NCBI RefSeq assembly: GCF_035083965.1
Contig: NC_089726.1
Span: forward strand, 20,192,059 to 20,256,058
Source of the DNA: Branchiostoma lanceolatum
Lineage: Eukaryota; Chordata; Leptocardii; Amphioxiformes; Branchiostomatidae
DNA: 64,000 nt
Direction of reading: 5' to 3'
Positions 1-64,000 of the stretch are shown in pieces. The stretch's first letter is position 1. Each line of letters begins with the position of its first letter. The notes below the pieces were generated by a model, which had not been told where the DNA came from, did no database searches, and worked only from the letters and a program-made list of their open reading frames with translations. A program made the position numbers and the translations under genes.

Positions 1-173
1 AACCTTGCTCTTGGGTTTCCCCCCTTGTCTGATACTGTTGTACTGGTCGAGGGTGAAGTCTTTAACCCTGGTGTAGCCGCTCCTGGAGATGTTGACGGCC
101 TGGTTAGGGTAGCACAGGGAGGCCGCTGCACCCGCCAGGGTGGTGGAGTACACCGCCTTCTTTATCAAACCGC
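1..173 (-). CDS. APOOL: MIC26/MIC27 (APOO/APOOL)-like MICOS subunit, partial exon at window edge
   Basis: Read on the minus strand, an exon opens after a polypyrimidine-AG acceptor (TTTCCACACTCCAG, AG at 175-174) and stays open to the window edge. The peptide reads KKAVYSTTLAGAAASLCYP followed by NQAVNISRSGYTRVKDF. This matches the pattern of the MIC26/MIC27 family: a basic pair, an aromatic-rich start, a small-residue membrane helix and then a CYP or YYP motif followed by Q-A-V. These proteins sit in the inner mitochondrial membrane and bind cardiolipin at cristae junctions as part of MICOS. The exon starts in phase 1. A possible donor (AGCAAG/GTT) lies at the very left edge, so the gene continues beyond it. 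MIC26 versus MIC27 cannot be decided; the CYP form resembles MIC27. Assignment rests on about 50 residues. Confidence 0.5.
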
Positions 174-195
174 CTGGAGTGTGGAAATTAAACAC

Positions 196-243
196 TTTTT
201 AGTAGTTAGGTCCACTGCCTTGTCAATCAAACCGCTTGGAGTG
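196..243 (-). pseudogene. decayed duplicate of the MIC26/27-like exon start
   Basis: On the minus strand the stretch ACTCCAAGCGGTTTGAT, then GACAAGGCAGTGGACC, repeats the acceptor and first codons of the exon at 1-173 (ACTCCAGGCGGTTTGAT, then AAGAAGGCGGTGTACT). It lies about 65 bp upstream of the real exon. The AG acceptor is shifted by one base and the reading soon meets stops (ACTACTAAAAAG). It looks like a small local tandem duplication of the intron-exon border, now non-functional, although the cryptic acceptor might still be used at low level. Confidence 0.4.
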
Positions 244-299
244 TGTTTAAACAGGCATTGGGTGTGATGTAAAGAACACTTGCAGCAACATGCGCAAAG

Positions 300-430
300 G
301 TTAGCTGTGACAGGACGTTTAGTGTAATATAACGAGTTGCTGCCGTGTAGCGTGCCTGTAAAGCTGGTGTGCTATTCCGAAGGGCAGTTATACCGGCTAT
401 ATGGATACAGATGCAGATGGCATGTAAATT
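300..430 (+). repeat. retroposon 3'-end fragment (GATACA-tailed family)
   Basis: The text from AAGCTGGTGTGCTATTCC to GGCTATATGGATACAG resembles the 60-bp insertion at 54814-54873 (AGCTGGTGTGTTACTCC ... ATAGATACAGATACA), and its left part (GACGTTTAGTGTAATATAACGAG) resembles 20465-20530. Three related copies in one window and a short tandem tail point to the 3' end of a non-LTR retroposon. No protein-coding part is visible. Confidence 0.4.
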
Positions 431-1074
431 CTGGGCATGCCCAACAAGAACAAAACACCTATTAACCCAGATCAAAGACCAGGACATCATTAGGTCCATC
501 ATTACCTTAGCTATAGTGTACTGTGTATGTCAATAACTGCTACTCCTCTCCGACGAGCGGGAATAGAAGTAGGTTCTGATTTTTTTTCTTCTTTCTTCAA
601 TCGATGATGGACAGAATGGAAAGTTCTCCATGGATAGGTTTAATGAAGAACCCGCCCTTCCAGTCAGCTCCGAGAACTACTAAGTATATTATGGCCCATT
701 AGCTCCGGGGCATAATGTGCTTTCTCACCTACTTTATTCTGTCATTGCACAATATGACTTGTAGCTGTGGTGTCTACATGGTATTTCAAAAGCCAGTTAT
801 GTAGACTGGAGCTCTTTAGAAGTTGTAAGGTAGAACTCCAAATTAACTGTCAGCCAATGTCTTCACTTATACTACCAAACAGAACATGGAACTTGCCTTA
901 GGGCGAACCTTGAGAAATGGCACGGCCATCACTGTACCAGCAGCTCTTACACAGAGACTCATTCCTCCACCAGGCTATCCGCCTGTGCAACAAGGCACCT
1001 CAGTAATACTCATACTGTTAGTTTGTTTCCCAATGAAGATGTTTCTAGACGAGTGGCTTTTGCTCTTAACTGTG

Positions 1075-1250
1075 TATGGATATCGGATATTTATGCGCTG
1101 TTACATGTTATGTTATGTTACATGCGTAATTTCTTTATTAATTGTGGATGATGTTGTGTATAGTGCTTGTGTAAAAATCAACACAATTCAGCTTTTATGT
1201 AACGCTGCAAGGTTGATTTAATAAACTGAATTAAATTGAATTGAATGATA
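1075..1250 (+). repeat. AT-rich LINE-like 3' tail
   Basis: The segment ends with AATAAACTGAATTAAATTGAATTGAATG, written here as a polyadenylation-like AATAAA followed by a (TTGAA) short tandem tail, a usual ending of CR1/L2-type LINEs. A similar end is present at 7960-8040 (CTCAATAAATTAATG then AATAAAATGAAATAAG). No recognisable reverse transcriptase is attached. Confidence 0.3.
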
Positions 1251-3560
1251 AGCCAGTGTTGTCATTTATATTCTAGGTTACATGAAGGTAACTTAAATAG
1301 CTATACATCAATTCCTTATCTGACTTCATTTCAAAAGTTTATTGAGAGAGCAACTTGTGTTGGTGGTGACTATCTTAGCCAGACCTCCACCGATGTGAAC
1401 ACCACAACAGTCAGTACCAGACTGACCCTGGTAGTTTGCGTTAGCCGAATTTATTGGGCGATTTTATAGTTAAGCTTCCTCTTTAACTAAATTCGACGCA
1501 GAACACTGTAAGAAATAGACGCCGTGAGCTAATCGTGCTAATCGTGCAAGCCCCGGGAGAGGGGTGTGTGTTAGCAGGGACTGCATCCCGACGGGACCAA
1601 AGCATAAGGCGGACGTTTTGTGAACTTGCAACAAAGTAATATATATCTCCACCGGGCGTGAGTTAGGTGAGGGTGTTAGATATTTGCGATGTATGCATAT
1701 ACATGTACTGTATATACTTTGTCAATATTGTACGGTATCTTGTGTGCTTTACCACACTACTATATGCCATACTATATGTACCATACTACATATAATTTAT
1801 ATGCTTATCGGCACAACAACCAATAGCGCTCTGTGTACTACATGTATGTGTTCCTATAAATGCTTACCACTGAACATGCATTGTATTTGGTGCATGCAGG
1901 GGTGTTATAGTGGCATTGGTGTATGCTTGTCAATGCTAAATTATCAATAAGTCTCAAATGCATATCTTTTTTGTTGGGTAAAAATGTATAATATAATACA
2001 AGGCTTCATTCATCATGTAACGCGTATAGCCTATAATGTATTGCGGTGTACAGAAAGTGATAAATGGAACGAAATGAAGCAAAATAAAATAACATCGGTT
2101 ATTGACCCAAGCTAAATTTCTGACAAAATACTGTTGAAAAATAAGCCCGAGCATAACCTCTGCTTGGAAAGTATGTTTATGTTACAAAGGAAGTTAACAT
2201 ACATGTACTTTTCAACCTCCTCGCTCTTACTTTCCAAACATTAAGTACGTATCTGAAGACTCAAACCCTCAAAGAAACCATTAATGTAAAATCTTTTTTT
2301 GCAGCTCATCTTCATATCTTCACGCATATACGTGTACAATACAAAGTATCAAAGTTGCAGCTATTTTAAATTAAGTAGAAAACGGGGAATGTGGGTTGTT
2401 TTACAACAAGTACAATTATGTGGCTTCACAATGATAACCAAGCAGATGTTAAGTCCAGCTCGGTGTTTTACACAAGCTGTGGTAGTTTGGAGGTCACAAG
2501 AGAAAACCATTAAAAAAAGACATACAAAAAGCCTTAAAACATGTACAAAACACTGAACTGGACCCTACATCTGCTTGGAGATTAGCTTATTAACAACAAC
2601 ACTATGCAAGGCAAGGCACTGGTAGTATTCAACAGACAAAATGATCCATGTATGAAACATGAGTATGGATAAATGAAACCTAGATTTTCCCATTTTCAAA
2701 TGAAATATACCACCGCGATGATTACCTTTTGCTTTAAAACGTGGGAATTGATTGGCCAACAGCAACTTTTATAGAAAGTAGGTAAAACATTGTTTCTGTT
2801 GCATCTTTCAAGCTCCTTTGTTCTTTTTTTAAAAATCGTAGATATATGGCCATGGCCTACGATGAGGGCCGTCATTCGACCTATGAAATGCCCTACTTCT
2901 CGAGACAACAACGTAGTTTTGAAAGCAGAATTTAGATTGGTCATGCGGTATTGCCACCATTCGACGTAACACGTAACGATGATTGAAAAAAAAAATGGTA
3001 GAAAATGTCCAAAATAGGGGAGTTTTTTTTGTCACTTGGTAGTGCACATTTGGTTACAAATGGCAAATTTGTCCAGCTAACCTATGGAGTCAAGAATAGA
3101 AACAAATCTTCCGAATCAAATTTATTTATGGAGAAGTTTCCATTCTGTACATTCCCGATTGAAGAAAGAACAAAACTATTCAGAACCTACTTCTATTCCC
3201 CAAAAATTATAGCCCGGCAGCGATAGGGTGTCCCACGGGGCCACGTGGGGTTAACGCCCGAAGTAGTAGTACACTGTCTTCTGCTGCTGCCCGAAAGTCC
3301 CCCCCCCCCCCCAAAAAAAAAATACAGCCTAGAACTGCCATAATAACTTAGTGGGGCCCCTTTTTTCTAATTGGGACCGAAGCGTTGAATAGGCTAAAAA
3401 ACAACAAGTTTTTAATACCTGCGCAGAGTATATCAACAGTGAAACAAATGAAGATACATTTGCAACTGATTTCTGAGTCGAAGCAGCTGAATAATAACGT
3501 ATGGTAGTTTTCTTTGTGTAAAATGCATGGTATTAAAGGTCATTGTCCGCTGTCTTAAAG
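1251..3560. other. no gene seen; AT-rich intergenic DNA
   Basis: No reading frame here has family resemblance or convincing splice borders. At 2569-2585 there is one copy of the ATCTGCTTGGAGATTAG motif that recurs in the window. A short palindrome centred on GGCCATGGCC lies near 2850, and a C10-A9 homopolymer run near 3300. Confidence 0.5.
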
Positions 3561-4812
3561 TCAAGAAATCGTTTCCGCTTTTCCCCCATGTATAGCCTGA
3601 TTATGACCTATTACTTTTACAGAGCTTGACTGGTCCGGCAGTAGGAGACCCTCCCGGTATAGATGAGTGACGTACTCGTGGGGGGTACAAGACTTCTTAA
3701 TGTCCTTGCAAAGAACGCAGTATGGTTGACAGTAGAACTCACATGTTCCTGAACTTGAATTTGGGCCTTGTGGGAGTTTTGGCTTGTTTTGCTGAAGTCG
3801 GAGATTCCTGTCTCGAAGTAAGGTGAAATAGCACATATGCCACGTCTTCATCCAAGTACAAAACGTCGCATCGATGTGAAATCCGGCATTCCAGGCAGTT
3901 TCTCCTATGTAGATCGGAGCGAAGTCGTCAGACTGCCGATTACACTGAGTTTTCATCGTTGTTTGCAGCCACCGGAAGTGGAGCAGCTCTTCCCGGAAGT
4001 CGCTCCCCGCCATCTTGATCTTCCTCCACAATGTCCGGTTGAAGTGTTCGTAGAGAGCGTAGTCGATGGCGTTGTGCTGTCGATAGTTTTGTATCAGCTG
4101 CTCCGAGAAGGAAGTATTTCCTAGGTCGTACTTATAACTGTTGTATTTAAAGTTAAGAATGTCTTGCATGTCCGAACACAACAGCCGCCTCAGCAGCACC
4201 AAGGATTCATCGAAATACTCCATCACCATCACGAGGTCAAACTCTCGCGAGATCTTGTCGACAAAGTCCCGGATGATGGTGACGTTCTTGGATGATAGGT
4301 TCTTCAGAGGGAAACTCAACTCTAATGCCATGTTGTTTTTTATCAACGTCGCGGAGTTTTTGGTAATATTGTTTTCAAATTTTCCAGGGCTATCAAGGAA
4401 CTTTAGCAGGGCGTTTGGCTCGGGAATACGGAACTTCTTTGCCAGCCTGTAATAGTTGAAGGCAGATGTCAGACGCCCAATCGGCTCCCTGATGATGGTC
4501 ACAAACGTGGCGTTCTCAGACAGCAGTTGTGTTATCCTTGGTCTATCATAGACGGCGTGATGTGTCAAGATGTCGAACTTCTTCCCTTCCGGCGGAAGGT
4601 ATTTTTGGGTGTCCCGAATGCCGTACGGATACAATCCGTTGATGTCTCCCGACTTCGGCAACACGAACGAGAGATTCCGAAGATAGCCGAAGCGCTGGAA
4701 CACTTGCATCATGGTGCTGCTTCCCGTCTTGTGGGTTTTGATGAAGGCAACGTTGGTTTTGGGCTTACAAACACGTAACTGTGATCCTTGGATACGTGGT
4801 ATATAATACACC
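3561..4812 (-). CDS. GAL3ST: galactose-3-O-sulfotransferase (Gal3ST family), catalytic exon 2 of 2
   Basis: This exon carries the lumenal catalytic domain of a Golgi galactose-3-O-sulfotransferase, which moves sulfate from PAPS to the 3-OH of a terminal galactose on glycolipids or glycans. In the spliced 450-residue protein the 5'-phosphosulfate loop is at about 59-67 (KTHKTGSST) and the 3'-phosphate motif at about 138-152 (VTIIREPIGRLTSAF). Both are the PAPS-binding signatures of the family. Cysteine pairs near the C-terminus (CEFYCQPYCVLC) fit the Gal3ST tail. The exon begins after a clear acceptor (TTGTATCATTACAG, AG at 4814-4813); the ATG at 4838 lies inside that pyrimidine tract and is not the start. 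The phase (AG/G, an Arg codon) matches the upstream exon. Length is close to family members (about 420-490). Which paralogue and acceptor specificity cannot be told. Confidence 0.9.
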
Positions 4813-4929
4813 CTGTAATGATACAAGAAGAGAACCATGTTAATTGCAAAGGTTTGGAAATACGTTTGTTATAACAACAATTTATCTAACGACTGTTCCA
4901 GATTCCTAGAATTTTCGTTCTGTTGCTAA

Positions 4930-5435
4930 GGCCATGTTGATTTGATTATAATAACTTTATTGCACAACAATTATACAAGGTACAAAGTATGGCATCCAGT
5001 GTCACATAGATAACATTCTATTCGGCTAATTAATCTATCTAATACAATATGATGTAGTAGTATGGGGTGACAATTATATGTATGAGAACCCGAAAACTGA
5101 TACGAGCGTGCGAATAAAAAAATAATAAAAAGTTGCCTTCATTATGAAATCTTCGTGGTCAGGAAGTTTGAACAAATAACTAAACACACAGAGAATAGTA
5201 CAGCAAATGCTGGATTCTTCATTTTTGGTCTTTCACGTCCTCTTCTTTGAGTTTGGCATTCTAGACATTAGTATCTGTTTTCCGAACTATCTTTTTGCAA
5301 TTTAAGGCATGTATTTACCCATTTTGTAGCTGCTTTGAACGATTTGCAGTATGGTTGAAAACTTTCTCTTCTTTGGAAATGGACGAAAATTGATGCGCGC
5401 GCGGATGTCATCCATATAATCAAATCAACATGGCC
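4930..5435. mobile_element. PIF/Harbinger-type MITE in the Gal3ST intron
   Basis: A 21-bp perfect terminal inverted repeat starts GGCCATGTTGATTTG at 4930 and ends with its complement at 5415-5435. The element is flanked by TAA on both sides (4927-4929 and 5436-5438), as expected of Harbinger insertion into TWA. The right subterminal part (GCGCGCGCGGATGTCATCC) matches the right end of the element at 14998-15550, so the two are one family. Inside, 4950-4995 resembles the LINE 3' UTR found at 8461-8505. No transposase is present. Confidence 0.75.
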
Positions 5436-5438
5436 TAA

Positions 5439-6052
5439 CTTGGAGGTAAAAGTGCATTTTTACGAAAATAATGTGGCGAATATGTCTTATGAAACTATAT
5501 TGTAAAGGCAGCAACATCGATAAACAAAAATTACTATTATCAAAAAAAAGACTAAATGACAACTAAATGACTTTCTGATATGTATTGTGATTGGTTGGGA
5601 CTTGTCATTTCATGATTGGTGGAAATGGGTTAGCTGATGGCCACTACCTAATATTACCACAAGCCACCATTTTTGTTGCTGTTAAAATGACTGTTTACTT
5701 GTAAACACGCAATCACTCTAAACGCACATCGTGTACTCGGTCGGCTGAAAGATTCTAGATAATCATAGTACACTAAAATTCATACTGTGTGCATAGTCCA
5801 CTAAAAGACTCAGAAGAATGAAACAATACACTAAAGACAGACCCATGGTGCACTAGGTCCACTGAATCATACTCTCTAACTCGTATATGAAACAAAAACC
5901 GTGTGCTCGGTGTCAAGCCAATACGTGAGTGGTCAGTTACTCCACCTGAGCACGCAGATATGACAAAACGTTACGTTTGTGACCGCATTGTTAGCAACAC
6001 CAAGTTGCAGTGTGGAATAATTCCAGTCAAAATTGTCCTGAGAAAGGTGACG
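5439..6052. other. rest of Gal3ST intron, nothing recognised
   Basis: AT-rich intron sequence between two MITEs. I see no exon: frames are short and no acceptor-donor pair encloses a family-like peptide. Several short direct repeats of the type CACTAAA with a T-rich context occur at 5765-5865. Confidence 0.4.
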
Positions 6053-6582
6053 CATGCCCGTAGCCAGGATTTTGATGGGGGGCCTTTTTAATGTTTGGGG
6101 GACCAGGGAGCGCCGCAGGCGCGAGCATCCTAAGGGGGTCCGGGGGTATGCCCCCCCCCCCCGGAAAAATGTAAAAATTTAACCTTCTGATATGGCATTC
6201 CCTGTGTTTTTGAGGGGATTTCAAAGAAAGAAATCAGAGACACGGTTGTACAGTTTTTCTTGGATTCCAGCCCCGCGGGTGATACAAATAAGTCCACCTT
6301 GAAAGAAAACCTTGGACGTTAAAAAGTGGACCTTCAGCGTGTTAAATTTAAAAAAAAATTGAACCTTCTGAAAGGCCATTTCCTGTGTTTTTGAAAGTGT
6401 TTCAGAGGAAAAATCAGAGACAAAGTGAGTAGTTGTTTCTAGGATTGTAGCCTCTGTGGCCTTGCTGGTGATACAAATAAGTCCGCCTTGAAAAAAAATC
6501 TTGAACATCAAAAAGTGGACCTTCAAGCCTGTGAAAGTGGACCTTCTTACGAACCCCCCGAACCCCCCTGGCTACGGGCATG
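6053..6582. mobile_element. hAT-like MITE with internal duplication
   Basis: The ends are CATGCCCGTAGCCAGG (6053-6068) and its exact complement CCTGGCTACGGGCATG (6567-6582), followed inward by G/C runs. Such CGTAGCCAGG ends are common on non-autonomous hAT-type elements of marine invertebrates (general knowledge). TGAC occurs next to both ends but a clean 8-bp target duplication is not visible. The inside holds two diverged copies of a unit of about 180 bp (each with CCTGTGTTTTTGA and GATACAAATAAGTCC). It has no coding capacity. Confidence 0.6.
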
Positions 6583-6663
6583 TGACAGAACCGTAGGCTT
6601 TTGTTTGTATGTAGATCTTGGTTGTGAATAAAGAACCTTGTTATGTATCCAGTTAGACCATAC

Positions 6664-6764
6664 CTGTCCTCCTGCAGATCAAGTGATGACGAAAGCAAAC
6701 CGAAAATCCCAACGACCACCAGGATGGCAAAACCGCAGACGACTTGCTGCCATACATCCGACAT
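6664..6764 (-). CDS. GAL3ST: galactose-3-O-sulfotransferase exon 1 (signal anchor)
   Basis: The exon starts at an ATG (6764-6762) and encodes 33 residues plus two bases: MSDVWQQ, then a hydrophobic run VVCGFAILVVVGIFGLL (about residues 8-24), then SSSLDLQED. It ends at a good donor, GAGGACAG/GTATGG, with GT at 6663-6662. The frame joins the catalytic exon exactly (AG/G gives Arg34), giving a 450-residue type II membrane protein with a short cytoplasmic tail, a single signal anchor and a lumenal enzyme, which is the Golgi sulfotransferase plan. The intron is 1851 bp. The start is chosen because it is the first ATG before the hydrophobic segment; a 5' untranslated exon further upstream is possible. 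Confidence 0.8.
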
Positions 6765-8460
6765 GTTAGCTATTAGTTCGTCTCTGCGAAGACAAGTAAA
6801 AGAATATTTACTTCGAAACCAATAGTCCCTTTTCCCATTACGAGCGCCATTTTAGCATGTGCCTTTCATGATATTTCATAAGGATATTGTAAGAAAATAT
6901 TTTTACTTTATCTGCAAAAGTATTTCTTGTCATGAATTTTCTGGGTTATGCACATGCGTAATACCATACTATGCGTAATACCCACTACCCATTAATTGCC
7001 AAATTTTCGATATTTTGTTCAATTTTATTTCAAAAACCGGAAGATTCGCATATTTTAGTTAAATTGGTAAGCCAGCTTGTGTATGTTTAGTTATAATCTT
7101 GATTCGTTTTGTAATTGCTTTTAATTAGACTAACATGTAACCTTTATAATCATTAATTCCTTTCGCTGTATTACTGTTATTTTTTATGTTATGATGTTGA
7201 CTTAGTTTGTCTTGTCATTTGCTGTTAGCCTAGGCTGAATTCAATCAAGCCTCCTGTGACCGCTCGCCGTCCTGTAATCGGCTCCCAACCCAAGACCTTG
7301 ATGGCTTGGGCCGCTAATTCTAGGGAATCCTCCTTTCTAGATATGGATAATCTAAGCAGCTGCCATCAGCCCACAGAGCTGCCTGCCCAGGCCAGACTCT
7401 AGTTGCTAAGGATCTATTGCTGTTGCTATCCAGTGATTGACAGCTGCAGCAGTCTGATCTGCAGGTGGTAGGAGAAAGTTTCACAGGCCGTTTCTCTGTA
7501 CTTTGAACATTTTTCGGCAGTCAAGTCTTCTCTTGTTGGATTTTCAAACTTGGTTTTTGATGTGGGAGAAACTGACATTGTCTGCCTCTAAAGGAACAAA
7601 TAAACTAAGGAGGTTTAAAATCCCTTTTAACAGGCTTGGATACATCTCATTTCTCACCCTCCCAACATGTGGATCTCATTTCCCATCCCTTCCTCCCCGT
7701 CTACCTGTGGTGCCAGTGGTGACAGCTCACAGACATGCTAACTAGCTGGCAATGGGGACCTGGCTGAAATCCTGGCCTCTGATTGGTGATACTATTTTTG
7801 ATAACAGCTCTCCTGTATTAGAGCTAGTCGAGCACAAATTCCGCGGGGAGGGGAGAGAAACCCCCGGACAGCTGGAGTTTGCGTTATACAGACTACTGTT
7901 AGCTTATATGTTACGTTGTAATTATTACTTCCTTTTGTTATTTTTGACCGTCATCTGTATTTCAATGTGCAGGAGACCTTCATAAGCATATATGCTTTTT
8001 GTCTAATGCTCAATAAATTAATGTGAATAAAATGAAATAAGATAATACATGTAATGCGCAATACAATGTAAGATCTCAAAAAATTACTTGGCTAACAGGT
8101 TTTGGTTATATCTAGATTTTTAGTGAGATTATAGGATTAACTCTTATTATTATTATCATTATTATTATTTCTATTGGGTGGGCTGACTACTCTCTTTTTG
8201 CAGCCAGGGGATGAATTGCGAGAAGATCTTACAATTGGCGGGGCTAGATCGCAAGGGTCTGGAGCGACTGCCATTCGGCGCTAACTCAGGTGACCTCAAT
8301 ACGAAAAATGCCCTATGTGCGACCATATAGGACTGTTTCGGTCGTAGACTATTTCCTAAAAAATATAGGACCCTCCATATAGCTTTGACATTATTGATTG
8401 AAGACATTCTGAATGTCACACAAGCTGCAACGGTTACATTGAGTTGATGCATTGATGTTA
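6765..8460. other. upstream of Gal3ST; repeat-derived, no gene seen
   Basis: No promoter could be fixed. The part 7230-8040 has the look of an old retroposon 3' region, ending in CAATAAATTAATG and AT-rich tail-like sequence. At about 8250-8300 CGCAAGGGTCTGGAGCGAC, then TCAGGTGACCTCAATA, matches the 3' body of the SINE at 58845-59053. No frame resembles a protein family. Confidence 0.4.
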
Positions 8461-9110
8461 TAGAAGAACTTAATTGCACGACAATTGTGCATGGTACAAA
8501 GTATGGCAATAATTCGTTAACATAACACAAAGTGGAAGTATAGAATAAGACTTAACATCATAATTACTTATACAAGACAATACAATAAGGGCTAGCATAC
8601 GTTTTCGATATTGTGTTATAATCATTGATTTAATCATTGGTTTCAGTATTTTTTCTAATGTGGAAGCAGTCGTTTAGATATTTACCTATGTTCGCATTGT
8701 GGGGATTGTTGCATTTAAATATGTACTCAAAGCGGTCTGTGGCATCGAGACTCTTAAAAGTTGTAGTTGTTTCGAGAAGTGTGAATAGCTTATGGCGTAA
8801 AACATCATATCTAGAGCATTCCATGACAAACTGAAATTCATCTTCAATTTTCATTGGACAGGACGGGCAAAACCTTTGGTCAGGGGCTGCATTATAATTT
8901 CTGCCCGTCTCTATTTTCAACTTATGACTACCAATTCTTAAGTGAGTTATCGCTTTACGAATATCAACATTCTTTATATCATCAAGATATTTCTTTTGTT
9001 CATAACAGTTTTTCGATTTGTTGAGAAAGGACAGTTTTGAGTTATATAGAGTCCATTCCAAGACACCAAAAGAATTGTCATCGTCATAATTTACAACTGG
9101 TTTTAATTCA
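8461..9110 (-). mobile_element. LINE 3'-end fragment (ORF2 C-terminus plus 3' UTR)
   Basis: The minus strand stays open from about 9110 to 8630 and encodes the post-reverse-transcriptase tail of a non-LTR element: HLRIGSHKLKIETGR, then RFCPSCPMKIEDEFQF, then MECSRYDVLRHKLF. The same pattern (LRISSHKLRIDKGRY, then IEDECNF, then DCTLYNNGRNILF) recurs at 30660-31140, so these are two copies of one LINE clade, CR1/L2-like by general resemblance. The 3' UTR (GTACAAAGTATGGCA at about 8490-8510 in plus orientation) also recurs inside the MITE at 4930-5435. The copy is 5'-truncated, as usual. Confidence 0.7.
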
Positions 9111-9479
9111 TTGTAATTATTTGTCTAGGATATCTCACACGGTGGTCTGTCACTAGGGTATTCTTTCCCGTTGCTACGCGCGTTCGACAAGGTATCGGGT
9201 TACCCGGGGCAACGTTTTCGCTAACGGCAAAACATTTATAGATAAACAAAATAGTAGGGACGGGAAAATTTTGTAAAAATAAATTAGCGATTTTGCAAAC
9301 TTTGTATGCCGTCACTTTGCGCTGAATGGCTAATTTTTTTATATATTGCTCCCAAACACAATTATTTTCAGGTTTTATGGAGACCGTTTTTCCAGGCACA
9401 CATCGCAAAGGCCTGGCTTTAAATATCAATGAATATCTCTTGTCTTCATATTTTTCGTCGACCAGGAACAAAACAAAAC

Positions 9480-9628
9480 TTTGTGTTTTTGGGATTTTTT
9501 AATTTCTTATTCTAAATATTGTGAATATCGACAAATATGTGAAAAAATGGCATTTTTTGACATTTTTCGCACTCAATCACCCATAATTCAAAATCTAGGA
9601 CATTTTTCAAAAATCCCAAAAACACAAA
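9480..9628. repeat. 20-bp perfect inverted repeat (hairpin, about 110-base loop)
   Basis: TTTGTGTTTTTGGGATTTTT at 9480-9499 is mirrored exactly by AAAAATCCCAAAAACACAAA at 9609-9628. It probably is a small MITE or the ends of one. The flanks do not show a clear target duplication. Confidence 0.5.
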
Positions 9629-9969
9629 CCTCGGGAAAACCGTTACGGTCATTTTGAATCGTTAATGAGGTAAGGTGGATGTTTCTTGGAGCCGTACCTT
9701 TACGATGTTTGAACGCATGTCATGCCACACGTATAGGGGGAGGGGGTAATCAACACCGTCGTAAACAATCCTTCCAATATTTAATGTCACAAAAAACGAC
9801 GACAGCTGCTTCGTTACATGTTAGATGTCCACAACAAAGTGCCAGCATGGATATACTCTCCAGAAAATAGGCAATATTTGCGACAAACGTAATTTTTTTT
9901 CCTGAAGCGGGGAAAGGGGCCCGGCCGCGCAGATTTACAGTAAGAACTTCCAATGACCGTAGCTGACCC

Positions 9970-9994
9970 CGAATCGAACGCGCGTTCGGATTCG
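9970..9994. repeat. near-perfect palindrome around AACGCGCGTT
   Basis: The sequence CGAATCGAACGCGCGTT continuing CGGATTCG is self-complementary apart from one unmatched pair. It stands alone in the 9.6-10.1 kb interval, where no gene is seen. Confidence 0.4.
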
Positions 9995-10089
9995 ATTACG
10001 TCATTTCGAACATCGTGGAACAGAGTTCGAATTCGGCTGGACATGGGAGTTTCTGAGCATGAATTTCACCACCGTGTCATTATGTGGAA

Positions 10090-12085
10090 ATATTTTGAAT
10101 GTCATTTCAACTTTATAATTATTTGCCCAGGTGTGCAAAACTTTGGAAATATTAATGTTATGGAATATGATAGTTCAAATAGTTTCTGAATAATGGTAAC
10201 AGCATTCTACCATTTTCTACCATTTTTACAATTATTGGTAACATTTTGTAAATGGGTCAGTGGGATGTGAAGAAAGCAATTCACACATCTTTGCGAATTA
10301 TGCTTGGGCACCATGCATATATGGCTTGCCACAAAGGACCTAACAGTGTCCAGCGGTGAAATCTAAAAATACACAGAGGCAAACAACAGGGCTGGATTAA
10401 CACCTACTTTTATGGGGGCAATTACCCTAATCCACTATTTAGAAAATGTTGTAAACATTTCTCTATATTTCGAGATTTAGAAGAATCACATAGACATTTG
10501 CAAATTATTCTACATAAAGAGATTAGTGTACAATCCCATTCAAAATGTTTGTAATATATTAAATTGGATTGAAAAAAATTCAAATTTTCATGTTAAATCT
10601 TTTTTTAACATTTAGAACTATTGTGACTTAGATATTCTTTTATTCAAAATAATTCAGACTAATTACAAATATCGTTTTATAACCATCTTGGTGTCTTGGA
10701 ACGGACTCTGAACGCACATTGAAAGATGGACTGGTTTGAATTTTTTAACTGACTGAACAGGAAAAAAGTCAAGTTCTTGATAGTGTGATAGATTTGAATC
10801 CTTGAGTCATAAGAATTAAGTTACAATTACCTTTTGTACTTCACTGACCAAACGTTAACATGAAATATACTTATTTATTTTTGTATCAATATTTATGATC
10901 AAGTCTTGTTCTTTTTATTGTAAAGGTATACGGAGACTGGGACAAGAGTAAAGGAAGTAGAATGCTGTTTTAAAGGAGTCCTAAACTCCAGAGGGGGGAG
11001 TTATTTTCCAATAGATGATAATTTTAGGAAATGAAAATGGATATTTTTTACAGTATACGATAAAGTACCCACTAGTACCGTGCGCATCAAAAAGCATTCA
11101 GTATTCTACCAAATTCCCCAGATGACCCTTCATTTTCTGATTAATTAGATTAAACAACCTCAGCCTGTGGCCTAATACAGTGTGCATGACAAGGCCTAAC
11201 AAAAGTTAGATTATAAAAAGAATGTCATGGGGGTTAAGAAAAACTCGTCCTGCTATGTGTTCTTTTATATCTCATTAACAATTGGCCTTCTTATTGTGCT
11301 TAACCATCTTCAGTTATGCTGAAAATATCCACGCTTAACGATGTATGTCTACGCATAGTGAATGCATGGATAGGGTCTGCACGGGTTTAATGAGTATCAT
11401 ATTGTTTATAAAACACACCTTGTGAAATTCAACACAAGCAGAATTCTGTAAAAAGTCGGCTAATTATGTATTCATTGATACATAATCTAGTGGAAAATAA
11501 CATCGTCTTCTGGAGTTTAGGACTCCTTTAAACTGTGCCAGCTTGGAAATTTGGCAGTCAAGTTTTTTTTAGATATTTAATATAAGAATATGAATTTATT
11601 TGAATTCAATTGGATAATTTAGAAATATTTTGAAAGTAACTGCACAACAGCTCTTTATTTAGAATAATTTCTAAATATCTATGTGATTCTTTCACTTTTA
11701 GAAATATTTACAAAAAAATGGAAGAAAATGGTTAACAATGGTATAATGATGATTGCCCCCATAAAAGTAGGTGCTAATCCGGCCCTTCTGTTTGCTTTTG
11801 TATATCTTTAGATTTCACTGCAGGATACTGTAGGGTCCTTTGTGGAAAGCATCATCCCTAAGCTTCGCAAGGATGTGTGAATTGCTTTCTTTCCAGCCCT
11901 CTTACCTATTTATAAAGATGTTACAAATAATTTTAAGAATGGTAAGAAATTGTACATAATGGTAGAATGCTGTTTCCATTATTTAGAAACTGCTTCACAT
12001 ATCACATTCTACGTCATGAATATTTCTAAAGTTTTAGAAAACTTAAGAAATATTTTTAAAGTGGAACTCACATTCAAAATAATTA
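10090..12085. mobile_element. foldback element with imperfect arms of about 450-550 bp
   Basis: The left arm (about 10090-10620) returns in inverted form at about 11600-12085. Matching blocks include ATGTGAAGAAAGCAATTCAC (10266) with GTGAATTGCTTTCTTTCC (11877), TTTTATGGGGGCAATTA (10409) with ATTGCCCCCATAAAAGTAGG (11753), and ACAGCATTCTACCATT (10199) with AATGGTAGAATGCTGT (11958). The arms are diverged, so the element is old. Its centre holds a younger MITE (10974-11527). No transposase is visible. Direct repeats TTGGAACGGAC (10697) and TTGGAATGGAC (12130) lie near both sides but are not placed as clean target duplications. Confidence 0.6.
10974..11527 (-). mobile_element. TTAA-flanked MITE (AGGAGTCCTAAACTCC ends)
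   Basis: The ends are AGGAGTCCTAAACTCCAGA and its complement, and TTAA lies directly outside on both sides (10970-10973 and 11528-11531). That is the target preference of piggyBac and Kolobok. The element is 554 bp and is nested in the centre of the foldback. In reverse orientation it is homologous along its length to the split MITE at 35099-35619 plus 43851-43888, and therefore shows what that site looked like before it was interrupted. No coding sequence. Confidence 0.75.
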
Positions 12086-14408
12086 CAATAAATTCAAAAT
12101 ATTTCTGAATAATAACCCTTGCGGTGACTTGGAATGGACCCTAAAGGGTGTGTGTATGAAAAAGCACACACGTTTGTATAGCTCTCGGGATGTGTGAACA
12201 CGATTGTTGATTCTTCAACCCAAATAGAAAAGCTTTAAAATGATTCTAGATTTCGGTAGGAAGAACTTGAGAACACATAGATTTCCAGTATACTCTTTAG
12301 TTTAGTACAGAAGGTGACCAACTTTATCTCAGCCGGAGACGGCCTAAAGCATCACACCGCCCACCCACCTTCTTTTACAGATGTTAAAACACAAACTATA
12401 CCAGTCAGCCTCTCTACGCCCTTGTAACTCTAAATTCTGAGTCAAAACCCACACACCTAGCGGCTGAACTCTTAGCTTGCGTCAAAGCCGGTGATTTTTA
12501 GCATCTTGTAAAGGGTCACTTGAAAAGCACCTTAATCTAGTTCTTTGCATTAATCGCATGAGTGACAATGACGAAGTCTAGACTAGCGCGAGGTCACACG
12601 CAATGAGATCTGTATCAAATGTAGTCTAACCTGTTTGTTAAGTTAATATGATACGTAGCACTATTGAACTTTGAACTTTCACGTCACATCTGGTACGGGA
12701 GGTCACATTTGAGCCCGATAAACACCACAGCTTGCTTATAAATGAAGACCTTTTTATGGTGGAAATTTCTATTTTCGTGTATTTAGAAATGATAATGTGA
12801 CGTTATAGAGGGACCTCTGCTATAACATACATTGAAGTTCTTCTAACTCAACTCAGCAACGTATTTGAAGGAAATACGGTCTCAGTGCACAATGTCATGG
12901 CTCTTCCAATGACAACATGGTATCCTGACGTGCGCTCTCGTAAAAGACACTAATTTTGTGCTGCAACATTAACGTTCAACCAAATTGATTTAACAAATGC
13001 ACTGACAGTAGTGACTGCGATTGATAATCTGGTAACGTCCATTATCTACCAAACCATTTATCCCACCCCATTCCTACCCGGCGCCCACCTCGACACGTAT
13101 ATATATTTTTCCACCCGAATTAATAACTTTCGGGACAACTTTTTCGTAACTTTTGAGCATAACGTGTGGCAACTGAAAACCAGAAGAAGCATTCAGTGCG
13201 AGAAAGCCTGTCAGGAAGCGCGGAAAACTGTTCTGGTCTTCCGTGATTTAGCAGCAATGGCAGCCATGCCTAATCTCCAAGCAGGTCTACACGCTTGCGA
13301 TCTGCTTGGAGATTAGCCATGCTTTCTTATATGAAAAAAGTGTAACCATAAGTCTATAACATATATATATATATATATATACATTTCTATGTCGCAATGC
13401 AAACATTCCTCAGAGATCTAGAGTTTGTACAGTAAATGTATTCCCACCTGTGAGGCACAAATCGGACGACAATGTTAGGGATATCTTAGTGATGATCCGC
13501 CACGGTATTACTTCTGCATGAAAGGAAGCAGAACCTGTCTGGTCACTCTGGAGGTTATGGTTCCGGGTCGGAGTTCAAATCTGACCAAGGTGTCGGACGC
13601 GTTTGATTCGGAATGTGCGACCTGTGGTCTACCAATGGTCTACCAAAATTTGACATATTCTTTGTTTCATTTAAAAGCTACGACCTTAAAACGCGACCCC
13701 CTGCTGTTTTTCTCGAGAACCATGACTGCGTGACGTCACCGACGCCAACTTTTAAAGAGGCTTTTCTGCCAATATGTAGCACCGAAACGACGGAAAGTCC
13801 TCATAATTTCCAAGCCAAGGGCCTGAGCAGGCTCTCCATTCCGTTTTACCTGTTTTCTTGAAAAGCGATGTCCTGAAAAATGATGTTTTGATCAATTTCC
13901 CTACTGTAACGTTGTTAAGGCCTGCACCTTGGCAAGATAGCCTCAAAACACAGTGTTTTTCACATGACTTTAAGCCTCTGCTGCGGGAAAAGTATTCATC
14001 GCAGATAAGCCAAATTTGGATATATGGTAGATATAACCTTTCTGAAAAATTAAAACATATTCTAAGAAATAATATGCATCTTAACTTATGGTCCGGGTCG
14101 GAGTTCAAATCTGACCAGGGATAGGGCCATGACCCGGTAATCTGCCGGAAGTGCCGTCACTCTGATTTCTGGCCCCTATTGCTTGGTGATCGTTTAAGCT
14201 GTGCATAGATTTTTTGTATCTCCTGAAAAGCCCGTGAGTTGTAGTATTTTTGGGCCTGGTGAAGTTGGTTCGCCATCGAAGACTTGTTTGTATTAGTCCG
14301 CGCCAACGGTGATGCGTGACCCAAATAGCATCGTTTTTAATGCATTTTCACCGAATTTGCGCCATCGGAGATTGCAAAAAAGTTATCAGAAGACTTTTTT
14401 TTATTTTT
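12086..14408. other. no gene seen; scattered short repeats
   Basis: Holds an inverted motif pair CTAATCTCCAAGCAG (13270-13284) and CTGCTTGGAGATTAG (13302-13316), a (TA)n run at 13361-13382, and a direct repeat around CCGGGTCGGAGTTCAAATCT at about 13562-13590 and 14093-14121. The last contains GTTCAAATC, close to a pol III B box. Open frames in 13.0-14.1 kb show no family resemblance. Confidence 0.4.
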
Positions 14409-14997
14409 TCATTGTTCAGAGACACCATTCACTAAGCTTTCTCAGCATATATGCCGTGACCCCAGGAAAACTGTTTAGGTGGCATTTAAATATACCTGAT
14501 GTATATGAGCAATGTAGTGCAGGTGCCATTATCTTCTATCTTGAATTTGTAACAACACTGCTTTGGTGTCATTAATACTATTTCTAATTTAACTGTCAAT
14601 GATAATTTTTGATTCAATGCAAACTTGTAATATTGGTGGTGTTAATACATTTTCATCAATCATCATAATTATAAACATTAGCTCAATTATTCGATTTTGA
14701 AAGATGTCCGTAACTGTTAGCTGTATTTCATAGTGCAATAAAACAACGAAATACAATATTTTTTCGGTACTATTGTTCTAGTGTTACAGTGAATGTCTCA
14801 ATAATGGACAATATTAACAAATGATATTCTGGTAATATTTGGCCATTTGGCTATTTTGTCATTTTCGCTATCAGTTGATTTTTTTTAGCTATGTAACGTT
14901 CCTGATTTTAATGGTAAAGTTTGTCAATTCTAAAGTCTACTGATTGTAAACACGACCTCACTTCAGACTGGGTATGACGATTAAGTATTTTCAATTA

Positions 14998-15550
14998 GGC
15001 TGCACCCAAGTAATTTTTATGGATGACGTCCTTTGGAGACCCTAAATCTAATGCGAGAGCGCGAAAAAAAACCAAGAAGGGCCGAAAATAACAAGATGCC
15101 TAGATTTGAAATATAATAGTTGACGACACATGTTAGGACACAAATTGAATGAGAGAACATAGTGTAACAACTAACAATTCTTTTATTCATCATGAAAACA
15201 GCAATAATTTGAATAAATCAGTTGAAGGTGAACATCAGTTGTTGTCCTGTCCTGTTTCTTTCCATGTCCCACTGCTGTCAGGATCGTCCTGTCAGCAGTG
15301 CATTTTTTTCTACTGCTGACAGGATGATCCTGTCAGCAGTGCAAATTTTTCTACTGCTGACAGGATGATCCTGCCAATAGCCTTAGGCATTTATTTATGC
15401 AATTCGCGTGACGAGTTTTACGTTAATCTTACGACTGTCGTAACTCTTTGGTCATAGTTACAGGAAGCGGAATTTCTTGTTTTTTTTCTGGGAACAGACC
15501 AAAATCAATGCGCGCGCGGACGTCATCCATAAAAATTACTTGGTGCAGCC
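14998..15550. mobile_element. PIF/Harbinger-type MITE with internal serial palindromes
   Basis: Terminal inverted repeats of 33-34 bp begin GGCTGCACCCAAGTAATT at 14998 and end with AATTACTTGGTGCAGCC at 15550, with one single-base indel between them. TTA flanks both ends (14995-14997 and 15551-15553), the Harbinger target. The right end (GCGCGCGCGGACGTCATCC) matches the intron element at 4930-5435. Inside, at 15270-15375, lie two full palindromes and one partial built on CTGCTGACAGGATGATCC. Confidence 0.8.
15270..15375. repeat. serial palindromes of about 30 bp
   Basis: Palindrome 1 (15270-15300) is CACTGCTGTCAGGATC followed by GTCCTGTCAGCAGTG. Palindrome 2 (15312-15340) is ACTGCTGACAGGATG followed by ATCCTGTCAGCAGT. 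A third partial copy runs at 15351-15375. Spacers are T-rich. They lie within the Harbinger MITE and could extrude as small cruciforms. Confidence 0.6.
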
Positions 15551-16204
15551 TTATGTCCAAGCATTTACTTGATATTCATGTTTTGAGGTATGTGATATGG
15601 TCATCAAATTCATAATGTCTATCTTTTCATCATATACATGTCCATGGAATACGTCTGCTATGGATTACGACAAAGACGTGAAGCCAGTAAAACATTATAC
15701 AAGACATCATATTTATTGTGTGTACAATCGTCTTTATTCATAAAGACGTTTGACAATACACTACTAATGTATGCCCCTATACCCACCCTGTCATACACAA
15801 TATACACCTATCATCGTCGGCTGTACAGCCCTCGTGATCAGCTTTAAAAATATCCCAACTTTCTTTAAAACAGTTTGTAGATTAGAATCGTAAAATAGAC
15901 TAAGGAAATAATGAACATATTGAAGCTAGCCATTGAAAATACAAATTTCAACAATCCTATAAAGTACTTAGACTTAAGCTTGTGACAAGAAACTCACATG
16001 TGCACTTAGATAGGACGCAGCAAAACATAGAGGTACTAAACTGTAACTACATGACTAAATAAGTAATAGAACACAAATATAATGTTGTGCTTGAAAATTG
16101 ACTCTGGATCTGCTGAATACTGTATATACAAATAAAGGCGACCACCTATCCAATGCGACCGCTTCAGGTTTGACTGTAGTTTGGAGTATAGGCAAGCTTC
16201 TTGC

Positions 16205-16375
16205 AATCGAGTTTTTTTTTCAAAAAGCAATCGTTTTTTTTTTTTTTAAAGCAATCGTTTTTTTTTTTTAAATAGCAATCGAGTTTTTTTTAAACAGCTA
16301 TCGAGTTTTTACAACAGCAACCGATTTTAAAACACTCATCGAGTTTTTAAAGCAGCAATCAAGTTTTTAAAACAA
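16205..16375 (+). repeat. minisatellite, unit about 25 bp (AGCAATCGAGTTTTT)
   Basis: Seven or so units of the form AGCAATCG(AG)TTTTTTTTAAA run in tandem with variable T-run length. No coding meaning. Confidence 0.7.
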
Positions 16376-16758
16376 CAAAATCCTAGAAATATGCGTACGG
16401 TCGGGGATTCACTCCACGGGGGCCTAATTAACACCTCCTTTACTTCAAACTATCGTAACACCTAATAAAATGGGTTAGGCATATGGCCTTGGGATCTCCA
16501 AGGAGGTTATATAGGTCGATCTCGTAACCGTCCCGCAAGGGTAAGATGTGCTTGCACCTAGATGCCAGTCCACAGGACAATGCCTGGACGGGTTTTCCTG
16601 CATTTTCAGGATTTCAAAGTAAGAAATGAAGGCTGTTCATACAGCGCTGTCAAGGGAGGATCGATGCATTCATTCATCGTTCTTTTTGGGCACCTCTGAG
16701 TAATGCTAAGTGTGTGGGGGCATGCACCATGTACCAACCGAGTAGCCGCAGTATTACA

Positions 16759-16806
16759 GGGGCAAAAATCGTAATGTCAGCCTGTTTGACATTTCGATTT
16801 TGCCCC
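16759..16806. repeat. hairpin bounded by GGGGCAAAA
   Basis: GGGGCAAAAATCGTAATGTCA pairs with TGACATTTCGATTTTGCCCC across a 7-base loop, written here as two separate arms of about 20 bases with one or two mismatches. A copy of the ATCTGCTTGGAGATTA motif follows directly at 16813-16828. Confidence 0.5.
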
Positions 16807-16829
16807 GTGTAGATCTGCTTGGAGATTAA

Positions 16830-19046
16830 TTTAATTCCAAAGTCAGCGGCTGTTTGGAGATCACACTTTTCGGACTGGTCAACGGACTGGGTTCACATAT
16901 CCGAGTTCACACATCCAGGGAGTTTGCGGACTATGAGTTAAAACTAGAACTTTCAGTGTGTCAACGTTCGTAACCTGACATAAAGTCTATCGTTGTTCTA
17001 GTTTAGTAAAGTATACTGAGCTAAATTCTGCCTGGGTTATCCTTTTTACCGGTAGGGAGTTGGCCACTTGAGACCTGCTGTGTGAACTCTTACCGGGTCA
17101 CCGGGTGCAAAAGACTACCTACCGCGTGGTGGAAAGGCCCTTCTGCTCCGAAGAGAGCCCGAACAAACCACGGTAGGTTGGATGCCAGATTAGAGTTTAC
17201 TTGTCTTGGGTAGATTTTCTCGTATCTATCTTGATTGTGTGGTAATTGCGCATGCAGAGAAGTCTTAATTTTCTCTTGGTTGGTGAGCTCTTTTAAGCTG
17301 ATTCAATATAATTTGAATGCATTTTCAGCTTGGTTAAATTGTGTCTGACTCTGTGTATGAGTGAATGGGAGGCCTAGGCGTTGTTTCGGCATTGTGCACG
17401 TGTTTTATTCTGCTAACGTTACAGTTTGTTATTTTGATAATTGCCACAAATACTAGTACCTTGTTGAACATTTGACGTCCTAAAATAAGTTTGGAGTTTA
17501 TTATATCAACCATGATATATGTTATCAGCAGTTTGTACCGATTGTATGGCGATTGTTGATTAGCTGTCAGTTTCTGGAAGGCACTGAACGTGTAGTGTAC
17601 TCATCTATGATTATGCTGTATTGTGTATAGCGCATTAGTTATTCTTTGTAAGAACGTTACATCGATCACGGTCCTGTGTTAGGTAAGTGGGCTTAAGTCG
17701 TTGTCAATTTGTACTTGTTGTAAGTCTTCTCTTGTAACGGTCGGCCCATGTAGCTGTTTTTTTTTCTTTCCTAGTTAGCTGTGCTGAACCCATTGTTTCC
17801 CGTTTAATTTTGACATCGCGAGATGTCCCCGTTTAATGTTCAAGGTGTTGATTAGTTCGATCAGTGGACGTTTCTTCAACTGTGGTCCGATTACAACTAG
17901 TTACGTAAATCTATGCTGGAGTGATAAAGGAAGTATTTATGATGACTGGCTCATGTTTCTTTGTCTCAGTTGCTCATGTAATGCAAGTTACATTTACATT
18001 CACTCCTCTTCGACAGGACTAATCTGTTCAGATTGGGTATTCCAGTAACATTTAGCTGTTTCACCTTCTACGAATGTAGGTCAGGCCTATAGAGGTCTGG
18101 CCCTGAATGGTCAGTAACCGCCCATGGGACATTGTTCCCCGGGTGTATATTTTTCTTGTATTTTCTGTGCAGCGGGACCCATGACCATTGTATCCAGGGA
18201 CACGTTACTCAGCCTTCTTCTATCCCGTGGCCATACCAGTTGACAACTTCAGACGTTGGTGATTCCATTACGTCGTTCAGGCAACTGAAGGTCAGCGACG
18301 TTGTATCAGCTAGTATTGTGAATTGCATACTTGTGCGATGGCGTGCACGGTCGCCCAACCGAGTATTCCAGCTGTTTTTGCTACTGATCCAACTGGTCTT
18401 TATTTATTTATCTGTTTCATCACAATACAGCTGGGTTGCCTCTTCAACCTATAAAAGTTTTTTTTTTTCACGAGAACCAAGCATATATATAAACAGGACA
18501 TGACATGTTACATTCAGTCAGATGGCGACAAAAGTGAACAACGTTCAGTAGAACAAATAAAATCCGATATTCCCCAAGAAAATCATTGTACATATTCGTA
18601 GCCTATTCAAGTTCCACATCAAGAACAAACGTCGAATAAATTTGAGATGTTTGTGAAATATTGATGATTTCTAATTGTGGGTCGTTACTCCTGTCGCCAG
18701 CGGGCGTTAGAAACTATCCAAATCGGCTCTTCCGCTTCCAAAACTTCCGCTGATTTACTAGACTAAGTTTCCTTTGCGAGATTCCAAATTATTTTCATAT
18801 CTCTACACCCAATTTTTGCTTGTAAAAGATGACTGAATATTCAAATTCTTTGGACGTCATGAGTGACAAAAATGACGGAAATGAAGGACGCTGGCTAGAT
18901 CACTAAAGTTTGCCATTTTTGTTGACCTGGGTCACATTTAGTTCATATGTTGTGTCATAATAAGGGGTTGTCCTTGATACCTGAGCAAACATATCAGACT
19001 TGTAAAGATAGATAGATAGATATGATTTCTCTCTTTGTGCCCGCAG
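16830..19046. other. no gene seen
   Basis: Frames at 17836-18048 and 18132-18503 are open but have no start context, splice borders or family resemblance that I can use. The sequence is ordinary AT-moderate intergenic DNA. Confidence 0.4.
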
Positions 19047-19217
19047 GTGACCTACGCCGTGGCCACCCTCGGAGTGCAAAAGAACTTCACTGGAGTCATC
19101 GTGGAAGAATTGGAGTGTGCGCTGATAACGTCAACCCAGGAGAAACAAACAATGCACGCAGGATCATCGCAAAAACAAAACAAAAAAGACAAAAACATGA
19201 AAAAATACGAAGGGTGA
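19047..19217 (+). CDS. orphan terminal-exon candidate, family not recognised
   Basis: A strong acceptor (TCTCTCTTTGTGCCCGCAG, AG at 19045-19046) is followed by an open frame with balanced codon use: VTYAVATLGVQKNFTGVIVE, then ELECALITSTQEKQ, then a Lys-rich tail to a TGA at 19215-19217. The first 35 codons look protein-coding, while the tail reads like untranslated A-rich sequence. No upstream exon with matching phase was found in the 2 kb before it, so it may be the last exon of a gene with long introns, or a decayed fragment. I do not recognise the family. Confidence 0.25.
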   Translation: MTYAVATLGVQKNFTGVIVEELECALITSTQEKQTMHAGSSQKQNKKDKNMKKYEG

Positions 19218-19549
19218 CACAAACGTACAGGATAAAAACAAATGAAACACAAATGAATAAAAACTCCCACACAAAACATCTATCATGCCCAATGTTAGAG
19301 AAACCTTGTCTCTGCGTCCTTTCTTTATCCTTAATGTGTTTGCTATAGAAAGAGACTTGTATCAGCTACATGCCCAAACATAACATCCTTTATTTATTTG
19401 TTTTTTATTTTTTCTAATCAATTCATCAGAGCCTAATGTTGCCATCGATTTACGAAGAAAGGCGGCTCAATTGTTACTGTAGCAGCATCTCTTCACCCTA
19501 GGCCAGAAACATCAATGCTCAAGACAAGCATGACTTCACTGACCCATTA

Positions 19550-19918
19550 GGAGAAGCAGGGGTTACGAAGGCTGCTCGGGAAATTCCCTACCCCATTTAC
19601 ACCGGAACGTTTTGAGCCACTCACACCGGGGCATGCCCCTACTCTTTTTCGAAAGATGCGGTGGGTTCTTTTACGTGCTCAAGGTATGGCTCTCCTCAAA
19701 CACGGGACCTCCATTTAACGTCCTATCCGAGGGACGTCCCTAGACAAAGCTAGGTTCTCATTTACACCTGAGTGAAGTGAGGGATTTTGTGTTAAGTGCC
19801 TTTCCCAAGAACACAACGTCGGGTGCATGTCCAGACTTGTCTGGGGGAGAGCGGGAATCGAACTCGGGCCACGCTGTTTGGTAGCCCTATGCTCTCACCA
19901 TTACGCCACACCGACGCC
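19550..19918 (-). mobile_element. tRNA-derived SINE
   Basis: The minus strand starts GGCGTCGGTGTGGCGTAATG. It has an A-box-like TGGCGTAATGG and a B-box-like GAGTTCGATTCC about 35 bases later, then a body with CTTGGGAAAGGCACTTAAC, CACTTCACTCAGGTGTAAATG and CACGTAAAAGAACCC. The tRNA-like head and the body match the SINEs at 46212-46386 and 48239-48416. It is too altered past the B box to be a working tRNA gene. Confidence 0.75.
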
Positions 19919-20269
19919 ACTATCGTAGGTGTCGCCCCAAACAAAATCTTCTAAAATCAAGCTTTGATATTTCTATTTAGTCCTAGTTGAATCTTATCAG
20001 TAAAAGAGGGATGTAGATATTGTTCTCATATTGTTCTGAAAACAGAAAAGCATATTTCAAAATCAAATAATGATAGCCAGTTTCTGTGCCTTAAGTAGCA
20101 AGTTCGCCGAAATTGTGTTTTTCACATACAGATCAACAAAGACCTCTCCTTTTCCTTCCGTAAACCACAAGGCCGATGGCTACCTCAGAAGTAATTCCCT
20201 AGGGAATGCATTCGTGCAATTTCTGAAATTCTTTCAAAGCGATCGTAGTACTGTAATAAATGCCTCCGC

Positions 20270-20293
20270 CCCTGAGGCGTCGCCAAAAAGCTG
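20270..20293. repeat. short copy of a dispersed repeat (GCCCCTGAGGCGTCGCC)
   Basis: CGCCCCTGAGGCGTCGCCAA recurs inverted at about 50436-50456 (TTGGCGACGCCTCAGGGGCG). The wider neighbourhoods also share loosely similar AT-rich text, suggesting MITE ends. Boundaries are not resolved. Confidence 0.35.
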
Positions 20294-21239
20294 GTGATAG
20301 ATACTTGATTAGCTCAAAAGATAACAAGAAATAGCCATTCCTTTAAAGTAACACACTTACAAAGTTATGACTGCTGTGATTTCACTAGAACTATCTTTGG
20401 GTGGAATTTAATACCAGGGGCACCAAAACAGCTTTAACAAACGCTTGTAACTAGATGTGCCTAGTGAGTTATATGTAACAGGCCGTTTTGTGTAATGTAA
20501 CCAACTACTGGCGTGCCGCATGCCTGGGAGGCAAAGTAAACAAAGTACTTAAGTGTTGGGAACATGGATTATGAAACAACATTACGCAGTCCCTTTTAAA
20601 CGTTGGCAGTGCCTTGATAAAAATATACGTATACCTATGGATAGAATTTATCAAACCATTACATGTAATTTCAAACCAAGCCACACGTATGTATTAGCAT
20701 GACCAAAAGTTTATATACTTATGTAATTGGATTTCGGAAAGCAACATGTAGGCTATGATAACAATCATGAGGTGGTGTTGTCACGTGACGAATAAATTAG
20801 CAAAGCACTTGTTAGCGAAAGCCAAGCCGCCACGTCGACAGCAGAATCTACGGATCACCAAAACGCGGTAAGTGCAAGTCTTTGTAGTTGATAGTTACCT
20901 AACCCTAATCCAACCCGTATGGGGGTCCGTTTAGAATATTTGTATGTGCCATATCAACATTCATCGACAGAGAATAAAACATCCCATGAGTTTGGTTGAG
21001 TACATGTACATGTCTCACAAGTGCTAAGATTATTTTACCGAGGTTTGCTCATTTTTGTAGAAGTTATACTCTTAAGTTTGTGTGTGGTCTGGTGGTGTCT
21101 TTTTATGATTTTTGTTTATGTTTACGTTCATGAGCACAACAGTAGGGGGTTTAAACTACAGCCAAATTCGTCGCAACAATGTATCGGTCAGATGAGGCTT
21201 AAAAGGGCCATAGCTTATACATTACGTTTATACTGAACT

Positions 21240-21810
21240 CGGATGTAGATATAGTATTACTCTTTCATCGACCACTATAGGAGCTGGTTTTGTTAGTGTG
21301 GAAAATTTTAGGGTTCTGGAAACAAAACAAAAAATACGGTAGTGTATGTAACTACAAACAGAATTGTCATTTTTTGAATCAGCAGATGGTTGACCCTTGG
21401 ACAGATAGCTGACCCTTGGACAGATAGCTGACCCTTGGACAGATGTCTGATCCATAGGACAGATAACTGACCCTTGGACAGATAGCTGACCCTTGGACAG
21501 ATAGCTGACCCTTGGACAAATAACTGACCCTTGGACAGATAGCTGACCCTCCAAACTAGGACGGCAGAAACAAGTGATTCTGTCTAACTTATGTAGTCAT
21601 AGGTTAGATGCATACTCTTTCATCGACTACTGTAGGAGTTGGTGTCGGTAGTGCTATAAATTGTAGGGTTCCGGAAATTAAAAATACGGTAATGTATAAC
21701 TACAAACAAATTGTCATTTTTGGAATTAACAGATAGTTGTCCCTTTGGACGGCGTGAGTCTAGTCGTACACGGGGCTTAAATTTCTTCAAACTAGGACGG
21801 CAGAAAAATT
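21240..21810. repeat. tandem duplication of about 370 bp containing a 20-bp minisatellite
   Basis: The block starting TACTCTTTCATCGACCACTA (21257 region) recurs at about 21612 (TACTCTTTCATCGACTACTG), each followed by AAAATACGGTA and ACTAGGACGGCAGAAA. In the first copy the middle has expanded to about eight units of TGACCCTTGGACAGATAGC (21388-21552); the second has a single remnant. Six-frame reading gives a repetitive peptide on the minus strand, which is an artefact. Confidence 0.7.
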
Positions 21811-22691
21811 GTTTAACTTGAAAAATTGTATACTCGATTTAGATAGACTTCAATCTATAAAAGATATACACTGGTTAAAGTTTACATGAAAACGAAAATG
21901 TTTTACAATTGCCCAAGGCAATATTAGAGTGTGGGTTTAAAGCAAACATGCAAATGTGGGAGGCCTAGGGGTGATCTGTTTAGACATGGTAGATTGTTTG
22001 ATTTAGGTCGTAGTGATGTCCAATTTAGGTCGTAGTGATGTCACCAAAGTGCCCCCGCTCCCAATTGCGTAAATTTGGCAAAGCGTGGGAAGAAAGAATT
22101 TAAATAACCAACTCAGGGAGGTGTATACGTTTGTTTTCGTCACTTTTTTTTGGACGATCGCGAAAGTTGTGGATAGATGTCAGGGGTTGGGACTTGTCTT
22201 ATGATTTTCATGATATTCCTGGGTTAAAAAAAAAATCAATTTCCTTTTTACAATGTCTTGAAAACGATTAGAGATTCATGAGAAAAATGACACCTCGTGT
22301 GTTTTTGTTGTTGTTGTAATGACTATACACACCGCCCCCCCCCCACTATTGAAATGAGATTTTTTTAAGACGAAGAGACCTTCCGATGTTAATCTTTACA
22401 TTGTAGTCTTAGCAAATGCTAGTACAGATCTGGTGAAGGCTTAGCCAATAAAGACGTGCTAAAAAAGGATAAGTTTTTACAAATGAATTAGAAGATGACA
22501 ATGTTTCATTAGCAGGCTCTTCTCATGAGGATTAAGGAAACGCAGTATGTTGTTTGAATCAAGATTTTAGAAATTGCTCAACAAGAACGCTGAACAAAAT
22601 TTTTTAAAGATTCAGCGTATTTTACTTTTTTTTGCAAATACTCATATTATAGTGAGAATTAAAGCGGTCGTTATATATATGAAGTTTCAGC
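21811..22691. other. upstream of CLN8-like gene, nothing firm
   Basis: AT-rich. A short direct repeat TTTAGGTCGTAGTGATGTC occurs twice at about 22003-22041. A 5' untranslated exon of the CLN8-like gene may lie here but I cannot place a donor with confidence. Confidence 0.35.
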
Positions 22692-22865
22692 ATGGGTCTA
22701 GTTGAAGCCATCCACCCCGCCCTCGGAACCATCGACTACAGGCAACCGATGGTGAAACTCGTCTTCATCGGCGGTTCCTTTCTGTTTTTCTCCACCGTGT
22801 TCCTAGTCGGCGCCCTGGGATCCTACGGTCTGAAAAGTTATCAGAACTTATCGTCAAGAAACAAG
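22692..22865 (+). CDS. CLN8: CLN8-like ER membrane protein, exon 1 (coding)
   Basis: The exon opens just after an acceptor (GAAGTTTCAG at 22681-22690), so a 5' untranslated exon must exist upstream. It encodes 58 residues, including a first membrane segment of about residues 22-44 (VFIGGSFLFFSTVFLVGALG). It ends at AACAAG/GTTCGT with phase 0. The join to the next exon recreates RNKVIWNL, which aligns with the same region of vertebrate CLN8. CLN8 is a polytopic ER protein of the TRAM-LAG1-CLN8 (TLC) domain family that acts as a cargo receptor moving lysosomal enzymes from ER to Golgi; loss causes neuronal ceroid lipofuscinosis in mammals. The complete model is 282 residues (human about 286). 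Confidence 0.85.
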
Positions 22866-24027
22866 GTTCGTCTATAGAAAAACCTATAATATCAAGGGAC
22901 ATCTAAGATATAAGAATGGTTGATAGACCACATTGAGCAAGGAAATCTTGTCACGACCGCCATTTTGTCAATTAACTGTACTTTTAAAGGATAAAATCGA
23001 ACCGTTACTCGTCAATTAGTTATTCAGATGACTAACGTAAGGGGTGCACAAAAAGCTTACAACTAAAATGTTATAACAAGGAAGCTTGTTATGACGCATT
23101 TGTAGCCAATTGCGTTGTGGGAAAAATGTCAAAGTTTAAAAGTGGCCATTCTGTGTCCGTAGGAGCTGTGGGTTGTTCTACGGTACTGAAAGGCTGAGCT
23201 CATCCTCCTCATTCCATCGTCCTTTATCTCCACTACTAAAGATCAAATATGTAGGCCACTGAGACATAAACAAAACGGGTCATTGTTATGCATATCGACA
23301 TAATGACCATCACCTTTTTACCAACTTGACCTTGAGTTTTCTTTCGATCATACAACAGAACTAGTCAAGATGTAAAACTCTGCCAATTTTTTCACCACAC
23401 TTTCAAACGGTTGCTGGGATATCGCCAACTTTGCACTTCGGCACCTAGCATTGGGGCAGGCCCCGTACAAGGCCTATAGGAGGGTCATTTGTTGGGCTCA
23501 TTATACGACCAAATTCACACTTCTAGCTGCTTTTTTCTGATTAAAAGTGATCAGCAGTTCATGTTGTAACGTTCTGTGTAGGTTTTTGTTAGGAATAGGG
23601 ATAGTTACGGGGGGGGTGGGGGGTGAGCGGCTTTGGCGCCTATGGCACTTTCACACAAAGTCCCATAATAAAGCATAGGGAGCGGTCATAGCGACCGTTG
23701 ACATGGCAACGAAGGTCTGGAAGTTAAACAAAAGGGCGTATTTCAAGCGGGTGTACGTCAGTCCCTGACATATCAATCAAATTTAACCGAATATAAGGTT
23801 GTTTCCCATTCCTGGCCAATTCCCGTCATGGTTTAACGTACTTGCCACAAATCATTTTTCTGCGCATGCGTACCTAGAATCGTGAACCTCCTTATTTCTA
23901 GAATCGATGCCGTCTATGCCCTATTACCACTTAACCCGCTTCCTTCTCCAATGCTTGATGCTTAAGACTTGAAAAAAAATCTTAAAACAAGAAACGATAA
24001 TTAATATTGTACTGATATTTGCTTCAG
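22866..24027 (+). other. CLN8-like intron 1
   Basis: 1162-bp intron with a GTTCGT donor and a TTTGCTTCAG acceptor. Holds a G-run (about 23610-23622) and no recognisable element. Confidence 0.6.
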
Positions 24028-24111
24028 GTGATCTGGAACCTGGGATTTCCCCGATTGCTGTTTGGAGTGTTCGGTACAGTGGTGGGAATCTGGACCATCT
24101 GGTGGGACGAG
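24028..24111 (+). CDS. CLN8: CLN8-like ER membrane protein, exon 2
   Basis: A short 84-base exon in phase 0 on both sides, bounded by TTTGCTTCAG/GTG and GACGAG/GTGAGA. It encodes VIWNLGFPRLLFGVFGTVV and then GIWTIWWDE, the second membrane segment. The order basic-aromatic-W, then R-x-x-FG, is the same as in vertebrate CLN8. Small exons of this kind are missed by frame-length searches; phase and peptide continuity support it. Confidence 0.85.
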
Positions 24112-24827
24112 GTGAGAGAGGAGCACATGAGCAGATCTTAGAGTATTATAATTACTTTGAAAATATTTCAAAGATTGCAAAACTGCATCTCTTGGAATCA
24201 ATTTGATCATAACTTTATTGGTAAGCTGAGAATTGATCTGTATGTTATTTGGTTTGATTTGATTTGATGGCTGTTTCTTCGCTTCCGAAGATCAATGGGA
24301 AGGTTGTCCTCCTTTGCAGACTCTCACCTGGCTGTGTAGTCTCTCTTAGAGCTGTTTCTAATCTTATGTTATTTGGCATGTGGGTAAATACACATCGGGA
24401 CCTATTTTACAAGATAATCTGATGACTGATTGCACTGCGTTCCAAGATAGGCTTTCCCAAGATATAACATTTCTAACTGATAAAGAGAAAAGCGTCAGCA
24501 AATATCAATTATGCAAAATTAATGTCTCATTGCATAACTGATGAGGATCTGCTGTAAGATGATAGTGGTAAATGATGGGGATGTGATGCTTGCGTCATTT
24601 GGAGTTAGCTAACGGTCAATGTGGTAACTCTGTGTCTTTATGTATGTGTGTTCGTGCGTGTTTCAGTGTGCATAAGATGAAATATAAATTTCATAGTGGG
24701 ACTCATAGCGGCTATCGACATCATCTATACTATTTCACTTTTTCATCAATTGTTATTTTGATGAAGGTTAGATATTGATTTATGTGTATTTCTATACTTT
24801 TTCAACTTTTTTTTATCGTTATCCTAG
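24112..24827 (+). other. CLN8-like intron 2
   Basis: 716-bp intron, AT-rich, with a T-rich tract and CCTAG acceptor at its end. Nothing else recognised. Confidence 0.6.
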
Positions 24828-25418
24828 GTTAGTAATCAAGACGTCGTCAACGCCGTTACGCCGACCTGCTCCATCGTAGTTTACGTCTCAACCGGTTATT
24901 TCATGTTTGACGCCTTGGCCACCCTAGCCAATGATCTCTTGATCACAGGACATATAGACATTTTGGCGAATGTCCACCATTCTTTAGCGTTTGCAGGCTA
25001 TTTTTATGTGGCCTACTACGAGTTTTGTAACTACTTTTCTCTTGCTATTTTAAGCTTCGAGATGATCGTTCCATTTGCCAGGATAAGCTTTTGGCTCGTA
25101 AAATGCGGGCTAGCCGAATCATTGATCTGGAAAATCAATCAGGTGGCTTATATCCACGCTTTCCACCTACGCTCAGCTGTCGAGTGTTTCTTATGGGTCC
25201 AGATATATCTAAACTTGAACAGCTTGTGGGTAAACATACCTTTCCTACAATTAGCCATGTACTTGGTGCTTCTTGGTACGTCAACGTTTATTCTGACTCC
25301 GAGTTGGGGCTACGGGGCGTCAGTTCGATTTTTCAATTCGCGTAAGCGGACGGGTCCAAATAAAGAGGAAGGACGCCAAATTCAACATGATGCTGTCCTC
25401 TTAAAAAAGGACACGTAA
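24828..25418 (+). CDS. CLN8: CLN8-like ER membrane protein, exon 3 with TLC domain and KKXX tail
   Basis: Begins after TTATCGTTATCCTAG and is open for 196 codons. In the full protein it covers residues 87-282 and most of the TLC domain: the His pair of the TLC core is in ANVHHSLAF (about 136-137), followed by FEMIVPFARISFWLVKCGL and IWKINQVAYIHAFHLR, blocks that align with CLN8 rather than with ceramide synthases or TRAM. The ATG at 24903 is internal; the exon extends 25 codons upstream of it in the same frame. The C-terminus is LLKKDT, which fits the KKXX COPI retrieval signal used by CLN8 to cycle between ER and Golgi. A CLN8 orthologue is the best call; a TLCD paralogue is less likely. Confidence 0.88.
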   Translation, partial: VSNQDVVNAVTPTCSIVVYVSTGYFMFDALATLANDLLITGHIDILANVHHSLAFAGYFYVAYYEFCNYFSLAILSFEMIVPFARISFWLVKCGLAESLIWKINQVAYIHAFHLRSAVECFLWVQIYLNLNSLWVNIPFLQLAMYLVLLGTSTFILTPSWGYGASVRFFNSRKRTGPNKEEGRQIQHDAVLLKKDT

Positions 25419-26606
25419 TTCAGTTTTCACAAAAGAAACAACGAAAAATCTGAAGAAAATTCACGAAGTCTCCAATTTTCAAAGGATGGTTTATATATTC
25501 ATATACTAGCAGATTGTTTTACGTGACATGCAGGAGGATGCAGCTATTTGCATTTCAGTAGATCGTAGCTCAATCGTTTTCTAGACATCAAAAGATCTGC
25601 AAACCTCTCGTAAGGAAACTGTAGTAAAGTTCATTACGTTAAAGATTATAAAACCATTGCTTCATGGATTGCCTTCAAACTAAAATACTTTGTGCGTGAG
25701 AGATGATCAAAATGATGTAGACCTCACCCAAAAGTAAGGAGCACAACTCAAATCTTGGGGGCACAGTTATATAGAATGTACCTAATATAAGTGTCTACAT
25801 AATTTCACCAAAAAGTTAGCTTAAAAGTTTATATGTGTTGGTAGAAATCATTCCGCAGCCAAGTTGAAGTGTGGTTTTCATTACAAGAATTGGACAAATG
25901 TTTGTGATGTCCTTTCTGCAACTTATAATCCACAGCAATCTCCTCGGGAAAAAGTTTGAAATCTTGATCCTCTGAAACGCTTTTTCCTGAATTTTGAGGG
26001 GCAAATTTTGCTGATAGATTAAACAAAATACAGAAGGGTTTCAGCTTGAGCTTTAGGGGGCGACGCCGTCCCGACATATACGCCGGCGGCGCGACAATCT
26101 TTGAAATCTTGACCCGCTGAAACGCTATTTCCTACATTTGAGAGGCAAATTGTGCTGGTAGAGCAAGCTAAGTTAAGGAAATCTCTATTAGAAAAAAGAT
26201 ATAGAAGGGTTTCAGCTTCCCACCAACGTATTTTGCCGCCACTACAGCACTGCTCATCGTGTCATGAATTCTACATAGCATGACATTACAACAGTGGAGG
26301 ATTGCTCATTCTTTGACATAGAATTTCGAAGTTTTAGTAAGTTCACATTTCTGTATAGAAAAATTCAATTCAACTTTGCTTTAGAGCAAATGAAACGTTG
26401 TATTTGCAGTGCATAAAAGCCTTCTATTAACTTCTAAGCTAAACGAGGTATTTAAATTAGTGTTTTGCCTTATTATGTTATAATTTTTCTTGCAAGCGTT
26501 CCGTTATGTTAACGTTCTCCCTGTTGTTTGATCCAACCAACAGTACAAACGTTGTGTGATAAAAAACGATACCCTAGCATGAAGAAGGTTATACGATTAT
26601 GTTTAG
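25419..26606. other. downstream of CLN8-like gene; degenerate repeats
   Basis: A duplicated, diverged unit at about 25890-26220 contains TGAAACGCT, TTTTCCTGAATTTTGAGGGGC and AGAAGGGTTTCAGCTT, and resembles the inside of the hAT-like MITE at 6053-6582. No gene seen. Confidence 0.4.
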
Positions 26607-26842
26607 GTGGATTTATCATACATAATCTTTAGATGGGTGTTTTGTGTGGTCTATCAAAGAGCTTTAGATTATACTCATTGTAACAATATTAACACCTTAT
26701 TGCGTAGATTTTACTATTATGCATTATATGAAATTTTACTAATATTGTTATATAGATTTGTGAATCATTCTTCAGGATCGATTCAAGATTTTTGTCTTCT
26801 CAAAAAATCTTGTTTTACTTGTTTGGAAATGTGTGTTTGTGG
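26607..26842 (+). mobile_element. possible LINE reverse-transcriptase remnant, left of the palindrome
   Basis: The open plus frame contains WVFCVVYQRALDY, then NTLLRRFYYYALYEIL, then LLYRFVNHSSGS, which weakly follows the aFD-x-V-x(4)-LL pattern of LINE reverse transcriptases. With the LINE C-terminus on the other side of the palindrome (30560-31275) it suggests one LINE split by the insertion. The match is weak and could be chance. Confidence 0.3.
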
Positions 26843-26880
26843 ACCATAAGTAGAATAGAGGGTTATATAGATCAATTCAT

Positions 26881-27320
26881 GCAAATTTATTCATGAGATG
26901 CAAATTTATGCAAATTTATACGAAATGTAGCCAATGAGCTAAATAACATAAAAAAGTAATTAAACCTTTAATTTATGCATATCAAAAGGATAATTTATGC
27001 AATCTTATCCATCAGATGCAAATCTATGCAAATTTACGCGAAATTAATTAATGAGTTAAGTAACATAAAAAAGGTAATAAAATGTTTTAATTTATGCGTA
27101 ACAAATACATCATTTATGTAAATTCATTCATGAGATGTAAATGTATGCGACAATTGATTAATGAGCTAATCAACAAAAATGGTAATCAAACGCATAGATT
27201 GATGCATAACAAGGATATGATTAATGCGAATGTATTCGTGTGATGCAAATTATTGCGAAATTTAGCTTATGAGCTCATCAACGCGATCAGTTAATCTATG
27301 CATAACTGATAGATGATGTA
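26881..27320 (+). repeat. subterminal tandem repeats, about 118 bp, left arm
   Basis: Four diverged units begin at about 26881, 26999, 27119 and 27236 with GCAAATTTATTCATGAGATG-like text and contain AATGAGCTAA and TTTATGCATA. The mirrored set is at about 29690-30130 in the right arm, where one unit has lost about 30 bp. Such arrays next to transposon ends often bind the element's own protein; that is inference here. Confidence 0.65.
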
Positions 27321-27504
27321 TACATCACTATGTGATAATGTATATGTCGACGGCCAGTGACCCAAAGGGGTCAAACCGGTGGTGACCTGTGACGTAAAGG
27401 GCCAAACCGGTGACGTCACAGCAAGCATCATGGGATCGTACGTTTATCTTCTCTAGAAACATCGCGTATGCACCAGAGTGCCTATATCATCTTCAAAGTG
27501 CTCC

Positions 27505-27565
27505 GGAGTAACTTATTACTCCCGAGTAAGAATTTACTCCGGAGTAGATTATTACTCCGGAGTAA
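27505..27565. promoter_or_regulatory. cluster of TTACTCCGGAGTAA palindromes, left arm
   Basis: Four copies or near copies of the 14-bp perfect palindrome TTACTCCGGAGTAA. Matching clusters lie in the right arm (29468-29535) and just upstream of the zinc-finger gene in the loop (28530-28597). Their placement at both ends of the transcription unit suggests protein-binding sites. Confidence 0.5.
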
Positions 27566-27755
27566 CGTAAATTACATGTAACACAACAACACAAAAGACA
27601 CTAGGATATGGCGACACTCTTTCGTAACACGTACTTTATTCATCACTCATCGATCAATAATGTATCAAGGAAGTCATAAGCCAACGTGTTGTTCGTCCTA
27701 TATGCCCAACATGTGGGAAAGTTGTACGTGCTGTTGGTGTTAGGTCGAAATTGTA

Positions 27756-28334
27756 TTACTTCAGAACGAGGTAGCCATACTTTTTCATCAATGTCTGTTC
27801 TGAGACCCAGTTCTTGCTGTGTACGATCTCATTACTGTGACGAGGAAGCTCAGCAAACTCTATTAGATAAAACTTTTTGCCAGCACGTTTCGTCTCCTTG
27901 ATCACGTGTTGAGGGACATCGCTTGCACGGTGAGTTATTGGAATTGTCCAGTCCCGATAGAGCGTCCACTCGTTCTCGCCACCACTGTCGTAGTCGTACT
28001 CTTCACTTTCATCAGATGATGCCGATTCGGAAGACAGATCTGACGCTGTATCACTCACGGAACCACTTTGATCACTGTCGGTTTCTGTCGTCGAGACTAC
28101 CTCCTGGGGGTCCATCACAGACTCTGCTTCTGAGACGATTTCTTCGTCTTGTGACAATACATGGCCATCGTCGTCGCTGTCTTTTCCACCTTCCTTGACA
28201 TCCGTATCATTTTCAGACGACGTGTCGGAGTCGTCGTCAAAAACATCGCGCTGTCGGTATGACCCCGTCTCGGTATCTACGACGACCTCTCCCGAGACAA
28301 TAGCTGACTCATCTCGGTGTTTTCTTTCTTGATG
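27756..28334 (-). pseudogene. zinc-finger/acidic protein gene, left-arm copy lacking its 5' end
   Basis: On the minus strand the frame starts in mid-gene at HQERKHRDESAIV and continues through an Asp/Glu/Ser-rich middle (for example DDDSDTSSENDTDVKEGG) to a conserved C-terminal part (KKFYLIEFAELPRH, then KNWVSEQTLMKKYGYLVLK) and a stop at 27756. The N-terminal half of the zinc finger is missing, because the CA/GT microsatellite replaces it at the arm boundary. The frame formally extends through the microsatellite, which is not meaningful. The C-terminal part is complete here, unlike in the right arm. Confidence 0.6.
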
Positions 28335-28337
28335 ACA

Positions 28338-28512
28338 CACACACACACGGGCGCACGCGTGCGCACGTGCACAGACACACACAAACATTTTGTGTGTGTC
28401 TGTGCGCTTGTGTGTGAGTGTGTGTGCGTGTGTGTGTGTACTTGTGCGTGTGCGTGTGCGTGCGTGCGCGCACGAGTGCGTGTGTGTATTTGTGTGTGTG
28501 TTTGCGTGTGTG
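28338..28512. repeat. CA/TG microsatellite in the palindrome loop
   Basis: About 50 bases of CA-rich followed by 120 bases of TG-rich sequence, itself partly self-complementary around ACAAACATTTTGTGTG. It sits exactly where the left arm's gene breaks off and may mark the junction at which the inverted copy was made. Confidence 0.7.
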
Positions 28513-28679
28513 TTACTAACCAGTAACACATTTACTCCGGAGTTATGATTTACTCTGGAGTAAAAATTTACTCCAGAGTAAAAATTTACTCCGGAGCATC
28601 TATTTGCATTCATGTTATATCTTTGTGTGTACATCAATATCGCACCATTTTCTTGCTGTCCATTGAACAGAAAGGAAGC

Positions 28680-29171
28680 ATGCCTTACGTCTGCGAGGTT
28701 TGTGATAGGGAGTTTGATCGTAAATTCAACCTCGATCGTCATCAAGAAAGAAAACACCGAGATGAGTCAGCTATTGTCTCGGGAGAGGTCGTCGTAGATA
28801 CCGAGACGGGATCATACCGACAGCGCGATGTTTTTGACGACGACTCCGACACGTCGTCTGAAAATGATACGGATGTCAAGGAAGGTGGAAAAGACAGCGA
28901 CGACGAAGACGATGGCCATGTATTGTCACAAGACGAAGAAATCGTCTCAGAAGCAGAGTCTGTGATGGACCCCCAGGAGGTAGTCTCGACGACAGAAACC
29001 GACAGTGATCAAAGTGGTTCCGTGAGTGATACAGCGTCAGATCTGTCTTCCGAATCGGCATCATCTGATGAAAGTGAAGAGTACGACTACGACAGTGGTG
29101 GCGAGAACGAGTGGACGCTCTATCGGGACTGGACAATTCCAATAACTCACCTGGCAAAAAGTTTTATCTAA
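28680..29171 (+). CDS. C2H2 zinc-finger/acidic protein, right-arm copy, frameshifted near its end
   Basis: Starts at ATG 28680 (MPYVCEVCDREF). One C2H2 finger is complete: C-x2-C-x12-H-x4-H within residues 4-25. It is followed by a long Asp/Glu/Ser-rich region (about residues 40-140) and WTLYRDWTIPITH. Compared with the left-arm copy a 46-bp deletion (between ACTCAC and CTGGCAAAAAG, near 29150) shifts the frame and ends the protein at 163 residues; the C-terminal block is still readable downstream in another frame. It also has a two-residue Asp/Glu insertion. A polyadenylation signal AATAAA lies near 29394. One finger plus an acidic stretch suggests a DNA- or chromatin-binding protein of the transposon. 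I do not recognise the C-terminal domain. The upstream frame from 28545 is not needed. Confidence 0.55.
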   Translation: MPYVCEVCDREFDRKFNLDRHQERKHRDESAIVSGEVVVDTETGSYRQRDVFDDDSDTSSENDTDVKEGGKDSDDEDDGHVLSQDEEIVSEAESVMDPQEVVSTTETDSDQSGSVSDTASDLSSESASSDESEEYDYDSGGENEWTLYRDWTIPITHLAKSFI

Positions 29172-30162
29172 TAGAGTTTGCTGAGCTGCCTCGTCACAGT
29201 AATGAGATCGTACACAGCAAGAACTGGGTCTCAGAACAGACATTGATGAAAAAGTATGGCTACCTCGTTCTGAAGTAATACAATTTCGACCTAACACCAA
29301 CAGCACGTACAACTTTCCCACATGTTGGGCATATAGGACGAACAACACGTTGGCTTATGACTTCCTTGATACATTATTGATCGATGAGTGATGAATAAAG
29401 TACGTGTTACGAAAGAGTGTCGCCATATCCTAGTGTCTTTTGTGTTGTTGTGTTACATGTAATTTACGTTACTCCGGAGTAATAATCTACTCCGGAGTAA
29501 ATTCTTACTCGGGAGTAATAAGTTACTCCGGAGCACTTTGAAGATGATATAGGCACTCTGGTGCATACGCGATGTTTCTAGAGAAGATAAACGTACGATC
29601 CCATGATGCTTGCTGTGACGTCACCGGTTTGGCCCTTTACGTCACAGGTCACCACCGGTTTGACCCCTTTGGGTCACTGGCCGTCGACATATACATTATC
29701 ACATAGTGATGTATACATCATCTATCAGTTATGCATAGATTAACTGATCGCGTTAATGAGCTCATAAGCTAAATTTCGCAATAATTTGCATCACACGAAT
29801 ACATTCGCATTAATCAAATCCTTGTTATGCATCAATCTATGCGTTTGATTACCATTTTTGTTGATTAGCTCATTAATCAATTGTCGCATACATTTACATC
29901 TCATGAATGAATTTACATAAATGATGTATTTGTTACGCATAAATTAAAACATTTAATTACCTTTTTTTTATGTTACTTAACTCATTAATTAATTTCGCGT
30001 AAATTTGCATAGATTTGCATCTGATGGATAAGATTGCATAAATTATCCCTTTGATATGCATAAATTAAAAGGTTCATTGGCTACATTTCGTATAAATTTG
30101 CATAAATTTGCATCTCATGAATAAATTTGCATGAATTGATCTATATAACCCTCTATTCTACT
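29172..30162. other. right-arm remainder of the palindrome
   Basis: Contains the orphaned 3' part of the zinc-finger gene (about 29150-29279), AATAAA, the TTACTCCGGAGTAA cluster (29468-29535), a CRE-like TGACGTCA (about 29616), and the mirrored 118-bp repeats out to the end. Confidence 0.6.
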
Positions 30163-30559
30163 ACCATACTTGTATATTGGCAATGTGGGTTGATGAAATA
30201 ATTGTAGGGATACGGTGCATATTGTTGTTGTATTCATGATGGTTTGTATGATATTAGTTAAAGCAAGATTTTTAGAATTTGAAAGATCCAAATCCTTCTT
30301 ACTTTTAAGAAATCATCATATTGGTAGGTTTGGGCAGAAGCAAGTGGTTATTATAACGTTGTCATATTAACCGCACTCCCATGGAACAACGAATATGTCG
30401 ATTCTGTAATCTAGATAGATCTTCGAACAGAAGCATGATTTGTCATCTCCATTCTATTTTTCAAAATCTGTTTGTGCCTCTTACGATTGTAAAAATCTGG
30501 CCATCTTGTTATCTGCATCAAACGGTGGTGGAAAAACAGACAACGTCAACTTTAATAAT

Positions 30560-31275
30560 CACGCCGGGTGTCTTACGACCGCCACGTTATGACGCTGGCG
30601 GAATGCGGTTTTGAATTCACCTATGTCTTTTGTGTTAAATTCATCTTAAATTATCCCATCTATCCACCAAGTTTCAAAGATGTGTATTTACAGTCTTTCA
30701 CATCAGAGATGCGTAGTAACAACAAATTACGAACATACAGATTACTTACAGATACTCACTTCGAAGAGAAATATCTAAACATTACAAACATTCGACACCG
30801 AACAGCTGTCACAAAACTCCGGATTAGTTCACACAAACTACGCATTGATAAGGGAAGATATAACCGCATTCTTTTAGAACATAGAACTTGCCAATAGTGT
30901 GATTTAGGTAAGATTGAGGATGAGTGTAATTTTGTTGTTGATTGTACACTATACAACAATGGGAGGAATATCCTCTTTAATTGTATACAAGATAAGTTTC
31001 CTAGTTTTCGTTATTTAGATATCTTAGAAAAATTAGTATTCCTTATGAAACTAGACAAGTCATATCTCATAAACCCTGTATGCTCATACATCTACAATTG
31101 CCCTAAGAAGCGAGAAGAAATTGAACATGTACATAGCGGTATTAATTAGTCTTTAGATGTAGCTAGATATCACATTTTTGTTATCATTGTAACTATATTT
31201 CTACTTGTCATAATAACCTGTACTTAGCTCATCAGAGCATAAACGTGCAATAAAGGTATTTCATTCATTCATTAT
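30560..31275 (+). mobile_element. LINE 3'-end fragment with one in-frame stop
   Basis: The plus strand encodes NKLRTYRLLTDTHFEEKYL, then LRISSHKLRIDKGRYNRI, a C-x2-C-like pair, IEDECNFVVDC and then a tail ending in a stop at 31147. A TAG interrupts it at 30895-30897. The domain is that of the LINE at 8461-9110. The 3' end is an AATAAA-like GCAATAAAGG followed by ATTCATTCATTATG, a short tandem tail typical of CR1/L2-type LINEs. 5'-truncated, dead. Confidence 0.65.
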
Positions 31276-31639
31276 GAGAGTTGACCCAAAAATGACTGAT
31301 ACTGCAGGACACAGCATTTAATGTGAAATAGTTCATTTTTCAATTTGCATTCTAGTTAGCATAACACCGATAGGTTGAAGTGCATCATCCTCTGTTGAAA
31401 AATGTATTTCGACCTACAGTTACTAGATACATGACTGAATCTTAGGATTGTAGTTATCTGTGTAAAATAGATGTTTGCAAGTTATGTTTTGGACACTTCA
31501 TTTACGCCGAGAACATGAATTTTGAGTTGACATAGAACTTGACATAAAAAATGTAGAACAGTACCTTTGATGAAAAGTTAACTATTATCTCTTGAATAAT
31601 GTGTTGTTATGTGTAGATTTGCAAGACGGACTCTCTTTC
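31276..31639. other. no gene or element recognised
   Basis: Ordinary AT-rich sequence between the LINE tail and the TTAA nest. Confidence 0.4.
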
Positions 31640-31710
31640 AACAGCGAGCAGATTATTATTGGAATGAGCAGAGAACTTTGGACTAATGCTTCTGACCGTT
31701 TACAGTTTAA

Positions 31711-32072
31711 AGGTACACATCCAATATTTTGTGAAACACTTCTCTGATACACAACGGATCATAATGACCCCCAGCGGAGTCTTCACGCTTCGTTGAAAAT
31801 AAAGAAATCTCAAGATTTATTCTGAAAAATGTGTCATAAGACATATTCATAGTCTCATATTCTGAGAAATTCTTGTCTCATAAAATCTCAAGATTTTCTC
31901 ATAAAATCTCAAGATTTTCTTATAACATCTTAAGATTCATCACAAAATCTAGAGATTTTCAGAATAAATCTTGAGATTTTTTCATTTTCAACGAAGCGTA
32001 AAGACCCCCTGGGGGTCATTGTGAGCCGTTGTGTATCAGAGAAGTGTTTCACAAAATATTGGATGTGTACCT
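31711..32072. mobile_element. 362-bp TTAA-flanked MITE with TIRs over 100 bp
   Basis: The left end AGGTACACATCCAATATTTT (31711) is mirrored at 32053-32072, and complementarity continues for about 115 bp (with GATACACAACGG and CGCTTCGTTGAAAAT). TTAA flanks both sides. The centre is a run of ATAAAATCTCAAGATTTTCT-like palindromic units (about 31880-31975). Almost the whole element can fold into one hairpin. Confidence 0.8.
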
Positions 32073-32076
32073 TTAA

Positions 32077-34215
32077 CCCTATCTAGACCGGGCTTTCGAC
32101 CCCCCCCCTTCATAACCTCCGAACGGTATGCTCTATTATCACCAAATTTGCAGGGAGTGATGTTCACGTGAAGTTTCATAATTTCGGAATGTGTTGTTAG
32201 CGACCCCCTGGGATCCGCCATCTTTGATCGGCCATTTTGAATTTCTTTTAAATACATTTTTTCCATGTAAGACCCCAAATAATCAAAATAGACTAAAAAC
32301 ATTAATCGAAATGTTTCTTGCTAATAAAATTCTAGGTTGTGACGAACTTAAAGGCAAAAAAGCCTGTTTATAAAAAAAATGATGATCTAGTCCGCCATCT
32401 TGGATTTTGAGTCATGACGTCATCAAATTAGCAAAATTTATGAATATTAAATCATGACAGCTACATTAAATCACATATGATGTTATACATTTAGGAAACT
32501 AGTGTGGTTGAGCAAGAAAACATTGGAAACAAGAGTTCTACGACCTCATAACTTCGCCAAATGATCTTAACTTTTATGACTGACGTATTGGGAGTGTTTC
32601 TCATCAATTATGAATCATACCAGTTGGTCGTCTTCACCCAAATAACATAAGTTGTCCAAACTATGACTATGAGCTAAACAAAGAAGGTTATGCTAACATT
32701 TATCATCAATTATGCAAATAAGCTCCTTATTAGCATAATTTGATTCAATGGTGTTCACATTCACACTACTTCCAAATGACACAAGTATGAAATTGCCGTC
32801 ATTAACTAGTATGGAATTATAGTAGTTTGACATTAATTATACAAATTAGTCTACATTTGCATATTTTCTATATATCAACATTCCTATCTACCTCAGTTAC
32901 AAATTTGCATATTTGAATAGTCATATCATGGAACACAGCGGGTTTTTAAATTGCCTCATTAATTATGCAAATTAGAATCTGATTTGCATCATTATCATCC
33001 AATCAAACAAAGCACCACGTAAGTTAAAGAGTTATAGTATTTCTAATTAATTATGCAAAAGAGGCCTTCATTTGCATAGTTGATATTTATTACTATTTCT
33101 CTCTTCCTCTGTCATGTCACATGTTTGAGAGTCCTATTATGGAATTTGGAGGATGTATCAATTTTCATCATTAGTTATGCAAATTAGATACTGATTTGCA
33201 TAATAAGTATTAAATCATGTAAATCATCACTCAAGCTATGCACTTAGCAAAAAGCATGACCACCCATCAAGCCCTTCTTGAGTTATTCCCTTTCACAGTC
33301 TGAAGCAAAACCTGCTCCTGCAGTCCCAGAAAATGCCGCTAGGGTGTCTAAACCGATACCTTTTACTCTCTTTCCAAAGAGCTATCTACCACTCAAAAGT
33401 CGGTTCCATAGCATATCCAAAACATGAGATATCAAAATAGGAATTTCCGCTGCAGTACTTTAACAAGCCGCTAGGGGGCCCAAAATCTAATCATCTTCAG
33501 GTCTCACCAAGACCTACCAACATACCAAATATCAAGACAACCCATCCAGGCATTGTTGAGTTATGCTGGTCTTCTTATACATACAAACGCTACCCTATGC
33601 ATAACCTTCTCGGCGAAGGTAACTACTTGCCTTGAGGAACAGTGCAATTTCACAAGATCAAGATCTGAAAGTCAGTGAGAAGCCAATTTGTGCCAGCCAG
33701 GCTTCACAGTCAAACACCCCTGGCCCAATGGGAATATCTCCTTACTACACCAGTAACACTTCCCCTATACCAGTAACACGTTCCAGCTGGCACCCATGGA
33801 GCTAGTATACACTCATACAATGTAACACATTTGTACACTTTCTCGTTAATTATGCAAAGTACTTCGCCCAAAATCTAATCATCTTGAGATTTCCCACATA
33901 CACATCAACACACCAAATACGACAACAATCCATCCAGGCGTTCTCGACTTATTCTGTTCACTAACAGACACACAGACAAGCATCAAAACATAGACTTCTT
34001 GACGAAGTCAACAACTATGTTTAAATCGAAATAAGTGAAATTTGCATAAAATGCCTCTCCAGAAACCCGTCACCCGTTTTATCATAATATTGTTGCTAAC
34101 AGAATTTCAGGAAAAGTCACCAAGTTTGGTTGTCCTACCATACGTCGTTTGGCAGTTATACGATGTCAAAGTTGGCGCGGGCACTTTTACCCCCCCCCCC
34201 CCGGTCTAGATAGGG
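32077..34215. mobile_element. 2.1-kb non-autonomous piggyBac-like element
   Basis: Ends are CCCTATCTAGACCGG (32077) and CCGGTCTAGATAGGG (34215), each followed inward by C runs, and TTAA flanks both sides. CCC-starting TIRs with TTAA duplications are typical of piggyBac. The inside carries several diverged units of about 180 bp with TAATTATGCAAATTAG and TTTGCATA, and from about 33280 a second repeat family (GCCGCTAGGGGGCCCAAAATC, here given in full as it is 21 bases in the DNA minus its last base: GCCGCTAGGGGGCCCAAAAT) shared with 59940-60360. No transposase. Confidence 0.65.
33280..34010 (+). repeat. dispersed repeat with GCTAGGGGGCCCAAA motifs
   Basis: Contains two internal repeats of CTGCAGTACTTTAACAAGCC-type text followed by GCTAGGGGGCCCAAA, then ATACCAAATATCAAGACAACC and CATCCAGGCATTGTTGAG. 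Related copies are at 34960-35096 (cut by the MITE starting at 35099) and 59940-60370, the last ending in an (ACAG/ACAA)n tail. Type unknown. Confidence 0.55.
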
Positions 34216-34286
34216 TTAAGCTGTAAATGGTCAGAAACATTAGTCCGAAGTGCTCTGCTCATTCCAATAATAATCTGCTCGCTGTT

Positions 34287-35098
34287 TTACGTCTTATAAT
34301 GAAACGTGAAAACATCTGTGCATACGGAATAAAGTCATGGTCTGACATATTTTTGTCATTGTCATTCTTAACCATTCAGATATTGCGTATACGTGTGATT
34401 ATGTTTGTGCTATGCTTACAAAAAGTATATGTTTCACTCCACAATAACTCAAAACTCAAAAGCTACCTCAAAATTTCAACTAGTACTAAGAATATATGGA
34501 ATAGATAATTTCAAATATAATCGATGTTCATCTTCACATAACTTCACAGCATGAAAATGCTGTAATCAACCAGTATGGAATAATAGTAGTTTCTCCTTGA
34601 TTATGAAAATTAGCTATAGGGCTTCATTTGCATCTTTGTATCCGTCAATATTCCTCTCTTCCTCAGTTGCAAATGTCACATGTTTGAATACTTCTATCAT
34701 GAAACACAGCGGCTTTATGAAATGTCATAATCAATTATGCAAATTAGATTCTGATATCTATCAATATTTCTCTCTTTCTCAGTTATATATGTCATATGTT
34801 TGAGTGCCGTATCATGAAATGCAACAGACGTATGAAATTTCCGTATTTATTGTGGAATGAAATCAAATTAAAAGTGATTAGAATTATTTTCTGATTTACA
34901 TCATTTGTATCTCAAATTATGAACATTATCATTCAAGGTATCTGCATACCAAAAACCATGACCATCCCTTAACACCTCTTGGGTTATTCTCTTCCAAAGT
35001 CTAAAACAAAACCTGTTCCTGCAGTTAAAAACAAACGCTAGGGGCGCAATCCTACACCACTTATTCTCTGCCCCAAAAGCTATTTACCGAATATACAA
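34287..35098. other. AT-rich repeat remnants, no gene
   Basis: Has further pieces of the TTATGCAAATTAG-type repeat (34595-34760) and of the GCTAGGGGC family (34960-35096). Confidence 0.4.
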
Positions 35099-35619
35099 AG
35101 GAGTCCTAAACTCCAGAAGGGGGTGTTAATCTTTGCTAAATCATGTATCAATGAATACATAATCAGCCTTCTTACAGAATTTCTGTTGTAGTGAATTACA
35201 AAATGTGTGTTCTGTCAAACAATATGATACTCACTAAACCCGTGCAGACCCTACCCATGTATTCCCTATACGTAAGCACACTTCTTCATCGGGAATATTT
35301 TTGGCATAAATGAGGGGCGATAAGCACAATAGGAAGGCCAGCTGTTAATAAGATATAAAAGAACACATAACAATAATTTTTTTTTTCTTATCGCCCTTGA
35401 CATTCCTTTTGTAACCTAACTTTTATCAGGCCTTGTCAGGTACATTGTATTCAGCCATAGGCTGAGGTTGTTTGATTTAATTAATTAGAAAATCGAGGGT
35501 CACCTGGGGAATCAGTAGAATACTGAATGCTTTTTGAAGCGCACGGGACTGGTTGGTAATTTATCGTATACTGTAAATAGTAATAAGTATTCATGTTTAC
35601 TACCTAAAATTATCATCTA
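35099..35619 (+). mobile_element. left part of a TTAA-type MITE split by a large insertion
   Basis: From AGGAGTCCTAAACTCCAGA this part is homologous, in reverse, to the intact MITE at 10974-11527 up to ATTATCATCTA. The match then stops, and it resumes only at 43851 (TTGGAAAGCAACTCCCC ... GGAGTTTAGGACTCCT, ending 43888). The intact copy reads ATTATCATCTATTGGAAAATAACTCC without a break, so it gives the empty site. TTAA follows the right end (43889-43892); on the left it has decayed to ACAA. Confidence 0.8.
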
Positions 35620-35649
35620 TTTACACTGCGCTATAATTGGATCAATCCG

Positions 35650-35700
35650 CCAATGACATCACCTAATGCTATATAAGGAGCGGCAGTTGACCATTCCGTG
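35650..35700 (+). promoter_or_regulatory. compact pol II promoter in the left end of the long element
   Basis: CCAAT (35650-35654), an overlapping CRE-like TGACATCA (35654-35661), a TATATAAG box (35670-35677) and an initiator-like CCATTCC (35691-35697) occur in order within 50 bases. The same set is repeated in the short element at 43557-43604 with almost no change, so the left end is a portable promoter. Confidence 0.6.
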
Positions 35701-37276
35701 TAGTTAACTGAAATCCTACGCAACGACTGGACGTGGTGGGCAGTCTGTCCCGGGCTCGAAGTGGGGTCTTCTTACAATGGAGTGTGCGTCCACCGGTGCT
35801 TCGAGCGGCCTTTGGCAGCGTCTTGAGTCCTAGGAGAGGTTTTCTGGACTACCACGACCGAATTTCGGTCAAGGTTTGGCTAGTTAGTGAGCTTGTTTTG
35901 GCTTACAGAGCGGGGGACGTTTTGTTTTTAGGCCGTAACGAGTTTAGTTGACGGCTGTTATTTTCCCGTTTTTCAGTTTTCTGCTTGTGGCTTCGTTTTT
36001 ACGAGTTGGGTTTGTTTCCTGGGGTGTTTTGTAGCTTGTTTTAACCTCGGGGTTTTCTCAAGTGCCTTTTTTAGCGTGTTTTGACGATTTCTCGTTGCAG
36101 CTGTTTTTGTCGACGGGATTTTGGCGGCTTTTTTGCAAGTGGGACATTTGCATTTGTATGCGTGGAGAATTTCTTTTGTTCTCTGGTTTTCGTAACAGGG
36201 TTACTCGGGTGGTTTACAATAAATGGTAAGGGAAGGGTACCTGAGTGGAGCTTTCGGCCTTGGCAAATCGGTGTCCTGGCCCTTGGTCGGATTGGGCCTT
36301 GTTCTGCCCTTTCGATGTAAGTTTCCTTGGGTGGGTAGCGTGTGTTTTGTGTGTTTTGCTTCGGTCATTAAGTGGTGTTGTGTGCCTTTACAGTGATAAG
36401 CCAAGCTCCACGGGTACCCACTGCGAGTTTGCAGGACTTCACACAACAGGCGACCCCGGCAGTCAACACTTCAGAGGCAAGCGGTTCCGCAGCGGACATG
36501 TTTAGCACGTCAGGCAGGCGTTACACCAAGACAGTCGCCGCCGTTGTTCAAGTGCTGGATGGACCTCGTCAGAGTCCAACTCAGCACCCAGAAGGATGGG
36601 ACAAGCGGACACTTGGGGCTGCCTACTCGAGAGATGCAGGACCTGCGGCGATGGCGTGAAGTGGCATCTGCCAGGGCAGCTGACCTGCTGCCACCATTTT
36701 TGTCTGCAGGAATTTTGGCGGGAGTCTGGCGTTCTTGGGTTTTCTTTCTTTGAATCGTATTTCGGTGATTTGCATTTGTATGACGTAGACGCCGGACATG
36801 TTTGTCTGCGTTTTTGTTCTGATTATGCCTGATGCGATACGTTTTGTGTTTTGTTGTCTACAGTTTGGCGTCCTGGAGGCCAGTACTGCCTGTGAAAAGC
36901 TGCCTACCAATTGTGGCGGACAAGAACCTTGCAGTGACAGAGAAGCGATGGTGGAACAAGCTCCGCGTTTGTTTGTAATTTATAGGCGAGGGCTTCAGGC
37001 TTTTCGGAGCTCGTTTCTTTTGAGACGTGTTGTTTGTTAATTTTCCTTTGCTTTGTTTACGAGTGGTTGTCTCATGGGTGTTGTTTATTTTAGGCTGGCA
37101 AGTCACTCCGGAAGATGGGAGACTGCGGTGACAGAAATGACAACCACTTCGACTGCAGCAGTCGCTACCGAGACGGGAGAAAACATGCTGGAGTAGAGAG
37201 GCGTGCGGTGGAGACATTAGGGATGCCGTGGACAACTGTCGAGTAGCAATATGAGGTACGTATTACTGAGAGATTT
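35701..37276 (+). other. possible multi-exon transcript leader of the long element
   Basis: GC-rich blocks alternate with T-rich intron-like blocks. A consensus donor (GAT/GTAAGT, GT at 36317) and an acceptor (GTGTGCCTTTACAG, ending 36392) would bound a 76-bp intron. Further acceptor-like ends are at about 36862 (TTTTGTTGTCTACAG) and 37094 (GTTTATTTTAG). After 36393 a frame of 84 codons is open (SQAPRVPTASLQDFTQQATP onward) but resembles no family I know. Whether this is coding is open. Confidence 0.3.
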
Positions 37277-40200
37277 GTACGTCGTGGTGGTGTTCGTCGA
37301 CGACCCCAGTTGAGTGTTATTTGGCACATTTTAGTGCTAACACTAGCAGAGGGGCAGTCGAGCGGTTGCACACGTGACGTGACAAATGTGTACGTCGTGG
37401 TGTTGTTCGTCGACGTCCCCAGTTGAGTGTTATTTGGCACATTTTAGTGCTAACACTAGCAGAGGGGCAGTCGAGCGGTTGCACACGTGACGTGAGAAAT
37501 TTGTACGTCGTGGTGATGTTCGTCGACGTCCCCAGTTGAGTGTTATTTGGCACATTTTAGTGCTGACACTAGCAGAGGGGCAGTCGAGCGGTGACACACG
37601 TGACGTGACAAATGCGTACGTCGTGGTGGTGTTCGTCGACGTCCCCAGTTGAGTGTTATTTGGCACATTTTAGTGCTAACACTAGCAGAGGGGCAGTCGA
37701 GCGGTTGCACACGTGACGTGAGAAATTTGTACGTCGTGGTGATGTTCGTCGACGTCACCAGTTGAGTGTTATTTGGCATATTTTAGTGCTGACACTAGCT
37801 GAGGGGCAGTCGAGCGGTGACACACGTGACATGACAGATGGGTGCGTCGTGGTGATGTTCGTCGACGTCCCCAGTTCAGTGTTATTTGGCACATTTTAGT
37901 GCTGACACTAGCTGAGGGGCAGTCGAGCGGTGACACACGTGACGTGAGAGATTTGTACGTCGTGGTGATGTTCGTCGACGTCCCCAGTTGAGTGTTATTT
38001 GGCACATTTTAGTGCTGACACTAGCTGAGGGGCAGTCGAGCGGTGACACACGTGACGTGACAGATGTGTGCGTCGTGGTGATGTTCGTCGATGTCCTCAG
38101 TTGAGTGTTATTTGGCACATTTTAGTGCTGACACTAGCTGAGGGGCAGTCGAGCGGTGACGTACGTGACGTGACAAATGTGTACGTCGTGGTGATGTTCG
38201 TCGATGTCCTCAGTTGAGTGTTATTTGGCACATTCTAGTGCTGACACTAGCTGAGGGGCAGTCGAGCGGTGACACACGTGACGTGACAGATGTGTGCGTC
38301 GTGGTGATGTTCGTCGATGTCCTCAGTCGTGTGTTATTTGGCACATTTTAGCGCTGACACTAGCTGAGGGGCAGTCGAGCGGTGACACTCGTAACGTGAC
38401 AGATGTGTACGTCGTGGTGATGTTCGTTGATGTCCCCAGTTGAGTGTTATTTGGCACATTTTAGCGCTGACACTAGCTGAGGGATAGTCGAGCGGTGACA
38501 CACGTAACGTGACAGATGTGTACGTCGTGGTGATGTTCGTCGATGTCCTCAGTTGAGTGTTATTTGGCACATTTTAGTGCTGGCACTAGCTGAGGGACAG
38601 TCGATCGGTGACACACGTGACTTGAGAGGTGCGTACGTCGTGGTGATGTTCGTCGATGCCCTCAGTTGAGTTTTATTTGGCACAGTTGAGTGCTGACACT
38701 AACTGAGGGGCAGTCGAGCGGTGACACATGTGACGTGACAATTGGGCACGTCGTGATGTTCGTTGATGTCCTCGGTTGAGGGTTCTTAGGCACAATTAGT
38801 GTGGGCATTCGCTGTGGGGTAGTCGAGCGTGACACGCGTGACACGAGCAATTTACACGTCGTAGTGGTGTTCGTCGATGTCTTCAGTTGAGTGCTCTTAG
38901 GCGCGATTAACGCGGGCACTTGCTGTGGGGCAGTCGAGTGTGACACGTGACGTGAGAGATGTGTACGTCGTAGTGGTGTTCGTCGATGTCCTCAGTTGAG
39001 TGTTATTTGGCACATTTTAGTGCTGGCACTAGCTGAGGGACAGTCGATCGGTGATACACGTAGCGTGACAGATGTGTACGTCGTGGTGATGTTCGTCGAT
39101 CTCCTCAGTTGAGTGTAGTGTTCTTCGGTACAATTGGCGCGGACGCTCGCTGAGGGGCCTTCGAGTGTGACACCCGTAACATGGGATTTGTGTCGTGGTG
39201 GTGTTCTTTGATGTCCTCAGTTGAGTGTTCCTTTGCACAATTAGTGCGGGCACTCGCGGTTGAGCGTGACACATCGCGAGATCGAGAGTTGCAGACACGT
39301 TACATCGTGCATGTGGTACGTGTCTATGCCCTCAGGGGAGGGGTATCTAGCGCATTTAGTGCGGGCACTCGTGGAGGGGCAGTCGAGCGATACATAGGTT
39401 GAGTGGGAAGGATATAGTAGATCGTGTATATGGTGTCCTCACTGGAGCGTTTTTGGTGCATTTGGTGTGGACACTCGCTGTCGGGCTGTCGAGCGGGACT
39501 CACAGGGCGGGGCTCACGGGCCTCACATCGTGCATGTGGTGTTCGTCCATGTCCCAGTGGTATATTTCTGTGGCACATTTAGTGTGGACACTCACGGTCG
39601 GGCTATCGGGCGTGACTCACAGGACGAGACCCACAGGCTTAACATCGTGCATTTGGTGTCAGTGGAATATTCTTATGACACAGTTTTAGTGCGGACGTTC
39701 GTTGTAGGGTGGTCGAGCGTGATACACATGGCGGGTGTGAAGGGTATACGTCATGCATGTGGTGTCAGTTGATGTCCTTAGTGGAGGGTTTCTTTGGGCA
39801 CAGTTTGTGCGGACACTCGTTGGCGGGCAGAACGAGCGTGATACACATGGTGAGTGTGAAGGGTACACGTCGTTTAGGCGGTGTTCGTCGTTGTCTTCAG
39901 TGGAGTGTTCATTTGGTACGTTTTAGTGCGGGCACACTGACGCGTGACACACATGGTGAGCCTGTGAGGAGATTTACGACGTGCATGTGGTGTCGTCTAT
40001 ATCCTCCGTTGAATGTTATTTGGCACGATCTTAGTACGGATGGCTAATGGCGAGCATGACACACGTGGCGATCGTGAAGGGTTACGTCGTGCATGTGGGG
40101 TTTGTCAATATCCTCGGTAGGGTAGGGTGTTCTTTGGCATGTCTTAGTGCAGGCATTCGTGCATGTGGCACACATCATGCTCGTGAAGGGTGTGTAACGT

Positions 40201-40700
40201 GCATGCGGTGTGTCGGGCAGGCGAGCGTGACCTACAAGGCGAGCGTTAGTAGGTATTCGTTGCCATGGGAATACGTTTATGACTTAGTTGTTGAAAGGTT
40301 AAGTGTGTGGCTCGTATGGCGAGCGCCAGACGACTTTGAATTGTGCAGGTGCGGCGCATCAATGTTGTAAGGTGGCTGTTTGCACACGTACACTCGACAT
40401 GGTAGCACTACCAGCTGGGCGGAGGATCACATGGCAAGTGTTGTAAGATTTACGTGCCCCATGTTATGTACGACGATGTTGTCGGTTGAGAGGTATTTTG
40501 GTGTTTATTGCACGCTCTCGCTGTCGGATAATAGGGCGGCAAAGAGTTTGCGTCGTGCACGTCAGGTTCGGCGACATCGTCAGTTGAGTGTCATTGTGGC
40601 GCATTTTCGAGTGCGAATGCTGGTAGCACATTTGACAGGCGAGAGTATTTGTCGTGCATGTTGTCGGGTCACTTGGCTGTTATAGTGGCGATTTGCAAGA
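37277..40700 (+). repeat. 113-bp satellite array, about 30 units, decaying rightwards
   Basis: Units of 113 bp begin with GTACGTCGTGGTGATGTTCG and contain AGTTGAGTGTTATTTGGCAC, TTTTAGTGCTGACACTAGC and CAGTCGAGCGGTGACAC. From 37277 to about 39110 (16 units) they keep length and sequence; further right units vary between about 100 and 125 bp and are hard to align past 40.7 kb. Because 113 is not a multiple of three, minus-strand frames shift every unit; the 78-codon frames seen there are by-products. Not a CRISPR array: there are no unique spacers. Confidence 0.85.
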
Positions 40701-41418
40701 GAGGCACCAATTGATGGGCGGTCCGGCGGTGACACACTTGGCAAGCAGGAAGTAATTTTGCATCGGGCATGTGACGTTCGTTACTCTCGCCACGAGAGTG
40801 TCTGTTCGGCGCGTTTTATGTGTGAATGACCAGTAATACGCAGTCAGATGCCGTCTTACACATGACTAGCGCTGAAGGTTGATAGGTCACGCTCGTGGTG
40901 GATAGAGGCACTCAATGGCGATATCGATGGTCTCGTCATGCATATGAGTAAGACACAAGCCGGGAGTGCTGAAGGGACGGTGCGCATGGACTGAAATTGT
41001 GACAGATTGCTCTTAGAAAACAGTCATTGTTATTTTGGTCACGGTAGGTACATTGGGAGACCGTTGGTGGATGGTAACAGTGGCTATGTCCTTGTAGGGC
41101 ATGGGAGTTTAAACCTAGGAGAAATGCAAGATGGGAGAGAAATCTGTTCCTTAAAAAATGTTAGCTAAGGGGATAAGTTGCCGGCAGCGGGTGCGACTTC
41201 GCCAGATGGGGTCTAGGCCAACGGGTTTAGGCGATCCGGCCCAGTTAAGGCGTGGAAGCGAAGAGCTATTTTAGATATTTTTTCGTCTCAAACGACTGGG
41301 CCCATCGGTGGTAAAGCCATCTTTTGATTGGGGCTGTAGGTCGGAAGCCGGATAAACGCAAGTTTACTTGACGGTAGAGTAAGGGAAATGGTCTGCTCGA
41401 GTTTGAGTATGGGTTGAA
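40701..41418. other. no gene seen; inside the long element
   Basis: GC-moderate, with faint further satellite-like phrases up to about 40900. Nothing else recognised. Confidence 0.35.
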
Positions 41419-41540
41419 ATGGACTTCTTAGAGTTTAAGAGAGGCTGGCTTAGGCGTTTGACTCACAGCGAGCTTCAACGGGGCTTCGAGCAGGACGGCG
41501 CTTACCAGACCCGCCCATTCGAGGAAATATCAGGCGTAAG
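41419..41540 (+). CDS. short exon candidate with consensus donor, family unknown
   Basis: ATG at 41419 opens MDFLEFKRGWLRRLTHSEL, then QRGFEQDGAYQTRPFEEISG, and reaches a perfect donor AAG/GTAAGC (GT at 41541-41542), with the first in-frame stop (TAA) lying inside that donor. Amino-acid composition looks protein-like. It could be the first coding exon of a gene carried by the long element, but no following exon was found before the gypsy relic, so confidence is low. Confidence 0.25.
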
Positions 41541-41640
41541 GTAAGCTTTAGTCTGCAGCGGTTTTCAGACCCTGTCCTTGTCGGTAAAGAAAAGCTGAGG
41601 CGTCGGAAGATGTTCCCTTGCTTTATTGGTTCTTCTTTGG

Positions 41641-41975
41641 TGAACTAGAATGGCATTTTGGTTTGGATTTAGCAGCTCCTAGTTTTGGAGACACGATATC
41701 ACTCTATGATGAGAGAGGGTCTTGGATTAAGATATTGTCATCATCCACAAGCTAGGCTAAACTAAAGGAAGACGTGATCCTCTGTTGACGGTGAGAGGTT
41801 CTTGGGTGAACTAGAATGGCATTTTGGTTTGGATTGAGCAGCTCCTAGTTTTGGAGACGCGATATCACTCTATGATGAGAGAGGGTCTTGGATTAAGATA
41901 TTGTTATCATCCACAAGCTAGGCCATTAACTAAAGGAAGACGTGATCCTCTATTGACGGTGATAGGTTTGGTTTC
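41641..41975 (+). repeat. 176-bp tandem duplication, two copies
   Basis: TGAACTAGAATGGCATTTTG starts at 41641 and again at 41817. The copies differ at a handful of positions and share GGTCTTGGATTAAGATATTG and GAAGACGTGATCCTCT. Confidence 0.85.
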
Positions 41976-41996
41976 CACCTAGTCAGTGGAGGGAGA

Positions 41997-42663
41997 TTAA
42001 AGGCAGATCCAAATACATATTGGGTATGTGTGTGGCAGGAGTCGGCGGGTAGGGGCGATGTACGGCTTCAGTCGGTTGTGATGGACTACTTGTTGGCGCT
42101 GGCGACCGGTGTCATGTTGTATACGATACAGGATGGGCGCTGGCTCACCGGGTGGTAGGGTGTTAATGACCGTGAACGGTCCAGTCCAAGGTAGACGGAG
42201 TTTGTACAGTGCTGAAGGTGGATGGTGAAGCCAGACGCGATCGCCGACTCTGTACTGGTGGTGGTTGACACGGGGGGCTTGATGTTGGTCTTGCGTCTGA
42301 TGGGACTGGGCGATGGCGTCGCGGACTGACGTGATGGCTGTCGTCAGGTCGGCCAGGTGTGCTGTTGTGGCTGGTAGCTGACAGGCGACGTCCACTGGTA
42401 GGCGGGCTTCTCGGCCGTGGACGAGGTAGAAAGGAGAGCGCTTGGAGGTGGTGTGGAGGCTGGTGTTGTAGGCCAGGGCGACGTGGGGTAGGATTCTGTC
42501 CCAGTCGTTCTCGCGCCCTGCTAAACACTTCGCAAGTATGTCTTTCATCGTCCGGTTAAATCGCTCGACTTGGCCGTCGCCCTGTGGGTGGTAGGGCGAT
42601 GTGCGCGTTTTACGAATTCCAAGTCGGGTGCAGAGTTCGGAGATGAGGTGCGATTCATACTGT
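41997..42663 (-). pseudogene. Ty3/gypsy integrase C-terminal part (relic)
   Basis: The minus strand encodes the end of a retrotransposon integrase. GPQYESHLISELCTRLGI is followed by TSPYHPQGDGQVERFNRT, the end of the catalytic core with its Glu, and then by the C-terminal QYRVGDRVWL and LPWTGPFTVI (GPF-type motif) to a stop at 41997. The N-terminal zinc-binding part, RNase H, reverse transcriptase and protease are absent. It is joined out of frame to the gag start at 42664. No 3' long terminal repeat is found to the left. Confidence 0.8.
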
Positions 42664-42859
42664 GGCCCTTGGTAGCGTCCGGCAGTTCGGTGTAGTAGCC
42701 GAACGCTGCGCCGGTGAGGTAGGTGGGGAGGTGGCGCAGCTTCGCTGGGTCGTCCAGTGGTTGGGACTCGGCCCAGGCATCGAATTGCTGGCTCCAGAGC
42801 TGGAAGTCGTCGCTCCCGTTGAAGGACGGGGGGAGTCTCGAACGTTGTGCGGCTGCCAT
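42664..42859 (-). pseudogene. Ty3/gypsy gag N-terminal fragment
   Basis: From ATG at 42859 the minus strand reads PPSFNGSDDFQLWSQQFDAW, then LTGAAFGYYTEL, the usual start of a gypsy gag capsid region. After about 65 residues it jumps into the integrase sequence with a change of frame. A primer-binding-like TGGTGGCAGCGG lies just upstream (42902-42891), two bases after an LTR-type end CCACATAACA (42914-42905), which supports gag orientation. The element has lost several kilobases. Confidence 0.7.
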
Positions 42860-42904
42860 GGCGTGGATAAAATATACTCGGAAGTATAGGCCGCTGCCAC
42901 CAAT

Positions 42905-43104
42905 TGTTATGTGGTAAGAACAAGGCTAAGAGAGGCACAGCCGCACACACGGAGATGGACTTCAGACTGACTCCGGACCGCATGGTCGGAGGTTTATCAA
43001 TCAGGGACAGTGCCCTAACTCGTCCCAGATGTCAATTGTGTCATCCCCCCATATTTGGTGAATACTACATGTGTGCTCATTTACGTCCCAGTAAGTGATT
43101 AGGA
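42905..43104 (-). mobile_element. 5' LTR remnant of the gypsy relic (far end not fixed)
   Basis: In minus orientation the LTR would end ...CCACATAACA at 42905, followed by the primer-binding site. The other LTR boundary cannot be set because no second copy is present in the window; 43104 is only a guess at where the sequence character changes. Confidence 0.35.
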
Positions 43105-43529
43105 TGGGGGATAGACGATGCGTTTGGTTCGAGGTAAGAATGTTGTACATAGAGACGTACAATTAGCCTTACGGCAAGAATACTGTAGGTCAACGTTATG
43201 CAGTTTATTTGCGGTATGTCGGTTTTTGTGCCAAGCCTGTGCAAAGAGGGAATATTTTTGCGATTATTGGCTTGGGGTTTTAATATATTTTTCTGTCACC
43301 CGTCCGAAAAGGTGCTGATTAGGATGGGATGAGAATGGGATGAGAATGGGATAGGTTTAGGTTGTGGCGGTTTGGATGAGTATGGGGGTTGTAGTTATGA
43401 ATTGCCTACGGTCATGAAGAAAGGTTGATATAAGTAGGGTTATCAGAATAGAACGTAGCGACGTAGGCACTACCCCATAACTCATTAAGGATGATTCAAT
43501 GATTGCGCAGTGTAGATAGTGTACTATTT
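43105..43529. other. right part of the long CACTG element
   Basis: Holds a short direct repeat GATGAGAATGGGATGAGAATG-type (43328-43352) and the shared right end (CACTACCCCATAACTCATT at about 43466 to GCGCAGTGT at 43513). Confidence 0.4.
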
Positions 43530-43837
43530 ACACTGCGCTATAATTGGATCAATCCGCCAATGACATCACCTAATGCTATATAAGGAGCGGCAGTTGACCA
43601 TTCCGTGTAGTTAACTGAAATCATCCGCAACGCCGAGGAGCGTGGTGGAAGGCAGGTCCCGGACAGAGTGAGCAAGGGTTGGACAAAAGTAGCGAGGAGT
43701 CGGGCTCTTGGTTTTAGCGCCAACACCCACCCACCCGCCCTTCCTTTCATTAGTTGATATGTAGGGACTCTCTTTCATCACGCGACTTCGGCACTACCCC
43801 ATAACTCATTAAGGATGATTCAATGATTGCGCAGTGT
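43530..43837 (+). mobile_element. short (308-bp) sibling of the long CACTG element
   Basis: Left end ACACTGCGCTATAATTGGAT with CCAAT (43557), TGACATCA (43561-43568) and TATATAAG (43577-43584); right end CATTAAGGATGATTCAATG to GCGCAGTGT. The inside is about 150 bp, unlike the long element apart from a diverged stretch after the promoter. It looks like an internally deleted, promoter-bearing relative. Confidence 0.7.
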
Positions 43838-43970
43838 AGATAGTGTACTATTGGAAAGCAACTCCCCTCTCTGGAGTTTAGGACTCCTTTAACAAATCAC
43901 GACTATGGCATGTCCAGAACACGAGAGAACAATCATAGTTCATCAATCTAACTACATTCTTGTATTTCAG

Positions 43971-44212
43971 CCACCATGCAGGGTATGGAGACATGGCGGG
44001 AGAGTGGCATGTCAACAACCATGAAGGGCATGATGACATGGCGGGACGATGGCCGATGCGGTAAGGATTTTCCTGCTCGAGACGCGACTCCTGGCGAATG
44101 TTATCCGTATGGCACCAGCCCATGTTGCTCCGCTGCCGGTTGGTGCGGCATGAGTGAAGCCCACTGTACTTGCCATGGTTGCTATGACTACAGAGACGGA
44201 CGCAACAAGTAG
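43971..44212 (+). CDS. hevein-like cysteine-rich domain exon
   Basis: After an acceptor (CTTGTATTTCAG ending 43970) the sequence CCACCATGC starts a frame of 78 codons to TAG at 44210-44212. It encodes WRDDGRCGKDFP, then ECYPYGTSPCCSAAGWCG, then HCTCHGCYDYRDG. Eight cysteines are spaced C-x13-C-x7-CC-x5-C-x6-C-x-C-x2-C, and the CCSxxGWCG core is that of chitin-binding type 1 (hevein) domains. Modules of this kind occur in secreted and receptor proteins of lancelets and cnidarians (from memory). No signal peptide is encoded, and the WR-repeat before the domain suggests either a terminal exon of a larger extracellular protein or an isolated module. The start is uncertain because the exon may be entered in frame from upstream. 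Confidence 0.5.
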
Positions 44213-44220
44213 ATTCTTAA

Positions 44221-44419
44221 TAGACCCCTTTCCGGATACAAGTCACGTAGATTCTCGCCCATGTGAGCTCTCGCGAGCACGCGCGAAAACGAGGCAGTCC
44301 CTGACCCCCTGCCGTCTGCTAAAAAGGTCGTCGAAAATTACGTAGTTCTAGTCCGATTTGTCCGCGGCCGCGATAGGGGGAGGGGAACAACCGCATATGT
44401 TGTATCCGGAAAGGGGTCT
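44221..44419. mobile_element. 200-bp MITE directly after the Cys-rich exon
   Basis: AGACCCCTTTCCGGATACAA (44222-44241) is mirrored exactly by TTGTATCCGGAAAGGGGTCT (44400-44419). The centre is GC-rich. It begins 9 bases after the stop codon and so would lie in the 3' untranslated region. Target duplication not clear. Confidence 0.65.
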
Positions 44420-44956
44420 GTTGTGATGTGTGATGTGTGATGTCTAAAAATAGACTTGTATTGGATTAAAAAAAGGTAACATTGGAGGTGTGCAGTAATT
44501 TTCCTCTAGTACTATTTCAGGTGATGTTTTTCAAATACCTAATGTCTACATTTTGGATTCGGGCACAAAGATTAAGACAATCAACAATAGATCTGTTAGT
44601 ATTTACGAAAACGTAATTTTGGCGATGTGTTATTGAAATGCTTTAAAATCATATTCTTAATATGAGTAGAAAGATTTGCATATAGTTCTATGAGTATATG
44701 TCAGGATGTAGAAACACATAAAAAATATATAGGTGGTGTTCAACCATTTTCTTCTTCACCACCAAAAATACCCTTTCTAATTTTTCTTGTTTTTTCTTAT
44801 ACGCAGACAAAATTTCTTAAAAGAAGAAGACTTTCTGTTTTTAAGAAATACAGTTTGTCCACGAGTTAAGAATTTTTTTCTTAAGTAATTTTTTTGTAAG
44901 AAAGTTTGTCTTGATGTACGATAATTCAAGAAAGGGGAGAGAAAAATTTAATATTT
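44420..44956. other. AT-rich, no gene seen
   Basis: Long A/T-rich stretch with many AAGAAA/TTTCTT words; no open frame of note. Confidence 0.4.
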
Positions 44957-46690
44957 TCGTAAACATGATAAGAAATATAATCTTGAAGTCAATAAAAACA
45001 AGACATTTAGGCTTGAATTTCTAGAAATTCTTGAGGGTAAAAAAATTGTTGAGAAGTAGTTTCTTAACTTAAGAGAATTAAAAAAGTGTTCTTTAATTTG
45101 TGGTGAGAATTTCCATGGAAAGAATCAGACTAATTCTTCTTTTTTTTTCTTTCTTATTCATTCTTAGAATTCTTAATATAAGAAAATTTGTCCACGAGTC
45201 AAGAAAAACGAGAAAAGCTAGAAAAGTAAGAAAATTAATTTTGGTAGTAGAATTCATGATTAAAAACCATTGGCTTGATATGTAAATATGTGTGTATTCA
45301 CCTTAGCTTGTACATAAAACACCGAAATACCATATTTTGCTGATATCATCGCTATTTTGGATTTACCTGTCAAAGAAGACTATTGAAAGTGATGTAAGAA
45401 CAACAATATTTGTGGAGTGAAACGTCTTGTTTTCAATTATCATAATCATAACCATGGCTCAAATCGCTCGACTTTGAAAGACGTTTAGCTGTTATATGCA
45501 CCTTAGCTTGTAACAGAAAAGACTGAAATACCATTCTTATGCTCTGATGTCCCTATCCTCACGTTTTTATTCTATTGACGACATGTACACAGCTGAGCTG
45601 AACTGTGAATCTTTATTCCTGTGTCATGTGAGCTTGAATGCATATGGTGGAGTTAAATAAGTTACTTAGAAGTGAAACAAGTTTCTTAGGCCACAATCGA
45701 CGTGGCTAGTGATACAGGGGTACACGTTGCTTAGGTGGCATTTGAATATACCTGATGATCAATATCTTCTATCTAGGTGCCAGTATCTTCTATCTTGAAT
45801 TTGAAACAATACTGCTTTAATCTGCTGGTGTTTACTACTGTTTTCAATCAAACTGTCAAGGATGATTTTTGATTTAATGCAAACTTGTTATATTAAAGGT
45901 GTCAATAATCAATCATCATGATTATAAACATTGGCTGAATTATTCAATTTTGAGAGATGTCCATAAATGCTGGCTGTATATCATAGTGCAATAAAACAAC
46001 AAACTAAAATATTTTGTCGGTACTGTTTTTCTAATGTTACAGTGAATGACTCAATTATGGACAATATCAACAAATGATATTCTGGTAATATTTGGCCATA
46101 TTTTGCCAAGCTTGCTTGATACAGATGGACACCGTCGAGTTACTAAAATATGATAAGCAGTAATGGTGATTAAACGCATATTTTCAACACCAAAGTGGCC
46201 ATCACATTTATGTGGCGTCGTGTGGCACAAGTGGTAGAGCGCGCCGCTGTCAAACAATGGGACCCGGATCTAATCCCAGGTTGTGCCCAGAGACATGTCC
46301 GAACTTGCGTCCCGACGTGGTGCCCTTGGGAAAGGCACTGAACACGACTTTCCTCACTTCAGTCAGGTGTAAATGAGTACCTAGCTCACCCTGTCATACA
46401 CAATATACATTTATCATAATCAGCCTTAAAGGAAGATCAGTCCCCAGCTTTGAAAAAAGCCAAAAATAGTTTGTAGATTATTATCCTAAAAAAGACTAAG
46501 GAAATATCAAACACATTGAACCTAGCCATTAGAAATACAAATTTCAACATTCTTATGGAATTCTTAGCCTCCTTCGCAGACTCCCTAGAACGGCGGTATA
46601 TATATGGAGGGGATGGGGGGGGGGGGCACACACAAGGGAGTTATGTAGCCGAGGGAGTTGTGTAGCCGAGGGGTGACCGCCGTCCTATCA
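44957..46690 (+). repeat. 1.7-kb repeat, copy 2 (first of a direct pair)
   Basis: Runs from TTTTCGTAAACATGATAAG to the phrase GCCGAGGGGTGACCGCCGTC and matches 47006-48725 almost base for base over most of its length. It includes a SINE at 46212-46386 and, near the end, the left half of the palindromic element seen complete at 48605-48861. Part of it is also related to 14409-16140. No coding sequence. Confidence 0.85.
46212..46386 (+). mobile_element. tRNA-derived SINE
   Basis: Starts GTGGCGTCGTGTGGCACAAG, with an A-box-like TGGCACAAGTGG and a B-box-like GGATCTAATCC, and then the body CTTGGGAAAGGCACTGAAC and CACTTCAGTCAGGTGTAAATG. The same SINE sits at the same place in the sister copy (48239-48416) but not at 14409-16140. 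Confidence 0.8.
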
Positions 46691-47005
46691 AGTCTGCTCC
46701 CGATCGGCTTGAATAAGGGGAAATTTAAAAAAAACACTTAGGGGCTATCGACATGGACTTGTGAACTCCGGCGTCCCGTGGACCCCAATAAACCGCACGC
46801 GCCTCCTCCCGGCAGTGAGTTTTCACGCCCCCGAGTTCACTGATCCGGCCATTTCCTAACGGTCACCGGGGTCAAAATCAGTTTCAAGAAATCAAAACAT
46901 TTTAACTTACCACAGAATGCAAGGATTGTTTTGTTGGCCTACCTACAGGTCACGGAAAGTCAATTTGTTACCAGATACTACCGTCTCTTGCCAAGTAAAT
47001 CAATT
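46691..47005. other. unique spacer between the two direct copies
   Basis: Not repeated elsewhere in the window. Begins right after the centre of the half palindrome. No gene seen. Confidence 0.5.
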
Positions 47006-48725
47006 TTCGTAAACATGATAAGAAAAATAATCTTGAAGTCAATAAAAACAAGAAATTTAGGCTTGAATTTCTAGAAATTTTTGGGGGTAAAAAACTTGTT
47101 GAGAAGTAGTTTCTTAACTTAAAAGGAATTAAGAAAGTGTTATTTAATTTGTGGTGAGAATTTCCATGGAAAGAATCAGACTAATTCTTCAATTTTTTCC
47201 TTCTTATTCCTTCTTAGAATTCTTAATAAAAGAAAATTTGTCCACGAGTCAAGAAAAACGAGAAAAGCTAGAAAAGCAAGAAAATTAATTTTGGTGGTGG
47301 AATTCATAATTATAACCATTGGCTTGATATGTAAATACGTGTATATTCACCTTAGCTTGTACATAAAACACGGAAATACCATATTTTGCTGGTATAATCG
47401 CTATTAAGGATTTACCTGTCAAAGCAGACCATTGAAAGTGATGTAAGAACAACAATATTTGTGGAGTGAAACGTCTTGTTTTCAATTATCATAATCATTA
47501 CCATGGCTCAAATCGCTCGACTTTGAAAGACGTTTAGCTGTTATATGTACCCTAGCTTGTAAAACATAAAAGAATTTTATGCTCTGATGTCCCTATCCTC
47601 GTTCATAATCTCTTGACGACACGGCTGAGCTGAACTGTGAATCTTTATTCCTGTGCCATGTGAGATTGAATGGCGGAGTGATATAATTTACTTAGAAGTG
47701 ATACAAGTTTCCTGGGCCACAATCGACGTGGCTAGTGATACAGGAGTACACGTTGCATAGCTGGCATTTGAATATACCTGATGATCAATATCTTCTATCT
47801 AGGTGCCAGTATCTTTTATCTTGAATTTGAAACAATACTGCTTTAATCTGCTGATGTTTTTACTAATGTTTTCAATGAAACTGTCAAGGATGATTTTTGA
47901 TTTAATGCAAACTTGTAATATTAAAGGTGTCAATAATCAATCATCATGATTATAAACATTGGCTGAATTATTCAATTTTGAGAGATGTCCATAAATGCTA
48001 GCTGTATTTCATAGTGCAATAAAAAAACGAACTGAAATATTTTGTCGGTACTGTTTTTCTAATGTTACAGTGAATGACTCAATAATGGGCAATATCAACA
48101 AATGATATTCTGGTAATATTTGGCCATATTTTGCCAAGCTTGCTTGATACAGATGGACACCGTCGAGTTACTAAAATATGATAAGCAGTAGTGTGATCAA
48201 TCGCATATTTTCAACACCAAAGTGGCAATCACATTTATGTGGCGTCGTCTGGCACAAGTGGTATAGCGCGCGGCTGTCAAACAATGGGACCCGGATCTAA
48301 TCCCAGGTTGTGCCCAGAGACATGTCCGAACTTGCGTCCCGACGTGGTGCCCTTGGGAAAGGCACTGAACACGACTTTCCTCACTTCAGTCAGGTGTAAA
48401 TGAGTACCTAGCTCACCCTGTCATACACAATCTACATTTATTATAATCAGCCTTAAAGGAAGATCAGTCCTCAGCTTTAAAAAAAAGGGAAAAAATTTCG
48501 TTAAAATAGTTTGTAGATTATAATCCTAAAATAGACTAAGGAAATACCAAACACATTGAACCTAGCCATTAGAAATACAAATTTCAACAATCCTATGGAA
48601 TTCTTAGCCTCCTTCGCAGACTTCCTAGAACGGCGGCATATGTATGGGGGGGGGGGGGGGGCACACACAAGGGAGTTATGTAGCCGAGGGAGTTGTGTTA
48701 CAAGCCGAGGGGTGACCGCCGTCCT
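47006..48725 (+). repeat. 1.7-kb repeat, copy 3 (second of the direct pair); tail continues at 48875-49080
   Basis: Same order of parts as 44957-46690. Beyond the palindromic element the family continues (48871-49080, for example TAACAAGACACTCACATGTGC and CTGCTGAATACTGTATATAC), as in copy 1 at 15985-16135, so this copy is the more complete one on the right. Confidence 0.85.
48239..48416 (+). mobile_element. tRNA-derived SINE
   Basis: Same insertion as at 46212-46386, duplicated with its host repeat; differs by a few substitutions (for example GTCGTCTGGCACAAGTGGTA). Confidence 0.8.
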
Positions 48726-48861
48726 TGATAGGGCGGCGGTCACCCCTCGGCTACACAACTCCCTCGGCTACATAACACCCTTGTGTGCCCCCCCCCCCAC
48801 CACACATATGCCCCCCCCCCCCACATATGCCGCCGTTCTAGGAAGTCTGCGAAGGAGGCTA
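48605..48861. mobile_element. 257-bp palindromic element with 9-bp target duplications
   Basis: Ends are TAGCCTCCTTCGCAGAC (48605-48621) and GTCTGCGAAGGAGGCTA (48845-48861), and the arms are complementary nearly to the centre (about 48728), interrupted by G/C runs. TGGAATTCT occurs immediately outside both ends (48596-48604 and 48862-48870). The related copy at 15960-15990 lacks the element, so the host sequence is known. A 9-bp duplication fits Mutator-like elements. The left half alone is present at 46565-46690, and a right end at about 63258-63293. Confidence 0.8.
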
Positions 48862-49080
48862 TGGAATTCTTAGCTTTGTAACAAGACACTCACATGTGCA
48901 CTATTAAATAAGGTGGACCAGTCAGAGCTAAGGTCACTCTGATAGGAAGCTGCAAAACAATAGAGGTCATTAAACTGTAACAACGTGACTAAATCTTAGG
49001 ATAAGTAATAGAACACACATATGATATTGTGCTTAGAAATTGGCTCTAAATCTGCTGAATACTGTATATACAAATGAATA

Positions 49081-49969
49081 AGGGATAAATACGACATACG
49101 CGGAAAACGACATACTCGAAAAAATAGAAAGGTCTTCGAATCTGCATAAACACGACAATGTCTTGATAATGCTTTCGGAAGTTATTTGTATTTTCATTTT
49201 CTTCGTGGAATCTGTCTCAAAATTACCACTCTTTGAGGCATTTTGGTTAGTATTCGATATCATTGAATGACACATTTTAAACAAAATAGATTCATTCTTA
49301 TAATTATGAATAATGAGCAACTCCAGATGAATGAAAAAAAAGGCTTTATAAATAGCTTACTGTTCATATGATCATGAAAGTTCATCTGTGTTGGCTGTTC
49401 TGCATGGCAAACAAAGGTCCTATCATTGCCTGGCCCATCCTACCAGTTTTGTTTGTCCACCCTTGTACCCCAACCCTGGCCTTCTATCTGGTGAACAATA
49501 CTATCATATTTCATTGTTAACTTAAAATTTTGTTTATAGATAACAGATTTTCTTCCAGTCTTTGTGAAGTTGCTCATAGCTGCCCCTATCCACCAACAGT
49601 ATGATTAGGTGTGTCTGTCTTCCATCTAGCCCACCAAACTTCCGTCAATTATCACTGACCCAGCTTTTCCTTGAAGAAAACTCCATTAGATTCCCCTTGT
49701 GGCCCGAAAAGTGTAGACAGCCCAGGATAGACAGCCGAGATAGACGGCCCAGCTCTTTCCGCAAACCCCTTATTTGCTTCTGACAAGATCACAACAACAC
49801 GCAACAAGCACATAATATTCAATTTCGCCTTCCACGTTAAAATAAAATCAATCAAAACAAATATCCACCATCTCATTATGTAACAAATATTTCAACATTT
49901 ATGGACGTGATATAAACCAAGATAAGTTTGGCTATCACTGAATTTCAATGTAAGTAAAACCTATCACGA
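49081..49969. other. upstream of kelch genes, no gene seen
   Basis: AT-rich. Frames here are short and show no family resemblance. Confidence 0.4.
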
Positions 49970-50088
49970 TGACCTTTGACCTTCCCGGAAGTTTCCCGCC
50001 CTTTTCAGACTGACGGAGATCAGATCGTCTGAACGTCCCTGCTAGCTTCTTTCCCTGCAAACAGGAGCAAGAACGGCTACAGTGTCCG
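49970..50088 (+). promoter_or_regulatory. candidate promoter and 5' untranslated exon of the first kelch gene
   Basis: Within 32 bases lie TGACCTTTGACC (49970-49981, nuclear-receptor-like direct repeat), CCGGAAGT (49985-49992, ETS core) and TTTCCCGCCC (49992-50001, E2F-like). About 90 bases downstream is a consensus donor GTGTCCG/GTAAGAA (GT at 50089-50090). The kelch coding exon begins 7 bases after an acceptor, so a non-coding first exon is needed. This is the best candidate within 3 kb, with an intron of about 3.0 kb. Confidence 0.4.
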
Positions 50089-50429
50089 GTAAGAATAACC
50101 TGTTGATGCCACATTTCCCGAGCCTATCTTTAAACTGAGAGGAAAGAGGAATAACTGGATGATAAAATGTTTTTCTGTCAACCAAACCTAGCTACTGGAA
50201 GACCATCTGGTTCTAGTTACAGTGAGTCAGAGCGACACTTTGTATTTTGCGTATGAAAAATGCACACCGGTCTTTGAATACTAGTTGTCCTTTCTCTAGA
50301 CAACCGTCCAAACGGTATCTTGCCTCTTTTGACTTATTATGAAGTCTTGTCAAACTTCTATCTCCGCCTCTTATAACTTATTTCATACATCAACTACAAG
50401 ATTCATGTCACCTAACCCCCCTCCCCCAA

Positions 50430-50460
50430 GGAGTTTTTGGCGACGCCTCAGGGGCGAGCC
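50430..50460. repeat. copy of the GGCGACGCCTCAGGGGC repeat
   Basis: TTTTTGGCGACGCCTCAGGG recurs inverted at 20270-20293. Boundaries not resolved. Confidence 0.35.
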
Positions 50461-51069
50461 AAATGATATAGTATTGTGTGCAGATTGCAAGAATTCTAGA
50501 AATTGTACAGGCATTTGTCCAGGGGTATGCGGTATGTCGCCTGAAATGGTGTAGTATTGTTTGCAGTTTTCGAGAATTCTTGGAATTTTAAAGGCATTTG
50601 TTGGTCCAATGCACATGGTGCAGATTTGCCGGTGCCAACAGGTATTTATAGCGGACAGGAATGTTGGTATGTTTGTGTCCTGGGATAGAAAGGAATTTCT
50701 TCCCCTACACCTAATTATATATGTGAGTAAGAAGACTTGAATTCAGATCGTTCTTATTCATCTGTGGAGCACGGCGTCTTGTATTGAGATCTTTCTTATT
50801 TATCTGCAGAGCACCGCGTCTTGAATTGTGAGTCCTGGGACAGAACAGAATTTTTTTTGCATAGGCATTTTAAGCCAATAGGATGTTTGGAATGTCGTGA
50901 GCAGTATAAAGGATAGAAAGCCATGCAGCCCTACTGGGGACAGAAAACCTAGACAGGAAACCACATCTGTGGACCAGATGTGCCAGGCTTATACATATGA
51001 CCACTCAGATCCATTTATTTATTTCTGTATTCTTTTACTAGTGGCTTGGCACTGTTTTTCAGGGAGGCC

Positions 51070-51815
51070 CTAGATCTGTGTGTTTGTATTTGTGGCAGAA
51101 CAGGTACTCATCAGCCCTTTTCATTGGAAATCCTGTATGAACAGCACCACCTAAGCAGGATACAGTAAAAATCAAAACAACGGCTCTGGTATGTTTGGAT
51201 GTTTGTCCCCGGGACCTGGTTTTGTGATCCAGATTCCCTTGGGTAGTCTGGTATGTTTGGATGTTAGCCCCCCATTACCTCATGTCTTGGAATGGTGGAA
51301 TGTGGGTCACCTGTGCCTCTTCTGGCATTCCATTGGTATCTAGGTCAGGGATATCCCAGGAATGCAGAGGATAGAATGTGTGTCATGCAGCTATTTTTAG
51401 ATGATACATGTTACGGAATGTTAGTTAGCAGGAAGTCCCTGGCACAAATTCCTAAGCTACTATGTATACATGTAGTAACATCGTGCCTATTCACCTTCCT
51501 GACTCTATGGGGTATGAGCCGTAAGTGTTCAAAGGATGCTGTTACATTGCGTGTGCTGTGTCTGTTTGTAAGTGGATAAGTATAAGTATGATGTTAGAAT
51601 TTGTAATAATTGTAGATTTTAGCTAAATTGTGGCATTGATGTAAACAGCAGTCCTGTCAGAGTAGAAATTGGTCATTGTTGTGGTGGCAAGCAGTGAGCA
51701 TGTGTCTGTATTTGTCCAACAGAACAGGTACTCATCAGCCCTTTTCGTTGGAAATCCTGTATGAACAGCACCACCTATGTCAGTAACAGTGCCCTAAGCA
51801 GGGTACAGTAAAAAT
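51070..51815 (+). repeat. direct duplication of about 100 bp, about 640 bp apart
   Basis: AGAACAGGTACTCATCAGCC onward is found at about 51095 and 51720; the second copy has an extra GTCAGTAACAGTGCC. Both end GGATACAGTAAAAAT or GGGTACAGTAAAAAT. Lies in the kelch 5' intron. Confidence 0.6.
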
Positions 51816-52221
51816 GAAAACAACTACAACAACTACCGTCGGCATGGCAATGTATTTTTTTCATTGCCAATCTTGTTGTTTTTATAAATGGTGCTTGTTT
51901 CTAATACTGCCCAGCTTTTTATTGTCATTCAGATGACTTCAGATGTTGAAGAAACGTCAGATTTTGGTGTAGCCATTGTCTTGATCATCTGTTTCTACCC
52001 ACAAGATACTAGACTAGTAGTGAACAATGTGAATGAATGGTGCACTAGTCATGTTGGATCATGTTGTTGCATGTTATATCATGGAGGTTCAATAAATGTT
52101 GTTTGAACCTCCTTGATCACAATTTGTTTGCGCAAAAGAATCCAGGGGCATATACTGTACATTGTAGCTCGGTGCCTTTAATAGAAGTCGTAGGATTGTT
52201 TTTGTCATGTCTAGATCTGCA

Positions 52222-52224
<3 letters not shown>

Positions 52225-52277
<53 letters not shown>

Positions 52278-52514
52278 CGTGTGTGTATGTGTGTGTTTGA
52301 GTTTTTGTCTGTGTACATGTGCTTTTGTGTGTATGTGTGTGCATGTGTGTGTGTGTTTGAGTGTGTGTCTGTATATTGTGTGTGTATGTGTGTCTCTGTG
52401 TGTGTGAGAGTATGCATGTCTGTGTGTGTATGTGTGTCTGTGTGTGATTGAGTATGTGTGTCTGTGCATGTGCATCTGTGAGACTATGTCTCTAGCTCTG
52501 TGTGTGTGTGTGTA

Positions 52515-52557
<43 letters not shown>

Positions 52558-52962
52558 GTGTGTCTGTGTGTGTGTGAGAGAGTATGCATGTCTGTGTGTA
52601 TGTGTGTCTATGTGTGAGTGAGTATGGTGTGTCTGTGTGTGTGTGTGTATCTGTGAGACTATGTTTGTCTCAAGTAGCTCTCTGTATGTGTGTGTGTGTG
52701 AGAGAGTATGCGTGTCTGTTTGTGTGTGTGTGCGTATGCATGTCTGTGTGTGTGTATGTGTGCATTTGTGTGTTCGTTTGAGTATATGTGTCTGTATGTG
52801 TGTGCATCTGTAAAAGTATGTTTGTCTCTAGCTCTGTGTGTGCGTGTGTGTATGTGTGTGTGCGTGTATGTATGTGTTTGATAGTATGTATGTATGTCTG
52901 TGTGTGCGTGTGCATGTGCATACATGTGCGTGTGTGTGTGTGTGTGTGTATGTGTGAGAGAG
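52225..52962 (+). repeat. 740-bp TG microsatellite block with an internal (GA)n
   Basis: Runs of TG with TATG, TCTG and TGAGTA interruptions and a pure AG run at 52525-52552. Long frames on both strands within it are simple-repeat artefacts. It lies 140 bp before the first kelch coding exon. Confidence 0.9.
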
Positions 52963-53100
52963 CTAGGTGAAGGATTGAGATCTGGCATCTACGATTAGTC
53001 ATGTTTTGTACTTGAACTGATCTATTTATGTGAGGCATTACTGAATATTAGTGAATGCAACTAATGAAGAGCTTACATTGCAATTGTATTACAGGCTACA

Positions 53101-54807
53101 ATGGCAACAGCACAGAGGTCACAGCTGGCATCCCTTGATTTCTGCCATGAAACACACTCAACCGCCCTCTTGCAAGGTTTGCAGGAACTGCGATCCGACA
53201 ACATGCTAGTGGATGTCATCCTCTGCATCTCCGGGAAAGAGATCCCGTGCCATAGAAATGTGCTCGCCGCCTGCAGTGGATATTTTCGCGCAATGTTCTG
53301 CAACGGACATCGTGAAAGCAAGGAGCACAGGGTTGCCATTCACGAAGCCAGCGCCGATGCCTTGCAGCTTCTTGTTGACTTTGCATACACGTCAAGGGTG
53401 ACCATCACAGAAGACAACGCTGCCGAATTGATGGAAGGGGCCAGCTTCTTCCAGGTTTTACCAGTCATTGATGCATGCACAAAGTTCCTAACAGACAATC
53501 TATGCATCAAAAACTGTATGAAGATGGTACCCGTCGGTGGCATGCTGAACCCCAGACTGGAGACCAAGGCATTGGCGTATGCCATGAAAGAGTTTACAGC
53601 GGCCAGCCAAACACCAGAGTTCCTTGATCTGACAAAGGACCAGCTCATCACACTCATCTCATCAGACGACCTCAATGCTACAGAAGAAACTGTGTACACG
53701 GCGGTGATGAAATGGATCAACCACGACACCAGGAACAGGAAGAAGGAGATGAAAGAACTGATGGAACTGGTCAGGTTCCCTTTCATGAATAAGATGTACT
53801 TTCTAGAGAAGGTGGAGGGTGACAAGATCTTGCGCGAGTGCTGTCCTGATATTGTGTCAGAAGCCCTGAAGTATCAGGCATACCCAGGGGAGGTCCAGTC
53901 ACCCCGCACCCGTCCCCGCCGCGCCATTGGTCTGAGGGAGGCAGTGGTGGTCATCGGAGGGAATGAGAAATTAGAAGAAGAAGGCATTCTTCAGGTTTAC
54001 AACAACTCCATCATGATGACTCACTCCTCTACCCCGTCAAGCACAAGTTGGATTTCCATGACCGAAATGAAGAAGAAGAATGACCATGGATTTGCTGTGG
54101 CTGTTTTGGGCACAAGTGACATTATGGTGTCTGGTGGGGTTCAGAGCAAGGACATTTGGCTGTTTCAGGCGAAACTTGACTCCTGGTCAAAACTTGCTCC
54201 GATGCTCACCGAAAGGGCCTATTGCAAGCTAGCAGTAGCGCAAGGTCAAGTGTACGCAATCGGTGGCATAATCAGTAGCTCACCTTTATGTATAACACCA
54301 GGTGTGGAAGTCTATGATCAAAGCCTGAACAAGTGGACTGAAGGTGTTCCACTCCCACAGCCAAGATGCGTGCATGCTGTTGCTGTGTTAGATGGTAGCA
54401 TTTATGTTATGGGTGGATGTCATGCTGAGAAAATTCCAACATCTACAGTGTACCGCTTCAGCCCAGGAGACTGCCAGTGGCATTCAGCAAGTGACTTGCC
54501 TGTGAGGGCTTCGTTTATTACTGCTTCAAGTCTCAACGGTAGCATCTACGTTGCTGGCCTTTCCTCAAAACTGCTCTGTTACAGGCCTCCGGAGGACTTA
54601 TGGACTGTTGTGGCCAACACAGGTACTGGGCGCAGATGTGGCATGACTGTCTTTGGTGGGGAGATTTACATCTATGGAGGCTGTGAGAACAACAATGGAA
54701 CAGCAAAGGTTTTTCAGCTTAATCAAGAAGACAAGTCACTTGCGCAGGTGGGAACGATGCAGAAGGGTCTGTTGGACCAAGTTTGTGTTACTATATTGAA
54801 GGGTTGA
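53101..54807 (+). CDS. BTB-BACK-kelch (KLHL-type) protein, copy 1
   Basis: 568 residues in one exon. It begins at ATG 53101, seven bases after an acceptor (GTATTACAG ending 53094). The BTB domain spans about residues 20-135 (DVILCISGKEIPCHRNVLAA is its core), the BACK domain with a Cul3-binding 3-box about 136-245 (SDDLNATEETVYTAVMKWI), and a kelch propeller about 265-568, with blades ending in GGxxxxxxxVxVYD-type or IYVMGGC motifs. Such proteins are substrate adaptors of Cullin-3 ubiquitin ligases: BTB dimerises and binds Cul3, and the propeller binds substrate. The propeller is diverged (blade 6 weak, a Cys-rich IYIYGGCENN end). The substrate and vertebrate orthologue cannot be named. It is the left unit of a precise tandem duplication. 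Confidence 0.93.
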   Translation: MATAQRSQLASLDFCHETHSTALLQGLQELRSDNMLVDVILCISGKEIPCHRNVLAACSGYFRAMFCNGHRESKEHRVAIHEASADALQLLVDFAYTSRVTITEDNAAELMEGASFFQVLPVIDACTKFLTDNLCIKNCMKMVPVGGMLNPRLETKALAYAMKEFTAASQTPEFLDLTKDQLITLISSDDLNATEETVYTAVMKWINHDTRNRKKEMKELMELVRFPFMNKMYFLEKVEGDKILRECCPDIVSEALKYQAYPGEVQSPRTRPRRAIGLREAVVVIGGNEKLEEEGILQVYNNSIMMTHSSTPSSTSWISMTEMKKKNDHGFAVAVLGTSDIMVSGGVQSKDIWLFQAKLDSWSKLAPMLTERAYCKLAVAQGQVYAIGGIISSSPLCITPGVEVYDQSLNKWTEGVPLPQPRCVHAVAVLDGSIYVMGGCHAEKIPTSTVYRFSPGDCQWHSASDLPVRASFITASSLNGSIYVAGLSSKLLCYRPPEDLWTVVANTGTGRRCGMTVFGGEIYIYGGCENNNGTAKVFQLNQEDKSLAQVGTMQKGLLDQVCVTILKG

Positions 54808-54813
54808 GGTACA

Positions 54814-54873
54814 AGCTGGTGTGTTACTCCTAATGGCGGTTATACTGGCTATATAGATACAGATACAGATACA
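54814..54873 (+). mobile_element. 60-bp truncated retroposon insertion in the 3' UTR of copy 1
   Basis: AGCTGGTGTGTTACTCC to a (GATACA)3 tail interrupts the sequence GAGGTACAACAGAGTG, which is uninterrupted after copy 2 (about 57531-57546). TACA is present on both sides. The insertion therefore came after the duplication, or was precisely lost from copy 2, which is less likely. Confidence 0.7.
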
Positions 54874-55927
54874 ACAGAGTGCACTTCAAGAGATCACAAC
54901 TTACAATGTGTGCGGTAGTATGAAGTATGATGTTGATAAACAGAGAGACCAACATTGCATCGTTTAACAGTGTTTCTTGTTCAGACAAATAGATGACATG
55001 ATGTTGTTTAATGTAGAATGTAATCTTAAAAGTGTTATCTTCATTAATCATTTAGATATATGTTACTCCATGAAATTTTACCCTTGAATCAAAGAATAGC
55101 ATTTTATGCTATTGAAGCTTGACTTGAAAAGACAGGAAAATGACTTTCTTTGACATTTTGTTTCAATTATCAAGTCTGTCTAGTCTATTAAAGACTTTAT
55201 CTAATACAACTATTGCCTATATAAACACTTTAGTCAGTAGGAAATATTGTAATCACTTTTCTAACGTTTGTTCATTATATATGACTGTGCATCATGTCAA
55301 GGGAATAACATTGTTACATACTGTTACTTATAGATATTGATACCAGTCAAAATTGCACTTGAGTTTTTTTAGTTACCAGCTGAACTCCTACCCTTTTTTG
55401 GATACTTAGACTGTTTTACGAAAGAGAAAATGACTCAATTGTTGCTGAGAAAAGTCGGGAGTACTGCACTAACTGTAGTACATCTCATCTGCTTTGCTTT
55501 GTTGTGAATTTGGGTTGAATAATTATGAATTAGTAGAGATTCCTTTTATTCAAGTCCAAGACAGGTGTTGTTTTTTTTAAGACCCACATTGATTTTTCTG
55601 GTCCATATGGTATATTGACAATATGTATATTATACCCTATAGCAGTACATGTAATGCATGTATATAATTGCCTTACTAACACTTGTATTAAACTAAAAAC
55701 ACCTGTCTTGTCTATAAGTATTAAAGATAATATATATCAAATACAGACAGAATGGGAGCATTACCCCTTTTCATGATTTAACACAACTGATACCTTTCTT
55801 ATTAAATTATGTTGTTATTATTTAGCCAGTTCTGTTGCTTAATGAAGTTCTGTTGAAACAAACTTACCTGATGTGTGTGTGTGCATTTATTATCTATTTA
55901 GTTCTAATCACTTGATGATCCGACAAC
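54874..55927 (+). other. intergenic part of duplication unit 1
   Basis: Homologous to 57540-58667 with many indels (for example AACTTACAATGTGTGCGGTA and CCAAGACAGGTGT in both). Unit 1 ends at 55916 in TTCTAATCACTTGAT. No gene. ATTAAA words near 55187 and 55689 could serve as polyadenylation signals. Confidence 0.6.
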
Positions 55928-57535
55928 ATGCTAGTGGATGTCATCCTCTGCATCTCCGGGAAAGAGATCCCGTGCCATAGAAATGTGCTCGCCGCCTGTA
56001 GTGGATATTTTCGCGCAATGTTCTGCAACGGACATCGTGAAAGCAAGGAGCACAGGGTTGCCATTCACGAAGCCAGCGCCGATGCCTTGCAGCTTCTTGT
56101 TGACTTTGCATACACGTCAAGGGTGACCATCACAGAAGACAACGCTGCCGAATTGATGGAAGGGGCCAGCTTCTTCCAGGTTTTACCAGTCATTGATGCA
56201 TGCACAAAGTTCCTAACAGACAATCTATGCATCAAAAACTGTATGAAGATGGTACCCGTCGGTGGCATGCTGAACCCCAGACTGGAGACCAAGGCATTGG
56301 GGTATGCCATGGAAGAGTTTACAGCGGCCAGCCAAACACCAGAGTTCCTTGATCTGACAAAGGACCAGCTCATCACACTCATCTCATCAGACGACCTCAA
56401 TGCTACAGAAGAAACTGTGTACACGGCGGTGATGAAATGGATCAACCACGACACCAGGAACAGGAAGAAGGAGATGAAAGAACTGATGGCACTGGTCAGA
56501 TTCCCCTTCATGAATAAGATGTACTTTCTAGAGAAGGTGGAGGGTGACAAGACCTTGCGCAAGTGCTGTCCAGATATTGTGTCAGAAGCCCTGAAGTATC
56601 AGGCATTCCCAGGGGAGGTCCAGTCACCCCGCACCCGTCCCCGCCGCGCCAGTGGTCTGAGGGAGGCAGTGGTGGTCATCGGAGGGAATGAGAAATTAGA
56701 AGGAGAACAACGCATGGCTTCGGTTTACAACAACTCCATCATGATGACGCACTCCTCTACACCGTCAAGCACAAGTTGGACTTCCATGACGGAAATGAAG
56801 AACGAGAATGACCATGGATTTGCTGTGGCTGTTTTGAGCACAAGTGACATTATGGTGTCTTGTGGGATTCGGAGCGAGGATGTTTGGCTGTATCAGGTGA
56901 AACTTGACTCCTGGTCTAAACTTGCTCCGATGCTCACCGAAAGGGCCTATTGCAAGCTAGCAGTAGCGCAAGGTCAAGTGTATGCAATTGGTGGCATAAT
57001 CAGTAGCTCACCTTTATGTTTAACACCAGGTGTGGAAGTCTATGATCAAAGCCTGAACAAGTGGACTGAAGGTGTTCCACTCCCACAGCCAAGATACGTG
57101 CATGCCGTTGCTGTGTTAGATGGTAGCATTTATGTGATGGGTGGATGTGATGCTGAGAAAGTCACAACATCTACGGTGTACCGCTTCAGCCCAGGAGACT
57201 GCCAGTGGAATTCAGTAAGGGACTTGCCTGTGAGGGCCTCTTTCATTACTGCTTCATGTCTCAATGGCAGCATCTATGTTGCTGGCGTTTCCTCAAAACT
57301 GCTCTGTTACATGCCTCAGGAGGACTTGTGGACTGTTTTAGCCAACACTGGTACTGGATACGGCTGTAGTATGACTGTCTTTGGTGGAAAGATTTACATC
57401 TATGGAGGCTGTGAGAATAACAATGGAACAACAAAGGTTTTTCAGCTTAATCAAGAAGACAAGTCACTTAAACAAGTGGGAACCATGCACAAGGGTCTGT
57501 TCGACCATGTTTGTGTTACTATATTGAAGGGTTGA
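55928..57535 (+). CDS. BTB-BACK-kelch protein, copy 2, N-terminally truncated by the duplication
   Basis: 535 residues, open throughout and about 90 percent or more similar to copy 1. The duplicated DNA starts at 55917 (GATCCGACAACATG). The codon at the breakpoint, CGA (Arg31) in copy 1, has become TGA, and no AG acceptor lies between it and the ATG at 55928. Translation can thus only start at what is Met35 of copy 1. Lost are the first helix and strand of the BTB domain (HSTALLQGLQELRSDN), which in BTB proteins swap between subunits and form the dimer interface. BACK and kelch are complete, with one extra residue near 260. Substitutions do not break the frame, which suggests either recent origin or retained function. 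No promoter is included in the unit, so expression would need read-through or a new promoter. Confidence 0.88.
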   Translation: MLVDVILCISGKEIPCHRNVLAACSGYFRAMFCNGHRESKEHRVAIHEASADALQLLVDFAYTSRVTITEDNAAELMEGASFFQVLPVIDACTKFLTDNLCIKNCMKMVPVGGMLNPRLETKALGYAMEEFTAASQTPEFLDLTKDQLITLISSDDLNATEETVYTAVMKWINHDTRNRKKEMKELMALVRFPFMNKMYFLEKVEGDKTLRKCCPDIVSEALKYQAFPGEVQSPRTRPRRASGLREAVVVIGGNEKLEGEQRMASVYNNSIMMTHSSTPSSTSWTSMTEMKNENDHGFAVAVLSTSDIMVSCGIRSEDVWLYQVKLDSWSKLAPMLTERAYCKLAVAQGQVYAIGGIISSSPLCLTPGVEVYDQSLNKWTEGVPLPQPRYVHAVAVLDGSIYVMGGCDAEKVTTSTVYRFSPGDCQWNSVRDLPVRASFITASCLNGSIYVAGVSSKLLCYMPQEDLWTVLANTGTGYGCSMTVFGGKIYIYGGCENNNGTTKVFQLNQEDKSLKQVGTMHKGLFDHVCVTILKG

Positions 57536-58667
57536 GGTACAACAGAGTGCCCTGCACTTCAAGAGATCACAACTTACAATGTGTGCGGTAATATAAAGTA
57601 TAATGTTGATAAACAGAGAGATCAACATTGTATCATTGGACAGTGTTGCTTGTTAAGACAACTAGATGACATGATTGAAAGTCAGCATTTAGTAAGCAAG
57701 TTGTGAAGAAAATTACATGAAGACAAGATAGTCCACACAGATCCTATTGACGACATGTTCAAACATTTAGCAGCATTTTAAAAGTGTTTACTTCATTAAT
57801 CATTTAGATAAAGGTTATCCGGTGAAATTTGACCCTTAAATCAAAGAAAAATATTCAATACTCTGCTATTTGATTTCAAGCTAAACATGAAAAGGGGCAG
57901 GAAAAGAACTTTCTTAACTTCTTTTAAACTCTACATTTTGTTTTATTATCATTTTCTTAATGTCTGTTCTAGGCTATTTCCGTTAAAATGTAGCCTATAG
58001 AAATGCTGTTGCCACTGGGAAGTATGTAATCACTTTACTAACGTTTGTTCTCTATAGACTGTGCATCGTGTCAAGGGAATAACATTGTTACCTACTGTTA
58101 CTAATAGATATTGGTACCATTTAAGATTGTACTTGAGTTTTTTTAGTTACCAGCTAAACCCCTGCCCGATATTGGATACCTAGACTGTTTTTCGAAAGAG
58201 AAAATGACTCAATTATTGGTGAGAAAAGTGGGGAGTACTGCACTAACTATAGTACATCTCATGTGCTTTGCTTTGTTGTGAGTTTGGGTTGAATAATTAT
58301 GAATTAGTAGTGGTTCAAGTCCAAGACAGGTGTGTGTTTTTTTAAGATCCACATTGATTTTTCTGGTCCTTATGGTATATTGAAAATATGTATCTTATAC
58401 CCTATACCAGTTCATGTAATGCATGTATATAATTGCCTTTCTAACACTTGTATTAAACTAAAAACACCTGTCTTGTCTATCAGTATTAAAGATACAAATA
58501 GAGACAGAACGGGAGTATTACCCCTTTTCATCATTTTACACAACTGGTACCTTTCTTATTAAACTATGTTGTTATTATTTAGCCAGTTCTGTTACTTAAC
58601 GAAGTTCTGTTGAAACAAACTTACCTGATGTGTGTTTTTATTATCTACTTAGTTCTAATCACTTGAT
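57536..58667 (+). other. intergenic part of duplication unit 2
   Basis: Mirrors 54808-55916 and ends at the same phrase TTCTAATCACTTGAT, after which single-copy sequence (GACAAAAGGCTCTC) follows. Contains about 105 bp at 57675-57780 not present in unit 1. No gene. Confidence 0.6.
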
Positions 58668-58844
58668 GACAAAAGGCTCTCTCAGTACATTGTGAAATTT
58701 GAGGTTTACCTTTAATGTAAAGAATGGTTTATGGTTTATTGGTCAGAAATTACACGTGCAATGGCATCCAGCCCTGAATTGCTGCAGGGTCTTCAATCAC
58801 ATAATACACAACAGATACATATTTGCTCCACACTTGCACTATGT
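58668..58844. other. no gene seen
   Basis: Short single-copy stretch to the right of the duplication. Confidence 0.4.
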
Positions 58845-59053
58845 GGAACTGTCGCAAGGGTCTGGGCGGCTGCCAATCGGCGCCAGCAGGTGACCTCAAT
58901 AAGACCTTCCCCAACCGAAGTCAGGTACCCATTCACACCTGGGTGGAGTGAGGAAAGTCGCGTAAAGTGCATTTCCCAAGGGAACAACATCGGGACATAC
59001 CAGTGGTTTCGGTTCTGGGCGAAACACTCTTGATTGCGCCACACGACGCCACA
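58845..59053 (-). mobile_element. tRNA-derived SINE, head partly deleted
   Basis: Minus strand reads GTGGCGTCGTGTGGCGCAAT, then lacks the B-box part, then continues with CCTTGGGAAATGCACTTTAC, CCACCCAGGTGTGAATGGG and GGTCACCTGCTGGCGCC. Same family as 46212 and 48239, with a longer 3' body. Confidence 0.7.
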
Positions 59054-59154
59054 TAATGGCATAATCGCCGAATCTGTAAACAGAGACTATATCAGGATTC
59101 TGGGAATATGTTAGGGTGATCTCCAATTTATAAAGTTGAAGAACCGCCCCTGTC

Positions 59155-59229
59155 AACATCTGCTTGGATATTTCCCATGTGCAACGTACCCCGAGACAGG
59201 GAGGTAGACGTCATCTCCAAGCAGATGTT
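59155..59229. repeat. 75-bp hairpin element (AACATCTGCTTGG ends)
   Basis: AACATCTGCTTGGATAT and ATCTCCAAGCAGATGTT are inverted, with GAGGTAGACGTC just before the right arm. The element at 61684-61768 has the same plan. Single arms occur at 2569, 16813, 61591 and 63340, and a pair at 13270-13316. Confidence 0.6.
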
Positions 59230-59719
59230 GGAAGCGAAAATTTGAACGATTTTTGGCTGCTCCATTTTTCTGACATGCCGGAAAATTGAGAGATTTCTTT
59301 TCAATATACAGTGTTTATGATTGGAGATTGGGTAGACGTGCACCTCTCCCCATTCATAATCCCCTGTTCAAAAGGCTCGCTCAAATAGTGCATAGTAATC
59401 CCCATATGTATAGGAATGTGTTAATGTCACCGAGGGGGATATGGGGGGTCGAGGGGCACAGATCAGACCGTGAACTTGTTATTTTAGTCTACATTTCACG
59501 ACATCTCATTGGATATACTGGGCTAGACGGCATTCCGAATCACGCCCCTGAATGGGATAAGGTCGTGCGACTTTTAGCGGTTTCTTGTTGCTCTGTTATA
59601 TACTATGTATTGGTGATTTATGGTAAGCAAATAAACAGCACGTGACTAATAAATCTAAAAAAATAAATCAGACGTTGTTCTAGCTGCATGGCTGGGCTTC
59701 TTTGTCACCTTTTCGATTG
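59230..59719. other. no gene seen
   Basis: The frame 59286-59645 is open for 119 codons but without recognisable family or splice borders. Confidence 0.35.
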
Positions 59720-60370
59720 CGCAAGCCGGTGTTTTTTAATTAATTATGCAAATCAGGAATTTATTTGCATAATTGGTATCTGTTGATGCTCCACTTTCAA
59801 TAAACCACATGTTACATGTATGTGAGTCTTATAATGGAAAACACTGCAAATGTAGATTTTCCTCGTTAGTTATGCAAATCAAGTCGCAATTAGCATAATT
59901 TGCACTTCATTGTGTACATCTCTGTCTAAGCTACCTGCATACTAAATATGATGGAAATCCGTCTTTCCTTTGTTCAGTTATTCCCCTTAGAAGATTTTCA
60001 CAATAACGCCACTGCAGTTCCATAGTAAGCTGCTAGGGGGCCCAAACCTACACCCTTTCTTAATTACATCACAAGCTATCTGTCACCCAAAAATCAAGAC
60101 CATAGCACGTCCAGGTCAAAAGATACAAAAATTGAAGTTCTGCTGCAGTACCAAGGTCACATACCAGGGGGCCCAAAATCGACCTTAAACTTCGGCTTCA
60201 CAACACCTACCCACATACCAAATATCATCGTGATCCATCAAAAGGTTCCTGAGTTATGCTGACTACAGTAGTGCGGAAACACAAACAGACAGACAAACAA
60301 ACAGACAAACAAACACACACACAGACACACCCAAAACTATATCTCCATTTTTGATGGAGATAATAATTAT
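59720..60370 (+). repeat. dispersed repeat with GCTAGGGGGCCCAAA motifs and (ACAG/ACAA) tail
   Basis: Starts with inverted TTATGCAAATCAGG and TTTGCATAATTGG units, continues through AAGCTGCTAGGGGGCCCAAA and CATACCAGGGGGCCCAAAAT, and ends in ACAGACAGACAAACAAACAG-type sequence and a small hairpin ATCTCCATTTTTGATGGAGAT. Related to the inside of the element at 32077-34215. Confidence 0.6.
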
Positions 60371-62520
60371 AGAAAAGGTGGGACATTACGTCTTCCATTG
60401 CTTACAAAAGAGAAGTTAAACCCTTCACTAGTTAAAGACAATTACGTTTTTATAATCTAGTTTAGCCGCTTTTATACCTATATTTTGTACCCTGTTCTTT
60501 TTTCTACGTTATTTGCAATTAGCCTTCGGGCAGGAATTTGCAATCAACTTATTATTCTTATTACGAAGGGCTTTCCTGATACTCTCCAAGGAAATGTTGA
60601 AGGAAGAGACCGTCACCTGGTTGGTATCGTTTTCTGATAGCCGTCTATTTCAGACAGGACAGTATGGAGTGCTCGCGGCATATTTTCCTTTATCAGACAA
60701 GCCTTGGCATGGGTACCGTGGTGTGGGAGGAGTTTGGAGGAGGAGAGAACATGTCTGCTCCATTAACGGGTCTACAACTCCACAGCCACCCTTGGCCAGC
60801 TTCCAGGGCTTCCAGCTTTCACCACAATCCTAGAGGGACCGGAGATCAAATGCAGTCCCGACACTGCAAGTCCGCCTGGACTACCCGTGGAACGCTCTGT
60901 TGACATAAGTAAGAAATACAGAATCCAAGGATCATAGACAAGCTTACCTTGTCTTCAGCGCAAATCTGTCCAAATGCCAACACGCGTTCAGGCATCCAGT
61001 GCCAATCTTGACATCACAATTATCATGCTATCAGGCGACACTGTTACTAAAGGTTATAATAATGATGACTGGTTTTATTGAATGAACTCTCTTCACAGCC
61101 AAAATGGGCTGAATTGCGAAATTCAGTACATAATTTCCCATAATAAGATACAAAAAAAACAATACATTAAAAACATCATTATACATATATTTCCGTTAAT
61201 ACACTTTGTTGTTGAAGAGTTTGACAATATATAGCAGGGGACTGTTGGCATACCGCTTGGTACGTGCTGGTATGAGGTCAAGTTTACATTTTTGTCTTGT
61301 TGCCATCTTTGTCACTTCGCCCCTTCGGTTTGGCAGCCAATGATGGTAAAGGCAGTTACACGAGCAGTTGCCCGTAGTGTACAGATGTCGGTTTATACAA
61401 GAGATACACGCATTCCCGCCCATCTAAGTACAGCGTTTAGATAAGAAAGTTGTAGAAATAAACAAGGAATATATGGACGTAAAGATGTCAGCTCGAAATG
61501 CCTCTTACATAAGCTGACTTGGGAAACAGAAAAGTCTCTCTCTAAAACTAAATAATGGCATCAAGCTCTGTCATCAACACGCCTGTACTGATCTCCAAGC
61601 AGATATTTGGAGGGGAACATGTAACATTTTGCAACTGCCTGGGGAGTCTCGCGGTAGTTGGAGAACGTATGATCGTCCCACCAAACATCTGCTTGGAGAT
61701 TAATCACAGTGCTGATATACTCAGTGTAACCCAAATATCGAGGTAGATGTAATCTCCAAGGAAAGGTTGCAAGCAAAAATGTTTTACAAAATTGGCAGCT
61801 CCATTTTTCTGACAAGCCAAAAAACAACAAGATCAAATGCATTCCGGATACTCAGCCAAGTCGCCTGGACTACCGGTGTAAGGTTTTGTCGACATAAGTT
61901 AGAAATACAGGATCGCAGACAAGATTTTGTCTTCAGTGGAAACTTGTCCAAACGCCAGCACGCATTCAGGGATTCGGTAGTCGCTACCAGACTCCCTCGG
62001 TCGCTGGAAGAATAGCAGAAATTGGTCAAATAGACAGATAACACGATCTATAGTACATGAGCCTGAAAGGGGCCAAGAAATGTGATTTCGTTACACCCAT
62101 CTTACAGAAAAGGTTTGACCTAATTCTGTGCTAGAGGGGCCTCTACTCTACCACCCAGTATGATTTTATGCCCACAATTCTGGTATAACGTTGTTTTTTT
62201 TGCTAGCGTAGCTAAAAGATAGAACACTTAGTCTGCACAGGTGAAAAAAAAAGTTTTTTTTTCAATGGGGAGGGGCAAAATATCAAAGATCGATGTGTTT
62301 TATTCAAAATTGGTAGGCAGATGCCACTTTTCATGGGAAAAACCAAACTGTTAATTTTTTTCAAAGTTATTAGCTGATCTGGGAGCACAGTTTGCGACAT
62401 GACTAGGATTCAGTGCCAATCTTGACATCATAATCATCATGAATTCGGGCGATACTATTACACGAACAGTTTTCTAGTACAGATGTGGGAAAGACAACCC
62501 GCGGTCTCTTCGATGCCCTC
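60371..62520. other. duplicated non-coding blocks, no supported gene
   Basis: The block 60833-61050 (GTCCGCCTGGACTACCCGTG, GACATAAGTAAGAAATACAG, TTGTCTTCAGCGCAAATCTG) recurs in two parts at 61833-61980 and 62405-62470. An acceptor-like CCGTCTATTTCAG ends at 60655 before an open frame, but no family is recognised. A hairpin of the AACATCTGCTTGG type is at 61684-61768. Confidence 0.4.
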
Positions 62521-62834
62521 CAGTCGTTTTACGTCGCAACCATGAAATCTTGCTCTTTTCAATCTAGATCTCTTAATCCGTTGCAAACGAAGCGACCTAA
62601 TTGATTTTGAATGTCGGCAAGACGAAAACGCTATCGTCCTTGGTAGCTAACAGAAGCGGGAACAGAAACCAGATTTGCAGGTGATGAAGACATGAAACAG
62701 ATAACGTTAGATAAGGAGGTTTTCCTGTGAACCGTATAGTGGACCAATTTCTGCACAGCTATGTATGTGCGTCCAAAGTGAACATGACAGAAACCTTGGC
62801 CGCAACCAGGAAATTTAACAACCACTGAACAAAC

Positions 62835-62960
62835 GGCAAATTCAGTACTATAGTCAGTAGATTCAGTAATACAGTCAGCAGATTCAGTAATACAGTCAGC
62901 AGATTCAATAATACAGCAGATTCAGTAATACAGTCAGCAGAATTAGTACTAGTAATACAG
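62835..62960 (+). repeat. minisatellite, unit about 22 bp (ATTCAGTAATACAGTCAGCAG)
   Basis: About five tandem units, the last degenerate (GAATTAGTACTAGTAATACAG). The unit given in the call is 21 bases in the DNA; its core is TTCAGTAATACAGTCAGC. Confidence 0.7.
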
Positions 62961-63139
62961 TCGCTTGTGCTGTTACACCTGCATGGGTAATGTTGATCTT
63001 GGATTACACAATGATCTCGACCAGACTGCCAAAGAAGAACACTGCCTCAGCTGTGTCCTGCCTTCGACACTTGGGTCTATTTAGGTAAATCTCCGCCTGC
63101 TACTTGAAGTCAAGAGTCAAAGGCAAAGCAGATGTCTTT

Positions 63140-63228
63140 TTTCTTACACGGGCCAAGGTTCTCTGATGCCGGCAATGGACTTTCGCCGCCAAGGGACGGC
63201 ATTAGAGAACCTTGGCCCGTGTAAGAAA
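63140..63228. repeat. 89-base hairpin with a 32-bp stem
   Basis: TTTCTTACACGGGCCAAGG and onward (63140-63171) pairs with the complement at 63197-63228 with one mismatch, across a 25-base loop. The stem and loop size are in the range of a microRNA precursor, but a right end of the palindromic-element family (GCCGCCATACTAGGAAGTCTG) follows at 63260, so a transposon origin is more likely. Confidence 0.5.
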
Positions 63229-63293
63229 TCGCGTCACCCCCTCCCCCAAATATATACGCCGCCATACTAGGAAGTCTGCGAATGAGGCTAGCT

Positions 63294-64000
63294 ACAAAGC
63301 AGAGTACTGCATGAATGCTAAGGATGATCATACATTCTGTAATCTCTAAGCAGATACTAGTACAGTACCTGGTTTAGGCTAAATGTTTTAGGCGTGAAGG
63401 GACGAAGAGCTGAATCTTGACCTATTAAGAAAATGCGTACAAGGTTCTGAGTTTCAAACACTGAGCTTGAAGAGTAATGCTGCAAATGCATCTAAGTTCG
63501 CGGCAGCGCTTTAGTCACACACTGCTACAGTATTGGACAAAAAAATGTTTGCGGTGGTTTTAAGTTCGCGGTTAAACGGTCGCCGCGAAGACCGCGAACA
63601 TAAGGCCATCGCAAAAAATTCTACATTTACAGTATTCCCCACCTGACTCCTTTGGGGATTCAGAAGAAATTGGTCCTTATTGGGTACGTAGTTGGCCCGA
63701 AGAGTTCGAAAAAGATCAGAGGTCCGACTTTGGCACAGTTTGGGTGGAGTGACATGTCTATATTTCAGCGGCAAGCTGGTAAGACGTTCCTGGTCCGATG
63801 CCAGGTGATTTCAAAGTTGTATGTAGCCTGGATATCAGACCCTTCGCGCGATGCGAGACGATACCCCTTTTCAGCTTTTGGCCGGGGAAGGCCTAGTAGG
63901 GAATAAAGTTTGTACCCGGTCTCTCTTAGCAGCCGATCTTCACGCGACAGGTAATTAGGGGACCGTGTGCTAACTGTGGTGGCGGGGCAAGTTGCTTCCC
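63294..64000. other. no gene seen to the right edge
   Basis: One single-arm motif copy TAATCTCTAAGCAGAT at 63340-63355. Near 63540-63600 there is GCGGTGGTTTTAAGTTCGCGG with a nearby GCGACCGTTTAACCGCGAAC-like partner on the other strand, a possible short inverted repeat. Frames at 63511-63906 have no recognised family. Confidence 0.35.

Follow-up and report, generated by a model that had tools for sequence, protein, structure and literature searches.

Within the 64,000-nucleotide stretch of DNA analysed here (hereafter the window), positions 26849-30162 hold an element of 3314 bp whose two halves are near-perfect mirror images of each other (Table 1). Both arms start with AGTAGAATAG, and either of them, read from the outside inward, begins with AGTAGAATAGAGGGTTATAT, so that the ends of the element are AG...CT. 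When the arms were aligned with each other, 1410 of the 1416 aligned bases were identical; the differences are six mismatches and five indels, the right arm being without 26 and 46 bp and the left arm without 1, 2 and 6 bp. Together the arms take up 2913 of the 3314 bp (about 88%), which makes the element a Foldback-type palindrome as a structural description only. An exact 6-bp repeat, ACCATA, abuts both ends. The initial annotation had described this palindrome, with arms of 1488 and 1425 bp, AG...CT ends and ACCATA outside both of them, and every part of that description was confirmed by the alignment or the sequence itself. The structure is far beyond chance, because separate searches of the window on either side of the element gave, as the longest inverted pair, one of only 141 nt at 77%. 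The palindrome and its 6-bp duplication are thus real. A search for a paralogous empty site within the window found none, returning a single 20-bp match (E 0.15).

Table 1. Features of the palindromic element, in window coordinates
Feature	Position	Strand	Remarks
Left target-site duplication	26843..26848		ACCATA
Left arm	26849..28336		1488 bp; mirror image of the right arm
End motif AGTAGA	26849..26854	+	5/6 of the Maverick motif (AGT)2 as described in PMC8097293
AT-rich subterminal tandem repeats	26867..27282		Units of about 108-119 bp; rich in ATGCAAAT
CTCCGGAG palindrome array	27501..27566		18-bp spacing; downstream of the left gene copy
AATAAA after the left gene copy	27635	-	Equivalent of the right signal at 29394
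Left gene copy	27756..28336	-	5' end cut off in mid-finger; open frame ending with the stop at 27756
Imperfect CA/TG microsatellite	28337..28513		~177 bp, read from sequence; junction of left arm and spacer
Single-copy spacer (loop)	28337..28737		401 bp
CTCCGGAG-type palindrome array	28530..28596		In the spacer, upstream of the right gene copy
Right gene copy	28680..29171	+	ATG, complete C2H2 finger, then 46-bp absence and frameshift; 163 aa
Right arm	28738..30162		1425 bp
AATAAA polyadenylation-like signal	29394..29399	+	After the right gene copy
CTCCGGAG palindrome array	29470..29533		Downstream of the right gene copy
Right target-site duplication	30163..30168		ACCATA

Degenerate repeats with units of about 108-119 bp make up the outer ~400 bp of both arms; they were detected with Tandem Repeats Finder in the left arm and by self-alignment in the right one. 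Six copies of the octamer ATGCAAAT lie in the outermost 472 bp of the left arm, against a shuffle mean of 0.3 (none of 500 shuffles reaches this count), and this enriched octamer is reminiscent of the Oct-1/NFIII sites of adenovirus origins. We nevertheless dropped these octamers as origin-like evidence, because the other 60.7 kb of the window hold 20 further copies, eight of them at 32.7-33.2 kb. The copies outside the element include two clusters, at 32712-33194 (8 of 20) and 59746-59872 (3 of 20). TTGGC, an NFI half site, showed no enrichment in the same outer 472 bp, with 219 of 500 shuffles reaching the observed count.

Tandem Repeats Finder called the CA/TG microsatellite at the start of the spacer over 28391-28513. 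Except for the CTCCGGAG array, nothing in the spacer matches the arms at E 1e-3. Eight of the nine copies of CTCCGGAG in the window lie within the element, where the arrays, with their 18-bp spacing, bracket the gene; the array is a candidate binding site for the finger protein, which we put forward as a suggestion only.

The zinc-finger gene and its two copies

The ATG of the right gene copy, at 28680, lies 58 bp before the start of the right arm at 28738, so that the CxxC half of its finger is single-copy: the spacer (28337-28737) holds the start codon together with the 5' flank and the first half of the finger. The finger has the canonical C2H2 spacing and matches the Pfam model zf-C2H2 (E 7e-5) with 23.5 bits, just below the curated cut-off of 25.2. 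An acidic, serine-rich middle comes after it. The copy then stops at 29171, after 163 residues, because 46 bp that are present in the left copy are absent; we infer a loss from the right copy and not an insertion into the left one. The left copy is broken at its other end. The left arm begins (28336) at the first zinc-binding His, in mid-finger, and its copy is therefore without the start codon and the CxxC half of the right one, while its frame stays open through the 46-bp segment until the stop at 27756. As they stand, both copies are defective, and neither is intact.

These breakpoints change the picture given in the initial annotation, in which each arm carried the same zinc-finger gene, lying wholly inside the TIR and present twice. 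The left arm holds a headless copy, the right copy starts in the spacer, and the gene straddles the border between spacer and right arm. The outward orientation of both copies, also proposed there, was confirmed.

Two substitutions between the arms fall inside the gene, both at third codon positions; selection on the gene was set aside, as n = 2 is too few. The left frame is also open into the CA-repeat, giving a 210-aa ORF at 27756-28388 (-) with an ATG at 28388. Its repeat-encoded residues have a C-x-C-x12-H-x4-H spacing (counted by eye), probably by chance.

Family affiliation and searches for relatives

A non-autonomous derivative would be without the genes for polymerase B, integrase and capsid. 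We found no polB, retroviral-type integrase or capsid gene among the ORFs of 120 aa or more in the element, which holds 2 of the window's 16 ORFs of at least that length. Since these two are versions of the one zinc-finger gene, the earlier view of the element as non-autonomous is supported as far as the element itself shows. In Pfam both gene copies matched C2H2 finger models, and the remaining matches were insignificant.

A possible affiliation with Polintons was judged from ends, duplication and TIRs. Vertebrate Mavericks are described as having the end motifs (AGT)2//(ACT)2 or (AG)3//(CT)3, 6-bp duplications and TIRs of 46-1447 bp (PMC8097293), and 6-bp duplications are given as typical of the retroviral-type integrases of Polinton-like viruses (PMC12220804). 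At this one insertion the duplication is 6 bp long and exact on both sides. The termini are AG...CT, and the full ends, AGTAGA...TCTACT, agree with (AGT)2//(ACT)2 at five of six positions and not exactly (AGTAGA, not AGTAGT), a match to (AGT)2 or (AG)3 that about 1% of 6-mers equal. The arms are long, the right one (1425 bp) at the top of the vertebrate range and the left one (1488 bp) just above it. The Polinton-type ends claimed in the initial annotation are thus slightly strengthened, because AGTAGA agrees with the Maverick motif at these five positions and the 6-bp duplication fits. Some adintoviruses, moreover, are reported to carry zinc-finger genes (PMC11071296). Unlike the element, with its 3.3 kb and no core genes, the vertebrate Mavericks described in the same source as the motifs span 12.7-24.6 kb and carry core genes (PMC8097293); the element also differs from them in that its arms make up ~88% of its length and enclose a partial gene. 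Judged from its duplication, its AG/CT ends and its near-match to (AGT)2, the element is likely, if unproven, to be affiliated with Polintons, and we are fairly confident that this is the best choice of family. The palindrome is real and non-autonomous, and probably of Polinton type; its arms have diverged little and its gene is broken.

Searches returned no credible relatives in viral contigs or prokaryote genomes. The right-copy protein gave 22 candidate stretches in the viral contigs and the left-copy frame 32 in the prokaryote genomes, with no relative among either, and the terminal 20-mer of the element had 0 matches in the viral contigs. The C-terminal piece had a single tblastn match among the viral contigs (38% over query residues 14-52), which we rejected because its ORF was taken, by eye, for a phage terminase. 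The PDB was searched by sequence with the finger, which found ordinary C2H2 fingers, and with the C-terminal piece, which found one match only (E 1.5), the acidic middle not being included. In PHROGs the right copy had no match and the left copy one weak match (E 0.18). Outside the finger, then, there was no significant similarity in Pfam or PHROGs for either copy, or in the PDB for the C-terminal piece. Rfam placed 0 families on 26800-30200.

Origin of the palindrome

The two halves of the element are not equivalent. Only on the right does the sequence run without a break from the spacer, through the 5' flank of the gene, into the arm. On the left the arm terminates halfway through the finger (28336), exactly at the start of the CA microsatellite, with GATGAC common to both sides before they diverge. 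One end is therefore present twice, inverted, around a loop that is continuous with one arm. This is the shape of an asymmetric snapback product. AAV replicates by a rolling hairpin and not by protein priming, which limits any analogy with it to the shape of the product. Within this limit, the arm-plus-loop layout resembles that of AAV asymmetric snapback genomes, a shape described for AAV subgenomes in which one end occurs twice, inverted, around a single-strand loop and with a partial gene; those subgenomes are packaged, whereas the element is a chromosomal insertion with a 6-bp duplication (PMC8235507).

We tentatively favor an origin by asymmetric snapback, in which one end of a larger element gave rise to a non-autonomous insertion of Polinton/Maverick type. 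The near identity of the arms (1410/1416) and the exact duplication directly outside AGTAGA...TCTACT argue for this origin; the lack of polB, integrase and capsid genes, the failure to find a parent in the viral contigs and prokaryote genomes searched, the inexact end motif and a left arm that exceeds the published Maverick TIR range argue against it. A related case is that of the Maverick-related EMALE virophages, of which three truncated ones among 33 resolved are said to have kept TIRs that 'must have regenerated' (PMC8547959). They resemble the element in truncation followed by TIR restoration, and differ from it in that the shortest complete EMALE has 5.5 kb, the duplications are mostly 3-5 bp, and a palindromic gene-in-arm layout is not among the features described in the part of that source drawn on here (PMC8547959). 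No Polinton, Maverick or adintovirus with defective interfering or snapback genomes was among the literature matches listed.

While the palindrome, its ends, the duplication, the loop and the breakpoints in the gene are observed directly, we infer a parent element, its protein-primed replication, a fold-back event and integration in trans. A strand would start at the right terminus of the parent and grow inward, copying first the end repeats, then the zinc-finger gene with its 5' flank, and running into the CA-repeat. The 3' end of this strand would then fold back, pair over perhaps two bases (AC) at a GAC inside the finger codons, and copy its own strand back to the terminus. The product would have two identical arms and one unpaired 401-nt loop. 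Of its two genes, the one reaching from the loop into the right arm would be complete and the one in the left arm truncated at the 5' end. Both ends would now carry the terminal signal, and an integrase acting in trans could therefore insert the product with a 6-bp duplication. The arms would have diverged afterwards by six substitutions and five indels, and the 46-bp loss would have broken the right copy.

In a single copy, snapback before integration and extension of the TIRs in place give the same anatomy; nor does one copy demonstrate movement of the palindrome as such, so that the transposition as nearly pure inverted repeat proposed in the initial annotation is no more than a possibility. 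In the latter case, a longer Polinton with ordinary TIRs would have inserted here and the palindrome would have formed after integration: a double-strand break inside the Polinton, invasion of the right TIR by the left TIR during repair, copying inward to mid-gene, joining to the CA-repeat by short microhomology and loss of the interior, all of which would leave the 6-bp duplication intact. Galileo, a P-superfamily transposon with 7-bp duplications, offers a parallel in its TIRs. Like the element, these Foldback-like transposons have long, internally repetitive TIRs that take up internal and ORF sequence; the non-TIR segments recruited are reported to include 69 bp of ORF, and abortive gap repair with template switching has been proposed for defective Galileo copies (PMC4168063). 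If extension took place in situ, the outer part of the arm should be older than the inner part, and we therefore tested how the differences between the arms are distributed. The outer 472 bp hold 7 of the 11 events (naive p 0.03) and, counting substitutions alone, four of six (p 0.085), as this explanation would have it. Yet once every breakpoint was scanned the gradient was not significant (p 0.20, or 0.48 with substitutions only), and an age gradient along the arms was set aside. The long interior must also have vanished cleanly, with both ends staying exact. Overall we consider extension in place, the main rival explanation, somewhat unlikely.

It is distinctly unlikely that the element is instead unrelated to Polintons and a non-autonomous member of some other DDE superfamily that has long inverted repeats and makes 6-bp duplications. 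No Polinton gene is seen in the element, and IS3EU and GingerRoot share the 6-bp duplication with it, but the termini of IS3EU are given as always TA..TA and those of GingerRoot as mostly TA..TA and occasionally TG..CA (PMC10045372), whereas here they are AG..CT. Ginger1 and Ginger2 fit no better, with termini TGTNR and duplications of 4-5 bp (PMC2836005) against AGTAG and 6 bp. The comparison with other superfamilies covered IS3EU, GingerRoot and Ginger. Long palindromes are a known class of artefact, but a sequencing or assembly error that duplicated one arm in inverted orientation is very improbable here, the arms differing by six substitutions and five indels, the outer flanks being unlike each other and an exact 6-bp duplication lying directly outside both ends.

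The element is of interest mainly because its fold-back anatomy may record how such elements replicate. The protein-primed replication of Polintons is an inference resting largely on their genes, and a palindrome folded back from one end would be a footprint of Polinton replication in a chromosome. Asymmetric snapback would also account for the origin of small non-autonomous Polintons that still possess two usable ends although most of the element is gone, and it would have a searchable signature, a single arm/spacer breakpoint common to many insertions. One may go further and regard the element as the integrated snapback genome, of defective-interfering type, of an animal Polinton, which we think unlikely. 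If true, it would be chromosomal evidence that Polintons replicate as linear molecules from their ends and that they shed end-derived palindromes, which are integrated in trans; the matching inverted gene copies could then yield double-stranded RNA against the parent.

The remainder of the window

Elsewhere in the window, two tandem single-ORF genes of BTB-BACK-Kelch (KLHL) type by Pfam, closely similar by eye, occupy 53101-54807 and 55928-57535 (+), and a 425-aa ORF at 3561-4838 (-) belongs to the galactose-3-O-sulfotransferase family (Pfam E 1e-59). A fragment of a retrotransposon-type integrase (Integrase_p58_C, E 1e-8) is found at 41997-42983 (-), and 17.7 tandem copies of a 113-bp unit at 37267-39254, within a region (about 36-43 kb) where the GC skew is strongly positive. 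Two smaller inverted structures were also seen. The repeats at 10085-10225 and 11947-12087 are 77-86% complementary, with further pairs inward and outward, and are possibly two opposed retrotransposon fragments or a decayed foldback element. The pair at 46614-46692 and 48724-48802, 79 nt long, 94% complementary and 2 kb apart, may be a MITE-type element.
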